Of a stretch of 64,000 nt of DNA, positions 1 through 64,000 are shown piece by piece. The notes under the pieces are model-generated. The model was given only the letters and a program-made list of their open reading frames with translations. It was not told the DNA's origin and did no database searches. Position 1 is the stretch's first letter. The number at the start of each line of letters is the position of its first letter. Made by a program: the position numbers and the translations under genes. Source of the DNA: Flavobacterium sp. N2038 (GTDB lineage Bacteria; Bacteroidota; Bacteroidia; Flavobacteriales; Flavobacteriaceae); the NCBI RefSeq assembly GCF_025947185.1, contig NZ_CP110001.1, positions 2,294,001 to 2,358,000 of the forward strand, written 5' to 3'.

Positions 1-635
1 ATGGTACAAAAGTAACTTCTATGGCGATGCCAAGGACTATTCATGATTTTGGAGGTTTCCCGCAAGCCCTTTTTGATGTGCAATATCCGGCAAAAGGAAG
101 TCCTGAGCTGGCTCTGGAAACCAAAAAAATACTAGATCCTGTATTAGTAGATTTAGATGAACATTGGGGTCTGGATCATGGCGCGTGGAGTGTAATTAAA
201 CATTTGTATCCAAATGCAGATGTTCCCGTAATTCAGTTGAGTATTGACTATACCAAATCAGGGCAATATCATTTTGAATTGGCACAGAAATTACAAGCTT
301 TAAGATATAAAGGTGTTTTGATTATTGGGAGTGGAAACATTGTGCATAATCTTAGAATGGTAGATTTTAGAAATTTTGATAAAGATAATTATGGTTACGA
401 TTGGGCAATTGAAGCACGAGAAACAGTCAATAATTATTTGTTAGACGGAAATTTCCAGCCTTTGATTGATTTTGAAAAACTAAATAAAGCCGTTCAATTA
501 GCAATTCCAACTCCGGATCATTATTTGCCTCTGTTGTATACTTTAGGTCTAAAAGATAAAAACGATGAATTGGAATTGTTTAATGATAAACTTTTGGCGG
601 GTTCTTTAAGTATGACTTCAGTAAAAATATTGTAA
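1..635 (+). CDS. 4,5-DOPA-extradiol-type dioxygenase, 5' truncated by window edge
   Basis: LigB/YgiD-type extradiol ring-cleavage dioxygenase, a Fe(II)- or Zn(II)-dependent family acting on catechol substrates in the cytoplasm; the true substrate is unknown. The frame is open from the first bases, and the residues before the first Met (GTKVTS) fit the family, so the start and the first metal-ligand His lie outside the window. Visible family motifs are TIHDFGGFPQ near the window start, DHGAWS, the GSGNIVHNLR block with a conserved His, and TPDHYLPLLYTLG with another conserved His. The C-terminus (LAGSLSMTSVKIL) matches the family end, so the 3' end is complete. A diverged copy of this C-terminal coding sequence lies about 1.1 kb downstream, beyond the methyltransferase gene. 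Confidence 0.9.
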   Translation, partial: GTKVTSMAMPRTIHDFGGFPQALFDVQYPAKGSPELALETKKILDPVLVDLDEHWGLDHGAWSVIKHLYPNADVPVIQLSIDYTKSGQYHFELAQKLQALRYKGVLIIGSGNIVHNLRMVDFRNFDKDNYGYDWAIEARETVNNYLLDGNFQPLIDFEKLNKAVQLAIPTPDHYLPLLYTLGLKDKNDELELFNDKLLAGSLSMTSVKIL

Positions 636-921
636 TAGTTTTTTTAATAGTTTTCCATTTTTATGATAATGATCTACAAGTTATAATCGACACAATTTGT
701 TTAAAAAATAAATTGATGAGATAGTAAAATGGTTCATGTAAATTTGTTTATTTTTACATAAGTAATTGTTTGTCAGTTGATTATTTAGTCTGTATCTTCT
801 TTTAAAGTAGTTTTTTAAATGCCTTTTGTGATTAACTGGTGATAATTTAAAAAATGATAGAAGATGTTTACAAATTAAGTAAAAGTGCGGCATCAGCACT
901 ATAATCACTGATAAAACTAAG

Positions 922-1734
922 ATGAATCCAAACAAAGCATTATGGGAAAAGGGCGATTTTACACGCGTTGCAGAATCTATGAGAGAAAGTGGTGCGGAAT
1001 TGGTTGCCAAAATTGGAATTAAAGAAAATAGTAACGTTTTAGATCTCGGCTGTGGCGATGGTACTACCGCAATACCTTCGGCGAAATTAGGAGCCAATGT
1101 TTTAGGCGTTGATATAGCAAGAAATTTAGTTGAAGCGGGTAATCTTCGAGCAAAAAAAGAAGGATTGGTTAATATAGTATTTAAAGAAGGTGACGCAACC
1201 GATTTGAATGAATTGAAAAATCAATCTTACGATGTTACAATGAGCATTTTTGGAGCAATGTTTGCACCAAAACCGTTTGATGTTGCTAAAGAAATGGTTC
1301 GTGTCACACGACCTGGAGGTAAAATTATTATGGGGAATTGGATACCAGGAGATCCAACGTTGGTTGCACAAATTTTGAAGATTAGCTCTGAATTTACGCC
1401 GCCACCTCCTGAGGGTTTTATAAGTCCAATGCTTTGGGGTATTGAGGATAACGTAATCGATAGATTCACAAATGCGGGTATTCTTAAAGAAAATATTTCT
1501 TTTGATAGAGATACCTTTACATTTAAAGCAGCATTCCCACCATCGGAGTGGCTGGATCGATTAAAAAATTATTATGGTCCAACTATGAATGCTTTTGAAG
1601 CTGCAGAACAAAATGGGAAAACTTCTGATTTGTATGCTAAACTTGAAGGTTTAGTTAATAGCCAAAACAAAAGTGATGACGAAAATTCTACATTAATTCC
1701 CGCAACTTATCTTCGTGTCACAGTTTTGGTTTGA
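922..1734 (+). CDS. class I SAM-dependent methyltransferase
   Basis: A 270-aa cytoplasmic methyltransferase with a Rossmann-type SAM fold. Motif I is VLDLGCGDGTT (about residue 38), followed by the acidic end of strand 2 in GVDIA and the post-motif VRVTRPGGKIIMGNW (about residue 125), as in UbiE/Methyltransf_11/25 proteins. The C-terminal third, with a proline run PPPPEG, is typical of small-molecule methyltransferases. The substrate cannot be told from sequence. The ATG at 922 leaves a full-length family protein. The gene sits between an intact dioxygenase gene and the relic of a second one, which suggests it arrived by insertion or recombination at a tandem dioxygenase locus. Confidence 0.85.
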   Translation: MNPNKALWEKGDFTRVAESMRESGAELVAKIGIKENSNVLDLGCGDGTTAIPSAKLGANVLGVDIARNLVEAGNLRAKKEGLVNIVFKEGDATDLNELKNQSYDVTMSIFGAMFAPKPFDVAKEMVRVTRPGGKIIMGNWIPGDPTLVAQILKISSEFTPPPPEGFISPMLWGIEDNVIDRFTNAGILKENISFDRDTFTFKAAFPPSEWLDRLKNYYGPTMNAFEAAEQNGKTSDLYAKLEGLVNSQNKSDDENSTLIPATYLRVTVLV

Positions 1735-1740
1735 TTTTTT

Positions 1741-1848
1741 GTTTTAAAAAATAAAATAAGAAAGTTTTACCAATGAACTGGATTTGTTTAATGACAAATT
1801 ACTAGCGGGTTCATTAAGTTTTTACCTTAGTAAAAATAATGTAATTAT
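1741..1848 (+). pseudogene. relic of a second DODA-type dioxygenase C-terminus
   Basis: Bases from about 1770 read NELDLFNDKLLAGSLS in one frame, nearly identical at protein level to the end of the dioxygenase at 1-635 (DELELFNDKLLAGSLS). The DNA differs mostly at third codon positions. After the SLS codons one extra T in a T-run shifts the frame; removing it gives ...FTLVKIM and a stop, matching ...MTSVKIL and a stop. Only the last 30 or so codons are recognisable. The mostly synonymous divergence suggests a long-diverged paralogue or a homologue from another strain that was later truncated, rather than a recent duplication. Confidence 0.75.
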
Positions 1849-1856
1849 AACTTAGC

Positions 1857-1934
1857 GAATCTCTGCGAAAATCTTTGCGCGACTTTGTGTAATGATTCCG
1901 TCACAGAGATTCACTATGGTTCTCGCAGAGATTC
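1857..1934. repeat. inverted repeat between convergent genes
   Basis: A 12-bp perfect inverted repeat, GAATCTCTGCGA at 1857-1868 and its complement at 1923-1934, separated by 54 bp that contain a further partial copy (AGAGATTC near 1905). It sits between the plus-strand dioxygenase relic and the minus-strand propeller gene that converges on it. It could fold into a long hairpin and shield convergent transcripts, or be one copy of a dispersed flavobacterial intergenic repeat. There is no clear T-tract. Confidence 0.5.
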
Positions 1935-1945
1935 TCGAAGTTTTT

Positions 1946-3280
1946 CTATTCTCCTTTTAAATTATAAGCATATATATAACCATCTGCGCTTCCAAAATAA
2001 ATAGTATTATTGTTTATAAATGGAGATGAAACAATTGGTCCTAGTTTATAAAATTCATCCATTACTTTTTGGTTTTCAGCATAGATCGATAAATCGGCAT
2101 CTTTAGAAGCATGAGCAAAGTCAAGATGATTGTTGTTTAGAATTTCAGAGGAGTATTTTTTTCTGTTTTCAGTACTTACAAAAGAAGATTCTTTTCCGTT
2201 TGAAAATAAGTTTAAAGCGAAAAAATTACCGCTAAAATCTCCAAAATACACCGTATTTCCTGATATTGCAGGTGATGAATATATATAGCCATTTCCTTTA
2301 AACCTGTATTTTTCCTGTCCGGTTTTTGCATCAAGGGCTAATAATGCATACGTATCAGAAGTTCCAACATAAACTGTGTTATCTTTTACAGCAGCCGAGC
2401 TCAAAATCCATGAATTTTCGGCATTGTATTTCCAGACTAATTTCCCGGTTTCGGCATTAAGTGCAAATAAATAAGGATCTCTTGCTCCAAAATAAACCAG
2501 TCCATTTGCAACTACAGCAGAAGCCTGGATGCCTTTGAAGCCGGTTTTGACATCAGTTGAAAATCGCCATCTTTCTTTTCCTGTTTTACAGTTTAAAGCA
2601 TAGAAAATCCCATTCCATCCGCCAAAATACAAACTTTCTTTTTCAATAACAGGAGTAGTGTGTATTGGTTCATTGGCTTTGAAAGTCCATTTTAAAGTGC
2701 CATTTTTGGAATCAACTGCATACATATTTCCGTCACTGCTTCCAAAAATGACTAAGGCTGTATTTTGGTTTTTGAAAATAACGGGAGATGATAAATAAAA
2801 ATCCCATAAATCATTCATTAGCATATCGTTTGGTTTCATGCCCCACATTCCAATTTCTCCATACCAATGTTCCCCTTTGGTTTTGAATTTCCAGATTTGC
2901 TTTCCGGTTGTTGCATTTACAGCATAATAATACCCGTCAAAACTTCCAATATAAACTATGTTTTTAGAAATACTGGCAGAACTATGAATTGCTCCATTTG
3001 TTTTAAACTTCCATTTTTGTTTGCCCGATTGCTCTTCAATTGCATAAAGAAACCCATCTTCGCTTCCAATGTAAACAATTCCGTTTTGAGCAATGGGAGA
3101 AGAGAAAATTTTACCATTGGTTTTAAATTTCCACTTTAAATCTGCTAAGGGCTGGTATCCTTTTCCGTTAAAAAGTCTATTTGAAAATGCGTTGATTGTC
3201 TTGCTTTTATTTTGACTCAAAGCCGAATAATTAAAACCTAAATTCACTAAAAACAGTAACAAAATCAATGCTTTTTTCAT
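1946..3280 (-). CDS. exported PQQ-like beta-propeller repeat protein
   Basis: A 444-aa protein of repeated PQQ-propeller blades: units of the form YIGSxDGxxYAxxxxTGKxxWKFKTxG recur about seven times from residue 45 to the end. Such folds (PQQ enzymes, BamB-like proteins) give an eight-bladed WD-like propeller. No catalytic residues of PQQ dehydrogenases are visible, so a scaffold or binding role is more likely. The start chosen is ATG 3280 because it begins a clean signal peptide (MKKALILLLFLVNLGF, cleavage near ALSQ). An upstream in-frame ATG at 3310 would place ten charged residues before it. Probably secreted or periplasmic. It is transcribed divergently from kdsB. Confidence 0.85.
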   Translation of the reverse strand: MKKALILLLFLVNLGFNYSALSQNKSKTINAFSNRLFNGKGYQPLADLKWKFKTNGKIFSSPIAQNGIVYIGSEDGFLYAIEEQSGKQKWKFKTNGAIHSSASISKNIVYIGSFDGYYYAVNATTGKQIWKFKTKGEHWYGEIGMWGMKPNDMLMNDLWDFYLSSPVIFKNQNTALVIFGSSDGNMYAVDSKNGTLKWTFKANEPIHTTPVIEKESLYFGGWNGIFYALNCKTGKERWRFSTDVKTGFKGIQASAVVANGLVYFGARDPYLFALNAETGKLVWKYNAENSWILSSAAVKDNTVYVGTSDTYALLALDAKTGQEKYRFKGNGYIYSSPAISGNTVYFGDFSGNFFALNLFSNGKESSFVSTENRKKYSSEILNNNHLDFAHASKDADLSIYAENQKVMDEFYKLGPIVSSPFINNNTIYFGSADGYIYAYNLKGE

Positions 3281-3382
3281 GATGTCTTTTTTCTTATAAA
3301 TATAATGCATTTTTTAAAGCGCTGCCAATCAGTTTTGTAACGATCTGTTTGAATTATGTTTTTTATCTAAGTTTTGAATACT

Positions 3383-3390
3383 TACATTTG
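3383..3390 (+). promoter_or_regulatory. possible -7 promoter element for kdsB
   Basis: TACATTTG fits the Bacteroidota -7 consensus TAnnTTTG and lies 25 bp before the kdsB ATG. No convincing -33 TTG is found at the usual 19-20 bp spacing, so this is weak. Confidence 0.3.
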
Positions 3391-3414
3391 TTTGACTTTA
3401 AAAATTGATTTATA

Positions 3415-4149
3415 ATGAAAATAATAGCGGTTATTCCGGCTCGATATGCTTCAACACGTTTTCCTGCAAAGCTGATGCAGGATTTAGGAGGTAAAACGGT
3501 AATTCTTAGAACATATGAAGCTGCGGTTTCTACGAATTTATTTGATGATGTATTTGTTGTAACTGATTCTGATTTGATTTTTGATGAAATTGTATCAAAT
3601 GGCGGAAAAGCAATTATGAGTATTAAAGAACACGAATCTGGAAGTGATCGTATTGCTGAAGCAGTTGCAAATCTCGATGTTGATATTGTGGTAAATGTTC
3701 AGGGTGATGAGCCTTTTACAGAAGCCGGACCATTAGAACAGGTTTTGTCTGTTTTTAAAAGCGATAAAGAGAAAAAGATTGATTTGGCTTCGCTAATGCG
3801 TGAAATCACAAACGAAGACGAAATCAATAACCCGAATAATGTAAAAGTTGTGGTCGATCAATCACAATTTGCACTTTATTTTTCCAGATCTGTAATTCCG
3901 TATCCAAGAGAGAAAGATGCCGGAGTTCGATATTTTCAGCATATTGGAATTTATGCGTTTAGAAAACAGGCTTTGCTGGATTTCTACAGTCTTCCGATGA
4001 AATCACTGGAAGCTTCTGAGAAGTTGGAGCAGTTACGTTATTTAGAATTTGGAAAACGTATTAAAATGGTTGAAACTACTCATGTTGGAATCGGAATTGA
4101 TACGGCTGAAGATTTAGAGAAAGCGAGAGCAATGTTGAAAGATATCTAA
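3415..4149 (+). CDS. kdsB: 3-deoxy-manno-octulosonate cytidylyltransferase (CMP-KDO synthetase)
   Basis: Cytoplasmic enzyme that activates KDO with CTP to CMP-KDO for inner-core lipopolysaccharide assembly. The 244-aa length is normal for KdsB. The N-terminal nucleotide-binding signature [15 protein letters not shown] (residues 6-20) is diagnostic, followed by GSDRIAEA, the VNVQGDEPF metal and nucleotide motif near residue 100, and [12 protein letters not shown] and [10 protein letters not shown] in the C-terminal half. All conserved blocks are intact. It is followed by a bidirectional terminator and is not in an operon with other LPS genes here. Confidence 0.97.
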
Positions 4150-4178
4150 CTTTATATATACTCTTATAAAACGAGTTC

Positions 4179-4192
4179 GCTTTCGCGAAAGC
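4179..4192. repeat. 14-bp perfect palindrome GCTTTCGCGAAAGC
   Basis: A perfect self-complementary 14-mer just after the kdsB stop codon, distinct from the terminator 60 bp further on. It has no loop, so it suits a dimeric protein site or a short dispersed repeat better than an RNA hairpin. Confidence 0.5.
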
Positions 4193-4252
4193 ACAGATTA
4201 AGCCAGATTTTGTCATTTCGAAGAATAAGAAATGGCAAAGTTGATTTTAAAA

Positions 4253-4286
4253 ACAAAAAAAAGCTCCAATATTTGGAGCTTTTTTA
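4253..4286. terminator. bidirectional intrinsic terminator
   Basis: Perfect 9-bp stem AAGCTCCAA / TTGGAGCTT with a 3-nt loop, preceded by an A-run and followed by TTTTT. It serves kdsB on the plus strand and the E1 dehydrogenase on the minus strand, which converge here. Confidence 0.9.
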
Positions 4287-4307
4287 TATTATAACTGAAC
4301 TAAAATC

Positions 4308-6719
4308 TTAGTATAAACTAGGATATTTAGAAGGATTAACTTCATTCATCATACTGTAGATTTTTTCAAAAATATCTTCGGCAGAAGGTTTTGAGAAATA
4401 GTCTCCATCGGTACCATAAGCTGGTCTGTGAGCTTTTGCAGCAAGAGTTTGTGGTTTGCTGTCAAGATATTTGTAAGCATCTTGTTCCTCAAGAATTTGT
4501 TGCATAATGTAAGCAGAAGCTCCGCCAGGAACATCTTCGTCGATTACTAAAAGACGATTTGTTTTTGCAATACTTTTTACAATGTCTTTATTTATGTCAA
4601 AAGGAAGTAAAGATTGAACGTCGATAACTTCACAGTCAATTCCTAAGTCTAAAAGTTCATTTGCAGCCTGATGTACCAATCTTAAAGTTGAACCGTAAGA
4701 AACCAAAGTAATATCTGCACCTTCTTTTAATGTTTCAACAACACCAATTGGGGTTTTAAATTCACCAAAATTCAAAGGTGTTTTCTCTTTTAAGCGGTAA
4801 CCATTTAAACATTCAATAACTAAAGCTGGTTCATCACACTCTAAAAGCGTATTGTAGAATCCTGCAGCCTGAGTCATATCTCTTGGAACCAAAACATGAA
4901 TTCCGCGAATAGCATTGATGATCATTCCCATTGGTGAACCAGAATGCCAGATACCTTCTAAACGATGTCCACGGGTTCTGATAATTAATGGTGCTTTTTG
5001 TTTTCCAACAGTTCTGTATTGTAATGTAGCCAAATCATCACTCATGATCTGAATGGCGTACAATAAATAGTCTAAATATTGAATTTCAGCAATTGGACGT
5101 AAACCTCTCAATGCCATTCCAATTCCCTGACCCAGAATAGTTGCCTCACGAATACCAACATCGGCAACACGAAGTTCGCCATATTTCTCCTGCATTCCTT
5201 CCAGACCTTGGTTTACGTCACCAATGTTTCCAACATCTTCACCAAAAATTAAGGTTTCAGGATATTTAGAAAATAAAGCATCAAAGTTATCACGTAAAAT
5301 CATTCGTCCATCAGAATCCGGTTTTGCATTTTCGGCATATTCAGGAAGTACCTTTTTAACAGAAAAAACATTTGACTCTGAATTAGAGTGTAAATTACTA
5401 CTGAATTTCTCCTGTGTAATTTTAATATAATCGGTAATCCATTCTGCTAATAAAGTCTTGCTGTTTGGAACTTCGATAAAACGTAAAATCTTACGCGCAT
5501 AAACCAGTAATTCCTTTTTTAAAGGGGCTTTAATAGCATTTAATTCAGAAATGTATTTTCTAATTCTGTCTTTATGATTGATACTTGCTTCAGCAATTTG
5601 TTCTAATAAAGCCAGAAGACTTTTTTGATCTTCTATAATTGGATTGATAAAGGAGTTCCAGGCATCTTTTTTTGCCTGCAGTACTTCATTTTTTAATTCA
5701 AAATCAATTTCAGAAAGTTCTTCTGGAGATGCAATATTAATAGCAATCATCCATAAACGCATTTGACGAATACAATCAAAATCTCTTTCCCAGGCCAGTC
5801 TTTCTGCATTTTTGTAACGTTCATGAGAACCAGAAGTAGAGTGTCCCTGAGGTTGAGTTAATTCGTTTACGTGAATTAAAACCGGAATATGTTCTTCTCG
5901 TGCGATAGCTCCGGCTCTTTCATAAGTAGAAACCAGTTCGGCATAATCCCATCCTTTAACTCTGAAAATTTCGTAACCTTTTGCATCTTCATCTCTCTGA
6001 TAACCTTTTAAGATTTCAGAAATGTTTTCTTTTGTTGTTTGGTGTCTTGCGTGTACAGAGATTCCATACTCATCATCCCAAACACTCATAACCATCGGAA
6101 CCTGTAAAACTCCGGCAGCATTTATAGTTTCAAAAAACAAACCTTCAGATGTACTGGCGTTTCCTATAGTTCCCCAGGCAACTTCGTTTCCATTTACAGT
6201 AAATTTGTCTTTGATGGTGATTCCATCAACGTTTCTGTAAATTTTTGAAGCCTGAGCCAAACCTAGTAATCTAGGCATTTGTCCTGCTGTAGGAGATATA
6301 TCTGAGCTTGAATTTTTTTGTTTTGTTAGATCTTTCCATGATCCGTCTTCGTTTAAACTGTGCGTTACAAAGTGTCCGCCCATTTGTCTTCCGGCAGACA
6401 TTGGATCAAAATCTAAATCGGTGTGACCGTATAAACCAGCGAAAAATTGTTTTGGAGTCAATTCGCCAATCGCCATCATAAAAGTCTGATCACGATAGTA
6501 TCCAGATCGGAAATCGCCATTTTTAAAAGCTTTTGCCATGGCAAGCTGCGGTACTTCTTTTCCGTCGCCAAATATTCCAAATTTGGCTTTACCAGTTAGT
6601 ACTTCTTTACGACCTAAAAGACTACATTCACGGCTAGTTACTGCAATTCTGTAGTCGTTCAATACTTCAGTTTTGAAATCTTCAAACGTTAAAGTAGTAT
6701 TGTTTTTTTCTTTTATCAT
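4308..6719 (-). CDS. fused alpha/beta thiamine-diphosphate E1 component of a 2-oxoacid dehydrogenase
   Basis: An 803-aa fusion of the alpha and beta subunits of a ThDP-dependent E1, most likely of the branched-chain 2-oxoacid dehydrogenase complex. The alpha part covers residues 1 to about 360, with a GRQMGGHF block and GTIGNASTSEG at 183-193. After a helical linker the beta part (about 475-803) carries FGEDVG, EATILGQGIGMALRG and the C-terminal transketolase fold with VIDVQSLLPFD. In this sequence the canonical Mg-ThDP motif GDG...N reads GNA (186-188) ... DD (215-216), an unusual form that may be a family trait. Known for the family: fused E1 is common in Bacteroidota. Inferred: the E2 and E3 partners lie elsewhere. 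Confidence 0.88.
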   Translation of the reverse strand: MIKEKNNTTLTFEDFKTEVLNDYRIAVTSRECSLLGRKEVLTGKAKFGIFGDGKEVPQLAMAKAFKNGDFRSGYYRDQTFMMAIGELTPKQFFAGLYGHTDLDFDPMSAGRQMGGHFVTHSLNEDGSWKDLTKQKNSSSDISPTAGQMPRLLGLAQASKIYRNVDGITIKDKFTVNGNEVAWGTIGNASTSEGLFFETINAAGVLQVPMVMSVWDDEYGISVHARHQTTKENISEILKGYQRDEDAKGYEIFRVKGWDYAELVSTYERAGAIAREEHIPVLIHVNELTQPQGHSTSGSHERYKNAERLAWERDFDCIRQMRLWMIAINIASPEELSEIDFELKNEVLQAKKDAWNSFINPIIEDQKSLLALLEQIAEASINHKDRIRKYISELNAIKAPLKKELLVYARKILRFIEVPNSKTLLAEWITDYIKITQEKFSSNLHSNSESNVFSVKKVLPEYAENAKPDSDGRMILRDNFDALFSKYPETLIFGEDVGNIGDVNQGLEGMQEKYGELRVADVGIREATILGQGIGMALRGLRPIAEIQYLDYLLYAIQIMSDDLATLQYRTVGKQKAPLIIRTRGHRLEGIWHSGSPMGMIINAIRGIHVLVPRDMTQAAGFYNTLLECDEPALVIECLNGYRLKEKTPLNFGEFKTPIGVVETLKEGADITLVSYGSTLRLVHQAANELLDLGIDCEVIDVQSLLPFDINKDIVKSIAKTNRLLVIDEDVPGGASAYIMQQILEEQDAYKYLDSKPQTLAAKAHRPAYGTDGDYFSKPSAEDIFEKIYSMMNEVNPSKYPSLY

Positions 6720-6907
6720 AATCTTGTAGGGTCATGTTGAGACTGCGAAATTACTTAAAAACAATCAATAATCATAATTCTTTAAAATAAATATAATTTA
6801 ATTATTTGTATTTAAAATCAAAAAACTACGTATTTTATTTATATTATTGTTGGTTAAATTTTAAATTTGCTGATAATAATTCAAGGTTTTTTCTAAAATT
6901 TATTCGA

Positions 6908-9736
6908 TTAAAGCCATTTTCGGGTAAAAAGATTGACTAATGTTTTTGGTGAGAAAGTAATCACAAATCTAATTTTTTCGTTGTATTTATTTTGAGTAAT
7001 CTCCCATCCGTTATTTGAGTAGACCGGAAAATAAAATTCAAAGTAATCCTGAACTAAATTTAAACGAATTCCGCTATCGTAGGCAAAAAACTCTTTTTGA
7101 TGCTTGTTTTTTAAGAAACCAACATCTCCGTAAACTTCAATCCAGTTCCAAATAGCGTAGCTTCCATTCAGGGTTGCCATCCATTGATTGGCGTACCCCG
7201 GTTCCAGTTTTGATTTAAAACCTCCTTCGGCCATAATATATTGCTGGCTGAAAAAACCGGTACTTTCTGATCTTCCGTAAAAATTATAATCAAAAAGATA
7301 ATCCGTTGGTCTGTCTAAGCCAAAGCTAAAATAATCTGAATTTGTGCTGTTATACAGAAAGCTTCCGGCATATAAACGCACATTTAATTTTCGGTTATTT
7401 TCAAATAGTCTTCTGTATTCTACTTCTCCGGATAATTTCCCGAAGTCACCGGAAAATTGTACATCAGTCATAAAACTAAAATGATCTATCAGCTCTGTTT
7501 TTGTGTTGGCATAACGGGCATTAAAAACAGAATAATTAGGTTTAGAATTATCAGTAATAAATTCACTTTCTTCCCTGTTTACAATAACCTGTCTCAATAA
7601 AATAATCTGCTTTCTGTTATCTCTAAAGTTTTCTTCACGAATGCGAAACTGCACCATTGGGTTTAAGCGCAAATAGGTGGCATCGGGAGCGTAGTGGTAA
7701 TAATTTTGACTGATTGAATATTTTACATTATAAAGTGTACTATTACGATAATACTGACTCCATGAAAAAGCCGAAGATCCTGATATTGTCCCTGCTTTAA
7801 TTGAATAGGCAGGATTTATATCAAAATTAAAAGGCTTGTCGAGAATTGTTTTGTTATGAAAGCGAATTCCCGGTGTAAAACCATCATAGTAATTATACGT
7901 TAATGTTGGTATATATAATATCTGATTGTAGTATGGATCCTCTAAATCTTTTGCAAAATTGAATTTTATCGGACGATTGGTAATCGCAATACTTTTTAAA
8001 GACTTCCAGTTGTTTCTTTGATTAAATTCAGGAACTTCATTATCATAGTTTATGACAATTTTATCCGCATTTTTTCGATCAAATTGATAAACAGAATCTG
8101 CTTTTGTTGGCTCAATCCATTTTTTAAAAACAACATCTTTCTTTTTTACTCCATAGATTGGAATTGGCGCATAAATACCGGTTTTGTTTTTTATGGTGAA
8201 TTGTATACTGTCTGCTGTTCGGGAAACGTGCCCAAATTTATAGTCAATAATATCTCTTGAATCAATAATGGTCTTAAAGAACCAGTCAATATTTTTTGGT
8301 GCTTTTTTTATCAGAATCTTTTCAAAATCATATCTATTTGTCTGCTCTGTTTTATTTAGATTATAAAACTCAGAAATACTCTCGGGAACAATATTATGGT
8401 TTAAATAATCATCTAAATAACTTAAGCTTAAACCGGCGCGATATTTACTGGCAATTTGTTCATTAAACTTTATCAAAGTGTTTTTTGGATCTCCCAAAGG
8501 CTGATCCAGATTTTTACGAGCCATTAACATATAATAATAGCTGTATTGCTCATTAAAAGTCAGATTGGTTATATTGTAGCTTTTAAAGAGTTTCATTTCA
8601 GAAAGTCTACCCAGCATTTTTTCATCCAGATGATTTTCCTCCATGTATTTCATCATGGTATAAATCTGAATCCCGTCATAAACCCAATTATCTTTTCGAG
8701 GATCTAGTCTTAAGCTGTTCTTTAAATAATTATTCAGATACGTTTTAAAGAAAGTGATTTCAAACATAAACTCATCTGTAAACGGACTAATAAATGAAGG
8801 CAGCTGATTTAATCCATAGAATGGATTTCGGTCATAATCTGCTTGTGAAACCGTAATTTTTTGATGTGGATATTGTCCGATAAAATCATTGGCGAATTTT
8901 GCAACTCTGTCTATAACAATTGCTTTTTGAATTTCACTGATTTTTTTATTCTTTAAATCAGATAAAACTTCAATTGTTCCGTTGTTATAACTCCTGAAAT
9001 TATTTTGTTTTTCGATAATTAAACTAAAATCAGTTCTGTTTTTTCCTGAGAACAAATAATTAGTAAAAGTCGAATTTGAAATGTCTTTTGAAACTGAATT
9101 TAAATCTGTTATCACAGAATGGCTGTTCGGAACTTTTATTTCAACATTAAAATCCATTACGGCATTGGCAATGTCATCCAGATTAAAATTACTGTTTTTA
9201 ATGAAATCATGATTCTCAAAACGCGCAGGGCTTAAAAACCAGTTTTTTAAGTTCATTCCATTTCCATTATAGCCATAATGGGTAAATTTATCACTTGGAA
9301 TTTTTAGGATGTAAGTAATATGTAAATCGATTTGTTCTCCCGGTTGCAGTTTTCGATTTAATTTTACGGTAATATAATCAGGATTTTTTTCTGTTCTTTC
9401 CCATTCAAGTGCTATTAAATTTGAATCGGTAAGACTTAAAATGGTTGTGTTTCCTCTTTCGGTTTCTTTTGCTAAATGAAATCCTCTGTAGAACTCATCA
9501 GAAAAGCGTTTAGCCAGTGGTGTATTTTTATTAGAAAAAGCATTGTTCCAATCGTTCAGAACAATATAATCAAGATTATCATTAGAGGTGTTGATATATG
9601 TAATATCCTGTCTTACGTTCAGAGTTTTAAGCTCAAGATTTACCGCTACATCCATCTTCGACTGATGTTGCGCGTATTGTTTTATGGAGTGTAATAAAAC
9701 AACATAGAGGATTATAATTTTGTAAATTGATTTCAA
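6908..9736 (-). CDS. M1-like (gluzincin-fold) pseudo-peptidase fused to an outer-membrane barrel-like domain
   Basis: A 942-aa exported protein (signal peptide MKSIYKIIILYVVLLHSIKQYA). Residues about 25-470 resemble M1 aminopeptidases: an N-terminal beta saddle, a GAMEN-like position reading YGLNQLPSF, and a WVYDGIQIYTMMKYMEE helix that corresponds to the family's WLNEGFATYxE. The zinc motif HExxH is missing: the expected segment reads MFEITFFKTYLNNY, without either His. It is therefore probably not a working metallopeptidase. The last 350 residues are rich in aromatic, alternating beta strands (YRRLFENNRKLNVRLYAG, YFEFYFPVYSNNG) like the surface-antigen/BamA-type barrels. A surface-exposed binding or assembly role is plausible; function unknown. 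Confidence 0.75.
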   Translation of the reverse strand: MKSIYKIIILYVVLLHSIKQYAQHQSKMDVAVNLELKTLNVRQDITYINTSNDNLDYIVLNDWNNAFSNKNTPLAKRFSDEFYRGFHLAKETERGNTTILSLTDSNLIALEWERTEKNPDYITVKLNRKLQPGEQIDLHITYILKIPSDKFTHYGYNGNGMNLKNWFLSPARFENHDFIKNSNFNLDDIANAVMDFNVEIKVPNSHSVITDLNSVSKDISNSTFTNYLFSGKNRTDFSLIIEKQNNFRSYNNGTIEVLSDLKNKKISEIQKAIVIDRVAKFANDFIGQYPHQKITVSQADYDRNPFYGLNQLPSFISPFTDEFMFEITFFKTYLNNYLKNSLRLDPRKDNWVYDGIQIYTMMKYMEENHLDEKMLGRLSEMKLFKSYNITNLTFNEQYSYYYMLMARKNLDQPLGDPKNTLIKFNEQIASKYRAGLSLSYLDDYLNHNIVPESISEFYNLNKTEQTNRYDFEKILIKKAPKNIDWFFKTIIDSRDIIDYKFGHVSRTADSIQFTIKNKTGIYAPIPIYGVKKKDVVFKKWIEPTKADSVYQFDRKNADKIVINYDNEVPEFNQRNNWKSLKSIAITNRPIKFNFAKDLEDPYYNQILYIPTLTYNYYDGFTPGIRFHNKTILDKPFNFDINPAYSIKAGTISGSSAFSWSQYYRNSTLYNVKYSISQNYYHYAPDATYLRLNPMVQFRIREENFRDNRKQIILLRQVIVNREESEFITDNSKPNYSVFNARYANTKTELIDHFSFMTDVQFSGDFGKLSGEVEYRRLFENNRKLNVRLYAGSFLYNSTNSDYFSFGLDRPTDYLFDYNFYGRSESTGFFSQQYIMAEGGFKSKLEPGYANQWMATLNGSYAIWNWIEVYGDVGFLKNKHQKEFFAYDSGIRLNLVQDYFEFYFPVYSNNGWEITQNKYNEKIRFVITFSPKTLVNLFTRKWL

Positions 9737-9807
9737 ATAATGGCGTAAAAAATTATAAATCTATCTAAAGTTACGATTAAAATATTACTTCGGTTTTTGT
9801 AAAAATA

Positions 9808-9842
9808 GCATAAAAAAAGCTGTTTTAAAAAACAGCTCTTAA
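9808..9842 (-). terminator. intrinsic terminator downstream of the LOG gene
   Basis: Inverted repeat around AGCTGTTT / AAACAGCT (9819-9837). On the minus strand it is followed by a run of seven T, as expected for termination of the LOG transcript before the next gene. Confidence 0.75.
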
Positions 9843-9850
9843 AATTTAAT

Positions 9851-9913
9851 CATATAAGTGATTTAAGTAGTTGTAAATCAAGGATTCTGAATTCTGTTTA
9901 AATCACTTATATG
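9851..9913. repeat. 15-bp inverted repeat upstream of the terminator
   Basis: CATATAAGTGATTTA (9851-9865) is perfectly complementary to TAAATCACTTATATG (9899-9913), with a 33-nt loop. It directly follows the LOG stop codon on the minus strand and precedes the stronger hairpin. It may stabilise the mRNA 3' end or be part of the terminator region. Confidence 0.6.
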
Positions 9914-9927
9914 GTTTAATATGTATC

Positions 9928-10656
9928 TTAGAAATTTGGACTCAAATCGTATTTCTTGTAGAATTTATCCAAAACGTCTACTACTTCATCTTCTGTATCT
10001 ACAATTTTAAATAAGTTTAAATCTTCAGGACTTACAGTGTGCATTTTTTCGACTAAAACTGTTTTTACCCATTCAAATAAACCAGACCAAAATTCAACTC
10101 CAACTAATATAATTGGAAATTTTCCAATTTTTTTGGTTTGAATTAAAGTAATTGCCTCAAACATTTCGTCTAAAGTTCCAAAACCTCCAGGCATAACCAC
10201 AAATCCCTGAGAATATTTAACAAACATTACTTTTCTCACAAAGAAATAGTCAAAATTCAGGTTTTTATCATGATCAATATAGGGATTAAAATGCTGTTCA
10301 AAAGGCAATTCAATATTTAAACCAACAGAAGTTCCGCCGCCTAAATGTGCACCTTTATTTCCAGCTTCCATAATTCCCGGGCCTCCTCCCGTAATTACGC
10401 CATATCCCGCTTTACTGATTTTAAAAGCAATTTTTTCAGCCAGTAAGTAATATTTGTCATCTGGTTTTGTACGTGCCGATCCAAAAATAGATACACACGG
10501 CCCAATACGGCCCATGCTTTCGTAACCGTTTACAAACTCAGACATAATTTTAAAAATTGCCCAACTGTCATTGGTTCTAATTTCATTCCAGGTCTTTTGT
10601 TTTAAACTATCCTGAATTACTTTGTCTTCATCATTATCAAAATCTTCTAATCTCAT
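9928..10656 (-). CDS. LOG family protein (nucleotide 5'-monophosphate phosphoribohydrolase-like)
   Basis: A 242-aa Rossmann-fold protein of the LOG/YvdD/TIGR00730 family, once misannotated as lysine decarboxylase. The diagnostic motif is PGGFGTLDEMFEA (about residues 155-167), which with GGGPGIMEAGNKGA (about 90-103) forms the nucleotide-monophosphate site. The N-terminal 60 residues are longer and charged, as in the bacterial subgroup related to PpnN. Known for the family: cleavage of the N-glycosidic bond of nucleoside 5'-monophosphates, including cytokinin precursors in some species. The exact substrate here is open. It is monocistronic between terminators. Confidence 0.85.
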   Translation of the reverse strand: MRLEDFDNDEDKVIQDSLKQKTWNEIRTNDSWAIFKIMSEFVNGYESMGRIGPCVSIFGSARTKPDDKYYLLAEKIAFKISKAGYGVITGGGPGIMEAGNKGAHLGGGTSVGLNIELPFEQHFNPYIDHDKNLNFDYFFVRKVMFVKYSQGFVVMPGGFGTLDEMFEAITLIQTKKIGKFPIILVGVEFWSGLFEWVKTVLVEKMHTVSPEDLNLFKIVDTEDEVVDVLDKFYKKYDLSPNF

Positions 10657-10721
10657 TTTAGGTATTTTAATTATTTATATTTTTATTTCTAGCTGTGTCG
10701 TTTTAAATGTAGTCAAAGGAA

Positions 10722-10825
10722 GGAGCTAATCCTGCTGTTCGCTATATTCCCGATAAATAAAAACTACGGCTCAAAAGCTTTGTTTTTCTAAATGGGGAGA
10801 TGTCGTTCCCATCAGGGCTAGGGTG
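10722..10825. repeat. dispersed imperfect-palindrome repeat, copy 1
   Basis: About 100 bp running from GGAGCTAATCCTGCT to CCATCAGGGCTAGGGTG. A second copy lies at 31622-31706 (GGAGCTTTTTCCTGCTATACG ... ATCGGGGCTG). The two ends are the most similar parts and the middle varies. The element resembles a recurrent intergenic unit I recognise from Flavobacterium genomes; that recognition is from memory. No coding potential is seen. Confidence 0.6.
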
Positions 10826-11063
10826 CTTGGTTTCAATTAAACATTTGGTTTAATGAAAAACAAATTTCTTTTAAAGCTTTAATTTTTAAAAAAGAGCGGA
10901 TGCTAAATTAGCACTTTTTCTTAGAATTGTTACAAAAAGGGAGGTTTATAATCTAAAGGTAATATTTAGATAATAGTAAAAAATGATTTTTTGTTTCATT
11001 ATCAGTTGATTACAATGAGTATGATTTTTATTAAGAGATTAAAGTTTGGAATTAATATGTGTC

Positions 11064-11331
11064 GTTCCAAAGGAACTTAATTATGTGACGCACCAAAATA
11101 ATCAACGGATTAAAATCCGTTGCTACAATAATGTAGCGTTCCTTCGGAACTCAATTGTAGGGGTGTTTTTAAATTTCCAACAAATAAAATCCGTTGCTAC
11201 CGGTCTTTTGTTCTTTTGAAACTGTTTTTAAAATAATCAATTTATAAAGAGCCTTTGGCTCGAATCATTTTGTAGCGACGGATTTAAATCCGCCGAAATA
11301 AAGCGACATATATAAAAAGATCCATAGGATC
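11064..11331. repeat. cluster of short intergenic palindromes
   Basis: Six small perfect or near-perfect palindromes lie within 270 bp: GTTCCAAAGGAAC (11064), AACGGATTAAAATCCGTT (11104), GTTCCTTCGGAAC (11138), GAGCCTTTGGCTC (11249), CGGATTTAAATCCG (11279) and GATCCATAGGATC (11319). A half-copy ATCCGTTGCTAC lies near 11189. Several are flanked by GTAGC or GCTAC. They resemble REP-like sequences of Bacteroidota. They fill most of the 725-bp gap between the LOG gene and uvrA, and no gene is visible there. No REP-associated transposase is in the window. Confidence 0.65.
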
Positions 11332-11381
11332 GGACAATATTACAGGGATGAATTTTAATCTATCTGATATTTAGGTTCAAA

Positions 11382-14213
11382 TTATTCCAGTTCCTTTTTC
11401 AAAAACTTAGCCGTATAACTTTTTTTATTTTTCGCCACCTCTTCTGGAGTTCCTTTAGCAACTAATTGTCCGCCGCCTTTTCCTCCTTCAGGACCAATGT
11501 CAATAATATAATCGGCAAGTTTAATAACATCCATATTATGTTCGATTACAAGAATTGTATTTCCTTTATCAACCAGTTTGTTGATTACGTCCATTAAAAC
11601 CCGAATATCTTCAAAATGTAAACCCGTTGTAGGTTCATCAAGAATATAAAATGTATTTCCGGTATCTTTTTTGGATAATTCTCCGGCTAATTTGATACGC
11701 TGTGCTTCTCCACCAGAAAGTGTTGTACTTTGCTGACCAAGTGTAATATAACCTAAACCAACATCCTGAATTGTTTTTACTTTTCTGTAAATCTTAGGAA
11801 TATTTTCAAAAAACGGAACCGCTTCGTCAACTGTCATATCCAATACATCCGAAATAGATTTTCCTTTATATCTAATTTCTAAAGTTTCTCTGTTAAAACG
11901 TTTTCCCTGACAAGTTTCGCATTCTACATAAACGTCTGGTAAAAAGTTCATTTCAATTGTTCTTACTCCAGAACCCTCACAGGTTTCACAACGTCCACCT
12001 TTTACATTAAAACTAAAACGCCCTGCTTTATACCCACGAATCATACTCTCAGAAGTCATCGTAAACAGGTTTCTAATTTCAGTAAAAACCTCAGTATATG
12101 TTGCCGGATTTGAACGTGGCGTTCGTCCAATCGGACTTTGATCAATATCAATTACTTTGTCAATATGTTCTAGTCCTTCAATCTTCTTATATGGTTGTGG
12201 CTTTTTTACACCATTAAAATAATAAGCGTTCAAAATAGGGTAGAGCGTCTCATTAATCAAAGTTGATTTCCCGCTTCCGGAAACCCCGGTTACACAAGTT
12301 AATTGCCCTAAAGGGATTTCGATAGATACGTTTTTAAGGTTGTTTCCAGTAGCTCCGGTCAGTTTTAGAGATTTTCCATTTCCTTTTCTTCTTTCCTTCG
12401 GAATCTCTAATTTCATTTTGCCATTCAAATATTGAGCGGTAATGGTATTAGAAGCTAAAGTTTCTTTTGGAGTACCAATACTAATAATTTCTCCGCCATA
12501 TTTTCCTGCTTTCGGCCCAATATCAATTACATAATCTGCAGTTTCGATCATGTCTTTATCATGTTCAACTACAATAACAGAGTTTCCGATATCACGTAAT
12601 TGTTCAAGCGATTTAATCAGTTTTTCATTGTCTCTTTGGTGTAAACCAATACTTGGCTCATCCAAAATATATAAAACACCAACCAATTGAGAACCAATTT
12701 GTGTTGCCAGACGTATACGTTGCGCTTCACCACCCGAAAGTGATTTTGAACTTCGGCTTAAGGCCAGATAATTCAAGCCTACATTCATCAGGAAGTTCAA
12801 ACGATCTTTGATTTCTTTTACAACTTCAGAAGCAATCAGCAGCTGTTTATCTGTTAAATGGCTATTTAAATCCTGAAACCATATTGTTAAATCAGAAATG
12901 TCCATATCACATAATTCAGTGATATTTTTTTCGTTAACTCTAAAAAACAGCGCTTCTTTTTTAAGACGTGAACCTTCGCAAACCGGACAATTTATTTCAT
13001 CCATAAAATCTTTTGCCCAACGTTTTAAAGCTGTAGAGGAACTTTCATCATATTGATTTTTAATGAAATTTGAAATTCCTTCAAAATCTATTTTATAATC
13101 TCTGGCTACGCCAAGATCTTTTGAGCTAATTGTAAATTTATCTTTTCCGCCATGTAAAATCATAGTCATGGCTTCTTCTGGAATTTTTTCAATTGGATCG
13201 GTAATTTTAAACCCGAATTTTTCACCAATAGTTTCTAATTGCTTGAAAATCCATGAAGATTTGTATTCACCTAGCGGAGCAAAACCGCCTGCTTTGATCG
13301 ATAATTTAGGGTTTGGAATTATTTTCTTTACGTTGATTTCGTGAACAGTTCCCAATCCATTACAATGTGGACAAGCACCTTTTGGAGAGTTGAATGAAAA
13401 TAAATTTGGCTCCGGATTTTGATAAGATATTCCAGTTGAAGGACACATTAAGTTTCTACTGAAATAACGCACTTCATTAGTATCCTGATCTAGAATCATC
13501 AGTACATTTTCGCCATGATGCATGGCAGTATTAATACTTTCAGCCAATCTTTTTTGATTGTCGGCAGTATCTTCAATTTGCATTCGGTCTACTACAATTT
13601 CGATATCATGGGTTTTGTAACGATCCAGTTTCATGCCTGAAACTAAATCCTGGACGTCGCCATTTACTCGAACCTTCAGAAATCCCTGTTTGGTAATTTG
13701 TTGAAATAATTCTGCATAATGTCCTTTTCTGGCTTTAATAACTGGAGCAAGAATGTTGATTCGTTTTCCGTTATAATCCTGAATGATTAGATCTTTGATT
13801 TGTTCATCAGAATAAGAAACCATTTTTTCGCCTGTATTATAACTATATGCATCTGCACCACGGGCATATAAAAGACGAAGGAAATCGTATATTTCAGTAA
13901 TCGTTCCTACGGTAGAACGCGGGCTTTTACTGGTTGTTTTTTGCTCAATTGCAATTACTGGCGAAAGTCCGTCAATTTTGTCTACATCAGGACGTTCTAG
14001 ACCACCAAGGAATTGTCTGGCATAAGCCGAAAAAGTTTCAACATAACGACGCTGACCTTCGGCATAAATCGTATCAAAAGCCAAAGAAGATTTTCCCGAA
14101 CCTGATAAACCAGTAATTACAACCAGTTTTTCACGCGGAATAGAAATGTCGATATTTTTTAGATTATGAACTCTTGCACCAAGAACTTCAATAGTATTGT
14201 CTTTATCTAGCAT
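11382..14213 (-). CDS. uvrA: excinuclease ABC subunit A
   Basis: DNA-damage recognition ATPase of nucleotide excision repair, which works with UvrB and UvrC. 943 aa, normal for UvrA. The two ABC ATPase halves each have a Walker A (GLSGSGKSS near residue 33, GVSGSGKST near 640), an ABC signature ([15 protein letters not shown] and [16 protein letters not shown]) and a Walker B with ILDEPS/ILDEPT. The zinc-binding CPHCNG ... CPSTG and CETCEGSG ... CETCQGKRF modules are present. ATG 14213 is preferred over the upstream in-frame TTG at 14225, since [20 protein letters not shown] matches family N-termini. It is a stand-alone gene. Confidence 0.98.
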
Positions 14214-14229
14214 AATTTTGAGCAAAACG

Positions 14230-14237
14230 CAAAGTTA
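14230..14237 (-). promoter_or_regulatory. possible -7 element for uvrA
   Basis: On the minus strand this reads TAACTTTG, matching TAnnTTTG, 16 bp upstream of the chosen ATG. No -33 TTG at proper spacing is evident. Weak call. Confidence 0.3.
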
Positions 14238-14313
14238 CCACTTTGATTTGTTCTTTTTGTGCTCGAATGCAAAAGTTTATGTTACAAATAGTAACAAAAA
14301 ACGCTGATGATTA

Positions 14314-15267
14314 TCAGCGTTTTCTTTTTCGGGTTGCCATATATTCTTCGATAGCTTCTTTGGTTGTAAACCAGTTTCGGCCTTCTTTGTAAGCGTCTAT
14401 TTTTCCGGTTCGTGCAAGCAAACTAACATATTCCTGACTATATGGTGATTCTGGTTCGCTCACAATATTAATTATTGGCTTATAATCATAGGTACTTCCC
14501 GGCATCGCATTTAGATAAATATTTAGGGTACGTTCTAAAGCCTGACACATCAAAAGGGTTAATTTTTGATAATTGCCATTGTTTGCCTGATTAAGCGCTT
14601 CGTAATATTTTTTCCTGTCGTTTTTAAGGATAATCGCCGGCGGAAACCCGCATCGCATTAATAACAAATTCATGCTCAAACGAACTGTACGGCCATTCCC
14701 ATCAAAAAAAGGGTGTATCCATACGAGTTTATGATGATAAATAGTAGCTAATTCTATATCATTTAAACCTAACGGGTTTGTATTGATAAAGTCAATTAAT
14801 TCGTCTAAATAATCTGAAACTTTATTGGCATTGGGAGGCATAAAATTGGCTCCTGAAATTCGTACACCACCGTTTCTTAACCGTCCTGCAAAATCATCTT
14901 CAATGGAACGTAACACCAAACCATGAATAGATAGTATATCAATGCTTCGAAGTTTATAGTTGTCGTCTACAATTGAATATAAATAGTCAATTGCTTTGTC
15001 ATGATTATGGGTTTCAAAATGCTCACGAAGGGATTTTCCTTTAATAGTAATTCCTTCCTGAATTACCATTTGTGTCTCACGCAGGCTCATAGTATTACCC
15101 TCAATACTATTTGAATTATAGGTCCATTCCAGAGATAAACTTTCACGGATTTTATGCAGAGCAATATTGGGCAATGGTCTGCTGTTTTGCAAATCAAGCC
15201 TTTTTTGGTACAATCGGTCAAATGTTGATTGAAATTCGGGTCTGTATGTTAGGTCTATCTTCCACAT
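14314..15267 (-). CDS. Fic family protein with C-terminal helix-turn-helix-like domain
   Basis: A 317-aa Fic-fold enzyme, a family that usually transfers AMP from ATP onto target proteins. The active-site loop HPFFDGNGR (185-193) is intact, with the catalytic His and the metal-binding Asp. An N-terminal inhibitory helix motif of the (S/T)xxxE(G/N) type, SNSIEG (52-57), lies before the Fic core, as in autoinhibited class II Fic proteins. The C-terminal 50 residues (YVSLLARTGKIDAYKEGRNW, then a TTKEAIEEYM helix) resemble an excisionase-like HTH_17 domain. The start is ATG 15267; an upstream TTG adds only three residues. It lies 60 bp downstream of the ClC gene on the same strand, with a perfect palindrome in the gap. 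No antitoxin partner is seen; inhibition is likely internal. Confidence 0.9.
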   Translation of the reverse strand: MWKIDLTYRPEFQSTFDRLYQKRLDLQNSRPLPNIALHKIRESLSLEWTYNSNSIEGNTMSLRETQMVIQEGITIKGKSLREHFETHNHDKAIDYLYSIVDDNYKLRSIDILSIHGLVLRSIEDDFAGRLRNGGVRISGANFMPPNANKVSDYLDELIDFINTNPLGLNDIELATIYHHKLVWIHPFFDGNGRTVRLSMNLLLMRCGFPPAIILKNDRKKYYEALNQANNGNYQKLTLLMCQALERTLNIYLNAMPGSTYDYKPIINIVSEPESPYSQEYVSLLARTGKIDAYKEGRNWFTTKEAIEEYMATRKRKR

Positions 15268-15287
15268 ATGCCCCAAAGGTATTTCTT

Positions 15288-15325
15288 AATATCGGATAAT
15301 AAAAATTTTTAACTTATCCGATATT
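15288..15325. promoter_or_regulatory. perfect 12-bp inverted repeat upstream of the Fic gene, operator candidate
   Basis: AATATCGGATAA (15288-15299) and TTATCCGATATT (15314-15325) with a 14-bp AT-rich spacer. It occupies nearly all of the gap between the ClC stop (15328) and the Fic ATG (15267). On the minus strand it is not followed by a T-tract, so it is a poor terminator. Two-fold symmetry and position just before a protein with an HTH-like domain suggest an operator, possibly autoregulatory. Confidence 0.5.
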
Positions 15326-15327
15326 AG

Positions 15328-17112
15328 TTATTCTATTGTCATGGAGCGTAATTTCATTCTGTAGGCTTCTAATGCTATTGATTTGGAAATAAAGCCATAA
15401 TATTTTTCGTTTCGTAAGACAGGCAGAAAAGCTGTTTTAGACTTTTCAAATTTACTCATTACAATTTCCATACTATCATCAGTTGTGATGGTTGCAGGTG
15501 GAGTTTTCATTACATCCTTAATCAATGTATACTTTACACGGTATGCGTTGAAAATAATCTCACGGATATCATTAAAGTGAACTACACCAACGAGATCTTT
15601 TTCATTATTAACGACTGCAAAAACCACCTGATTGGAATGTGAAATAAGATCAACTAATTTGCTTAGGTTTTCTTCGGGATGAACTGTTAAGTAATCGCAT
15701 TGAATTATAGAATCAATATCTAAAGTAGATAAAATATTAGAATCTTTATTGCTGGTAAAGGCATGACCTTTTTTGGCAAGGTTTTTAACATCAAGAGAGT
15801 ATTTTTCAAAACGTTTTGAGATTGCAAAACTTATTGAAGATACAATCATAAGAGGAATCATAAGTCCGTAACCTCCTGTAATTTCTGCGATTAAGAAAAT
15901 AGCAGTTAGAGGCGCATGAAATAATCCGCTCAAAATTCCAGCCATTCCAACCATAGTGAAATTACTGATTGGTAATTTTGATAAACCGATCATGCTGATG
16001 AATTTAGAGAAAAAGAAGCCTAAATATGAACCCAAAAATAAAGAAGGTGCAAAGTTTCCTCCATTTCCACCACTTCCAATAGTTAATCCTGATGCAAAGA
16101 CTTTCACCATCATGGTACAACCTACAAATAGAAGTAAAACCCACTGATTGTTTCTGAAATTACCAAATAAAGTATTATCAAGTATTTGCCCCGGGTCTGA
16201 CTCAGATAGTGTTTTAATACTTTCATATCCCTCACCAAAAAGCGTTGGAAAAACAAAAATAAGAAGTGCAAGCAGGGAGGAACCAATTAATGCTTTTTTA
16301 TAAGGACCAATTTTTAGTTTAGCAAAATAATGCTCAACTCTTTGAAAATTTCGAGAGTAGTAAACCGCTATAAAGCCTGTTAATATTCCTAAAAGCACAT
16401 AAAAAGGAATGTTATGATAATTAAAAGTTTCCTGTTTTTTAAAAGACAATAAAATCGTTTCGTCTAAAACAATAGCCGAAACCAAGGCTCCGGTCGCTGC
16501 CGAGATCATGATTGGAGTAAAGGCAGAAATACTTACATCAACCAGTAAAACTTCAATCGCAAAAAGAACTCCGGCAATCGGAGCATTAAATGCAGCTGCA
16601 ATTCCGGCAGCAACACCACACCCAATAAGTAAAGTTCGGTCTTTGTAAGGTAATTTATAATTTTGAGCAAAATTAGATCCAAACGCTGCACCGGTAACTA
16701 CAATTGGGCTTTCAAGACCTGCAGAACCTCCTAAACCAACAGTTAGTGAGCTCGTTACAATTTGCGCATACATTTGTTTTCTCGGGATAATACTGGCTTT
16801 TTTTGCAACTGCATACAAAATTTGCGAAGTCCCTTTCTCAATAGTTCCGTTAAGTACCCTGTCAATAACAAAAACGGTCAGTACAATACCAATAATCGGC
16901 AAAATACTGTTGATGAAACTTAATTTTAAAATTCCGTTTATATAAGTTGCGAAAGAAAAAACACTGTGGGCAAAAGTTTTTAGAACAATTACCGCCAATG
17001 AGCATGAAATTCCGATAAGAACGCTTGATAAAAAAATAAACTGCTTTGGAGTCATTAATGACTGAGCCAAAGCGATAATGCTTTCCAGTTTTCTAAAATA
17101 TTTTTTTAGCAT
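15328..17112 (-). CDS. ClC-family chloride channel or H+/Cl- antiporter with C-terminal CBS pair
   Basis: A 594-aa inner-membrane protein. Residues 1 to about 435 are the ClC core with its many hydrophobic helices. The selectivity region GLGGSAGLESPIV contains the glutamate expected at the gating position. GSGGNGGNFAPSLFLG is the GxFxP-type motif and AAFNAPIAGVLFAIE is also conserved. Residues about 460-590 form two CBS domains (VHPEENLSKLVDLI ... VVHFNDIREIIFNAY and TITTDDSMEIVMSKF ... GFISKSIALEAY), which in other ClCs bind adenine nucleotides and tune transport. Whether this is a channel or an exchanger cannot be told. The Fic gene follows on the same strand and may be co-transcribed. Confidence 0.93.
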   Translation of the reverse strand: MLKKYFRKLESIIALAQSLMTPKQFIFLSSVLIGISCSLAVIVLKTFAHSVFSFATYINGILKLSFINSILPIIGIVLTVFVIDRVLNGTIEKGTSQILYAVAKKASIIPRKQMYAQIVTSSLTVGLGGSAGLESPIVVTGAAFGSNFAQNYKLPYKDRTLLIGCGVAAGIAAAFNAPIAGVLFAIEVLLVDVSISAFTPIMISAATGALVSAIVLDETILLSFKKQETFNYHNIPFYVLLGILTGFIAVYYSRNFQRVEHYFAKLKIGPYKKALIGSSLLALLIFVFPTLFGEGYESIKTLSESDPGQILDNTLFGNFRNNQWVLLLFVGCTMMVKVFASGLTIGSGGNGGNFAPSLFLGSYLGFFFSKFISMIGLSKLPISNFTMVGMAGILSGLFHAPLTAIFLIAEITGGYGLMIPLMIVSSISFAISKRFEKYSLDVKNLAKKGHAFTSNKDSNILSTLDIDSIIQCDYLTVHPEENLSKLVDLISHSNQVVFAVVNNEKDLVGVVHFNDIREIIFNAYRVKYTLIKDVMKTPPATITTDDSMEIVMSKFEKSKTAFLPVLRNEKYYGFISKSIALEAYRMKLRSMTIE

Positions 17113-17198
17113 TCTGTTTGTAAAAAGTTAGGGATAATGCAAATTTAGGTTTTAACATTCGAAATTGTATAATTTTCTGTACAAATCTTTACTAAAAA

Positions 17199-18881
17199 TT
17201 AAAAACCGGCAGCAGTGTCATCACCTCTAAAGTCGGCACCTCCCTCAAGCGTTTTGTTGGGCAGGACTAAAATACAGTCTAATTTGCCAATTACAGGAGT
17301 TGTTTTTTCATTTATTAAATAACCTTTAGCTTTAAGTTTATCGATAGTAACATTATCAAAAGCATAAGGCTCAAAAGTAATTAAATCAGGTAACCACTGA
17401 TGATGAAAGCGTGGTGCGTTTACAGCTTCCTGCATACTCAGATTATATTCGTAAACATTTAAAATAGCTTGTAAAACCGACGTAATAATTGTAGAACCGC
17501 CTGGTGAACCAACAACCATATACAATTCGCCTTTTTTCTCCACAATAGTTGGAGTCATAGAACTAAGCATTCTTTTTTGCGGTGCAATACTATTAGCTTC
17601 ATTTCCTACTAATCCAAACATATTTGGAGATCCTGGTTTGGCACTAAAATCGTCCATTTCATTATTCAGAAAAAAGCCTAACTCATCACAGTAATATTTT
17701 GATCCAAAACCGTCATTAATGGTTGTAGTTGCTGCAACGGCATTTCCAAATTGATCTACAATAGAGTAATGGGTTGTTTCAGTACTCTCGTTATAAGTTA
17801 CTTTTCCCTCTTTGATTTCTGATGAAAGACTGGCTTTTTCAGAATTAAAATTTGACATTCTGTCTTTTAAATAGGCGTCTGATAAAAGCCCGTTTATTGG
17901 GATTTTTACAAAATCAGGATCTCCCAAAAACTGGCTTCTGTCGGCATAAGCTCTTCTTTCGGCTTCAACAATTACCTGAATTGATTGTTCTGAGTTATGT
18001 CCCATTTTTGAAAGATAAAATGGTGATATCATTTTCATTATCTGTGCTAAACAGATTCCGCCACTACTTGGCGGTGCCATTGATGTAACTTTTAAATCCT
18101 TATAGTCAAACTGTAGCGGTTTTCTCCATTTGGCTTCATAAGTGGCCAAATCTTTAAGAGTGATAATTCCGCCTTTTTTTTGAAGATAAGCAACTAAAGT
18201 TTTTGCAGTTTGACCTTTATAAAACTCATCTTTTCCATTTTTAAGAATTCGTTTTAAAGTTTGAGCAAGTGCAGGATATTTAATAGTATCATTTTCTTTA
18301 AATCTTCCCGCCATCAAAGTATTTGGACCATTTACTTTTACAATAGCATCATGATACGATTCAAGTTGTTTTTGTTGTTTTTGAGTTACAATTACACCTT
18401 TTTCGGCAAGAGCAATAACAGGTTTCAGAATTTCTGACATTGGCAGAGAACCTAGTTTTTTATGAACCGCAAAAACACCGGCAATTGTCCCCGGAACTCC
18501 AATTGCTAAGGCTGTCTCGGTACTTTTTCCTTTTATTACATTTCCGTCTTTATCCAAAAACATATCTTTTGTTGCAGCTAGAGGTGCTTTTTCGCGATAA
18601 TCAAGAGAACCAACCTCTCCATTGGCTTTTCTATACACCATAAAACCACCTCCGCCAATATTTCCTGCGTATGGATAAGCAACAGCAAGAGCTAATTCGG
18701 TTGCCACCATTGCATCAAATGCATTTCCGCCTTTTTTCATGATTTCAACTCCTATTTTTGATGCTTCAGCTCTGGCCGAAACTACCATAGCTTTTGAAGC
18801 AACTAATCCTGTTGGGTTTGCAGATTGTTGTGCAAAACCTGAAATAGTGATAAATGCAAATAATAAGGTAATTTTCTTCAT
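17199..18881 (-). CDS. ggt: gamma-glutamyltransferase (gamma-glutamyltranspeptidase)
   Basis: Periplasmic Ntn-hydrolase that cleaves and transfers the gamma-glutamyl group of glutathione and related peptides. 560 aa from ATG 18881, which opens a signal peptide (MKKITLLFAFITISGFAQQ); the open frame continues 144 bp upstream without family similarity. The proenzyme self-cleaves before a Thr: the motif ETTHYSIVDQFGNAVA is present, with the predicted nucleophile Thr369 and its Thr-His neighbours. Substrate-site blocks NIGGGGFMVY, APPSSGGICLAQ and GSPGGSTIIT (oxyanion and gamma-glutamyl binding) are intact. Length and order match full-length bacterial GGT. It lies 37 bp downstream of the ACP phosphodiesterase gene and may share a transcript with it. 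Confidence 0.95.
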   Translation of the reverse strand: MKKITLLFAFITISGFAQQSANPTGLVASKAMVVSARAEASKIGVEIMKKGGNAFDAMVATELALAVAYPYAGNIGGGGFMVYRKANGEVGSLDYREKAPLAATKDMFLDKDGNVIKGKSTETALAIGVPGTIAGVFAVHKKLGSLPMSEILKPVIALAEKGVIVTQKQQKQLESYHDAIVKVNGPNTLMAGRFKENDTIKYPALAQTLKRILKNGKDEFYKGQTAKTLVAYLQKKGGIITLKDLATYEAKWRKPLQFDYKDLKVTSMAPPSSGGICLAQIMKMISPFYLSKMGHNSEQSIQVIVEAERRAYADRSQFLGDPDFVKIPINGLLSDAYLKDRMSNFNSEKASLSSEIKEGKVTYNESTETTHYSIVDQFGNAVAATTTINDGFGSKYYCDELGFFLNNEMDDFSAKPGSPNMFGLVGNEANSIAPQKRMLSSMTPTIVEKKGELYMVVGSPGGSTIITSVLQAILNVYEYNLSMQEAVNAPRFHHQWLPDLITFEPYAFDNVTIDKLKAKGYLINEKTTPVIGKLDCILVLPNKTLEGGADFRGDDTAAGF

Positions 18882-18918
18882 AGTACACAATATTTGGTTC
18901 GATAAAATCAAGTAGACT

Positions 18919-19503
18919 CTAAAGAGTAAGTCGTTTTTGGTTAGCTTGTTCCTGAATATCCTCAAAAAAGGCGGTGAATTCCTGTTCAAACTCAGTATAA
19001 AATTCTTTGAGTTCTGCTGTTGCAAACTGCATTTTTGAAATATTTTTTGACCGTCGGTCCATTTGAGTCAGAATATGTTGAATTCCATCAATTGTTCTAT
19101 AGCTCAAAAGCCAGTTTTCTCTGGTCATAACAGGTAGTAAACCTTGTATTTTTTCAGTTAAAACAGCATGATTTTCATGTAAAGAGTTATAGAATCTATC
19201 AACGAAATCTTCCAGATTTTCGTCTGAATATTTAGACCAGTTCTTGGCCAAAAAATGATCATAAACAATATCTACAATGACACCTGCATAATGATGGTAC
19301 TTTTCGTGTAAACGTTTGGTACTTTGTCTGAAAACATCGTGAGAATCTGTATAAGTATCAATAAAGCGATGTAAGAGTATCCCTTTTTGTACATCTTTTG
19401 GGAAATGTTCAAATTGCTTTCCACGAATGCCATCAGCCATAAAATTGCCAATTTTTATTAAATCATTATCACCTGAAAGATATATGTGGGCTAAGAAATT
19501 CAT
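18919..19503 (-). CDS. acyl carrier protein phosphodiesterase-like (AcpH, DUF479)
   Basis: A 194-aa cytoplasmic protein of the AcpH/DUF479 family, an HD-like all-helical metalloenzyme that removes 4'-phosphopantetheine from acyl carrier protein in E. coli. The N-terminal signature MNFLAHIYLSG, then IGNFMADGIRG and GILLHRFIDTYTDSH with conserved His and Asp, and VIVDIVYDHFLAKNW, are all family hallmarks. Length is normal. In Bacteroidota the activity has mostly been assigned by homology. It starts with ATG 19503; ggt follows in the same direction. Confidence 0.85.
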   Translation of the reverse strand: MNFLAHIYLSGDNDLIKIGNFMADGIRGKQFEHFPKDVQKGILLHRFIDTYTDSHDVFRQSTKRLHEKYHHYAGVIVDIVYDHFLAKNWSKYSDENLEDFVDRFYNSLHENHAVLTEKIQGLLPVMTRENWLLSYRTIDGIQHILTQMDRRSKNISKMQFATAELKEFYTEFEQEFTAFFEDIQEQANQKRLTL

Positions 19504-19721
19504 TTTTTTATTATTCTAAGTTACTAAGGAACTAAGTTGTTTTAGTAAAAGTATGAAAACTTTTTCAGAACATTTTAAAATTAATGGATACTTCAAAAGT
19601 TGCTGTTTAAGCGTTTTGAAAATCTTAGCCCCTGTAGGTATCGGGGTAGCATCTTGGAACCGGAGTAACTTTTTTATAAAATTCTTAGTGTCTTTGTATC
19701 TTAGAAGCTTAGTAACTTTTC

Positions 19722-19729
19722 TATATTTG
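19722..19729 (+). promoter_or_regulatory. possible -7 element for glmM
   Basis: TATATTTG matches TAnnTTTG and lies 27 bp before the glmM ATG. A -33 TTG at 19-20 bp is not seen; the nearest TTTG is 25 bp away. The rest of the divergent gap 19504-19721 shows short direct repeats of the ACTTAGTAACT type and no gene. Confidence 0.35.
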
Positions 19730-19756
19730 TAACTCAAATAACCATAACTCAAAAAA

Positions 19757-21145
19757 ATGACTTTAATAAAATCTATTTCAGGTATAAGAGGTACAATTGG
19801 AGGTAAAGTAGGAGATAACCTGACTCCTGTAGATGCAGTAAAATTTGCATCGGCGTACGGAACTTTTATGAAAAGCAATAGTAAAAAAGAAAAATTAACG
19901 GTTGTAATTGGTCGTGATGCGAGGATTTCCGGGCCAATGATTCATAATCTGGTGGTTAATACTTTAATTGGTTTAGGAATTAATGTAATTGATCTGGGAC
20001 TTTCTACAACTCCAACGGTAGAAGTTGCCGTTCCATTGGAGAAAGCAGACGGAGGTATTATTTTAACAGCTTCTCATAATCCAAAACAATGGAACGCTTT
20101 AAAATTACTAAATGAAAAAGGAGAATTTTTAAGTGGTGCCGATGGTGCAAAAATTCTGGAAATTGCAGATGCTGAAGCTTTTGATTTTTCTGATGTTGAC
20201 AGTTTAGGCGAAATTACTTTGAATGATGCCTATATGGATATTCATATCGACGAGGTTTTAAATTTACCTTTAGTAGATGTTGAAGCGGTAAAAGCAGCTA
20301 AATTTAAAGTAGTTGTTGATGGAGTAAATTCATCAGGAGGAATTATTATTCCTAAACTATTAGAATTAATGGGCGTTGAAGTAGTAAAATTATACTGTGA
20401 ACCAAACGGACATTTCCCTCATAATCCGGAACCATTAAAAGAGCATTTAACTGATATTTCTGAATTGGTCGTTAAAGAAAAAGCGCATTTAGGAGTTGTT
20501 GTTGATCCGGATGTTGATCGTTTGGCATTCATTAGCGAAGACGGAGAAATGTTTGGTGAGGAATACACTTTGGTTGCTTGTGCGGACTACGTTTTAAGTA
20601 AAACTCCTGGGAATACAGTTTCAAACATGTCATCATCACGTGCTTTGCGTGATGTAACTGTGGGACATAAAGGAAACTACGAAGCAAGTGCAGTTGGAGA
20701 AGTAAATGTGGTTGAATTAATGAAGAAGAATAATGCTGTTATTGGAGGAGAAGGTAATGGTGGAATTATTTACCCAGAGTTGCATTACGGAAGAGATAGT
20801 TTGGTTGGAGTTGCTTTATTCTTAACGCATTTAGCGAATAAAAAAATGTCGGTTTCTGCATTGAGAGCTTCTTATCCGGAATATTATATGAGCAAAAATA
20901 AAATTGAATTGACACCACAAATTGATGTTGATGCAATTTTAACAGCAATGACAGATAAATATAAAAATGAAGATATTTCGACAATTGATGGTGTAAAGAT
21001 CGATTTTGCTACAGAATGGGTACATTTAAGAAAATCGAATACAGAACCAATTATTCGTATTTATACTGAAGCACCTTCACAAGATGCTGCAGACAAATTG
21101 GCTCTTCGAATCATTGATGAAATAAAAGTAATTGCAGGAATTTAA
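19757..21145 (+). CDS. glmM: phosphoglucosamine mutase / phosphohexomutase
   Basis: Alpha-D-phosphohexomutase that, as GlmM, converts glucosamine-6-phosphate to glucosamine-1-phosphate for UDP-GlcNAc and hence peptidoglycan and LPS. 462 aa with the four classical domains: the active-site phosphoserine loop TASHNPKQWNALK (Ser106), the Mg-binding DPDVDRLAF (about residue 245), the sugar-specificity loop GGEGNGG (about residue 330) and the C-terminal phosphate loop RKSNTEPIIRIYTE. GEGNGG rather than GEQSGH is the form I associate with Bacteroidota and archaeal-like GlmM, so phosphoglucomutase or phosphomannomutase activity cannot be excluded. It ends at a strong bidirectional terminator. Confidence 0.88.
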   Translation: MTLIKSISGIRGTIGGKVGDNLTPVDAVKFASAYGTFMKSNSKKEKLTVVIGRDARISGPMIHNLVVNTLIGLGINVIDLGLSTTPTVEVAVPLEKADGGIILTASHNPKQWNALKLLNEKGEFLSGADGAKILEIADAEAFDFSDVDSLGEITLNDAYMDIHIDEVLNLPLVDVEAVKAAKFKVVVDGVNSSGGIIIPKLLELMGVEVVKLYCEPNGHFPHNPEPLKEHLTDISELVVKEKAHLGVVVDPDVDRLAFISEDGEMFGEEYTLVACADYVLSKTPGNTVSNMSSSRALRDVTVGHKGNYEASAVGEVNVVELMKKNNAVIGGEGNGGIIYPELHYGRDSLVGVALFLTHLANKKMSVSALRASYPEYYMSKNKIELTPQIDVDAILTAMTDKYKNEDISTIDGVKIDFATEWVHLRKSNTEPIIRIYTEAPSQDAADKLALRIIDEIKVIAGI

Positions 21146-21163
21146 TTTCTGAATTCTAAATAT

Positions 21164-21200
21164 AAAAGCCTCTTTTGAACTATTCAAAAGAGGCTTTTTT
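21164..21200. terminator. bidirectional intrinsic terminator
   Basis: A 16-bp stem based on AAGCCTCTTTTGAA / TTCAAAAGAGGCTT with a 3-nt loop, an A-run before it and eight T after it. It separates glmM from the convergent acyltransferase gene. Confidence 0.93.
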
Positions 21201-21220
21201 TTATATCTTATTTTAAAAGA

Positions 21221-22093
21221 TTATTGAACTCGGTGTTTCCATCTTTTATGTGTCCATAAATAATATTCCGGGGCTTCAAGAATTTGTTTTTCGACCTCTT
21301 TTAAATACATTTCTGTAATTTCAAAATCGTCATATTCTTTTGGATTATCAGCAAGAGAAAGAAATGTAGCCTCGTAATACCCTCTTTTTATTTTTTTTAC
21401 TTTTACCATTGTAACAGCCAGATCATATTTTTTTGCCAGCATTTCTGCTCCTGTATGAACAGGGACCTCAATACCCATAAATTTTCCCGAATGAAAAATT
21501 CGATCCAGTTTTGGAGATTGATCACTGGCTAAACCATACATGCTCAAAACGCCGTCGCGCTGGTTTTGAGCCATTGTTGGAATTGCTTTTTTAGTCTCAA
21601 TCATTTCGGTCTTGTATTTTGATCGAATTTTTCGAACCAATTTATCAAAATAGGGATTTGCAACTTTTTTGTAAACCGCAACTCCCTGAAAGCCAATTTT
21701 AGGATTAACAGTCATAAGCCATTCATAACTTGCATAGTGAGAAGCCATAAGAATAACACTCTTTTCTCTTTGTGCATAATTTAATACCAAATCGATATTT
21801 GTGACATGGAATCTTTTTTCCATTTCTTCCGGAGAAATACTCATAGTCTTGATCATCTCTAAAAACATATCGCACATATGGCTATAGAATTTTTTCTCAA
21901 TAACTTTTCTTTCCTGATCACTTAAATGTGGCAGTGCAAGCGCAAGATTTTCGCGAACAACTTTTTTGCGATAACCCACAACATGATACACCAGAAAATA
22001 GACACAATCTGAAAACCAGTAAAATATTCTAAATGGAAGTATGGAGATAAGCCAAAGAAAAGGGTAGGCTAAAATATAAACGAGAAATTGCAT
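21221..22093 (-). CDS. lysophospholipid / lipid A acyltransferase family protein (LpxL/HtrB-like)
   Basis: A 290-aa inner-membrane-associated acyltransferase of the LpxL/LpxM (Lip_A_acyltrans) family, which adds secondary acyl chains to lipid A or related lipids using acyl-ACP. An N-terminal hydrophobic segment (residues 3-25) anchors it. The catalytic HX4(D/E) motif is HYASYE near residue 117. A GLASDQSPKLDRIFHSG stretch (near 190) and the C-terminal WTHKRWKHR block are typical for the family. It is a single gene between a terminator and the divergent rhomboid gene. Confidence 0.88.
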   Translation of the reverse strand: MQFLVYILAYPFLWLISILPFRIFYWFSDCVYFLVYHVVGYRKKVVRENLALALPHLSDQERKVIEKKFYSHMCDMFLEMIKTMSISPEEMEKRFHVTNIDLVLNYAQREKSVILMASHYASYEWLMTVNPKIGFQGVAVYKKVANPYFDKLVRKIRSKYKTEMIETKKAIPTMAQNQRDGVLSMYGLASDQSPKLDRIFHSGKFMGIEVPVHTGAEMLAKKYDLAVTMVKVKKIKRGYYEATFLSLADNPKEYDDFEITEMYLKEVEKQILEAPEYYLWTHKRWKHRVQ

Positions 22094-22204
22094 GTAATTT
22101 TTTTTACAAATATAAAGTAAAAATGAATAACCAGCGATATTTTGGCTTCTTGCTAACTTGTGTTTAAGAATGACTATATTTACATTTCACAATAAATATT
22201 TTTT

Positions 22205-22843
22205 ATGAATACCATTTTAATTGGGATTATAGTTGCCAACGCTCTTATAAGTTACAAAGGGTTTAATGATTATGCATTTTTCAGAAAATACGAATTCCAC
22301 ATTGGAAGCATTCGTTCCGGAGAGCAGATAAGAATGCTTTCTTCTGGATTTTTACACGTCGATATTATGCACTTAGTGTTTAATATGTTTACGCTTTGGT
22401 GTTTTGCGCCTGTGGTTACACAATGGTTAGGAAATTTTTCTTTTGTTTTGGTTTATTTTGGAAGCTTAATTTTTGGAAATCTATTAACCATGTTGTTTCA
22501 TAAAAACGATTATAGTTATCGTGCAGTTGGAGCCTCCGGTGCTGTGACAGGAGTTTTGTATTCTGCCATTTTACTCGAACCTGGCATGACGTTGGGAATT
22601 TTTGGTGTGATTCCAATACCGGCATATCTTTTTGGAATTTTATATTTATTGTATTCTATATATGGAATGAAAGCTAAAAATGACAATATTGGTCATACGG
22701 CACATTTTGGAGGCGCTATAGGTGGTTATTTGATCACTTTAATAAAAGAACCATCATTAATTGTAGATCATAGCTCGATGGTAATTTTATTAGCGATTCC
22801 TATTATTGTACTTTTTGTTATGGCTAAATTGGGCAAATTATAA
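22205..22843 (+). CDS. rhomboid family intramembrane serine protease
   Basis: A 212-aa six-helix rhomboid. Helix L1 region HVDIMHLVFNMFTLW has the conserved His and Asn pair; the catalytic serine lies in GASGAVTG (Ser111), and the catalytic His in HTAHFGGAIGGY (His167). GxSG plus AHxxG confirm an active Ser-His dyad. It cleaves single-pass membrane substrates within the inner membrane; the substrate is unknown. The SIMPL gene follows on the same strand with a 52-bp gap. Confidence 0.93.
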   Translation: MNTILIGIIVANALISYKGFNDYAFFRKYEFHIGSIRSGEQIRMLSSGFLHVDIMHLVFNMFTLWCFAPVVTQWLGNFSFVLVYFGSLIFGNLLTMLFHKNDYSYRAVGASGAVTGVLYSAILLEPGMTLGIFGVIPIPAYLFGILYLLYSIYGMKAKNDNIGHTAHFGGAIGGYLITLIKEPSLIVDHSSMVILLAIPIIVLFVMAKLGKL

Positions 22844-22895
22844 GGTTGGCACAACTTTTGAAAGGTCCTTATCAAATAACTTAAATATAACAAAA

Positions 22896-23585
22896 ATGAA
22901 GAAAGTAGTATTATTTTTAACAATCATGTTTATGACTATGTCTTACGGCCAGGAAACCAAACAAATACCTCTAATTAATGTTAATGGAGAAGGAAAAGTA
23001 AAAGTAGCACCTGATCAGGTTTGTATTTCAGCTACAGTTGAAACAAAAGGTAATATTGCTAAAGACGTCAAAAAGCAAAACGACGAAAAAATGGATGCAG
23101 TTTTAAAATTCATTAAAAAGATGAATATTCCAACAGCAGACTTTAGAACGAAACAAGTTGCTTTGAATCCGCAATACGATTATGAGAAAAAGAAAACTTC
23201 TTATAATGCTACCCAAACAGTAGAAATTGTAGTAAAAGATTTGTCTAAATATGATGAATTAATGGAAGGCTTAGTACAACAAGGTATTAATCGTATTGAC
23301 AGAGTATCTTTTGAATCTTCAAAAGAATTACAATTACAGGCTGAAGCCAGAAAATTAGCAATGAAAGACGCTAAAGCTAAGGCTGAAGATTATGTTTCTG
23401 TATTAGGTCAAAAAGTTGGTAAAGCTTATACCATTTCTGATAATACTCAGGTTTACCGTCCGCAACCAATGTATGCTATGAAATCTATGGCAATGGATAG
23501 TAACGGTGGTGCTGCAAATGAAACATTAGCAATTGGAGAAATTGAAATTACTGCAAATGTTAGCGTAAGTTTTGTTTTAGACTAA
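22896..23585 (+). CDS. SIMPL domain-containing exported protein (DUF541)
   Basis: A 229-aa protein with a signal peptide (MKKVVLFLTIMFMTMSYGQ, cleaved near YGQ) and a SIMPL/DUF541 domain: INVNGEGKVKVAPDQVCISATVET near the mature N-terminus, then YNATQTVEIVVKDLSKYDEL, and the C-terminal ARKLAMKDAKAKAEDYVSVLGQKVGK. Related proteins include E. coli YggE and Brucella BP26, which form channel-like oligomers and have been linked to oxidative stress. The start chosen is ATG 22896; the frame continues upstream over the rhomboid end but lacks a signal there. Probably periplasmic, possibly co-transcribed with the rhomboid gene. Confidence 0.9.
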   Translation: MKKVVLFLTIMFMTMSYGQETKQIPLINVNGEGKVKVAPDQVCISATVETKGNIAKDVKKQNDEKMDAVLKFIKKMNIPTADFRTKQVALNPQYDYEKKKTSYNATQTVEIVVKDLSKYDELMEGLVQQGINRIDRVSFESSKELQLQAEARKLAMKDAKAKAEDYVSVLGQKVGKAYTISDNTQVYRPQPMYAMKSMAMDSNGGAANETLAIGEIEITANVSVSFVLD

Positions 23586-23607
23586 GCAATATAAAATTTA
23601 AATAATA

Positions 23608-23648
23608 AAAAATCCAAATTCCGGTTTAATCAGGAATTTGGATTTTTT
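23608..23648. terminator. intrinsic terminator
   Basis: 12-bp stem AATCCAAATTCC / GGAATTTGGATT with a 10-nt loop, an upstream A-run and a downstream TTTTTT. It lies between the SIMPL gene and the convergent MscS gene. Confidence 0.9.
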
Positions 23649-23689
23649 GTTTTAAGAACAAACCATTTATTTAATGATCACTTCGTTTA

Positions 23690-26035
23690 TTAGGTCAAAA
23701 AAGCAAGTCCTTTAGCTTTAAAATAACTAAACAAAACTTGTTTAGCACTACTTACCGTTTCTTCTGTTTTATAAATACTGCACCAAAACTTGATTTGCAA
23801 CTTAAATTTACCTTCAGAAATAGAGTTGTAATATATTTGTGGCGTTTTTGTATTGTTTACAAGAGACATACTTTCTAAGGCCGATAATATAATTGTATTA
23901 ATTTCATCTGGCGTTACATCGCCATTGATTTCGATGTTAATATCCACAAGTTTAAAATTATCAGTGTAAGTCCAGTTGGTAATATTTTGAGATAATAAGT
24001 TACCATTCGGAATAATAATTTCTGCGCCATTTGGAGCATTGATTTTTGTGGTACGCAATCCCATAGTTTTTACGCGTCCCGATTCTGAACTGATATCAAT
24101 CACGTCTCCAATTTGAATAGGTTTGTCAAAAATCAGAATAATTCCTGAAACAAAATTATTTACTACATTTTGAAGACCAAGTCCAACACCCACACCTAAA
24201 GCTCCCAGTAATATACTTAATTTATCTAAAGGCATTCCAGAAGCTGAAACCGCTAAAAGATATCCTACTATTAATACAAGAAGCCTTGTGATTAGTAATT
24301 TAGAATGTTGCCTTTTGTTAATGTTTTCTTCATTTTCGTCGTCGATTTCTCCAAAAAAGTAAGCAACATATTTTTGTAACAAATGGGCAGCCCAAATAAT
24401 TATAAAAAATAAAACAATATTACCCAAAGTAAAGGTTATGCTTCCCACAGTATTCGGACGATCTAGTAAAGTGGTCAGGGAAGTTCTTAATGATTCCCAT
24501 ATATTAAGATTCGATGCGATTACAACCAGCCACATATAGCTAATGATAATGATGAAAGGTTTTTTTAGGGTATCGGACAAACTCTCGTAATCAAATATTT
24601 TTTCTATACCACGTTTTACTCTGGTGGTATAGATTTGTAATAATATAATCTCTAAAATTATTTTAAGAAGGACACTTAATGCTACTATCTGAGTAAGAGA
24701 TATAAAAGCAGTTAAAGTTAACATGTTTGAAAGGGAAACTCTTCCAAAAATGTTATAGAGTATGGAGAGAACATTTAATAGGATAAAAATGTTGCTTGCC
24801 CATTTAAAAAAAGCTTTAATGTATAATTGGTCTTTCATACTCTTAATCTGAACCAAACCATAGCGTATTCCAAAAAGATTAATTACAATAAAAGAACAAC
24901 GCTGAAGGAGTCCAACTCCAATAAAAAGATCCAGAAAACAAAGAGTAGTAAACAATCCTAAAAGCAAAATCCAATTTCGCATTGAATTTCCTGACCAGTC
25001 CTTTTTAAATATTACAGTTAATACACCAAGAAGCAATAGTTGTAGTAACTCTAAAAATAAAGCTGGCGCATATAAATTTGTGACAACCGCTATGTTTAAA
25101 CCGATTACAGCAACGGGTAAAATTACTCCTCTGTTTAAATATTTAAAGTTAAAGAGCGAAAGATTTTCGATATGACCATTATTCTTTAAATATTTTAAAT
25201 TACGAAAGATGTACCAGGCTAACAATCCCATAAAAAATAGCAGCGTAATAAGGCCTCCGGATTTATAACTTAAATAATATGCGGCAATATTTTCTTCAAT
25301 AATGATTTTTGACTTAATGTTTTGCGAAACTACTTTTTTAGTAGCAGTATCAGCATTCCATATTGATGGATATTCTTTCTTTAAAATACTAATTCCCGAT
25401 TTTTCAAGCTTTGTTTCTACAGTTGCTAATGCATTAGAAACGTCAATTTTGTGTTCAACAGTCAATCTTTTTTTGTCATTTAAGATACCCTGATTTTTGG
25501 TCATCAGACTGTCTGTTTTTAAATAGGTTTTCTTGAGATTGGCTAATTCTGTTTTAAATTGCTTTCTGCGAATAGTATCTTTTAATAGCGTAAATAAAGT
25601 TTTGTCTTTGCGCAGGTCAATAATACGGCTTTTAATTTTTTCAAGATTTTCATTATGAGAATTTATGGCTGTATTTTGCTCGTTTAATTCCTGCTCAATT
25701 TCTTTTAGAACAACACGATACATTTGTTGGTTACGCACATTTGGATTAGCTCCTTTTAAACTTGCTAGTATCAGATCAAGTTTGCTTTGAGTTCTTTTAA
25801 TATCACCAAACAGATGAAATGTAGTTCCGTCAAAATCGGCATCGTTCGCAGCCGATTCCAATACTTCAGCTACTTTTTCAATAGCGATTAGATATTCGCT
25901 GTCTGTGGTACTTTCCTCAAAAAGTTTAGCACGGTTTTCTGCTTTATTGGTTGGTGTTTGAGAATAAGAAATCGATGCATGAAATAGCATCATTAGTAGG
26001 GCGAATAAGTGAAGATAACTTCTGTTTACATTCAT
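23690..26035 (-). CDS. large mechanosensitive ion channel, MscS family
   Basis: A 781-aa MscK/YbdG-like channel. A signal peptide (MNVNRSYLHLFALLMMLFHASISYSQ) is followed by a periplasmic coiled-coil-rich domain (to about residue 250), roughly ten membrane helices, and the conserved pore helix and beta domain: SILLGALGVGVGLGLQNVVNNFVSGIILIFDKPIQIGDVI (quoted in two halves: GALGVGVGLGLQN and VSGIILIFDKPIQIGD). TKINAPNGAEIIIPN follows. The start used is ATG 26035, which opens the signal peptide; an ATG at 26089 would add 18 polar residues. It releases solutes on osmotic downshift by family knowledge. It ends facing a terminator shared with the SIMPL gene. Confidence 0.92.
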   Translation of the reverse strand: MNVNRSYLHLFALLMMLFHASISYSQTPTNKAENRAKLFEESTTDSEYLIAIEKVAEVLESAANDADFDGTTFHLFGDIKRTQSKLDLILASLKGANPNVRNQQMYRVVLKEIEQELNEQNTAINSHNENLEKIKSRIIDLRKDKTLFTLLKDTIRRKQFKTELANLKKTYLKTDSLMTKNQGILNDKKRLTVEHKIDVSNALATVETKLEKSGISILKKEYPSIWNADTATKKVVSQNIKSKIIIEENIAAYYLSYKSGGLITLLFFMGLLAWYIFRNLKYLKNNGHIENLSLFNFKYLNRGVILPVAVIGLNIAVVTNLYAPALFLELLQLLLLGVLTVIFKKDWSGNSMRNWILLLGLFTTLCFLDLFIGVGLLQRCSFIVINLFGIRYGLVQIKSMKDQLYIKAFFKWASNIFILLNVLSILYNIFGRVSLSNMLTLTAFISLTQIVALSVLLKIILEIILLQIYTTRVKRGIEKIFDYESLSDTLKKPFIIIISYMWLVVIASNLNIWESLRTSLTTLLDRPNTVGSITFTLGNIVLFFIIIWAAHLLQKYVAYFFGEIDDENEENINKRQHSKLLITRLLVLIVGYLLAVSASGMPLDKLSILLGALGVGVGLGLQNVVNNFVSGIILIFDKPIQIGDVIDISSESGRVKTMGLRTTKINAPNGAEIIIPNGNLLSQNITNWTYTDNFKLVDINIEINGDVTPDEINTIILSALESMSLVNNTKTPQIYYNSISEGKFKLQIKFWCSIYKTEETVSSAKQVLFSYFKAKGLAFLT

Positions 26036-26374
26036 AACTTGGGGTGATTTAAGGTCTGCAAATTTACTTGTTTTTTCTGTAGAATACATTCAAAACTGGA
26101 ATGTTAAAAATTAATGGGTATTCAGTTTATGCACAGAATAGATTTAGTTTTTTTTGAAAAGTATCAGAGTATAATTCTGTAATAACCTCGCGATTTTTTT
26201 GCGAGTTATGAAATTTAAAAGTAGTTTGTTTTCTAATCTGGTCTTTCAAATTTAGAAAAATTCTTACATCTTTATAAAAAAGCTTAGAAGAGTTAACTGT
26301 CTTAATTTTAGAAATTTATAGTTATCTAAAAATTTTAGTTAACATTTTTTTTGCAAAAAAAATAATTAAAATTT
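26036..26374. other. gene-free divergent intergenic region
   Basis: Between the MscS start and the SusC promoter no coding potential is seen. The only structure is a small inverted repeat, ATAACCTCGC / GCGAGTTAT (about 26183-26209), around a T-run. The DNA is very AT-rich. Confidence 0.5.
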
Positions 26375-26402
26375 TTGAGTTCACATTTTTAATATACTTT
26401 TG
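26375..26402 (+). promoter_or_regulatory. promoter for the first SusC/SusD operon
   Basis: TTG (26375-26377) and TACTTTTG (26395-26402) are separated by 17 bp and match the Bacteroidota pattern TTG...TAnnTTTG. They lie about 360 bp before the SusC ATG, which implies a long structured 5' leader. Confidence 0.55.
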
Positions 26403-26569
26403 TTCTATCAAATTAGTAGAATTTAAAAATATAAAAACTTGAATACTTAAAATTAAGCCCGGCCTTTAAAATTTCCAACTTATGAGTTGTTACAGCTCAA
26501 AATCTTCACTCTTTAATTCTTGAAAAATTTTGCTTAGTCGAATCCTTAAAGCATTAGGAGGGAAATCCG

Positions 26570-26605
26570 ATGAAGACCAAATCAAATAATAATAATCCAA
26601 AATAA
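26570..26605 (+). CDS. possible 11-residue leader peptide with a perfect Shine-Dalgarno
   Basis: ATG at 26570 opens MKTKSNNNNPK and a stop, preceded at 7-nt spacing by AGGAGGG (26556-26562). Bacteroidota genes rarely use a Shine-Dalgarno, so a perfect one in a SusC leader stands out. It is 153 bp upstream of the SusC ATG, with a hairpin between. It could be a translated leader involved in attenuation or coupling, or the purine run may be coincidental. No family is recognised. Confidence 0.3.
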   Translation: MKTKSNNNNPK

Positions 26606-26640
26606 ATGATATGATAAAACGAATGTGTTGCAGATAAAAA

Positions 26641-26664
26641 CCATTTCTGCGGGAACAGAAATGG
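26641..26664 (+). promoter_or_regulatory. leader hairpin upstream of susC-like gene
   Basis: CCATTTCTG / CAGAAATGG, a perfect 9-bp stem with a 6-nt loop (CGGGAA), in the transcribed leader. No T-tract follows, so it is not a simple terminator. It lies 35 bp after the possible leader peptide and 94 bp before the SusC start. Confidence 0.5.
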
Positions 26665-26758
26665 TGAAGCTTAAAGAAATTGTACATCTCTGAAAGGAAA
26701 GCAAAAGTGGATTAAATCTGTTTTCGGCTTACCTTATTTATTAAACTAAAACAAAGTA

Positions 26759-29700
26759 ATGAAAAAAAAAATAGAAAGATATGCATGGTTGTGTGTTTTG
26801 TTAATTTCCATAGGAGTTAGCGCGCAAGAGACGAAACCATTAATCCAGTCCAAACTAGAGGGAACAGTAATCGATGCGATAACAAAAGAGCCAGTTATAG
26901 GTGCTTCTGTAAATATCAAAGGAACAACACACGGGGTTGTAACAAATTTAGATGGAAAATTCTTTTTCCAGACAGGACAAAAATTTCCTTATACTTTAAT
27001 AGTAAGTTATCTGGGATATAAAAAAGCAGAAATTGTAGTAAATGAAAATCCAATTAGAATTAGTCTTACGCAAGAACAGAATGCACTTTCAGAAGTAGTA
27101 GTTACAGCATTAGGCATTTCAAAAGAAAAAAAATCTTTAGGGTATACTACACAGTCACTTAAAAACAAGGATTTAGTAAATACAAAAGAATCAAATTTTT
27201 TGAATAGCCTTACAGGTAAACTGGCAGGAGTACGTATAACTAATTCGCAGGGAGATATGGGATCTTCACGTATCATTATTCGTGGTGAAACCTCTATTGC
27301 TGGAAATAACCAGCCTCTATTTGTGGTAGATGGTGTTCCGGTAGATAACTCGCAATTAGGAAGTACTGGTGGAGCCACTCGTGATTTTCGAAATGCAATC
27401 GCCGATTTGAATCCACAAGATATTGAAACATTGACTGTATTGAAAGGTCCTAATGCGGCCGCTCTTTATGGATCACGTGCTGCGCATGGTGTTGTTCTTA
27501 TTACTACAAAATCAGGAAAAGGTCAAAAAGGGCTTGGTATTAGCTTTAGTTCTGGTATAACCCTTTCTCAGGTAGCTACTTTACCTTCTTTTCAAAATTC
27601 ATTCGGACAAGGATCGAACGGAAAATTTAGCTACGTTGATGGTAAAGGAGGAGGAGTCAATGACGGAGTTGATGAAAGCTGGGGTCCAAAACTAGATGGT
27701 CGCCTTATTCCTCAATTTTATTCGAATGGTCAGGCAGTACCTTTTGTAGCTCATCCTGATAATGTAAAAAACTTTTTTAATACAGGTCTTACTTTTGATA
27801 ATAGTATTTCGGTGGCTAAATCAGATGAAAAATCAGATTTTCGTTTAGGAGTAAATAATCAAAAACAAACAGGAACTGTACCTAATAGTGAGATAAACAA
27901 AACAAATTTTACTATTAGTACTAATTATGAATTATCTAAAAGTATAAAAGTAGGTGTAAATGCTAATTATATAGTTACTAATGCTCCGGCTCTTCCAGGT
28001 GGTCCTTCAGGAGGGCGTGCTGCGGGAGTAATGCTTCAGTTTCTTTGGTTCGGACGTCAGGTCGATATCAATGATCTTAACAATGACTGGAACAAAAACT
28101 GGAATAACAGTTATTACAGCAATCCATATTGGAATGCCTATTATAATACGACAAGCCAACAGCGTAATCGTTTAATTGGAGATGTTCATTTAGATGCAAA
28201 ACTTGCCGAGGGACTTAATTTTAAATTCCGCACGGGAGTTGATTATTATAATGATCGTAGAAAGTACACCATTAAGTATGGTACAAATGGAACCCCTTTT
28301 GGGTCATATGCTGAAGATGCTTATACAGTTAATGAACAAAATACGGAAGGTATTTTTACTTATACCAAAAAATTAAACGATGATTTTAGTCTGGATGCAC
28401 TGGCAGGATTTAATATACGTAATCATAGTGATGCAAACAATTATCAAAAAGCACCACGTTTGGCTGTGCCTGATTTATATACACTGACCAACTCGCGTGA
28501 TCCGTTAACGTCATCAAATTCATTATCAAGATTAAGAGTTTATAGTGCTTATGCTTCAGCACAATTTGGATATAAAAATTATGCTTTCTTAAATGTGACT
28601 GCTCGTAATGACTGGTCATCAACATTGCCAAGTAGTAACCGTTCTTATTTTTATCCTTCTGTTAATGGAAGTGTGGTATTATCTGAAGCTTTGAATCTAA
28701 AAAGCAATACGCTGGATTTCTTAAAATTGCGCGGAGGATGGTCTGAAGTAGGTAATGATGCAGATCCGTACCAATTAGCAACAGTTTATAATTTTCAAAC
28801 TGCATTCGACGGAAATCCTATTCAGACTTCTTCGCAAAAGAAACTTAATGAAAATCTGAAACCAGAAACAACCCGTTCTACAGAATTTGGCTTAGAAGCT
28901 TCTTTTTGGAAAAACAGATTGCATTTTGATGTTGCTTATTATAACACCAATAGTTTGGATCAGATTCTGGAGATAAAAACTACTACTGCCAGTGGTTATA
29001 ATACACAGTTAATCAATGCAGGTAAAATAAATAACCATGGTGTAGAAATTCAATTAGATGGTAATCCGGTTCAAACTCAGGATTTCAAATGGAACGTAGC
29101 TGTAAATTATTCAAAGAATATTAGTAAAGTAGAGGTTTTGGATTATGATAAACAGATTCAAAACTATACAATTGGATCTTCAGGAGGTGTTGATGTATTG
29201 GCGTCAGTAGGTCAGGCTTATGGAGCACTTTACGGTACAGCTTATCAACGTGATGCAAGTGGAAATATAGTAATAGGAGCAAACGGGTTACCAAAAGCTG
29301 ATCCGCAAAAGAAGGTATTAGGGCATTATACTCCGGATTATTTAGCTGGTCTTACGAATACATTAACCTATAAAAATCTTGAGTTTTCATTCCTGGTTGA
29401 TGCCAGTGTAGGAGGTGAGCTTTTCTCAGGAACAAACAGAACAGGAAATTATACGGGTGTATTGGCTCAAACGATGCCTGGTCGTGATGCTGCCAATGGT
29501 GGATTAAGTTACTATTATCCGGCAAACAATACCACTAATCCCAAGACACTAGTAACAGGAGGGACTGCCCCAACTGGAGTAACAGTATATGATGATGGAA
29601 TGATTTTTAATGGCGTGTATGCTGACGGAACTCCAAACAAACAGGTGATTAGTGCACAGGAATATTACAAAGCATCATACAATATCAGTGAAGCTTACAT

Positions 29701-29950
29701 CTATAGTTCAACTTTTGTAAAAATGAGAGAAATAAAACTGGCTTACAATTTCAATAAGTCATTTGCTAAGAGACTGGGATTAGAAGGAGCAAGCATTACT
29801 GCAGTTGGTCGTAATCTGTTTTTTATCTATAAAGATGCACCAAATATTGATCCTGAAACAGCTTTCAATACTGGAAATGCACAAGGCTTAGAGAGTTTAG
29901 CTTTGCCAACGACAAGGAATTTTAGCCTTAATGTTAACCTTAAATTTTAA
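26759..29950 (+). CDS. SusC/RagA-family TonB-dependent outer-membrane transporter
   Basis: A 1063-aa TonB-dependent receptor that imports a bulky substrate across the outer membrane in partnership with the lipoprotein encoded next. After a signal peptide (to about residue 23, VSAQ) comes a carboxypeptidase-regulatory-like domain (GTVIDAITKEPVIGASVNIK, residues 35-54), the TonB-box-like ALSEVVVTALGISKEKKSLG, the plug with LAGVRITNSQGDMGSSRIII and VVDGVPVDNSQ, and a 22-strand barrel ending in the aromatic-type C-terminus LNVNLKF. There is no N-terminal STN domain, so it is not wired to an anti-sigma factor, unlike the copy at 41561. Substrate unknown: no hydrolase gene accompanies the pair. Confidence 0.95.
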   Translation: MKKKIERYAWLCVLLISIGVSAQETKPLIQSKLEGTVIDAITKEPVIGASVNIKGTTHGVVTNLDGKFFFQTGQKFPYTLIVSYLGYKKAEIVVNENPIRISLTQEQNALSEVVVTALGISKEKKSLGYTTQSLKNKDLVNTKESNFLNSLTGKLAGVRITNSQGDMGSSRIIIRGETSIAGNNQPLFVVDGVPVDNSQLGSTGGATRDFRNAIADLNPQDIETLTVLKGPNAAALYGSRAAHGVVLITTKSGKGQKGLGISFSSGITLSQVATLPSFQNSFGQGSNGKFSYVDGKGGGVNDGVDESWGPKLDGRLIPQFYSNGQAVPFVAHPDNVKNFFNTGLTFDNSISVAKSDEKSDFRLGVNNQKQTGTVPNSEINKTNFTISTNYELSKSIKVGVNANYIVTNAPALPGGPSGGRAAGVMLQFLWFGRQVDINDLNNDWNKNWNNSYYSNPYWNAYYNTTSQQRNRLIGDVHLDAKLAEGLNFKFRTGVDYYNDRRKYTIKYGTNGTPFGSYAEDAYTVNEQNTEGIFTYTKKLNDDFSLDALAGFNIRNHSDANNYQKAPRLAVPDLYTLTNSRDPLTSSNSLSRLRVYSAYASAQFGYKNYAFLNVTARNDWSSTLPSSNRSYFYPSVNGSVVLSEALNLKSNTLDFLKLRGGWSEVGNDADPYQLATVYNFQTAFDGNPIQTSSQKKLNENLKPETTRSTEFGLEASFWKNRLHFDVAYYNTNSLDQILEIKTTTASGYNTQLINAGKINNHGVEIQLDGNPVQTQDFKWNVAVNYSKNISKVEVLDYDKQIQNYTIGSSGGVDVLASVGQAYGALYGTAYQRDASGNIVIGANGLPKADPQKKVLGHYTPDYLAGLTNTLTYKNLEFSFLVDASVGGELFSGTNRTGNYTGVLAQTMPGRDAANGGLSYYYPANNTTNPKTLVTGGTAPTGVTVYDDGMIFNGVYADGTPNKQVISAQEYYKASYNISEAYIYSSTFVKMREIKLAYNFNKSFAKRLGLEGASITAVGRNLFFIYKDAPNIDPETAFNTGNAQGLESLALPTTRNFSLNVNLKF

Positions 29951-29962
29951 AAATACAGAATC

Positions 29963-31387
29963 ATGATAAAAAAAATAGTCTATATAACACTGTTTGCATT
30001 GTCACTCACTTCCTGCAATGATACGCTGGACGATATTAATAAAAATCCAAATGCAACTGAAACACCATTGGCTCCTTACTTGTTAACAGGAACATTAAAG
30101 CAAGGGGCTGACTTATATTGGGGAGCAGATAATAATTTTAATTCGTCTTTATTGTTTGTTCAGCATTGGGCAAAAATCCAATATACAGAACCAGATAGAT
30201 ACGATGTGTCTAATACGTCTTTTACTTCCTTATGGAATACAGGATATGCAACCTTGATTACCGATTTGAACACAATTCTGAATTTCCCGGAAGCACAGGC
30301 AAATTCAAATTATAAAGGAATAGCACTTACTTTACGTTCCTGGACGTTCTTATTATTGACCGACGCTTATGGAAGTATTCCTTATAAGGAAGCAGGTCTA
30401 AAAGTGACACCGGCATATAATACACAAAAGGAAGTATATATAGGATTACTTGAAGATTTAAAACAGGCCCAGTCTTTGCTAAATACAGCAAACGGATCAG
30501 TAACGGGTGATTTGGTTTATAAAGGTGATATTGTGAAATGGAAAAAACTGGTAAATTCACTTCGTTTGCGTATAGCATTAAGAATTTCAGATAAAGAACC
30601 AGGTTTAGCTAAACAAGCTGCGATTGATGCTACAAATGATACTGCAGGATTAATTAGCAGTAATAGTGAAAATTTTAAGTTTACTTATATTACTTCTCCT
30701 CAGCAAAATCCGGCTTCGGCTTGGTTTGAAACCCGTGATGATTTTCGTATTTCAAAGACCATGGTAGATAAATTAAATGAGTTATCAGATCCGCGCTTAC
30801 CAATATATGCTCAATTACCATCAGATGCGAGCGTAGGCAAGTATGTTGGAGGAGCTAATGGATTATCAAATAGTGATGCCAATAGTCAGGGATTTGCTAA
30901 AACTTCAAAACCTGGGACGTATTTCCTGACTTCGACATCACCAGCTATAATTGTTTCTTATTCCGAAACATTATTCAATCTTTCAGAAGCAGTTGCACGT
31001 GGTTACATTGTGGGAGATGCAGAGCAACTTTATAAAAGTGCAATTACAGCATCATTCAATCAATTCGGAGTAACAGATGCAGCCATTGTTTCTAATTATC
31101 TTAATCAGACAATTGTAAAGTATGATGCAACAAATTATGCAAAATCTATAGGAACTCAAAAATGGATCGCATTCTTCGGACAAGGTCTTGATGCCTTTGT
31201 GGAGTGGAGAAGATTAGATTATCCAATATTGAAAGCTGGTCCGGCTACAGTTTTGGACGGGCAGATACCTTCTCGTTTCTTTTATCCGGGTACAGAGCAA
31301 TCATTAAATGGTAAAAGTTATCAGACAGCAGTATCCGCTCAGGGAAAAGACTTGCTTACAACGAAGCTATGGTTTGATGTAAAATAA
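29963..31387 (+). CDS. SusD/RagB-family substrate-binding lipoprotein
   Basis: A 474-aa surface lipoprotein that forms the lid of the SusC transporter, 12 bp downstream of it. The lipobox is LTSC (Cys18) after a short signal peptide. The sequence (NDTLDDINKNPNATETPLAP at the mature start, later TPAYNTQKEVYIGLLEDLKQA and LRLRIALRISDKEPGLAKQA) fits the SusD-like_2 subgroup (PF12771) rather than classical RagB. Helical TPR-like repeats make up the core. It ends before an intrinsic terminator, so the operon is a two-gene unit. Confidence 0.92.
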   Translation: MIKKIVYITLFALSLTSCNDTLDDINKNPNATETPLAPYLLTGTLKQGADLYWGADNNFNSSLLFVQHWAKIQYTEPDRYDVSNTSFTSLWNTGYATLITDLNTILNFPEAQANSNYKGIALTLRSWTFLLLTDAYGSIPYKEAGLKVTPAYNTQKEVYIGLLEDLKQAQSLLNTANGSVTGDLVYKGDIVKWKKLVNSLRLRIALRISDKEPGLAKQAAIDATNDTAGLISSNSENFKFTYITSPQQNPASAWFETRDDFRISKTMVDKLNELSDPRLPIYAQLPSDASVGKYVGGANGLSNSDANSQGFAKTSKPGTYFLTSTSPAIIVSYSETLFNLSEAVARGYIVGDAEQLYKSAITASFNQFGVTDAAIVSNYLNQTIVKYDATNYAKSIGTQKWIAFFGQGLDAFVEWRRLDYPILKAGPATVLDGQIPSRFFYPGTEQSLNGKSYQTAVSAQGKDLLTTKLWFDVK

Positions 31388-31486
31388 GTCTAAAGGAATA
31401 TAGAAAACATCTAAGGAAAAATTGAATTTTCGCTAGACGCTTTTTTAGGAATACCTATATAGTATATAAGAGTAAATCTCATTTCC

Positions 31487-31522
31487 ACAACCCGACAGTT
31501 TTTAGAAACCTGTCGGGTTTGT
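31487..31522 (+). terminator. intrinsic terminator of the first SusC/SusD operon
   Basis: 10-bp stem AACCCGACAG / CTGTCGGGTT around an 11-nt loop, ending in a short T-rich stretch, about 100 bp after the SusD stop codon. Confidence 0.85.
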
Positions 31523-31621
31523 TATTGTAGATATATAAGTATAAAGTTCTACTATTATATATGTGGGTAGAAGTTTGTCGGATTGAGCAGAATCAAATAG
31601 TTTGGAATTTGCACTTTAATA

Positions 31622-31706
31622 AGGAGCTTTTTCCTGCTATACGTTCCAATCTTTTATTTAGAACCCCTAAATAAAAGGATTTCTATGACTATCGGGGCTG
31701 TTTGGA
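31622..31706. repeat. dispersed imperfect-palindrome repeat, copy 2
   Basis: GGAGCTTTTTCCTGCTATACG ... AAAAGGATTTCTATGACTATCGGGGCTG; the two halves are partly complementary (AATCTTTTATTTAG versus CTAAATAAAAGGATT around 31649-31682). It shares its ends with the copy at 10722-10825. It lies in the gene-free stretch between SusD and the rRNA promoters; the remainder (31707-31950) shows nothing but A-rich DNA. Confidence 0.6.
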
Positions 31707-31959
31707 TTGTTTTGAGAATAGATTAGAGGATTAGCTGGTATAAGAGAGAGATAAAAAGATAGAAAAAAGCGAGGATAAGGATTAAAAAACATGAAAACTC
31801 ATCAAAAAGTAAAGACTGAAACAGGCAAAAATTACCAAAACCACAGCTAAAACAAGAAAAACCTTACACATAATAGAAAAAGTATGATTTGTAAAGTATG
31901 TGTTATCAGAGCATTAAGAAAAAGGATAAAAAAAGGACAAAAAAAGTGGTTAAAAAGTA

Positions 31960-31989
31960 TTGTAAATGCGGATAAAGGTTCTACTTTTG
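31960..31989 (+). promoter_or_regulatory. rRNA operon promoter P1
   Basis: TTG (31960-31962), 19-bp spacer, TACTTTTG (31982-31989), followed by CACCCGC. An exact match to the Bacteroidota -33/-7 consensus. About 410 bp before 16S. Confidence 0.85.
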
Positions 31990-32042
31990 CACCCGCAACA
32001 ACGACAAACGTTCCCTGAAATACTGACAAGCTACTAAAACAA

Positions 32043-32206
32043 ACGGAAAGAAATTTTCGAAAAAAAGATTAGAAAAAGCTTGTGAGATTTAAAAACGGAT
32101 GTTACATTTGCACCCCGCAAAATACGGAAAGTTCATTGACAGATTGGTAAATTGGGAAGTATAAAATGGAAAGAAATTTTCAAAAAAAAACTTCAAAAAA
32201 CATTTG
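32043..32206 (+). repeat. direct repeat duplicating the rRNA promoter upstream region
   Basis: GGAAAGAAATTTTCGAAAAAAA (in 32045-32066, cited in part: GGAAAGAAATTTTC) recurs at 32168 as GGAAAGAAATTTTCAAAAAAA-like sequence. Each copy leads into an A-rich stretch and then a TTG -33 element. The period is 123 bp. This indicates that P2 and P3 arose by tandem duplication. Confidence 0.7.
32080..32110 (+). promoter_or_regulatory. rRNA operon promoter P2
   Basis: TTG (32080-32082), 20-bp spacer, TACATTTG (32103-32110), then CACCCCGC. Same architecture as P1 and P3. Confidence 0.82.
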
Positions 32207-32234
32207 CCAGTTAGAAATAAGTTTTCTACTTTTG
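32204..32234 (+). promoter_or_regulatory. rRNA operon promoter P3
   Basis: TTG (32204-32206), 20-bp spacer, TACTTTTG (32227-32234), then CACCCGC. It is the closest of three tandem promoters, about 165 bp before the 16S 5' end. Confidence 0.85.
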
Positions 32235-32398
32235 CACCCGCTTTGAGAGACAAGCGAAACAAAAAGAAATACACGTTCGTAGACATATTGAATTGACAGC
32301 CGTTCCGATGAAAATCGGAACAAAAGAATAAGAGTAATAGAATTGAGAGATTCGAAAAGAACCACTAGATAATACATCGCAATATAATATAAAAAATA

Positions 32399-33915
<1,517 letters not shown>

Positions 33916-34038
33916 AGAGCCTCGAATGTTAGTGCTTGCACACGTTGAGGAAAAAAGATGTGAATCGAATGGATCTGAATATTAAAATTCAATTACTCTT
34001 GCTGTTAATTTAAAAATAATGAAAATTAAGTAAAACAG

Positions 34039-34112
34039 AGTCTCGTAGCTCAGCTGGTTAGAGTACTACACTGATAATGTAGGGGTCGGCAGTTCGAGTC
34101 TGCCCGGGACTA
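34039..34112 (+). tRNA. tRNA-Ile (GAT anticodon)
   Basis: 74 nt in the 16S-23S spacer. Acceptor arms AGTCTCG / CGGGACT pair over 7 bp (one G-U), D-arm TAGCTCAGCTGGTTAGAG, anticodon stem CTACA/TGTAG with loop CTGATAA, T-arm GGCAG-TTCGAGT-CTGCC, discriminator A. CCA is not encoded. Confidence 0.96.
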
Positions 34113-34204
34113 CTATTTAACTTAAAACAAAGGAAATTTTAGAGGTTGAGACCTTATGAGCAATAATTCATAACTCATAACTAATAACTCATCACTAAGA
34201 AAAT

Positions 34205-34278
34205 GGGGGATTAGCTCAGCTGGCTAGAGCGCCTGCCTTGCACGCAGGAGGTCAACGGTTCGACTCCGTTATTCTCCA
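34205..34278 (+). tRNA. tRNA-Ala (TGC anticodon)
   Basis: 74 nt in the 16S-23S spacer. Acceptor arms GGGGGAT / ATTCTCC with G-U pairs, anticodon stem CCTGC/GCAGG with loop CTTGCAC, T-loop TTCGACT, discriminator A. CCA is not encoded. Confidence 0.96.
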
Positions 34279-34480
34279 CGATTTTAGTCATAAAGATTAA
34301 AGTCATAAAGTCCAAAGTGATTCACTTGACGACTTTTGACTTTTGACCTTCGACTAAATAAAGTTCATTGACATATTGAGATAAGAAAATAATAAAAAGT
34401 AGAAAGCGTTTTTTGTTATTAGTAGTAATACAAATAATAAAAGACAAAAAAAAACGGTCATAATTAAATTTATGATTGGT

Positions 34481-37362
<2,882 letters not shown>

Positions 37363-37531
37363 ACCCTTTTCCCGAGAGCGAAAGCTCTCGGGAGGAAACT
37401 TTCTAAATACTTTTATGTTTCTTTATCTCAGTATGTTAAGATATTTGCAGCGAAGCTGCAGTTGACAGTTGATGGTTGGTAGCCCGTGGAAACACCAACA
37501 ACCATAAACCAACAACCGCCAACAATGACCT

Positions 37532-37640
37532 TAAGGTGGTTATTGCGGCGGGGCTCACCTCTTCCCATCCCGAACAGAGTAGTTAAGCCCGCCTGCGCAG
37601 ATGGTACTGCAGTTATGTGGGAGAGTATGTCGTCGCCTTT
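37532..37640 (+). rRNA. rrf: 5S ribosomal RNA
   Basis: About 109 nt with CACCTCTTCCCATCCCGAAC, AGTTAAGCCCGCC and GGTACTGC landmarks. 5' AAGGTGGT pairs with 3' GTCGCCTT (with wobble) to close helix I. Confidence 0.94.
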
Positions 37641-37644
37641 CTTT

Positions 37645-37680
37645 TAAAAAACCCTTTATCAATTGATAGAGGGTTTTTTA
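37645..37680 (+). terminator. rRNA operon terminator
   Basis: Inverted repeat AAAAAACCCTTTATCAA / TTGATAGAGGGTTTTTT directly after 5S, ending in a T-run. Confidence 0.9.
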
Positions 37681-37715
37681 TTAAAATTTTTGTATTTATA
37701 GTGATATAAATATTT

Positions 37716-37788
37716 GGTACCTTAGCTCAGATGGTAGAGCAATGGACTGAAAATCCATGTGTCCCTGGTTCGATCCCTGGAGGTACCA
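37716..37788 (+). tRNA. tRNA-Phe (GAA anticodon)
   Basis: 73 nt; acceptor GGTACCT / AGGTACC, anticodon stem ATGGA/TCCAT with loop CTGAAAA, T-arm CCTGG-TTCGATC-CCTGG-type, discriminator A. It lies after the rRNA terminator, so read-through or its own promoter is needed; no clear promoter is seen in the 35-bp gap. Confidence 0.95.
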
Positions 37789-37794
37789 CATCAT

Positions 37795-37880
37795 GCTCGG
37801 ATGGTGAAATTGGTAGACACGCTGGACTTAAAATCCAGTGAACAGCAATGTTCGTGCGGGTTCAAGTCCCGCTCTGAGTA
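37795..37880 (+). tRNA. tRNA-Leu (TAA anticodon)
   Basis: 86 nt with a long variable arm (GAACAGCAATGTTC); acceptor GCTCGGA / TCTGAGT (with G-U pairs), anticodon loop CTTAAAA, T-arm GCGGG-TTCAAGT-CCCGC, discriminator A. 6 bp after tRNA-Phe. Confidence 0.95.
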
Positions 37881-37882
37881 CT

Positions 37883-37921
37883 AAAAACTTCAATTGGCTT
37901 CGCTAATTGAAGTTTTTTTTT
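37883..37921. terminator. intrinsic terminator after tRNA-Leu
   Basis: Stem AAAACTTCAATT / AATTGAAGTTTT with a T-run of nine. It separates the plus-strand tRNAs from the convergent phosphatase gene. Confidence 0.92.
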
Positions 37922-37984
37922 GCGGTAAAGTAGAACCGCAATTTTAATTCTAAAATTGCGGTTCTTAAAAATGGTATAAAGATT

Positions 37985-39802
37985 CTATTTTCCTGAAATC
38001 AATGCCATAATTTTGTCATATATGCTGGTGTTTTGATAGACACCTATAAAATTTGAGGCTCCGGGGCCATAGGCAAATACAGGAACAGGAATTGCGGTGT
38101 GATCATTTGTGCTAAAACTTCCGTGTACATATCCTTTTTCTATACTTCCATCTATTAATGATAATCCTCCGGTTTCGTGATCAGCCGTTACAATTAATAA
38201 GGTTTCTGGATTTTTGTCTACAAATTCCATTGCTAGTCCTATTAATTTGTCGAAATCCAGCATTTCACGAACCACATATTCTACATTATTCTGATGCCCG
38301 CCATAATCAATTTGTGCGCCTTCTGCCATGATAAAAAATGGATTTTTTGTTTTTGAAAAAGTGGATGTTGTTTTTGCAAAAGATTTAGTCAGGAAATCTC
38401 CTCTTCCATTTTTTATAGAAACTACCGCTTTATCTTCTAATACCACAAATTTGTTATTTTTGATAGTATCTAAACTTAAAAAGTTATCAGTGAATGTATA
38501 CCCTTTTTCGATCAAAGTTTTAGACAAGTCCTTGCCATCTTTTCTTGATTTAAATTCATTTTGTCCTCCTCCAATTAAAATATCCGAAGGATTTGCTAAA
38601 AAATCATTTGCTATAGGTTCGCTATAACTCCTTTCTGGTTGATGGGCATAAAAAGCGGCAGGAGTTGCATCTGTAATATTTCCGGCAGAAATGATAGCGG
38701 TTTTATAGTTTTTCTTTGCTAATTGCTGGGTGATTAATTCCAAAGGTTTTCCTTTCTCGTCAACACTTATAAATCTATTGTTGGTTTTATGTCCCGTTGC
38801 CATTGCTGTTGCACCCGCAGCAGAATCTGTAATATAACTGTCTGAAGCTTTTGTGATTGAAAGCCCTTGGTTTGGAATATTAAAAAGGCTCAATTGCCCT
38901 TTATTAGCGGTATAACCAGCATAAATCTGAGTTAGTCCCATTCCGTCACCAATAAGGAGGATAATATTTTTTGGTCGTTTACTTTTGAATGCATTTTTAG
39001 GAGCATAAGTCTGATGAAACTCTGTATTTTGGTAAAACGTAGTCTTAATGCTATTGATAAATTGTGTTAGTTCTGTAACTTTATCTGTTCCAATAAAATC
39101 AACTTTTAAATTCATCAAAGTCATATAGGTATTAACATTATCTTGTGTCGACCAGAAGCGTATTTTTTTGTTTTGACCATGTACTTTCTTTATAATTGAT
39201 TGAATTTTTTCTGAATCAGCTTGCGTTAAAACTCCTTTTCCATTCCACGGGGTGATTTCTTTTAAATCTTCGCTAATCATTTCAACACGTGCTAATTGAT
39301 CTGGTGAATATTCTTCATTTAGCCTTCCGTCAAAGTATATAAAATCAGGGTAAGCTGTCCAAAGCACGGGTAAAGGTCTGTTTCCTGAAATGACAATTTT
39401 TATATTTTTGTTAGAAGTGATATCAGGAAAGGTCTTTAACTGCTGTGTAATTGTTTTTAAAGTAGAGTCGGCATCAGACTTAATATCAATCATTAAAATC
39501 AAAGGTTTATTGCTTGGATAGGCTTTCCCTTCTAATGTTTTTAATTTAGATGAAAGTGGCTCCAGATATTGACTTTTAAGTGTGTTGTAAGTTTTTATTT
39601 CTTTTGAAGTATGAGCCACATACAATTCATTATTGACTAAAAAAACATCGGTTTCTATAACACCGGTTTCATTAGAATAGGCTTCGTAAAATGGTAATTT
39701 ACTTTCATAATCGTTATGAGAATGAATATTAGATGAACTGTACTCCTGTGATTGGGCAAAAAAGAAAAAGTGGAGGCAAAAAAGGGTGATTATTTTTTTC
39801 AT
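37985..39802 (-). CDS. exported GDPD-like / alkaline phosphatase fusion
   Basis: A 605-aa two-domain exported enzyme. After the signal peptide (MKKIITLFCLHFFFFAQSQ), residues about 25-255 resemble a PI-PLC/GDPD TIM barrel: HSHNDYE, VIETDVFLVNNELYVAH, and ILMIDIKSDAD. Residues about 275-600 are a PhoA-type alkaline phosphatase: NIILLIGDGMG with a metal Asp, the nucleophile in ITDSAAGATA (Ser327), and VTADHETGG metal ligands. The protein could cleave a phosphodiester and then remove the freed phosphate. An ATG at 39823 adds seven residues; 39802 is preferred because it opens the signal peptide. It is the last gene of the sigma/FecR/SusC/SusD set, about 200 bp after SusD. Confidence 0.88.
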   Translation of the reverse strand: MKKIITLFCLHFFFFAQSQEYSSSNIHSHNDYESKLPFYEAYSNETGVIETDVFLVNNELYVAHTSKEIKTYNTLKSQYLEPLSSKLKTLEGKAYPSNKPLILMIDIKSDADSTLKTITQQLKTFPDITSNKNIKIVISGNRPLPVLWTAYPDFIYFDGRLNEEYSPDQLARVEMISEDLKEITPWNGKGVLTQADSEKIQSIIKKVHGQNKKIRFWSTQDNVNTYMTLMNLKVDFIGTDKVTELTQFINSIKTTFYQNTEFHQTYAPKNAFKSKRPKNIILLIGDGMGLTQIYAGYTANKGQLSLFNIPNQGLSITKASDSYITDSAAGATAMATGHKTNNRFISVDEKGKPLELITQQLAKKNYKTAIISAGNITDATPAAFYAHQPERSYSEPIANDFLANPSDILIGGGQNEFKSRKDGKDLSKTLIEKGYTFTDNFLSLDTIKNNKFVVLEDKAVVSIKNGRGDFLTKSFAKTTSTFSKTKNPFFIMAEGAQIDYGGHQNNVEYVVREMLDFDKLIGLAMEFVDKNPETLLIVTADHETGGLSLIDGSIEKGYVHGSFSTNDHTAIPVPVFAYGPGASNFIGVYQNTSIYDKIMALISGK

Positions 39803-39881
39803 TGAAAATGGAGTTGATTTCATAAAAGCCGTAGGTAACTTTATGAAAAATTAGATTAGAATATGAATAAGCTTATATATG

Positions 39882-39911
39882 TAAGCCAGTCCTGTATAAA
39901 GGGCTGGCTTA
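39882..39911 (-). promoter_or_regulatory. intercistronic hairpin between SusD and the phosphatase
   Basis: TAAGCCAGTCC (39882-39892) pairs with GGGCTGGCTTA (39901-39911), 11 bp with one G-U, 8-nt loop. On the minus strand no T-tract follows. It may protect the SusCD mRNA end or set relative expression. The gap also has a weaker ACAGG/CCTGT pair near 39949-39969. Confidence 0.45.
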
Positions 39912-40006
39912 AGGATTATTGTTTAAATATGTTTTATTTTTTACCACAACAGGCTTTATGCAAACCTGTGCAGTAAAAAAATAAACAACAACATGAAACT
40001 ACTTTA

Positions 40007-41542
40007 TTACCAACCCTGGTTTTGAGTTAATGATCCTTTGCTTACCGCAATTTCATCAGGTGGTATTGGCCAAACGTGGTGAATTGCCGGATTAAAATTA
40101 CGAGCTGGATAAATTACAGTTCCGTTATAGTGATGTAATGGTTTGGCATACGTTTCCTTTGCGTCTCCCCAGCGTACTAAATCAAAATGACGATCTGTCC
40201 ATTCGCCCGCTAATTCGCATCTTCTTTCTCTTTTCAAATCAGTTATTGTGGCTCCGGAAATGTTTGCAAGTCCCGCACGGTGACGAATCATATTAATTTC
40301 GTTATCTGCATTTTGACCTTTCATTAATTTAGCTTCTGCCAGCATCAAAATCACATCTGCATATCGTAAAAGCGGTACATTTAAAGTTGTTGAAGGTTTA
40401 TCTCCGTTTGCATTGACGTAACGAATATCGACAGCTCCTGAACCAGTTTTGGGATAACTGAAAGGCTCCATATATTTTTTGAACTGATAACCCGTTCTAT
40501 TGCTTGAACCTACAGTATATTTTCCTTCATTAAAAGTTACTTCTTCTCCAAAATATACAAATTTGTCTCCTTTTTGCAGAATAGTAGCACTACGACGTTT
40601 GTCTGTGGCATCGTAGGTATCAAACAATTCTTTTGTTGGGTAGAAGTTTCCCCATCCATTATAAGCTCCCCATCCTTTATCTTCCAGACATACTCCCGGG
40701 AAAATAGATCCTAAAGAAGTATTGTCTGCACTTGAGGTCACTGACCAAATATACTCTGTCGACCAGTTGTTTTTAATTTTAAAAACATCTTCAAAGTTAT
40801 CTAATAACTTATGTTTTCCGCTGTTTACAATCAAATTGGCATATTTAATCACATTATCCCAATCTTTAGCATATAGATAAGTACGAACTAAATATCCCCA
40901 GGCTGCTGTTTTATGAGCACGACCATAATTATCTGGTGTTAACTCATTAAAGTATGGAAGCAAATCGGCAGCTTTGATTAAATCTGCAGCGATGTAAGCA
41001 TAATTTTCGGCTACGTTTTTTGCACGGGGAACATAAACGTTGGTAGGATTTTCTCTGTCCTGAATTGGAATTCCTGCACGGTCATCTCCATAATGATAAG
41101 CTAATTCTAAATGCATTACAGCATGATTAAAATAAGCTTCGCCTAACATTCCGTTTCTTGTTTTTTCATCCAAAGGAATATTTGGAATGTTACGAATTAC
41201 ATCATTACAACGTTTCATGATTTCGTAATGCAATCTCCAGATATCTTTGGTATCTGATTCTGCCCCATCAACAATAAAGTTTTTAATACGTTCTGCATTT
41301 TGTCTTGGTTTTGTTCCAATGTCATCGCTGGCATTGTTAAGCCAGAAAAAACCACGGCCGTACATATTATCATCTGAGTATAAAGCATACACTGCATTTA
41401 CACCTGCCTTTGCATCTGCGGGAGTTTTCCAGAAATTCCCGCTTGAAGGAGCTCCTTGTGGAATCACATCAAGTTCGCTTTCACAAGCTGAAGTGCTTAC
41501 CAGCAGTACAAAACTTAATACTAAAAGAGTTATTTTTTTCAT
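40007..41542 (-). CDS. RagB/SusD-family substrate-binding lipoprotein
   Basis: A 511-aa surface lipoprotein paired with the SusC upstream (18-bp gap). Lipobox TSAC (Cys19). The N-terminal SusD domain has LDVIPQGAPSSGNFWKTPADAKAGVNAVY (cited in part), with NDVIRNIPNIPLDEKTRN and EAYFNHAVMHLELAYHYGD blocks. The C-terminal RagB domain carries VPLLRYADVILMLAEAKLM and RRCELAGEWTDRHFDLVRWG, which are strong family signatures. It captures the substrate at the cell surface for TonB-driven import. Sugars, oligosaccharides or peptides are known ligands of the family; the neighbouring phosphatase hints at a phosphorylated ligand here. Confidence 0.95.
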   Translation of the reverse strand: MKKITLLVLSFVLLVSTSACESELDVIPQGAPSSGNFWKTPADAKAGVNAVYALYSDDNMYGRGFFWLNNASDDIGTKPRQNAERIKNFIVDGAESDTKDIWRLHYEIMKRCNDVIRNIPNIPLDEKTRNGMLGEAYFNHAVMHLELAYHYGDDRAGIPIQDRENPTNVYVPRAKNVAENYAYIAADLIKAADLLPYFNELTPDNYGRAHKTAAWGYLVRTYLYAKDWDNVIKYANLIVNSGKHKLLDNFEDVFKIKNNWSTEYIWSVTSSADNTSLGSIFPGVCLEDKGWGAYNGWGNFYPTKELFDTYDATDKRRSATILQKGDKFVYFGEEVTFNEGKYTVGSSNRTGYQFKKYMEPFSYPKTGSGAVDIRYVNANGDKPSTTLNVPLLRYADVILMLAEAKLMKGQNADNEINMIRHRAGLANISGATITDLKRERRCELAGEWTDRHFDLVRWGDAKETYAKPLHHYNGTVIYPARNFNPAIHHVWPIPPDEIAVSKGSLTQNQGW

Positions 41543-41560
41543 TTTGTTGGTTTTATATTT

Positions 41561-44500
41561 TTAAAATGTTGCGTTTAAACCCGTCATATAAATGCGGGAA
41601 AGTGGATATTTTCCTAAGTCCATTCCGAAATTGGTAAGCCCAACCTCTGGATCCATTCCTGAATATTTGGTAATTGTAAATAGATTTTGACCTGAAATAA
41701 AGAATCTTAGTTTTGCTTTTCCGTTTAACCAGTTTTCTTTAATCGTATAACCAATAGAAAGGTTTTTTAATCGTATGAAAGAGGCATCTTCGATATAAAA
41801 GCTAGAGATTCTTCCAAAGTTATTATTGTTGTCTGTTGCTGAAAGTACCGGGATATCAGTGTTAGTATTTGTAGGTGACCATGCATTTTTTGATTCAGCT
41901 AATAAATTATAACCTGGGAAAGAACCATTTAAACCTGTATGTTTCACAGCATTAAAAACGCTGTTTCCGGCTGCGCCACTAAAAAAGATGTTTAAGTCGA
42001 ATCCTTTGTACTTAAAATTAGAATTTAAACTGTATGTTGTTTTTGGAAAAGGACTTCCCAATACTTCTCTATCATTATTATTAATCACACCATCGCCATT
42101 AAGATCTTTAAATTTGATATCTCCGGCAACGGCATTTGGCTGATAAACCTCTCCTTTGGCATTTACATAGGCTTTTGCTTCTGCGTTACTTTGAAACAAT
42201 CCATCTGTTGCATATCCGTAAAAAGCGCCAACCGGGCTTCCTACCTGATAAATATTAGCCAATGGTAAACTTCTAACACGGCTTAAATTTAGAGGCTCAA
42301 GAGAAGTCAAATCATCTTTAATAGATACAATTTTATTGCTTAAGAATCCGGCGTTTGCTGTTACATCAAATTTAAATTCACCTCGTGTTTTTTGGTATGT
42401 CAAACTAACCTCGATACCTTTATTTTCAACATCTCCGGAGTTTACAATTCTTCCTTGTGGAGTTCCGGAAACACCAGGTAATTGATCACGAACAAGCATG
42501 TCTTTATTTGTTTTCACGTAAGCATCAACAGATCCTAAGAATGAATTATTAAACATAGTGAAATCTAAACCAATGTTTGTCTGTTCAGAGCTTTCCCATT
42601 TTAAATTTGGGTTTGAAAGCTCTCTTTCAGAATAACCATAGTTAATTACAGGAGTTGCGCCTATTAAAGCTGTAGTCTGAGTTAAAGGCACACTAAACTG
42701 GTATGGTCCGAGGTTTCCTAAATTTCCTATTTCTCCCCAGCTTGCACGTAATTTCAAACTGCTTACAATTGGATTAATACCTTTCATAAATCCTTCTTCA
42801 GAGATTAACCATCCTGCAGAAACAGATGGATAAACTTTCCAACGGTTTTCTGATAAAAGCTTTGATGTTCCATCGCGACGTACAATTCCCGAGAATAAAT
42901 ATTTTTGATTGAAGTCGTAATTGATTCTTCCAACATAAGATGAAATAATTTCGTCAGACAAACCTGCTCCAGTTTGCTGTATTAATTTAGCATTCAATAA
43001 ATAACGCTGTGACGGATCTTCATTATCAAATCCTGTTCCTTCCACAGTATAAAAATCTCTTTTAGTTTCCTGATACGTATATCCTGCTAAAGCTTTAAAG
43101 TTGTGCTTTCCAAACGATTTCTCATAAGAAATTGTTTGTTCGCTTAATAAATCACTTATTGTCAAAGATTTTTTAGTCAGACGGTTAAAATCGAATATTT
43201 TCCCGGGCTCTGTAATTTTTACTGTGAAATCTGTTGCATTATCCTGTATTCTTGTATATCCCCAGTTTGATTTTACTTTCAAGCCTTCGATGATTTCCCA
43301 TTCTGCGTAGGGATTAATCAAAATTGTGGAAACAGGATTTCTGTTGTCGAGTCTTTTTAAATAAGCTACCGGATTGATAACGTCTCCGTAAGAACCAATA
43401 TACTTTTCAGGAACACCACCAAATTGTCCAGAACCGTCTTCTCTGTAAATTGTAGCATTGGGCGGATAAAAGATAGCTCCTAAAATTGCTCCTGTGTATG
43501 CACTTGATGTATTAGCACTCTGACCATTTGTTAATGAATAAGATAAATTTTCACCCAATGTAAAGTTTGGTGCCAATTTAAAAGAAGAGTTTGCTCTGAC
43601 AGTATAACGTTCTGAATAGGTATTTAGTAAAATACCTTCGTTTTTTCTATAACTACCAGAAAGAAAGAAATTTGATTTTTCTGTTTTTCCATTTACAGAA
43701 AGAGATAAATCCTGAATTTCTCCTGTATGAAAAATTTCATCCATCCAGTTTGTTTTTGTTGTTCTTGCTGTTGGTTCAAATGCGGGATCAAAAGCTGGAA
43801 TTCTTGGTAGTTTGGCATTATCTCTGGCAATATTCATCGCATCTGCATATTCCGCTGCATTCAAAACATCTAATTTTTTTGCAACATTTTGAAAACCTCC
43901 CTGATAATTTACATTCACATTTATACGGTCTGAAATTCCTTTTTTAGAGGTAATTAAAATTACTCCTCCAGAAGCTCTTGCTCCATAAATTGCCGCTGAA
44001 GCCGCATCTTTTAAGACACTGATCGAACCAATATCATTAGGGTTTATGGTGTTTAGAGAACCGCTGTAGATAATTCCGTCTAAAACAATTAAAGGTGTTT
44101 CAGCATTCAAAGAACCAATACCGCGAATATTAATAGTTGGTGATGCAGTTGGATCACCTCCGTCGCTAATTACCGTAACACCGGCAACGGTTCCCTGCAA
44201 TAATTCGGCAGCATTGTTGTAGGTTCTGCTTGAAGTTTCTTTCATAGAAACCGATCCCACAGCACCTAAAACCTCATTTTTTTTCACACTTCCGTACCCC
44301 ATGACAATCACTTCCTGAAGTTGTTTTACATCAGCAGCCAGTTTTACAGTTATGCTTTGAGAACGGGTCACTTTAACTTCTTGTGTGATATAGCCAACAT
44401 AGGAAAAAATAAGTGTTGCTTCTGAAGCGTTGATTTCCATTTTAAATGTTCCGTCAAAATCTGTAGTAGCTGCAACATCAGAACCTTTATCTTTGATTCC

Positions 44501-44941
44501 AACACCCGGCAATGGCATATTGTCGTCTCCACCAAAAACAGTTCCTGAAACAATAATTTTATTTTGATCTGAAACAGTAACTTTCTGACTTTTTTTGATT
44601 ACAATATTGTTGTTTACAATTTCGTATCGAAGCACAGAACCACAGATTTTATCCAGCGCTTGTTCAAGTGTTACATTGTTTAGTTTTAGACTTAATTTCT
44701 GATTCGTATTTACCTGACTGCTTTCGTACATGAAATGCACATCAGCCTGATTTTCAATTTTATGAAAAATATTTTTTATACTTTCATTTTCAACTTTTAG
44801 AGTTACTCTTTTGCTAATGTCAACATTCCCGGCATTTACTGTTAGTGACGCAAAAAATAAAGCAATAAACAGGAATAGCTTAATTCCGATTGTCTTTATG
44901 ATTTGGCACTTCACGTTAAGCCGTACTTGTTTTTGATTCAT
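41561..44941 (-). CDS. SusC-family TonB-dependent receptor with N-terminal STN signalling domain
   Basis: An 1126-aa outer-membrane transporter. After a signal region (to about residue 38) comes an STN domain (VTLKVENESIKNIFHKIE ... LRYEIVNNNIVIKK, about 46-115), which in FecA-type receptors contacts a FecR anti-sigma in the periplasm. Then follow the CarboxypepD_reg domain (VSGTVFGGDDNMPLPGVGIK), a TonB-box region (LQEVIVMGYGSVKKNEVLGA), the plug (LLQGTVAGVTVISDGGDPTA, VLDGIIYSG) and the barrel. The STN domain plus adjoining fecR and sigma genes mark a substrate-induced, self-regulated system. Confidence 0.96.
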   Translation of the reverse strand: MNQKQVRLNVKCQIIKTIGIKLFLFIALFFASLTVNAGNVDISKRVTLKVENESIKNIFHKIENQADVHFMYESSQVNTNQKLSLKLNNVTLEQALDKICGSVLRYEIVNNNIVIKKSQKVTVSDQNKIIVSGTVFGGDDNMPLPGVGIKDKGSDVAATTDFDGTFKMEINASEATLIFSYVGYITQEVKVTRSQSITVKLAADVKQLQEVIVMGYGSVKKNEVLGAVGSVSMKETSSRTYNNAAELLQGTVAGVTVISDGGDPTASPTINIRGIGSLNAETPLIVLDGIIYSGSLNTINPNDIGSISVLKDAASAAIYGARASGGVILITSKKGISDRINVNVNYQGGFQNVAKKLDVLNAAEYADAMNIARDNAKLPRIPAFDPAFEPTARTTKTNWMDEIFHTGEIQDLSLSVNGKTEKSNFFLSGSYRKNEGILLNTYSERYTVRANSSFKLAPNFTLGENLSYSLTNGQSANTSSAYTGAILGAIFYPPNATIYREDGSGQFGGVPEKYIGSYGDVINPVAYLKRLDNRNPVSTILINPYAEWEIIEGLKVKSNWGYTRIQDNATDFTVKITEPGKIFDFNRLTKKSLTISDLLSEQTISYEKSFGKHNFKALAGYTYQETKRDFYTVEGTGFDNEDPSQRYLLNAKLIQQTGAGLSDEIISSYVGRINYDFNQKYLFSGIVRRDGTSKLLSENRWKVYPSVSAGWLISEEGFMKGINPIVSSLKLRASWGEIGNLGNLGPYQFSVPLTQTTALIGATPVINYGYSERELSNPNLKWESSEQTNIGLDFTMFNNSFLGSVDAYVKTNKDMLVRDQLPGVSGTPQGRIVNSGDVENKGIEVSLTYQKTRGEFKFDVTANAGFLSNKIVSIKDDLTSLEPLNLSRVRSLPLANIYQVGSPVGAFYGYATDGLFQSNAEAKAYVNAKGEVYQPNAVAGDIKFKDLNGDGVINNNDREVLGSPFPKTTYSLNSNFKYKGFDLNIFFSGAAGNSVFNAVKHTGLNGSFPGYNLLAESKNAWSPTNTNTDIPVLSATDNNNNFGRISSFYIEDASFIRLKNLSIGYTIKENWLNGKAKLRFFISGQNLFTITKYSGMDPEVGLTNFGMDLGKYPLSRIYMTGLNATF

Positions 44942-44999
44942 AATTTTTAGTTTTAATTGTTTTGTTTATCGGGTTTCTACGTAGTTTTTTTAAATGCAT

Positions 45000-45920
45000 T
45001 TACTCTATTTTATAGACTCCTGCGTCCATTTTATAAGTAGCATTGATGATATTGCACATCAGTCCAATGGTTTGATCAGCAGTTAGTTCCTTAAAATAGG
45101 CGCTTATCTTAAGGTCGTTTAAATTTTTATTTTTGATTTCGATGGCCACATTGTAATTCCGGTTTATAGTGGCTACAACTTCTGGCAGAGGTGTTTCTTC
45201 AAATACCATAATGTTTTTCCGCCATAGCGAAATAGTGTTTACAGGAACATCTTTAAAGGCCTGAAGTTTGTTGTTTTGGGATTTAAACACCACTTTTTGC
45301 CCTGGGGTTACATATACATTTTCTTCTGTAACGGTTGATTTTACATTCACTTTTCCAGTCAAAACAGAGACTTCCTGTGTTTTTTGGTCAGGGTAAGCCT
45401 GAACATTAAAACTGGTTCCAAGAACTTTGGTATCCATTTTATTGGTATGAATGATAAAAGGATGTTTCTTGTCTTTGGCTACGTCAAAAAAAGCTTCACC
45501 ACTTAGATAAACTTCTCTGGTATCTCCTTTAAATTCTTTAGGATATTTTAGAACACTTCCTGCATTTAGCCAGATTTGCGTTCCATCGCTCAATTTTATT
45601 TCGGCATGTTCACCTAATTTTACGGTAAATTGTTTCGTTTCAACCGATGTTGCTGATTGATAAAAAAACAGGGATAACCCGATTAGGAAAACTAAAGACG
45701 CCGCAACTGTCCAGTTTTTATATTGAAGAGAAATCACATTGTTGGTTTTCTTAATATCTCTTAATTCTTTTTTTAGTTTCGAACGATCGGATTGAATCAT
45801 TTCCATGTTTTCAAAAAAATCATCTGTACGATCGTACCATTTGTTCCACATTTCTTGTCCTTTCGGAGAGTATTTTCCGTCTAAAAAATGTTTTATTTCT
45901 TGTTTTAATTTATCAGGCAT
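45000..45920 (-). CDS. FecR-family anti-sigma factor
   Basis: A 306-aa single-pass inner-membrane regulator. The cytoplasmic N-terminus (residues 1-70) is charged and predicted to hold the ECF sigma; a membrane helix lies near residues 68-86 (NWTVAASLVFLIGLSLFFY); the periplasmic FecR domain has VKLGEHAEIKLSDGTQIWLN, VYLSGEAFFDVAKDKKHPF and VLGTSFNVQAYPD, followed by a C-terminal DUF4974-type domain (FEETPLPEVVATINRNYNV) that contacts the STN domain. It sits between the sigma gene (114 bp upstream) and the SusC gene (58 bp downstream). Confidence 0.95.
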   Translation of the reverse strand: MPDKLKQEIKHFLDGKYSPKGQEMWNKWYDRTDDFFENMEMIQSDRSKLKKELRDIKKTNNVISLQYKNWTVAASLVFLIGLSLFFYQSATSVETKQFTVKLGEHAEIKLSDGTQIWLNAGSVLKYPKEFKGDTREVYLSGEAFFDVAKDKKHPFIIHTNKMDTKVLGTSFNVQAYPDQKTQEVSVLTGKVNVKSTVTEENVYVTPGQKVVFKSQNNKLQAFKDVPVNTISLWRKNIMVFEETPLPEVVATINRNYNVAIEIKNKNLNDLKISAYFKELTADQTIGLMCNIINATYKMDAGVYKIE

Positions 45921-46034
45921 TATAATTTCTTTATGTCTTTAATAGTATGTCTTTGGAATTGTAATTTCGGGTAGGCGCAGGAGGTTACGCTTTTGTTAAG
46001 AAAAAAACTGAACTCTTAATCTGAATTTTATTTT

Positions 46035-46592
46035 TTAATTGAACTCGCCTAAATAAGTGCGCATGAATTTGAGGGCGTACGTAATATGATATTTTACAGT
46101 TTCGATTGAAACATTGAGCTCTTCTGCAATCTCTTTGTTTGTATAGTGTTTTATGCGGCTCAGGATAAAAACTTCTTTTGATTTTTTGGGAAGGAGCATT
46201 GTTGCTTTGTCAACTGCTTTTTGCAATTCTTCATAATAAATAAAATCTTCAGTTGCATTGTGACTGGAATATGAAACTGTATTTTTATCTAAAACTTCTT
46301 GTATATACTGATCGTTGATACTGTGTGATTTAATATAATCCAGAGTCATGTAACGCACTGAAGTGTAGATGTATGCGGCAAAGCTTTTTTGAATTAAAAT
46401 TGTCTTTCGACGCTCCCAGATACTGGTAAAAACTTCCTGAACAATTTCTTCTGAGATGGCTGTCGATTTCATTCTGAGGTATACAAATCGAACAAGGATA
46501 TCGCGATATCTAAAATAAAGTTCATCAAAAGCTTTATCCTTGCCCGATTTTAATAATTCGACAAGATCTTCGTCTGTAAACTTTTTATACAT
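46035..46592 (-). CDS. ECF RNA polymerase sigma-70 factor
   Basis: A 185-aa extracytoplasmic-function sigma factor of the Bacteroidota type that pairs with FecR. Region 2: FDELYFRYRDILVRFVYLRM and SEEIVQEVFTSIWERRKTI, with YIYTSVRYMTLDYIKS for the -10-binding part; region 4: LPKKSKEVFILSRIKHYTNK and EIAEELNVSIETVKYHI, an HTH. It is released by FecR on substrate binding and likely drives the downstream SusC/SusD/phosphatase genes. The start matches the family N-terminus. Confidence 0.96.
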   Translation of the reverse strand: MYKKFTDEDLVELLKSGKDKAFDELYFRYRDILVRFVYLRMKSTAISEEIVQEVFTSIWERRKTILIQKSFAAYIYTSVRYMTLDYIKSHSINDQYIQEVLDKNTVSYSSHNATEDFIYYEELQKAVDKATMLLPKKSKEVFILSRIKHYTNKEIAEELNVSIETVKYHITYALKFMRTYLGEFN

Positions 46593-46858
46593 GATACATC
46601 ATTTTGATATGAATAATCAACTGATTCGTGCAGGTTGAGGCACTTTTTCTGATTTCGTTTGGATAATGATCGTGCAGTTTCAAAAATGACATATACAAAG
46701 TATTGGGTTCTTCTTATATGTCTTCAAAATTAAAGATGAGGGTAGGTCTAATAGGTTACGTTTACATTAATAAAACCACCTTAAAACAAAACATATTATT
46801 AACATTTGAAATCAAATGTTAGCTAAAATCGATGGTTAATGATTGGTGCTATAAAACA
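46593..46858. other. upstream region of the sigma factor gene
   Basis: No gene. It contains a perfect inverted repeat AACATTTGA-AA-TCAAATGTT at 46801-46820, about 210 bp upstream of the sigma start, which could be a protein-binding site. No consensus TTG/TAnnTTTG promoter facing the sigma gene was identified. Confidence 0.4.
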
Positions 46859-46895
46859 ATAAAACCTGCAGATCAATAGATTTGCAGGTTTTTGA
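46859..46895 (-). terminator. terminator of the lanthipeptide biosynthesis operon
   Basis: AAAACCTGCA-GATC / stem partner TTTGCAGGTTTTT: a stem of about 11 bp with a short T-rich end, 77 bp downstream of the last minus-strand lan gene. Confidence 0.75.
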
Positions 46896-46971
46896 AAAGA
46901 TTAAAAAAAATGGCTTTTGCTTTTGATCTTTCTCTCGGAATTCAGGAGAGTCATTGACAAAATGTGAACTA

Positions 46972-47871
46972 TCATAAAAAGGCATCTGTTTTTATACTTC
47001 TGGCCTTGCATGATTTGTAGTATCTATAAAGAAAATTATAAACAATCATTTCATGCATTCTGTTTTTTGATTTAAATAATCTAACCATTGACATGTGTAT
47101 ATAACTAATCAGGAGGTTGTTTAAATTTATTTGTAATACATTGGAATTATTATAGTCTAAAATTGTGTGTGCCAAAGATTTTATTTGGCTGTTAAAATCC
47201 TCCAGAATGCCAGTTATTTTATAGTATTCAGAATCTTGCTTTTGTCTAAGAGTCATGATTTCTTCTATTTGATACCTGTAATTCCGGTATTTAAAATCGA
47301 TTTGCTTATTTAGATCTTTATTTATGCCGAATTCTTGCCCAAATCCTGTTTTAAGATGTTCAAACAGAATTAATTTATTCTCTAATGAGTATTCGAAATT
47401 ATCTAAAAGATTATCAATATTTATTAAAGCAAAGAGCCATCTTAGTTCATCATCCTCACCTCCAATTATTTCAAGAGCATTCACAATTAATATACTGTCG
47501 TGAAAGAACAGGCTTTCAGAAAGTTCAATAGTGTTTTCTCCATAACGCTCTAATTCTCTTTGATAAGTATCGGTTTGTACTTTCCATATTAAATCTTGAT
47601 TTGCTAAGTCATTAAAATAGGGCAAAAGTTTGCTCATAATGATTTCAAGATTACTTTTATCAATACAATGAAAACGAACCCTTAAATGATGTTTTGGGTC
47701 CGAATACCTAATGAAAAACCATTTGTCAATAATGTTTTCCTGAATCAGATCGTTTGCAACTGCATTAATGATTTCGACTAGAATAAAATCTGCTGTTTTT
47801 GTCCCTGTATATATTTTATAATAGAGCCAATTGTCTCCGGTTATAAAATTTCTTTGTACTATTTTAGTCAT
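46972..47871 (-). CDS. split LanB, C-terminal elimination protein (thiopeptide-type bacteriocin biosynthesis protein)
   Basis: A 299-aa stand-alone glutamate-elimination domain (Lant_dehydr_C, SpaB_C). In LanB enzymes it removes glutamate from glutamylated Ser/Thr to make dehydroalanine or dehydrobutyrine. The start reads RNFITGDNWLYYKIYTG (residues 7-23), the hallmark of this domain. WFFIRYSDPKHHLRVRFH near residue 60 and a helical C-terminus with QINLNNLLISYIHMSMVRLF complete it. Its start overlaps the stop of the N-terminal partner by 8 bp, so translation is probably coupled. In NisB-type enzymes both parts form one chain; here they are two proteins. Confidence 0.9.
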   Translation of the reverse strand: MTKIVQRNFITGDNWLYYKIYTGTKTADFILVEIINAVANDLIQENIIDKWFFIRYSDPKHHLRVRFHCIDKSNLEIIMSKLLPYFNDLANQDLIWKVQTDTYQRELERYGENTIELSESLFFHDSILIVNALEIIGGEDDELRWLFALINIDNLLDNFEYSLENKLILFEHLKTGFGQEFGINKDLNKQIDFKYRNYRYQIEEIMTLRQKQDSEYYKITGILEDFNSQIKSLAHTILDYNNSNVLQINLNNLLISYIHMSMVRLFKSKNRMHEMIVYNFLYRYYKSCKARSIKTDAFL

Positions 47872-50110
47872 TCTTTAATTTTGAACTATTGTAAAATGAT
47901 AGTATAATCTGGTTCGTATGGTGTTGATTATCATCGTGATTTTTTACAATTCCTGATTCATTAAACAAGAATTCTTTAATTTTAAAACTTCGTTTATTTT
48001 TCACTGTGTTTAAAAACATTTTTAGAGATAATAAATTTTCCAGATTCACCAGTAACTGGTTATCAGACTCAATAAACATAACATATTGCGGTATTTTTTT
48101 TTCATTTCTAAATAATCGAAAATCTTGAATCAATTCATAATCCGTTTTATTTTTATCAAAAAACATAGCAATATCTGATTCTTTTAGATTCCAGACAGCC
48201 GGAAATAAAATCAGATTTTCATATTCAATTCGTGGAATAAACTCATAATCATTAGCAAATGGACCTAAATTCATTCCTATGCCTGATCTTTTGTTTTGTG
48301 ACTGCATGTCGGATAAAAAATGGTAAATTGGCAAAGAACCTGATGTGTAATTATGTGAATTTGAAAGGCGGGGAAGAACTTCTCTGTTATGATTTACGGA
48401 TCGTAAATAAATGTCTTTCTGGTTTTTTACAGAAATGTACAAATCGTTGATTTTTAACTGATTTTCAATAGCTAAAGTAGATTTTGATAGATATGGAATT
48501 TCAAATTCTCTAAAATGAGGACGAAGTAAAACATTGCCTACTCTTGAGTCTGGCAAATGATTAATTTCTGCAATAATCTTGGTCTCATTCATCTCTTTCT
48601 CTAAATTAGTTATACTTAGTGTATGCTCTTTTAGAGTTGCATCACCATGGCAAAAACGACCCAAAAGATTTGCTGCACTTGAATTTCCGGCATCGCTTAC
48701 AATTATTTTCTCTTCACCATTAATGATTACAATTTCTATCATGCTTGATATTGTATCCGGCAAATCTGTCCAGTTTTCTTCCAATTCTTCAAAATCCTTA
48801 TCACTAAGTATTATGCTAAAGGTTTTGTTAACAAAAGCTTCCGTAATTTTTTTATGAAAGATTGAATTTGCTTTAGACCATTGAATTTGTTTAAGGGAAT
48901 TTAGATCTTCTTTTGAGTGAAACATTAAATCATCTATTAATGGGTTACTGTCTAAAATTTCCTGATTTTGGATATAACCAATTCCCATTTCTACATCTAA
49001 TGCTTTTGCTAACGAAATCTCTCGATCTTCAAAACGTTCATAAAAGGCATCTTTAAATTTATGTAATGAAGTTTCTTTTGGAGGTGAAGTAAGCTTATTG
49101 AATATAGACATTCCTCGCTTTACCGAATCAACTATAGAATTGCTAAGTAAGTTTGATGTTGTACTTAATGTTACGTCTGTCTGAAATAAAAACTTAATGT
49201 CAAAATCAGTTCCCAGTTCTTTTATAGAGTTACTGATGTCAATATATTTCTTTGGATTGTTTCCTATTCTATTATCCATTTCTGATAAACTAGCTTCTAT
49301 ATAATTTATCAGGTTTATCAATTCATCAGTATTTTTTATTTTTAATAAAACACTTTTAATATGGTCTAAAAATTCAATTCCGGTAGCAGATGGTTCAAGC
49401 TCACTTATTAAGATTTGGCTGGAAATTAATTCATCAACAAAACAATTCACTTCTTCAAAAGAATTTTCATCGTCTACCAATAAATCAATGATATCTTTCA
49501 TTAACATTCCTTTTTCAGTAGCTTTTAGAATTTTTTGAAGATAGACCGAATCATCAACAGCCATCATATTGTGTTGTCTTATACTGTTAATATATTCAAA
49601 TTCAACGTATCGAAGGTGTTTTCCAGACTTATAAATGCTTGTATTTGGGAAAAATAATATTTGTTTTTTTATATTTTCAATTTTTACAAGATCCTGAGAC
49701 AACGCTACGAGGTAATTCATATCTAACCTGGTATGCCTTCTATTATTAGAGATATTATCAAGTCTAATTTTTGTAACACTATCAATTGTACCCATACTGC
49801 ATCCGGCAAATACCCCAAAAGGTGTTGCTCTTGACGACATTCTGGACACATATTTAAGTAAAGAATATTTTAGTCTTTCAATTTTATTGGGATCTTCAAT
49901 TTTATTATTTAGCCATTTTTCTAATTCATTAAATAAAATTGGTGTGGCTAAAAAGACAGCTTCCTTTATTTCAGCTCTGTCAAAGAGTTTTTTAAATTCA
50001 TCGTCAGATATATTTTGCTGTGAAGTTAGTTCTTCAAAGAAGTTAAAAGGTAAAAGCGGTGCTCTGAGAACGAAATTTGGAAATGATTTGTATGTGTTTT
50101 TTTTTGACAT
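47864..50110 (-). CDS. split LanB, N-terminal tRNA-Glu-dependent glutamylation protein (lantibiotic dehydratase)
   Basis: A 748-aa Lant_dehydr_N protein that transfers glutamate from Glu-tRNA to Ser and Thr of the precursor. The beginning FPNFVLRAPLLPFNFFEEL is typical, followed by LKYVSRMSSRATPFGVFAGC (about residue 90), the family's most conserved block, RRHTRLDMNYLVAL, and later LRPHFREFEIPY and NSHNYTSGSLPIYHFLSDMQ. The elimination domain is absent and is encoded next. It needs Glu-tRNA and the leader peptide by family knowledge. It lies 7 bp after LanC's stop codon. It is cytoplasmic or membrane-associated. Confidence 0.92.
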   Translation of the reverse strand: MSKKNTYKSFPNFVLRAPLLPFNFFEELTSQQNISDDEFKKLFDRAEIKEAVFLATPILFNELEKWLNNKIEDPNKIERLKYSLLKYVSRMSSRATPFGVFAGCSMGTIDSVTKIRLDNISNNRRHTRLDMNYLVALSQDLVKIENIKKQILFFPNTSIYKSGKHLRYVEFEYINSIRQHNMMAVDDSVYLQKILKATEKGMLMKDIIDLLVDDENSFEEVNCFVDELISSQILISELEPSATGIEFLDHIKSVLLKIKNTDELINLINYIEASLSEMDNRIGNNPKKYIDISNSIKELGTDFDIKFLFQTDVTLSTTSNLLSNSIVDSVKRGMSIFNKLTSPPKETSLHKFKDAFYERFEDREISLAKALDVEMGIGYIQNQEILDSNPLIDDLMFHSKEDLNSLKQIQWSKANSIFHKKITEAFVNKTFSIILSDKDFEELEENWTDLPDTISSMIEIVIINGEEKIIVSDAGNSSAANLLGRFCHGDATLKEHTLSITNLEKEMNETKIIAEINHLPDSRVGNVLLRPHFREFEIPYLSKSTLAIENQLKINDLYISVKNQKDIYLRSVNHNREVLPRLSNSHNYTSGSLPIYHFLSDMQSQNKRSGIGMNLGPFANDYEFIPRIEYENLILFPAVWNLKESDIAMFFDKNKTDYELIQDFRLFRNEKKIPQYVMFIESDNQLLVNLENLLSLKMFLNTVKNKRSFKIKEFLFNESGIVKNHDDNQHHTNQIILSFYNSSKLKND

Positions 50111-50117
50111 TTTTGCG

Positions 50118-51356
50118 TTAGTTATTATTTACATCTAATAAGAATAAATTATCCCATCCGCAATCATCAAATTCCAGTAAATAGTCTATTAGAACCATAC
50201 CAATTCCAATTACTCCGTCCAACAATCCTATTGAATCAATATAGGTTCCGTTTCCCTGATATTTTTGATAGCCGGCAATACCTTTTTCATTTTCTCCAAA
50301 TTTCAAAACTGCAGAGGTTAATTTCTCATATTCGTGATAAAACTTCTCATCTTTAGAAATTAAATACCATTTTTTATGAATATATGCTATGCTTGAGAGG
50401 CCATGACAAAAGCAGGCATCATAACCATTTGAACTTGAAAACATCTTTTCAAAAGTATTTCTGTGCAAATTTTTGTATGCTAAAGCCAATGCCTTTTCTT
50501 TTAGTGCTTTATCATTTAGAATATACGCCGCTTTATAAAGACCTAAAGAAATGGTCTGATCTCCGTAACACCAGCCAAGAGTGGTGTTATAAACGGCAGT
50601 TATTTTGTTTGTTGCGATACTTGGAAATTGGGATAAATTATTCTCATTGTTGTTTTCAAATTCTAAAACACAAGTAACACTTTTGTTTAATGCTTCCCAG
50701 ACTAAATTATTTTGAGGGATTTGTTCTAAAAATTTTGAAAAAATAATCATATAAGAAATATGTCCATGCGCTAATCCACAATTTGTTACATGAGTATCTT
50801 CGGTTGTATTATAAAGATCTTTGACGCTATTGGTTTTTTCAATATCAGCTAAAACAATAGTAGCAAGTATTTCAAATAGCTGGATAAGTTTCTCTTTAAA
50901 CGGGAAGTTTTTGTCAGTAGTAAGTCTTTCAATTAAATAAAAGGCAGCACCAAATGAACCGTGTAAGAAATCAATGTCCTCAATAATTCTGGTGTGATTA
51001 ATATAATAATCTGCAACTGCCTCATCAATAGTTAAAAGGGCATCTTCAACGTCAATTAACGATTCAGAATTTAAAACACCTTTATTTTTAATAAAGCTAA
51101 ATACATGTGCAACTCCAACTAATCCATTACAATAAGATAATGGTACATCAGTTTCATTGATAATTTCGATAGTTTTCGAAATTATATCATGAATTTTGGT
51201 TAGATATTCCTCCTCATTGGTTAATTTGTATTGCAGATAATAAAACATAGGTAATGATCCTATTCCATTGCATAATGAAATATTAGAATTATGCTCCATA
51301 TTTAAATCAATGCAATCGCTTATCACATTAATTTTATTAATTATTTGATGCTTCAT
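50118..51356 (-). CDS. lanthionine synthetase C family protein (LanC cyclase)
   Basis: A 412-aa zinc-dependent cyclase that adds cysteine thiols to dehydrated residues to form lanthionine or methyllanthionine rings. The alpha/alpha toroid repeats are visible (LCNGIGSLPMFYYLQYKL, LSYCNGLVGVAHVFSFI, LHGSFGAAFYLIERL, GLAHGHISYMIIFSKFL, GLLDGVIGIGMVLIDYL). The zinc ligands Cys263 (GWCYGD), Cys317 and His318 (CFCHG) are all present, and a catalytic-type His (AHGH, about 197-199) is too. It follows the precursor gene after a terminator-like hairpin and precedes lanB. Confidence 0.94.
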   Translation of the reverse strand: MKHQIINKINVISDCIDLNMEHNSNISLCNGIGSLPMFYYLQYKLTNEEEYLTKIHDIISKTIEIINETDVPLSYCNGLVGVAHVFSFIKNKGVLNSESLIDVEDALLTIDEAVADYYINHTRIIEDIDFLHGSFGAAFYLIERLTTDKNFPFKEKLIQLFEILATIVLADIEKTNSVKDLYNTTEDTHVTNCGLAHGHISYMIIFSKFLEQIPQNNLVWEALNKSVTCVLEFENNNENNLSQFPSIATNKITAVYNTTLGWCYGDQTISLGLYKAAYILNDKALKEKALALAYKNLHRNTFEKMFSSSNGYDACFCHGLSSIAYIHKKWYLISKDEKFYHEYEKLTSAVLKFGENEKGIAGYQKYQGNGTYIDSIGLLDGVIGIGMVLIDYLLEFDDCGWDNLFLLDVNNN

Positions 51357-51444
51357 TACTTAAAAAAAATTGAAAACGGAATAAATAATATTGTTTGAAA
51401 AGTAAATTATGGGAGTATATATTTATAAAGCAATGTTCTATTAA

Positions 51445-51480
51445 AAAAAGTAATGAGGTAATAAAACCTCATTACTTTTT
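51445..51480 (-). terminator. hairpin terminator or attenuator between precursor and lanC
   Basis: Perfect 15-bp stem AAAAAGTAATGAGGT / ACCTCATTACTTTTT with a 6-nt loop; on the minus strand it ends in a T-run. It lies 39 bp after the precursor stop codon and 89 bp before the lanC start. Partial read-through would give more precursor than enzyme mRNA, a common RiPP arrangement. Confidence 0.88.
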
Positions 51481-51518
51481 AAATGTCCAGAATTATAAAT
51501 ACTATTTATTAATGCTTA

Positions 51519-51719
51519 CTATCTAGGATTAGGGCATTGGTAACAAGTATTTTGATCATTATTTTTAGTCTCACAACTAATCTGAAAAGTGTTGTCATTA
51601 GATGTACACCAGCCACATGTAAAATTATGCTTTGTACTGTCACCAGTGTAACCACCTCCAACTACTGCTTTTGCCTGAGCGTTTGTCAAACGAGAAATCT
51701 TCATTTTGTTTAATTTCAT
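51519..51719 (-). CDS. class I lanthipeptide precursor with GG-type leader
   Basis: A 66-aa ribosomal precursor. The leader, about residues 1-23, is MKLNKMKISRLTNAQAKAVV followed by GGG; it resembles Bacteroidota GG leaders (KMKISRLT ... VVGGG). The core (about 43 residues, from YTGDSTKHNF) has five Cys at core positions 12, 15, 26, 36 and 39, and ten Ser/Thr. Local patterns TCGWCTS, ISCET and NTCYQC would suit several small thioether rings. Leader removal after the Gly motif is expected by a C39-type peptidase. The gene is 34 bp downstream of the S41 peptidase and followed by a hairpin. The ring pattern and activity cannot be predicted. Confidence 0.9.
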   Translation of the reverse strand: MKLNKMKISRLTNAQAKAVVGGGYTGDSTKHNFTCGWCTSNDNTFQISCETKNNDQNTCYQCPNPR

Positions 51720-51753
51720 TGTTATTATATTTAAGGATTAATATTAATTAGTT

Positions 51754-53430
51754 TTATTTCTGAACAAATTCTAACGCTTTTTCGAGAATTTCGTCTCTTC
51801 CTTCCTGAATACCTTTAATAGTGGGACGCACAACAACGTCAATTTTTATCCCCACTCTTTGGGTTTCGCTTTCGTCCGGATAAAATACACCTAGTCCGGT
51901 AATGACTGATTTGTAGCCTAAAAATTCGTTATGGGAAACATTACCATCTGCCCCGGAAGTCTGGGTGCCTATTGTTGTTACATTATCTCCTGTCTGTAGT
52001 AACATAGTCGCATATTCACTTGAACTTTGAGTACTTTCATTAACTAAAACAACGACTTTACCAGCATAATAGTCATTGCTTTTGGGTGGAATTGTTTCGG
52101 TTGGTTTCCAAATAAACCTTCCTGGATAAGAAAGATCTGGTTTTATCAATTTTGCATACTCTTTTTTAGTTTGAATCAATCTTCTTGCGATCATATAGGG
52201 AGTAAACTTCATGTATTCTCTATAATCAATTATAATTGCTTTTGTTGATTTAAGATCTGACATCATTTTATCAACATCCTTCATTTCTAAATAACTCATA
52301 TCAACATAGCCGATATTATGATCTAAAATTTTATATTTTTCTTTATTTTTAGGGAATGGACCTCTCAAATTCTTTATATCATAGCGTCCGAAATTTTTAA
52401 CAATTTCGTTATCTCCACGTTTAATATTTAGCTTTATAGAGTCCGTAGCTCCAGCCGTTGCAAAAAATCCATTGTGAGTATCCTGCACCTTTTTGTTTGA
52501 TCCTCTATTGTAGATTTTATTTACTGCAATTAATTTACCTACATCTATTCCTCCTGCTTTTTCTATTACATCTCCAATTTTTAAATCATTTAATTTTGCT
52601 AAGGAATCTTTATAAAAACCAGTAATTACCAATTTATCTTCTACCATATTAAAATATGCCGGACTGTACTTTCTTCCAAAGTAATCCTCTATAGGGTCTG
52701 TGTATAAAGTTGCATGCGAGTCGTTAACCTTGACAACTGTTTCCAGCATTGCTAAATGATATTCAGTTTTGTTTTTTGAGTTTTTGAATTTAGGAATCAT
52801 TTTTTGCAGTACATCATCCCAATTTTCATCAGTCTTATATTTATAAGGATAAAAATATTCAACAACATTCCAATATCTAAACAAACTTAACAATCGATGA
52901 TTTTCATCTGGAAATTCAAAATTCTCATATTGTAGCTCATTGATTATTTCTACATTACCAGCGTTTGCTGTAGAGACATAATGATTTTTTCCCTGAAATC
53001 GATTGTCTTCTATTTGCTTTAATTTTTTTGAAAGGTCATTAGAAAATACCTCAGTATTTTGTGTCCAGGAAAGATTGAAATTTTTATCAAAATATTCTTT
53101 TGACTTAGCATCTTTACAGGAACTGCAAGTTTTGATTTCTCCCAGAGAGTCAATCCAGTCTAAGTAGATTTTAGATATAGCCTCGTTAGTTGTTGCTTTT
53201 TCAATTTTAGGAATAATAGTCAATAATTGTTCATCCCAGTTAAAATTTCCTTTGGCAACATTAGGATGATAGTATTTAAGAAATCCCCATACTTTACAAA
53301 GATTAGATAAGTTTTTTGTTTCATTTTTATCGAACACTGAAGATTCGATATCCTGACTATTTACAAAATGCAGATTGCAAATCAAGGTAACTAGTAACAG
53401 GATATATTTTTTTTTAAAAACTTGCTGCAT
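51754..53430 (-). CDS. exported S41-family peptidase with PDZ domain
   Basis: A 558-aa periplasmic or secreted serine peptidase; signal peptide MQQVFKKKYILLLVTLICNL ending near VNSQ. The N-terminal domain (LCKVWGFLKYYHPNVAKGNF, about 44-63, and LFRYWNVVEYFYPYKYKTDE, about 183-202) is typical of a Bacteroidota S41 subgroup. A PDZ-like region follows (VITGFYKDSLAKLNDLKIGD, about 268-287), then the S41 core with VVVLVNESTQSSSEYATMLL, where the nucleophile is among Ser469-471, and GTQTSGADGNVS. No CtpA-like Lys position is certain. It is the first gene of the lanthipeptide operon. A role in leader trimming, maturation or self-protection is inference. Confidence 0.88.
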   Translation of the reverse strand: MQQVFKKKYILLLVTLICNLHFVNSQDIESSVFDKNETKNLSNLCKVWGFLKYYHPNVAKGNFNWDEQLLTIIPKIEKATTNEAISKIYLDWIDSLGEIKTCSSCKDAKSKEYFDKNFNLSWTQNTEVFSNDLSKKLKQIEDNRFQGKNHYVSTANAGNVEIINELQYENFEFPDENHRLLSLFRYWNVVEYFYPYKYKTDENWDDVLQKMIPKFKNSKNKTEYHLAMLETVVKVNDSHATLYTDPIEDYFGRKYSPAYFNMVEDKLVITGFYKDSLAKLNDLKIGDVIEKAGGIDVGKLIAVNKIYNRGSNKKVQDTHNGFFATAGATDSIKLNIKRGDNEIVKNFGRYDIKNLRGPFPKNKEKYKILDHNIGYVDMSYLEMKDVDKMMSDLKSTKAIIIDYREYMKFTPYMIARRLIQTKKEYAKLIKPDLSYPGRFIWKPTETIPPKSNDYYAGKVVVLVNESTQSSSEYATMLLQTGDNVTTIGTQTSGADGNVSHNEFLGYKSVITGLGVFYPDESETQRVGIKIDVVVRPTIKGIQEGRDEILEKALEFVQK

Positions 53431-53823
53431 AGACCTAATTAGTAATTGGAGATGTGAATATTTTTTTCAAAAGTATTTATTGTGTAATCAAAAACTTACC
53501 TATAAATATGCAGATTTTAGTACTAAATTATCCAGATGTAATTGCTAAATTGTTTTTGTACAATGATAAAAAGTGCTAAAAATGCAGATTTACTCTTAAA
53601 AAACAATTGAAATCTATCTTTTGGGTAACATTGTATGCTTTAGAGATAATATAAGATTAATATATAGATGAAAAGCGAAAGATATTTGCCGCTTAATTAA
53701 TTTTTATAGATCGATATACTTGTATGCAACAACTATAAGTAAACTCTCATTGATAATACAAGATTTCTTATCTAAGATTAATTAACTGACTTATATGAAG
53801 ATGAAGTTTTTTTAGTTTCCCGT
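53431..53823. promoter_or_regulatory. divergent intergenic region of the lanthipeptide locus
   Basis: 393 bp without a gene between the minus-strand lan operon and the plus-strand glycosyltransferase genes. On the minus strand 53468-53475 reads TACTTTTG, a good -7 element 38 bp before the S41 ATG; a TTG exists but at only 13-bp spacing. A short direct repeat ATGCAGATTTTAG / ATGCAGATTTACT occurs near 53511 and 53581. No clear plus-strand promoter is seen. Confidence 0.45.
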
Positions 53824-55044
53824 ATGAAAAAAATAAGCTTAATTAATGTTTTTATTGGAGAAATCCCCTGGTTTTTTGCATTCTTCTTAAAGTCATGTGA
53901 GGCTAATCCAACTATAGATTTTTTTATTTTTACGGATCTTGCTATCGATTACCCAGTGGCTCATAATGTTAAAATTATTCCTTTTTCATTGGACGATTTT
54001 AATCAATTGGCAACAAAAAAACTTGGATTTGATATCGATGTAAAAAAGGGCTATAAACTTTGTGATTTTAGACCTGCTTTCGGGATTTTGTTTTCTGATT
54101 ATCTAACGGATTATGATTTTTGGGGTATTACGGATATCGATGTAATTTACGGGAGAATACGTGAATTTATTACCGATGAAGTTTTAGAGGAATATGATGT
54201 TATTTGTGTGCGACATGCTTTTATTACTGCTTGCTGCATGTTCTACAAAAACAATGCATATGTAAATAATTTATTTGCAAAAAGTAAAGATTATAAAATG
54301 ATTTTTACGTCACCTAAAAATTATGCCTTTGATGAAACCAATTTTGAAAATGCGAATAGTTTTCGTGAGATACATGATATTTTTAAAAAGAATTGTGAGA
54401 TAGAAAGCATTCAGCATGTAATTGTAAAAGAAGGAGATCTGGGAAATCTGAAAGCCCATTTCGATTTATTACTAATAGACGGAACTCCTGGAAAATTGAA
54501 ATGGGATAACGGTATCTTTTCCTACGATGGTAAGTTTGAATTTATGCTGTATCATTTATTATATTACAAATGCAATATTTTTGCTAATAACTCCTTAAAA
54601 TGGAGTCAGATACCGGATGTTTTCTACATCGATAAATTTGACTACAGAAAAAGCAATTCAGTTTGTACTCGTTTTAAAGTTTTTTATAATAACAATTTGA
54701 AACCATTTCTCTGGAATTTAGGAAAAAAAGCGGATTGTCTTTTATCCTATATCTTATTTAGGAAAAAAGTTAAAATGATGGAAACGGGAGATTATTATTA
54801 TCATTTAGATAAACAAAAATTAGTCATTGGAAGGCATGATAACGGAGTGAATTTCATGATCATAAAAGGCTCTTCAGTTATTACTATATATGAAATGACT
54901 TTTAATAAAAATTACTTTTTTAATATATACCATGGGCTGATGATAAAAATTGATAGAAATCAATCTGCCCCATATAATAAATTTGATATCGTGTGCAGTA
55001 CAGGTCACAGTAAGGCTTATGTTAAACTTGAGAAAACTGTTTAA
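53824..55044 (+). CDS. DUF6625-like putative glycosyltransferase
   Basis: A 406-aa cytoplasmic protein. Its N-terminal 290 residues look like a GT-A-type nucleotide-sugar fold: INVFIGEIPWFFAFFLKSCE, IDFFIFTD, CDFRPAFGILFSDYLTDYDF, and WGITDIDVIYG, a DxD-like motif near residue 102. It resembles the DUF6625 family. The last 90 residues are a separate region with no assignment. It is the first gene of a plus-strand group divergent from the lanthipeptide operon and is followed by another glycosyltransferase 150 bp later. Whether it modifies the peptide or a cell-surface glycan is not shown by the sequence. Confidence 0.65.
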   Translation: MKKISLINVFIGEIPWFFAFFLKSCEANPTIDFFIFTDLAIDYPVAHNVKIIPFSLDDFNQLATKKLGFDIDVKKGYKLCDFRPAFGILFSDYLTDYDFWGITDIDVIYGRIREFITDEVLEEYDVICVRHAFITACCMFYKNNAYVNNLFAKSKDYKMIFTSPKNYAFDETNFENANSFREIHDIFKKNCEIESIQHVIVKEGDLGNLKAHFDLLLIDGTPGKLKWDNGIFSYDGKFEFMLYHLLYYKCNIFANNSLKWSQIPDVFYIDKFDYRKSNSVCTRFKVFYNNNLKPFLWNLGKKADCLLSYILFRKKVKMMETGDYYYHLDKQKLVIGRHDNGVNFMIIKGSSVITIYEMTFNKNYFFNIYHGLMIKIDRNQSAPYNKFDIVCSTGHSKAYVKLEKTV

Positions 55045-55196
55045 AATTGATTTTTTTATTGTAATCAATTGAAATGTAAAGTAAACGGGTGCACTTATTT
55101 GAGAAACATGTTGCTCTAGAACGTTCGATAAATGATTTATTCATTCATTCATTAAAAATAACTAATACTAATCTTTACCTAAATACAATTCTTTTT

Positions 55197-56138
55197 ATGA
55201 AAATACTCCTTGTAGGACCCGGAATCATGCCAATTCCATCAGACGGCTGGGGTGCTGTTGAAACCCTTATCTGGAACCAAAAAATATATTGTGAGGCACT
55301 TGGTCATAAAGTAGATATTTTAAACAAAAGAGGATTGGTTGCTGCATTATTCGCAAAACCCTGGAGTTATGATATTGTTCATGTTCATTTTGATCCATTG
55401 GCGAAATTTTGGAACACACTTTCGGTTCGTTTAAATTTTAAATTAATTGTTACAAGTCATTATGGCTATGCCGCTTACCCTGAAAAATGGCATTATGGTT
55501 ATCAAAATATTTTTAAGGTTTTAATGAAAAGTGAAAGATTAATGGTTTTAAGCGAAGATATATTAAACGTCTTTAGAAGAAATGGATATAAAGGAAAGAT
55601 TGATGTACTTTCTAATGGAGTTGAAATTCAGCAATTTGTTTTTAATAAATCAGCCTTGTTAAAGAAAGCAATTTGTTTAGGTCGAATGGAAAAAAGAAAA
55701 AGACAAGTAGAAGTAGCCCAAAAAATTTCAGAAAAAAGAAATTTAGTTTGTGATTTTGTCGGACCACTAAACTCCCTTGTGTTTAAAACAGGCAATCAAT
55801 ACGTCAATTATTTAGGGGAATGGGATAGGGCTACAGTTCATAAAAATCTAACAAATTATTCCTGTTTAATTTTATTTAGCGATGGAGAAGCGCACCCCTT
55901 AGTCATAGTAGAAGCTATGGCTGCCGGACTATCTCTTGTCATTTCAAAAGAAGCCTCTGCCAACTTAGATCTGAATCTCCCTTGGATATATTTATGCGAT
56001 ACTGTTGATGAAGTTGCGGAATATGCAGAAAAAGCAATAACCGAAAACGATCTATATCGGGCGCAAATACGAAAGTATGCCGAAGAAAATTTTGATTACG
56101 CAGTTATCGCTCAGAAATACATTCAAATAATTAGTTAG
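55197..56138 (+). CDS. glycosyltransferase family 4 (GT-B)
   Basis: A 313-aa GT-B glycosyltransferase. The N-terminal half has MKILLVGPGIMPIPSDGWGA and VETLIWN, the acceptor-side Rossmann domain of GT4 enzymes; the C-terminal half has KAICLGRMEKRKRQVEVAQK and the nucleotide-sugar site EAHPLVIVEAMAAGLSLVIS with the EX7E motif. It transfers a sugar from an NDP-donor. ATG 55197 is chosen because the GT4 motif starts there; an upstream GTG at 55089 adds 36 unrelated residues. Its neighbours are the DUF6625-like gene and the C39 peptidase ORF. Confidence 0.87.
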   Translation: MKILLVGPGIMPIPSDGWGAVETLIWNQKIYCEALGHKVDILNKRGLVAALFAKPWSYDIVHVHFDPLAKFWNTLSVRLNFKLIVTSHYGYAAYPEKWHYGYQNIFKVLMKSERLMVLSEDILNVFRRNGYKGKIDVLSNGVEIQQFVFNKSALLKKAICLGRMEKRKRQVEVAQKISEKRNLVCDFVGPLNSLVFKTGNQYVNYLGEWDRATVHKNLTNYSCLILFSDGEAHPLVIVEAMAAGLSLVISKEASANLDLNLPWIYLCDTVDEVAEYAEKAITENDLYRAQIRKYAEENFDYAVIAQKYIQIIS

Positions 56139-56217
56139 ATCTATAAAATATTTTCTGTCGAATAATTATGCTGCAATAAAATGCAAAAAACTCATTAAAA
56201 TTTAAGTAATAAAAAAA

Positions 56218-56706
56218 TTGACTTCTTTTCCTTTTTTCAAGCAGGCAGATCATAAAGATTGTGGGCCAACATGTCTCAAAATAATAGCTAAACATTACGG
56301 TAAAACTATCAATATTCAAGAGTTAAGGGATCTTAGCGAGACAACTCGTGACGGAAGTAATTTGCTCTTTTTGAGTGACGCAGCCGAGAAAATTGGTTTT
56401 AGAACTTTAGGAGCAATGCTCGATGCAGAAAATTTAAAAAAAGTTCCGTTGCCTTGTATCTTACATTGGAATAAAAATCATTATGTAGTCCTTTATAAAA
56501 TTAAAAGTGACAGATGTTACATTTCAGATCCCGCCTTTGGCCTAATCGAATACAACATGCCGGACTTTATTAAATTTTGGATCGGGAATAATGCTAATGA
56601 ATTAACTAAGGAAGGTGTAGCATTATTGATTGAAGCTACGCCTAAATTTTTCCAATCCGATTTTGATAAAGAAGATAAGAAAGGGATAGGATTCATTTTA
56701 AATTAA
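56218..56706 (+). CDS. stand-alone C39 peptidase, exporter-derived, non-ATG start
   Basis: 162 residues corresponding to the N-terminal C39 bacteriocin-processing domain of a peptidase-containing ABC transporter (PCAT). The active site is intact: Gln9, Cys15 (KDCGPTCL), His88 (NKNHYVVLYKI) and Asp104 (ISDPAFG). The chain stops after EDKKGIGFIL, exactly where the first transmembrane helix of a PCAT would follow; no ATPase or membrane part exists downstream. The start is problematic: in frame after the upstream stop (56203) the only candidate is TTG 56218, and no ATG is available. It could be a functional stand-alone leader peptidase for the GG leader nearby or a decayed PCAT relic. Confidence 0.75.
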   Translation: MTSFPFFKQADHKDCGPTCLKIIAKHYGKTINIQELRDLSETTRDGSNLLFLSDAAEKIGFRTLGAMLDAENLKKVPLPCILHWNKNHYVVLYKIKSDRCYISDPAFGLIEYNMPDFIKFWIGNNANELTKEGVALLIEATPKFFQSDFDKEDKKGIGFILN

Positions 56707-56734
56707 CAAAGTAAAAATGAGATTGTAAACCATT

Positions 56735-57646
56735 TTATTGGTCAGTCAATTCCAGTTCATCCAAAGTTCCTTTGACAGATTTTAATTCTTTTAAGTTTGC
56801 CTCTATATTTTTAATGTTACTGTTTAGCTGTTCTATACTTACTTTGGGCATTTCAATTTTTTTACCTTTTTGTACTAAACTCAGGACATTAACTTTTAAA
56901 ACTAAATCATAATCAGAAAGATTTGGATTTAGGATAGGATATGTTGAAAAATCCCATAGTTTAGAATTGGTTTCTTTAGTTTGCCCTAATAAAATTTGTT
57001 CTGTAATTATTTCTCCGTTTTCAAGGATACTTTCACCGTCTCCGTAAGTAACAATTTCAGATGTAATAACTTCACTATTTGACTTTTTAAGGACTTCAAA
57101 TTGAATTGTTTTGCTTCCGACTAGTTTATTTTTGCCTATATATTGATAATCGATTTCCAGTTCGGGAATCGTTTCATCAAAAAAATTGGTTTTGTTTATT
57201 TGTATAGCGTTTATCTTAAATAAATTCAGGGCGTTTTTAGTTTTTACAATTTCTTTTTTATAAAGATTTAAGCTATCAATTTCATGGGTTAATTTTTCGA
57301 TTTCCTTTTTGTTTCGATCTTTTAAAATATCTTCGGCTAAAGTAATAACAGAAGAAAATGAAAGACCATCAATCATCTCCAAAGAAATTTTGTTGAATGA
57401 TTTTTGGTCGTACTTTTTTGGAGCTTCCCATTTTAATCTCATTGCTTCCAAAGCAATTACGCGCATTGCTTTTTCCAGATTAGTTTTTTCGTTTTGGTTG
57501 AGATTTTTTTCGATTTTTGCTCTTGAAACCTTGAAATTTTGCTCGTTTTTTCCATCAAATTTTTCTTGGCAGCTAAATGAAATAAGGGATATAAATAGCA
57601 ATACGATAATAGATTTTAATTGTTTAAAGAAGGGTTTGTTTTTCAT
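56735..57646 (-). CDS. putative lipoprotein, function unknown
   Basis: A 303-aa exported lipoprotein with lipobox SFSC (Cys26) after a hydrophobic signal. The mature part is charged, with a helical stretch (KNLNQNEKTNLEKAMRVIAL), a long coiled-coil-like segment near residues 115-150 (DRNKKEIEKLTHEIDSLNLY), beta-rich middle, and a second helical coil at the C-terminus (IEQLNSNIKNIEANLKELKS). No family is recognised with confidence. It is 10 bp downstream of another lipoprotein gene, so the two form an operon convergent with the C39/GT genes. An immunity or envelope role is possible from position only. Confidence 0.75.
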   Translation of the reverse strand: MKNKPFFKQLKSIIVLLFISLISFSCQEKFDGKNEQNFKVSRAKIEKNLNQNEKTNLEKAMRVIALEAMRLKWEAPKKYDQKSFNKISLEMIDGLSFSSVITLAEDILKDRNKKEIEKLTHEIDSLNLYKKEIVKTKNALNLFKINAIQINKTNFFDETIPELEIDYQYIGKNKLVGSKTIQFEVLKKSNSEVITSEIVTYGDGESILENGEIITEQILLGQTKETNSKLWDFSTYPILNPNLSDYDLVLKVNVLSLVQKGKKIEMPKVSIEQLNSNIKNIEANLKELKSVKGTLDELELTDQ

Positions 57647-57656
57647 TGTAAAATAC

Positions 57657-58406
57657 TTAATCTGCTTGTTGAATAATTTCGTTTAAAAATTTAGAATAAT
57701 CAAAATTATCAAAGCCTACTGGTGATTTGAGTTTTATATCGTAAGATTTTGCTGTTGACGGCATATCGTCTTCCATTGTATGAATAGTAGTTTCTTCAAG
57801 TGTGCCAGTGTTTTGATTTTTAGGCTTATAAATATATTCAGTATGTGAACCGGCTCCCATAAAATAACCAGTAAATTCGTGTAATTGCAAATCGTTATTT
57901 TTGAAAAGGAATTCAAAAGAAATATGCCCGTTAGGACCAATAGAACTTAAGTCAATTACAATTTTATTTTTTTCGATGGACACATCTTCCACATCAAAAG
58001 TTTTATAATTATCAGTATTATATTCAGGTGGCATTATAGTATAACTTTTTTTGTATAACTCAAAACCTTCCTTTTTGCCCAATAAAATTAGGGTAACACG
58101 TCCAAGAGATTTGTCTTCTTCGCCTTCCTGCAGAATCAAAACTTTATCTTTAAAATCATCCTGATTAAGAAGTCCAACAGCCTCATACTGGATTATATAA
58201 TTATAGTCTTCTAAAAATTCAGTTATTTCGGGACCTAATGTATCTTTTTTTATCACTACTGATTCCGGTACAGTTGTCTGCTTATCCGATGATTTTAATA
58301 CAGATTTCTTTTTTACATTATTGTCTGAAGATTGCCCGTTCTGACAAGCATAAGCAAATATTAATAAGCACAAAGAGATATTAATTTTAAAGTTTTTGCA
58401 GATCAT
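57657..58406 (-). CDS. putative lipoprotein, function unknown
   Basis: A 249-aa exported lipoprotein, lipobox AYAC (Cys21). A low-complexity linker (residues 25-55) is followed by a domain of about 190 residues: NYIIQYEAVGLLNQDDFKDK (resembling the calcium-like DxNxDxxxD loops of FG-GAP proteins but not matching), VTLILLGKKEGFELYKKSYT, IVIDLSSIGPNGHISFEFLF, and a C-terminal FDYSKFLNEIIQQAD. No firm family assignment. It is the promoter-proximal gene of a two-lipoprotein operon. Confidence 0.75.
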   Translation of the reverse strand: MICKNFKINISLCLLIFAYACQNGQSSDNNVKKKSVLKSSDKQTTVPESVVIKKDTLGPEITEFLEDYNYIIQYEAVGLLNQDDFKDKVLILQEGEEDKSLGRVTLILLGKKEGFELYKKSYTIMPPEYNTDNYKTFDVEDVSIEKNKIVIDLSSIGPNGHISFEFLFKNNDLQLHEFTGYFMGAGSHTEYIYKPKNQNTGTLEETTIHTMEDDMPSTAKSYDIKLKSPVGFDNFDYSKFLNEIIQQAD

Positions 58407-58696
58407 GATTTTGAGTAAAAAGCAATATTATTATATACAATATTAGAGAAAAAAAGATTGAATGTTCAGGTAGATATAAATTCGCAGTAAACTGAGACAG
58501 ATTTGATACTATTCTTTTTAAATGCGTTGCAATGATTTATAGTTGTACAGCATTTGGAATGATGATCTTAGAGAAAAAAAAATCAGGAAATACAGCTTGC
58601 TTTAGGCATTAAAATAAAAAGTATATATTCGTGTTGTAGATTTTACTCCAGTAAAAATCATTTTCGGGGCAATAATTTATTTAACCACTATTTTAT

Positions 58697-59446
58697 ATGA
58701 ACCAAATACGAACCTTGATTATAGAAGATGAACCGGCGATAAGAAAAGAATTGCAGTGGTTGGTTTCACAAGAAGAATCCTTAAAGTTAGAAGCAGTGGC
58801 CGGTTCTGTAAAAGAGTCATTGCAAATCATAAAAAACACAGAGCTTGATTTAATTTTAATGGATATTCAATTGACAGACGGTACTGCATTTGATATATTG
58901 AATCAGTTAGAACAGCCTTCTTTTCATATTATTTTTATCACAGCTTATAATCATTTTGCCATAAAAGCGATTAAGTATGGTGCACTGGATTATCTTTTAA
59001 AACCAATTGATAGCGATGAATTTGCAGCTGCAATCCAAAAAGTCAGCAAAGTCAAGCAGATTGATTATCTCAGACAAATTAATTTTTTGAAAGAATATAG
59101 TGTTTCAAAATCTATTGATATGAACTCCAGTATTTGTATCACGTCTTTAGACTGTATGCAGATAGTCCGGTTGAATGAAATTGTACATCTTTCAGGTGAA
59201 GGATCTTATACCCAAATTCATCTTGAAAGTAAAAAAATAGTAACTGCTTCTAAACCTTTAAAATACTATGAAGATATCCTGCCTGGCGATTTTTTTATAA
59301 AAACACACCAGTCCTATATTGTCAACAAAAACTTTATTGACAAATACATGAAAACGGGTATAATCATTATGAAGAATTCTTCTGAAATTCCTGTTGCAAC
59401 TCGTAGAAAAGAGTTTGTGATGGATCATTTAAATCCTTTGAGATAA
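58697..59446 (+). CDS. LytTR-family response regulator
   Basis: A 249-aa two-component regulator. The receiver domain (residues 4-120) has the acidic pair ED at 10-11, the phospho-acceptor Asp56 (LILMDIQ), and Lys102 region (LDYLLKPID). The LytTR DNA-binding domain (about 145-245) shows IVHLSGEGSYTQIHLESKKI and FFIKTHQSYIVNKNFIDKY. It controls transcription upon phosphorylation by the histidine kinase encoded next, with which it overlaps by one base (TAATG). Target genes unknown. Confidence 0.95.
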   Translation: MNQIRTLIIEDEPAIRKELQWLVSQEESLKLEAVAGSVKESLQIIKNTELDLILMDIQLTDGTAFDILNQLEQPSFHIIFITAYNHFAIKAIKYGALDYLLKPIDSDEFAAAIQKVSKVKQIDYLRQINFLKEYSVSKSIDMNSSICITSLDCMQIVRLNEIVHLSGEGSYTQIHLESKKIVTASKPLKYYEDILPGDFFIKTHQSYIVNKNFIDKYMKTGIIIMKNSSEIPVATRRKEFVMDHLNPLR

Positions 59447-61368
59447 TGAGCAAAACGGTATGGTTTGTATTGCTGATCTTATTTTCATGCCAGCAGAAAT
59501 CGGAAAAAGTAGTGATACATCCGGAAAAAATGCTGGAAAAAATACAAGTAATCAGTGATAGTCTGGATCAAAGTCCCCAAAGTGATAAACTTGTTTTTTG
59601 GTCCGGCAGGCTAAAAGAAAAAGAGTATTCAAAAACAGGCCCGGCTTTAGCTTTTATACATTACAATCTTGCTAAAAATTTTGCAAAGACTAGTATTGAC
59701 AGCTCTAAAAAGCATATCAATATTGCTTTAAATTTAATCGAAAAGGAAAAAGAATTTAATGCACTTAAATTTACGATTTACAATGGTGCTGGTTTAATAT
59801 CGGAACACGAAGGGAAGTTTTATCAATCGATCTATTATTTCAATAAATCGGCTGCTATAATCATGAGTGACGATTCGCTTCAATGCAAACCATTAGCAAA
59901 AGTGATTTGCTTACTTAATGCGGCTCAGGATAATAATAAAATTAGCCAGTATCCAAAATCTATTGAGCAGAATCAGCTTGCTTTGAAAATTCTAAAAAAG
60001 CTGCCGGAAGATCATTACAAATACAATTTCAGGGCATATTCGCAATTGTTTACAGCCTGCGAAGAAAGTAATACCTATAAGTCAGATTCGCTACTTTTTT
60101 ATATTAAAAAACTAAAGCAAATTTCTGTAAAAACAAATGATCCTATGCAAATTAGATTTACCAATGAGCATATGGCACATTATTACACATTGAGTAACAG
60201 ATATAATCAAGCGATACATTATTACAATTTGGTAAAACAATATGATGCAGGAATTTTATTAGCCGATCCAGAAAATCCAATCGCGATTAAAAACCTATAC
60301 ACCACTATAGCCAATCTTATTGATTTGCATGTTCAGACCAAACAATTTACTGATGCAGAAGACCTAATTAAGCAGGCAGATAAAATAGAAGAACAGCATT
60401 TGCAGATATTATCTTATTATGAAAAGAGCCTTAATAAAAAAGCAAAAATGCATTATTATTTAGCCAAAGGAGATAATTTTAAAGCTCAAAATGAAGCCAA
60501 TCAGGTATTAGAATTAAAAGATAATATCCTGAGAAATTCGGGTATTCAGGCTACAGAAGAAATGGCCACGATTTACGAGCTCCAAGCCAAAGACAAGTCT
60601 ATTTATGGGCTTAATAAAACAATTGATTATACTACAAATCGTCTGGAGCACAATAAACTACTATTGTTTATTGTTGGATTACTGGCGTTGCTGGCAGTTT
60701 CATGGATATTTCTGCTTTATTTTTTCCAAAGGCAAAAAAGACAAAAGCAGGAAAAAGAGAAAATTTTACTGCAACAGCAATTGCTTAGAACACAAATGGA
60801 ACCTCATTTTATCTTCAATACGTTATCAGCATTGCAAAGTTTTATCAGGTTTGACGAGAAGGATAAATCAATAAAGTATTTAAGTCAATTCAGTAAATTA
60901 CTCCGAAGCTCTTTAGAATTAAGCCGAAAAAATTATGTTCCGCTTGACCAGGAACTTGAGGCTATAGAGAACTATTTGAGCTTGCAGCAAATGCGTTTTG
61001 AATATGCATTTATTTACGAGATAATAACACCAGATACAGATACTACGGCAGTATTAATTCCTCCTATGCTCATTCAGCCCTTCGTCGAAAATGCCATTAT
61101 CCACGGTATTAGCAATCACTCTGATAAGGGATCAATAATAATAGAAATCCTTTCGCAGGAAAATCAATTGCTGGTAAAAATTACTGATAATGGAAAAGGA
61201 TATCAGGACAAACCAAATATAGAGGTTGATCATCAGTCGTTATCGGGTATTATAGCCCGGGAACGTTTGGAGATTTTGGCCCGGGAGAACAAAATAAAGA
61301 CCAATATAGAAATTATTTCCAATGAGAACGGAACTACCGTTTTGCTGACACTTCCTATTAAAAATTAA
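59446..61368 (+). CDS. TPR-containing sensor histidine kinase of the LytS/YehU type
   Basis: A 640-aa kinase. The N-terminus starts with a signal or lipobox-like segment (LLILFSC, Cys15). Residues about 50-390 are helical TPR-like repeats, likely periplasmic. A membrane helix lies near 402-425 (LLFIVGLLALLAVSWIFLLY), then a coiled coil and the His_kinase domain: the phospho-accepting His in TQMEPHFIFNTLSALQ and the ATP-binding PFVENAIIHGI, with DNGKGYQD (G1 box). It pairs with the LytTR regulator upstream. Lipobox plus a downstream transmembrane helix is odd; the Cys may not be lipidated. Confidence 0.92.
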   Translation: MSKTVWFVLLILFSCQQKSEKVVIHPEKMLEKIQVISDSLDQSPQSDKLVFWSGRLKEKEYSKTGPALAFIHYNLAKNFAKTSIDSSKKHINIALNLIEKEKEFNALKFTIYNGAGLISEHEGKFYQSIYYFNKSAAIIMSDDSLQCKPLAKVICLLNAAQDNNKISQYPKSIEQNQLALKILKKLPEDHYKYNFRAYSQLFTACEESNTYKSDSLLFYIKKLKQISVKTNDPMQIRFTNEHMAHYYTLSNRYNQAIHYYNLVKQYDAGILLADPENPIAIKNLYTTIANLIDLHVQTKQFTDAEDLIKQADKIEEQHLQILSYYEKSLNKKAKMHYYLAKGDNFKAQNEANQVLELKDNILRNSGIQATEEMATIYELQAKDKSIYGLNKTIDYTTNRLEHNKLLLFIVGLLALLAVSWIFLLYFFQRQKRQKQEKEKILLQQQLLRTQMEPHFIFNTLSALQSFIRFDEKDKSIKYLSQFSKLLRSSLELSRKNYVPLDQELEAIENYLSLQQMRFEYAFIYEIITPDTDTTAVLIPPMLIQPFVENAIIHGISNHSDKGSIIIEILSQENQLLVKITDNGKGYQDKPNIEVDHQSLSGIIARERLEILARENKIKTNIEIISNENGTTVLLTLPIKN

Positions 61369-61540
61369 AGGTATTAATGCGAATTTACGAAGGATCTTTA
61401 CGAATATCGAATTATATTAGGCTAATTTATATCTGATTAAATTTACAATATCTTTTTTTTAAAATTTGTATTCTAATATTATTTAGTTGTAATATTGTAC
61501 ATAAAAACTTATAAAGTAATATAGGTTAACATGCGAAAAA

Positions 61541-61999
61541 ATGATAAAAAGAAATCTTTTTTTATTTGTTGCAACAATTTTTGTAACAAGTAGTGCATGG
61601 GCAAAAGCAAAGATTCCATTTGGCAGAATTGACAAAATCGAAATTGTAGCAGATTTGCCTGACACTGCAAAATATGTAGCAAATGCTGGCTCAAAAGAAT
61701 ACTTAGATTTGGCACGAGTTCATCAGGAATATAATATTGCCTGGATAATTCCTGTCTGGATTACGCAAGAACCAAAATTAGTGTTGACTCATAAAGATAG
61801 TGACGAATTCTATGAATTAACAAATGTAGAGCTTGACCAAATTATAAGTGATAATAAATTAAACAAGGAAAGTCTTGTAGAACTTGGACTTTATACAAAA
61901 TATGGCGGAAAGCTCATTTTACTATTGATTATCGGACTTATTGTATATGGAATTTTTTCTAAAGACAAACCTAAAAACGTAAAACCAACAAATATTTAA
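61541..61999 (+). CDS. small exported membrane protein, function unknown
   Basis: A 152-aa protein with a signal peptide (MIKRNLFLFVATIFVTSSAW, cleaved near AWA), a periplasmic region with VHQEYNIAWIIPVWITQEPK, and a C-terminal membrane helix (LILLLIIGLIVYGIF, about 125-140) with a charged tail. This topology leaves the domain in the periplasm, anchored at its C-terminus. No family recognised. It opens a run of same-strand genes of unknown role. Confidence 0.75.
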   Translation: MIKRNLFLFVATIFVTSSAWAKAKIPFGRIDKIEIVADLPDTAKYVANAGSKEYLDLARVHQEYNIAWIIPVWITQEPKLVLTHKDSDEFYELTNVELDQIISDNKLNKESLVELGLYTKYGGKLILLLIIGLIVYGIFSKDKPKNVKPTNI

Positions 62000-62025
62000 A
62001 ATCAAATTAACAAAACAAAAAATTT

Positions 62026-62724
62026 ATGAATCCATTATTTTTAATTCCAGTCGTATTGGTAATTGCAGGTGTAATTTTTATGATTTATATGAACAAAAAT
62101 CATAAGGCTGCAAAATCAGAAATTGATTTAGATTTTGAACGAACTAAATATGACCAATACAAACAAGAACTCTTAGCTCAGGATTTTTCACAATTAAAAC
62201 AATGGATGAAAGGTAAATCTATTGATGCGTTTACGTCTGCATCTGTGCCGCAATCGACAAGTAATAAAGTCCAGGAAATCGTATCTGATGGTTTAAAAAA
62301 TGTTGCATTGTCTGCAATTGGTGTAAAACTTAAAAGAATAGAAACGGATTGCTTTTGGGCTTTGAGCGGAAACGATTTGCATTTCTTTAGCACTAATACA
62401 GTAGGCGAATTAGATGAACATATTATTTTTGATAATTTCAGAATTGAAGATGCTAAACTTGAATATGGTGGTATCCTGAAATCACAATTAGGTGTTTATT
62501 CTAAATCTTCAGAAGAATATTTGCCAAAAACACATATCATCACTTTTAATATTGACGGTAGTCCGTTATCACTTGAAATTCACGATAGACTTAATTATGT
62601 AACCGACCCAACAGATATGTTAAATTTGAAAAAGCAATTAGAAACAAGAGCAAAATATCAGGTAGTGGGCGAAAAATTTGTAACCATTTTACAAAACAAA
62701 GTTCCTAATTTAAAAATGGCTTAA
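62026..62724 (+). CDS. membrane-anchored protein, function unknown
   Basis: A 232-aa protein with an N-terminal membrane anchor (LIPVVLVIAGVIFMIYM, residues 6-22) and a cytoplasmic domain with a short tail. The rest contains WALSGNDLHFFSTNTVGELD, a LEIHDRLNY block, and a conserved-looking KLKRIETDCFW. No family is recognised. It starts 26 bp after the previous gene, and the next starts 6 bp after its stop, suggesting an operon. Confidence 0.75.
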   Translation: MNPLFLIPVVLVIAGVIFMIYMNKNHKAAKSEIDLDFERTKYDQYKQELLAQDFSQLKQWMKGKSIDAFTSASVPQSTSNKVQEIVSDGLKNVALSAIGVKLKRIETDCFWALSGNDLHFFSTNTVGELDEHIIFDNFRIEDAKLEYGGILKSQLGVYSKSSEEYLPKTHIITFNIDGSPLSLEIHDRLNYVTDPTDMLNLKKQLETRAKYQVVGEKFVTILQNKVPNLKMA

Positions 62725-62730
62725 ATAGTT

Positions 62731-63444
62731 ATGGGATTTTTTTCAAAAATTTTAAACTCATTTAAAAGCATAAGATTAAATAAAAAAAATGAAGTAAGAG
62801 GCTATTTATTAGACCACTTACTTATTGGTTCAATGTATGCCGAACAACAATCGGCATACTTGAATTCTTATGAAACAGGTTTAAACAAATCCGATATCGA
62901 TAAATTAGTTGAAACTTACTGGGGCATATATAATAAAGATCAGGCGATTGAAATTCTTCAAAGTTTGCACAACAGGAATCAAGATGAATATATGGATGTC
63001 GTTTATAAAGCATTTGAGGATAGAGAAAATTATGTCGACATTTTAAAATCAAACCTGCCAAAAGAAGACGACGTATTTGATTATTATTTGAACCTGTTTA
63101 GAGCGCTAAATAATATTGTTCCGGAACTAATTGAACAGAAAATTATGACCACTTTTTCTCAAATAAAAAAGACAAAAGATAGTGGTTGGAATTATGGAAG
63201 AAGTGCTTTTTTAGCACGCTGTTGCTATGAATTAGGTTATCTTTCAGAAAATGAACTTAAAGAATATTTAGCAAAATCATACACAGATTTAAAAAAATAC
63301 TGCAGCACCTGGCAAGAATATACAACGAGCTATATTTTTGGAAGAGCAATTTGGGGTGGCACAAACAACAATGGAATGGTGCAAATTGCAAATGACTTGT
63401 TGAATAACGACAATAGTCCGCTTAAAAATAAAACATACCTCTAA
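62731..63444 (+). CDS. DUF1266-like protein
   Basis: A 237-aa soluble protein. The last 120 residues fit the DUF1266 pattern: SGWNYGRSAFLARCCYELGY, YLSENELKEYLAK, STWQEYTTSYIFGRAIWGG. DUF1266 proteins often occur near polymorphic toxin or secretion loci, but no activity is known. The N-terminal half is helical and charged without recognised motifs. It is 6 bp after the preceding gene. Confidence 0.65.
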   Translation: MGFFSKILNSFKSIRLNKKNEVRGYLLDHLLIGSMYAEQQSAYLNSYETGLNKSDIDKLVETYWGIYNKDQAIEILQSLHNRNQDEYMDVVYKAFEDRENYVDILKSNLPKEDDVFDYYLNLFRALNNIVPELIEQKIMTTFSQIKKTKDSGWNYGRSAFLARCCYELGYLSENELKEYLAKSYTDLKKYCSTWQEYTTSYIFGRAIWGGTNNNGMVQIANDLLNNDNSPLKNKTYL

Positions 63445-63541
63445 AAAGATACCGATTGCATAATAAGGGTTTTAGATCACCTTATCGCACACTCAGGAAT
63501 CTAAAATAGTATAAAAAACAAAATCATAAAACATTAAAAAG

Positions 63542-63727
63542 GTGAAAAATAAAAAATCACTAAACTTTTTTTGGGGAATTATAGGAACCATTTTAGGATG
63601 TACATTGTTTAAGCAGTTTGACTTTGAAAATCTAAAATTTAAACACACTGGTTTAGCCATTGTTTACATTATCACCTTTGTGTTTTCAATTTATTTTCTA
63701 GTAAAAAACTACAAGCAAACTAAGTAA
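63542..63727 (+). CDS. small two-helix membrane protein
   Basis: 61 aa starting with GTG 63542. Two hydrophobic helices are seen (FFWGIIGTILGCTLF, about 9-23, and GLAIVYIITFVFSIYFLV, about 37-54) with Lys-rich ends. No family recognised. The lipoprotein gene follows after 1 bp. Confidence 0.6.
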   Translation: MKNKKSLNFFWGIIGTILGCTLFKQFDFENLKFKHTGLAIVYIITFVFSIYFLVKNYKQTK

Positions 63728-63728
63728 A

Positions 63729-64000
63729 ATGAAGAGAATAATTTATCTTTTTATAATTGGACAACTATTAATAATAAGCTGTAATGATAAATCACAGAAG
63801 AGAAATAAATTAGAAATTAAGTCAAGTACAAAAAGAGATAATTCAAGAAAAAAAAGTTTACAAACTGTTCAAATAATTAATAAAGATAGTTTGGATATTT
63901 CCTTCATAGGGAAAACAACACAAGAATTAAATAAGTATAACTTTCATGTGTGTTTTGGAACAATGCTTGAAGGATATTCTGAAAATGAAGAATATGCAGT
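63729..64000 (+). CDS. putative lipoprotein, 3' truncated by window edge
   Basis: Open frame from ATG 63729 to the window end. Signal peptide with lipobox IISC (Cys18, MKRIIYLFIIGQLLIISCND). The mature part visible (about 72 residues) starts with a Lys/Arg/Ser-rich linker, then IINKDSLDISFIGKTTQELN. The rest lies outside the window, so no family can be named. It starts one base after the stop codon of the small membrane protein, indicating coupled transcription. Confidence 0.7.
   Translation, partial: MKRIIYLFIIGQLLIISCNDKSQKRNKLEIKSSTKRDNSRKKSLQTVQIINKDSLDISFIGKTTQELNKYNFHVCFGTMLEGYSENEEYA

Follow-up and report, generated by a model that had tools for sequence, protein, structure and literature searches.

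Our analysis indicates that the locus is rather probably composed of two neighboring units, a pinensin-like lanthipeptide operon and, divergent from it, the remnant of a glycocin-like cassette. Its lanthipeptide half adds a further member to a class I kind that is already known. The new part of the finding is the association of DUF6625, a predicted GT-A glycosyltransferase, with PCAT exporters and GG-leader peptides. All coordinates refer to the whole 64-kb stretch of Flavobacterium DNA analyzed, hereafter the window.

A class I lanthipeptide operon with a two-part LanB

The sequence-only reading of this DNA had proposed a class I lanthipeptide locus in which LanB is split and a nearby exporter is lacking, and both this assignment and every gene that it listed were borne out by sequence and HMM comparison. 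A single minus-strand operon opens, as had been read, with an S41 peptidase with a signal-like N terminus (51754..53430; PF03572, E = 6.3e-11), followed by a 66-amino-acid precursor peptide (51519..51719), the LanC cyclase (LANC_like; 50118..51356; HMM E = 4e-37), and LanB as two ORFs with an 8-bp overlap. The first of these carries the glutamylation domain (Lant_dehydr_N; 47864..50110; PF04738, E = 2.7e-130; PDB 9g04, E = 2.1e-41) and the second the elimination domain (Lant_dehydr_C/TIGR03891; 46972..47871; PF14028, E = 4.4e-71; NisB 4wd9, E = 5.8e-10), so that both LanB functions of class I systems are represented, on separate polypeptides as in the pinensin-type subgroup. The Cys-Cys-His set of LanC is intact in its WCYG (C263) and CHG (C317, H318) motifs, as claimed earlier; we take these three residues to be the zinc ligands. 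Among NCBIfam models, this LanC scores best against that of LanM, TIGR03897 (E = 6e-20, below its cutoff), in agreement with the kinship to LanM that PMC7268733 reports for the LanCs of pinensin-type, split-LanB clusters of Bacteroidota.

The precursor, likewise predicted from the letters as a GG-leader peptide, has a leader ending in GG or GGG and a core with 5 Cys, 3 Ser, and 7 Thr. Seven relatives were found at E ≤ 0.01 (the best at 5.6e-34 and 90% identity), P0121 and P0122 being the closest, and their eight-row alignment has 25 invariant columns, including the five Cys, S28, T29, T34, T51, and T58, as well as G22 and G23. Since it is also the sole match of a simple GG-peptide pattern in the 64 kb, the precursor is not a chance ORF. 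Its exact cut site is not fixed, because the sequence reads GGG-Y here and GG in six of the seven relatives, the remaining one (P0121) having GGG. The leader motif LxLxKx5L, reported in PMC7268733 for GG-leader LanA peptides of Bacteroidetes, was compared by eye and is not strictly present in the leader, which reads LNKMKISRL; nor does the precursor match any Pfam or NCBIfam family, and in both respects it departs from the pinensin type as described. A precomputed PF28317 assignment is attached to one of the relatives, P0127. A scan of genome contigs with LanC found no relatives, and one with the precursor alignment found two loci, in Flagellimonas onchidii and Chryseobacterium flavum. In the gap between precursor and LanC lies a terminator-like hairpin with a perfect 15-bp stem and, after it, a T run (51445..51480, minus strand), which is probably an attenuator; the 101-nt segment folds with a dG of −23.9 (z = −4.6), a value equaled in 1 of 200 shuffles.

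Pinensin-type clusters of Bacteroidota resemble this operon in their separate glutamylation and elimination proteins and their GG leader. The comparison is with the published description rather than with the pinensin cluster sequences, and on that basis our locus differs in having no exporter within the cluster and a divergent glycosyltransferase cassette beside it. The layout had been called less common but proved less unusual than supposed. Split LanB, common in Flavobacterium, was rejected as an unusual feature: in 199 genomes PF14028 had 55 matches, of which 33 are stand-alone frames (283 to 328 amino acids; glutamylation partners were looked at in the fetched loci alone), 17 are fused (956 to 1,064 amino acids), and 5 are partial, and LanB at 24 LanC loci of relatives is split at 8, fused at 14, broken at one, and was not found at one. 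At 13 of these 24 loci, no PCAT was found within 9 kb, and an S41 gene lies within 9 kb of LanC at 6; S41 relatives occur in other lan and PCAT loci. The Flagellimonas onchidii locus unites two precursors, a LanC with 42% identity, split LanB, S41, and an intact PCAT, with no DUF6625 or GT4 match in the 10.8 kb examined.

In the pathway that we propose, the N-terminal LanB protein would glutamylate Ser and Thr residues of the precursor, the C-terminal one would carry out the elimination, and LanC would use the five conserved Cys to form thioether rings. A C39 domain would then cut the leader at the GG site, a PCAT and HlyD encoded elsewhere would export the peptide, and the S41 peptidase may act after export.

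A shortened PCAT and a distant exporter

Divergent from the operon, the plus strand carries DUF6625, GT4, and C39 genes, as first noted and as confirmed by HMM matches. The gene described in the sequence-only reading as an orphan C39 peptidase is indeed a C39 domain ORF (56218..56706; Peptidase_C39, E = 2e-34), but it is better described as an incomplete PCAT exporter, represented by its N-terminal end. It starts with TTG and stops where the PCAT membrane part should begin, so that of the C39, membrane, and ATPase parts of such exporters only the C39 part is present. A tblastn search of the 64-kb window, using a PCAT and an HlyD from the same genome as queries, recovered this part and otherwise only two short ATPase-type stretches, 28 and 41 residues long and located at 12.3 and 14.2 kb; HlyD gave no match. 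With PCAT and VKOR seeds, neither a PCAT body nor a VKOR-type gene was found in the window. A broken PCAT with its remainder surviving nearby was therefore rejected for the window. The same genome encodes an intact PCAT at 334 kb, adjoined by HlyD, another S41 gene, and GG peptides, and since the rest of the local PCAT is missing, export of the lanthipeptide probably occurs in trans, most likely through this exporter.

The C39 ORF and the corresponding domain of the 334-kb PCAT share about 80% identity and differ mostly at silent sites (dN/dS = 0.07), and the ORF may therefore still be a working free peptidase. That it is a functional stand-alone leader peptidase and not a fossil we nevertheless consider rather unlikely. 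Its C39 motif is complete (C15, H88, and D104), and further short C39 proteins of 172 to 175 amino acids occur on contigs of at least 46 kb (P0001, P0018, and P0063). The short homologues examined, however, stop at differing points, and most of them retain some of the PCAT linker or of the first membrane segment, which is what fragments would look like. Among 52 C39 matches of at least 50 bits in 22 genomes (15 weaker matches left out), the window C39 is the only 166-amino-acid frame; 49 lie in frames of at least 690 amino acids and two, from one draft genome, in frames of 333 to 339. A relative-rate test, in which the 334-kb copy was closer to 22 of 32 other PCATs and the window copy to 9, with one equal, was set aside because the two copies may be different paralogues. 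The exporter family to which the piece belongs occurs both with and without lan genes.

DUF6625 and the divergent cassette

DUF6625 (53824..55044, plus strand; HMM E = 5e-58) is predicted to form a GT-A glycosyltransferase fold over residues 1 to 266, with an invariant DxD at D104/D106, followed by a predicted lipocalin-like barrel with no Foldseek match at E ≤ 0.001. Its closest relatives are P0128 (96%) and P0129 (83%). The best-scoring solved folds include GT6 enzymes, which act on glycans, and GT6 glycosyltransferases (BoGT6a, alpha-1,3-galactosyltransferase) are among the closest known systems; SunS is absent among the structural matches listed. A DUF6625 profile gave one match up to E = 10 among PDB sequences, 6lbu_B (KLLA0E09417p; E = 0.04).

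A PCAT lies within 8 kb at 29 of 48 DUF6625 places, against about 0.4 of 48 (about 1%) expected from PCAT counts in 22 genomes, most of them chosen for DUF6625, at an assumed 5.0 Mb, the 48 places not being independent of each other. A VKOR-type gene is that close at 21 places and lan genes at 5 (4 loci); disulfide enzymes often accompany DUF6625/PCAT loci, DUF6734 joins DUF6625 in some, and in two genomes (G263 and G389) the PCAT lies directly 3′ of DUF6625. At 14 places, 4 of them cut by contig ends, no PCAT, HlyD, VKOR, or lan gene was found within 8 kb; three of these are in genomes without any C39 match (G137, G140, and G181). The 48 places fall in 44 stretches outside the window (two of them, L116 and L117, pieces of one contig), and by the simple pattern, applied to every one of these stretches, GG peptides occur in 19 of 26 PCAT stretches, 3 of 4 VKOR- or lan-only stretches, and 2 of 14 stretches with neither; on selected sets with some stretches left out, the counts were 19/25 versus 0/10. 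L057 and L053 are examples of simple DUF6625 loci that include a GG peptide. A single DUF6625 was found in 93 other genomes of the family, with no PCAT or lan match in the 15.7 kb examined. By genomic context, DUF6625 is tied to exported GG peptides in general.

The proposed co-occurrence of the transferases with lan genes gave a mixed picture. DUF6625 recurs with lan genes in four other genomes, within the operon in three (G030, G083, and G389) and divergently in G293, but loci with PCAT and GG peptides and no lan genes are its more frequent setting. The lan cases cannot be read as a rate because it was precursor or DUF6625 searches that brought G293 and G389 into the set; in an unselected sample, DUF6625 occurred at 2 of 20 other LanC loci. 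For GT4 the expected link failed. This gene (55200..56138, plus strand; HMM), whose start is most likely the ATG at 55200 because its relatives begin there, turned up in just 3 of 398 genomes at E ≤ 1e-40, its own among them. In the other two (G156 and G057) the 20 kb examined around it showed no lan gene, so that by the refuting condition of the sequence-only reading GT4 is not tied to lan genes.

We directly observed how this cassette differs among the three genomes. In G156, a GG peptide and a thioredoxin-like gene precede adjacent DUF6625 (78%) and GT4 (79%) genes, and in G057 GT4 has no lan, PCAT, or DUF6625 gene beside it; no PCAT was found by the cassette in either. A conserved, promoter-like block upstream of the window cassette (53607..53696, plus strand) recurs in G057 shortly before GT4; there, 13 bp separate it from the 50 bp that lie ahead of GT4 in the window as well. 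The block recurs more weakly in G156, before the GG peptide: the global alignment is weak, and the local score is 50. No score above 36 was obtained with 500 dinucleotide shuffles, and 1 of 3,480 other real pieces, the G057 block itself, reached 50. The window DNA at 53431-53850 has no clear homology, beyond the last bases, to the DNA just before DUF6625 in G156.

The divergent genes thus look like a separate cassette with differing parts in three genomes, probably driven separately, with the upstream block as its putative promoter. The ancestor may have been a glycocin-like operon of promoter, GG peptide, thioredoxin-like gene, DUF6625, GT4, and possibly a PCAT. The PCAT piece would once have belonged to this cassette, which here would have lost its own peptide, its thioredoxin gene, and all of the PCAT except the C39 domain; the direction of change (loss in the window versus gain in G156) is inferred from three genomes.

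Of the surroundings, a LytTR regulator (58697-59446), considered as a candidate lan regulator, has only distant matches (23 to 30%) to regulators in five lan/PCAT loci (L032, L033, L034, L083, and L051), and a DUF6694 neighbor was dropped as a synteny marker, as among 40 genomes it was found in its own genome only.

What the transferases may modify

In the two-unit reading, DUF6625 and GT4 might glycosylate the lanthipeptide, the sole GG peptide found in the window; this is its least certain step and a doubtful one, as several results speak against the sugar enzymes acting on this peptide. A single joint cluster, with both transferases acting on the peptide to give a glyco-lanthipeptide and the leader being cut off by the free C39 protein, seems to us rather unlikely. 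It would account for the four genomes with DUF6625 inside or beside lan loci, in two of which (G030 and G293) the single GG peptide detected by pattern adjoins the lan genes, and it fits the predicted GT-A fold with its DxD, the lone precursor in the window, and the intact C39 motif. The same DUF6625/GT4 pair nevertheless occurs in G156 without lan genes in the 20 kb examined, GT4 occurs in G057 without DUF6625, the cassette has its separate upstream block, and the Flagellimonas lan locus has no transferase match. Moreover, G389 encodes a second, non-lan GG peptide as a possible DUF6625 target, and leader removal by a free cytosolic C39 protein would come before export.

It is unlikely that the transferases modify the producer's own surface glycans, whether in self-protection or in unrelated capsule work. 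DUF6625 does lie in surface-polysaccharide-like layouts without PCAT in both genomes drawn up among the three that lack C39 matches (G140 and G181), and its structural matches include the glycan-acting GT6 enzymes. Yet the frequency of PCAT exporters beside DUF6625 argues against such a role, and no further glycan gene was recognized by HMM between 46972 and 58406. The earlier suggestion of unrelated surface-glycan genes is accordingly unlikely for the DUF6625 family, and for this copy it stands as a rival.

The two-unit reading draws its second half from the glycocins. Glycocin clusters (sublancin, glycocin F, and enterocin F4-9) are described in PMC12457901 as combining a GG-leader peptide, a PCAT, thiol-disulfide enzymes, and a glycosyltransferase, and many DUF6625 loci hold the same four parts; the count in PMC9576775 is of ten glycocins by 2022, all from Bacillota. 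The window has a GG peptide (the lan precursor) and glycosyltransferase genes (DUF6625/GT4) but neither the PCAT body nor disulfide genes, which are present at many other DUF6625 loci. The transferase families also differ (DUF6625 and DUF6734), the host is Flavobacterium and not a member of Bacillota, and the glycosylation is putative, deduced from genes. In the literature searched, the names DUF6625 and DUF6734 are absent, and judging by title and abstract start, none of the papers listed dealt with DUF6625 or with a glycosylated Bacteroidota lanthipeptide.

We tentatively suggest that DUF6625, with DUF6734 in some loci, may be a peptide glycosyltransferase family for PCAT-exported GG-leader peptides in Flavobacterium, including hybrids both ring-closed by LanB/LanC and glycosylated, of which the window would hold a decaying or streamlined example. 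The lan operon adds one more uncharacterized precursor family to a known kind, and the series of cassettes in the window, G156, and G057 suggests how such loci shed parts and come to use a shared exporter. Of greater value is that DUF6625, with its predicted glycosyltransferase fold, and DUF6734 acquire a testable function from their repeated occurrence with exported GG peptides. If this function is correct, Bacteroidota would have a counterpart of the glycocins, glycosylated peptide bacteriocins would extend to this phylum with new enzymes, and enzymes that might be paired with lanthipeptide machinery would become available.

The lan operon and its surroundings

Our analysis confirmed the gene set described in the sequence-only reading, namely, four lan-operon enzymes, each clearly matched by HMM, a precursor, and a divergent group of a DUF6625 gene, a GT4 gene and a C39 ORF. 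On the minus strand, the S41 peptidase (51754-53430), precursor (51519-51719), LanC (50118-51356), LanB-N (47864-50110) and LanB-C (46972-47871) follow one another with gaps of 34, 162, 7 and -8 bp, and the window holds a complete set of lan enzymes. LanC carries the zinc motifs, and its top NCBIfam match is the LanM model, under cut-off, in agreement with PMC7268733 on Bacteroidetes LanCs. The 162-bp gap contains a hairpin, its 15-bp stem perfectly paired, and a T run, an arrangement that would let the cell make precursor in excess over enzyme. Across eight aligned precursors, 25 columns are invariant, including five Cys, S28, T29, T34, T51 and T58, a pattern that would fit several thioether rings. 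The precursor relative P0127 bears a precomputed Pfam accession (PF28317.1), and a Pfam entry may already cover part of this family.

The interpretation of the locus as a less common layout stood only in part. The elimination domain is stand-alone in 33 of 55 PF14028 matches (199 genomes), and LanB is split at 8 of the 24 LanC loci read (fused at 14, broken at one, none found at one); split LanB is therefore common here. Within 9 kb, an S41 gene occurs at 6 of these loci and a C39-peptidase-containing exporter (PCAT) at 11, so that lacking a local exporter, counted for the PCAT type only, is not rare. Among named genomes, the closest counterpart of this gene set is that of Flagellimonas onchidii, where two precursors accompany LanC, a split LanB, an S41 gene and a PCAT that is intact; DUF6625 and GT4 matches are absent across the 10.8 kb searched. 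The lan half belongs to a known kind, and the transferase cassette is what sets the locus apart.

The genome is a single contig of 4.67 Mb. To the left of the lan operon (37985-46592, minus strand) lie ECF sigma, FecR, SusC/TonB-like (1126 aa, assigned by eye), SusD and alkaline phosphatase-type genes, looking like an ordinary nutrient-uptake operon. A 6.6-kb region without long ORFs is explained by a full rRNA operon at 32400-37880 (16S, two tRNAs, 23S, 5S, two tRNAs). A Flavo-1 sRNA match (31626-31703, minus strand) reaches 56.7 bits, above the gathering score of 42. At 58697-61368 (plus strand), a LytTR response regulator is paired with a histidine kinase; genes distantly related to the regulator occur close to lan or PCAT loci (L032, L033, L034, L083, L051).

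The divergent cassette and export

Starting 393 bp beyond S41, the plus strand carries DUF6625 (a predicted GT-A glycosyltransferase, 53824-55044), GT4 (55200-56138) and the C39 ORF (56218-56706). In another Flavobacterium, G156, a DUF6625-GT4 pair 78 to 79% identical to the window's lies downstream of a 63-aa peptide with a Gly-Gly (GG) leader and a thioredoxin-like gene, with lan and PCAT matches absent from the 20 kb read. A second genome, G057, has a GT4 of 74% identity, and lan, PCAT and DUF6625 matches are all absent from the 20 kb read around it. The window's block 53607-53696 recurs in G057, followed 13 bp further on by the 50 bp that precede the window's GT4; in G156, a weaker match directly precedes the GG peptide. 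On the simplest reading, all three derive from a single ancestral unit of promoter, GG peptide, thioredoxin, DUF6625 and GT4, from which the window would have lost peptide and thioredoxin and G057 everything except GT4, though parts may instead have been gained in G156. In both G263 and G389, DUF6625 has a PCAT immediately downstream of it, which suggests that a PCAT may have been the last part of this ancestral unit. Soon after GT4 in G156, a tRNA-like stretch (L052, 12460-12546), detected through the tRNA at window 37795-37880, is a possible insertion spot.

The C39 ORF aligns over nearly its full length with PCAT fronts and ends where their membrane part starts. Among C39 matches of at least 50 bits (22 genomes), 49 of 52 lie within frames 690 aa or longer, compared with 166 aa for the frame in the window. 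The genome itself has an intact PCAT relative at 334 kb and a second C39 match at 1087 kb in a 720-aa frame. The 334-kb locus (326000-345900), with HlyD, an S41 relative, a VKOR-type (disulfide-type enzyme) gene, several GG-leader peptides and no LanB or LanC match, is a separate bacteriocin-type locus. Export of the lanthipeptide probably proceeds in trans through this system; maturation by proteases encoded off-cluster has a precedent in paenilan (PMC8960859). Between the C39 domains of the window and of the 334-kb PCAT, dN/dS is 0.07 at a near-saturated dS of 1.69, a ratio that reflects long past constraint and says nothing of present constraint.

DUF6625 and possible peptide glycosylation

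DUF6625 occurs (E<=1e-30) in 35 of 398 Flavobacterium genomes, this one included, but in just one of 93 genomes from other members of the family, where PCAT and lan matches are absent in 15.7 kb. Outside the window, 48 places (45 from the 398-genome search, three from another) have, within 8 kb, PCAT at 29, a VKOR-type gene at 21 and lan genes at 5 (4 loci); 34 have PCAT, VKOR, lan or HlyD, and 14 none. Chance would put about 0.4 of these non-independent places near a PCAT, given 2.2 PCATs per genome, as counted in genomes mostly picked for carrying DUF6625. The GG-peptide pattern was found in 19 of 26 stretches near a PCAT, 3 of 4 with VKOR or lan only and 2 of 14 with neither. A second family, DUF6734, sits within the lan operon of three genomes (G030, G083, G088).

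Many DUF6625 loci hold the same four parts that PMC12457901 names for a glycocin cluster; PMC9576775 gives ten glycocins known by 2022, from Bacillota. The window holds a complete lan enzyme set beside what looks like a remnant of a glycocin-like cassette. That DUF6625 and GT4 glycosylate the lanthipeptide is rather doubtful: four lan loci also carry DUF6625 and no second GG peptide was found in the window, but the G156 pair and the G057 GT4 occur without lan or PCAT matches in 20 kb (the latter also without DUF6625), the cassette has its own upstream block, and the F. onchidii lan set has no match to either gene in its 10.8 kb.

At three further loci (L128, L129, L134), DUF6625 stands beside a far more distant PCAT (29% identity) and an extra pair of small genes, with a GG peptide recognized at two. 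Elsewhere (L053, L119, L120, L121, L122), an operon of two to four Cys-rich GG peptides (64 to 71 aa), DUF6625, DUF6734, VKOR, PCAT and HlyD recurs, and loci of this type would lend themselves well to a clean test of peptide glycosylation. What merits follow-up is the pattern that DUF6625 shows across the family.
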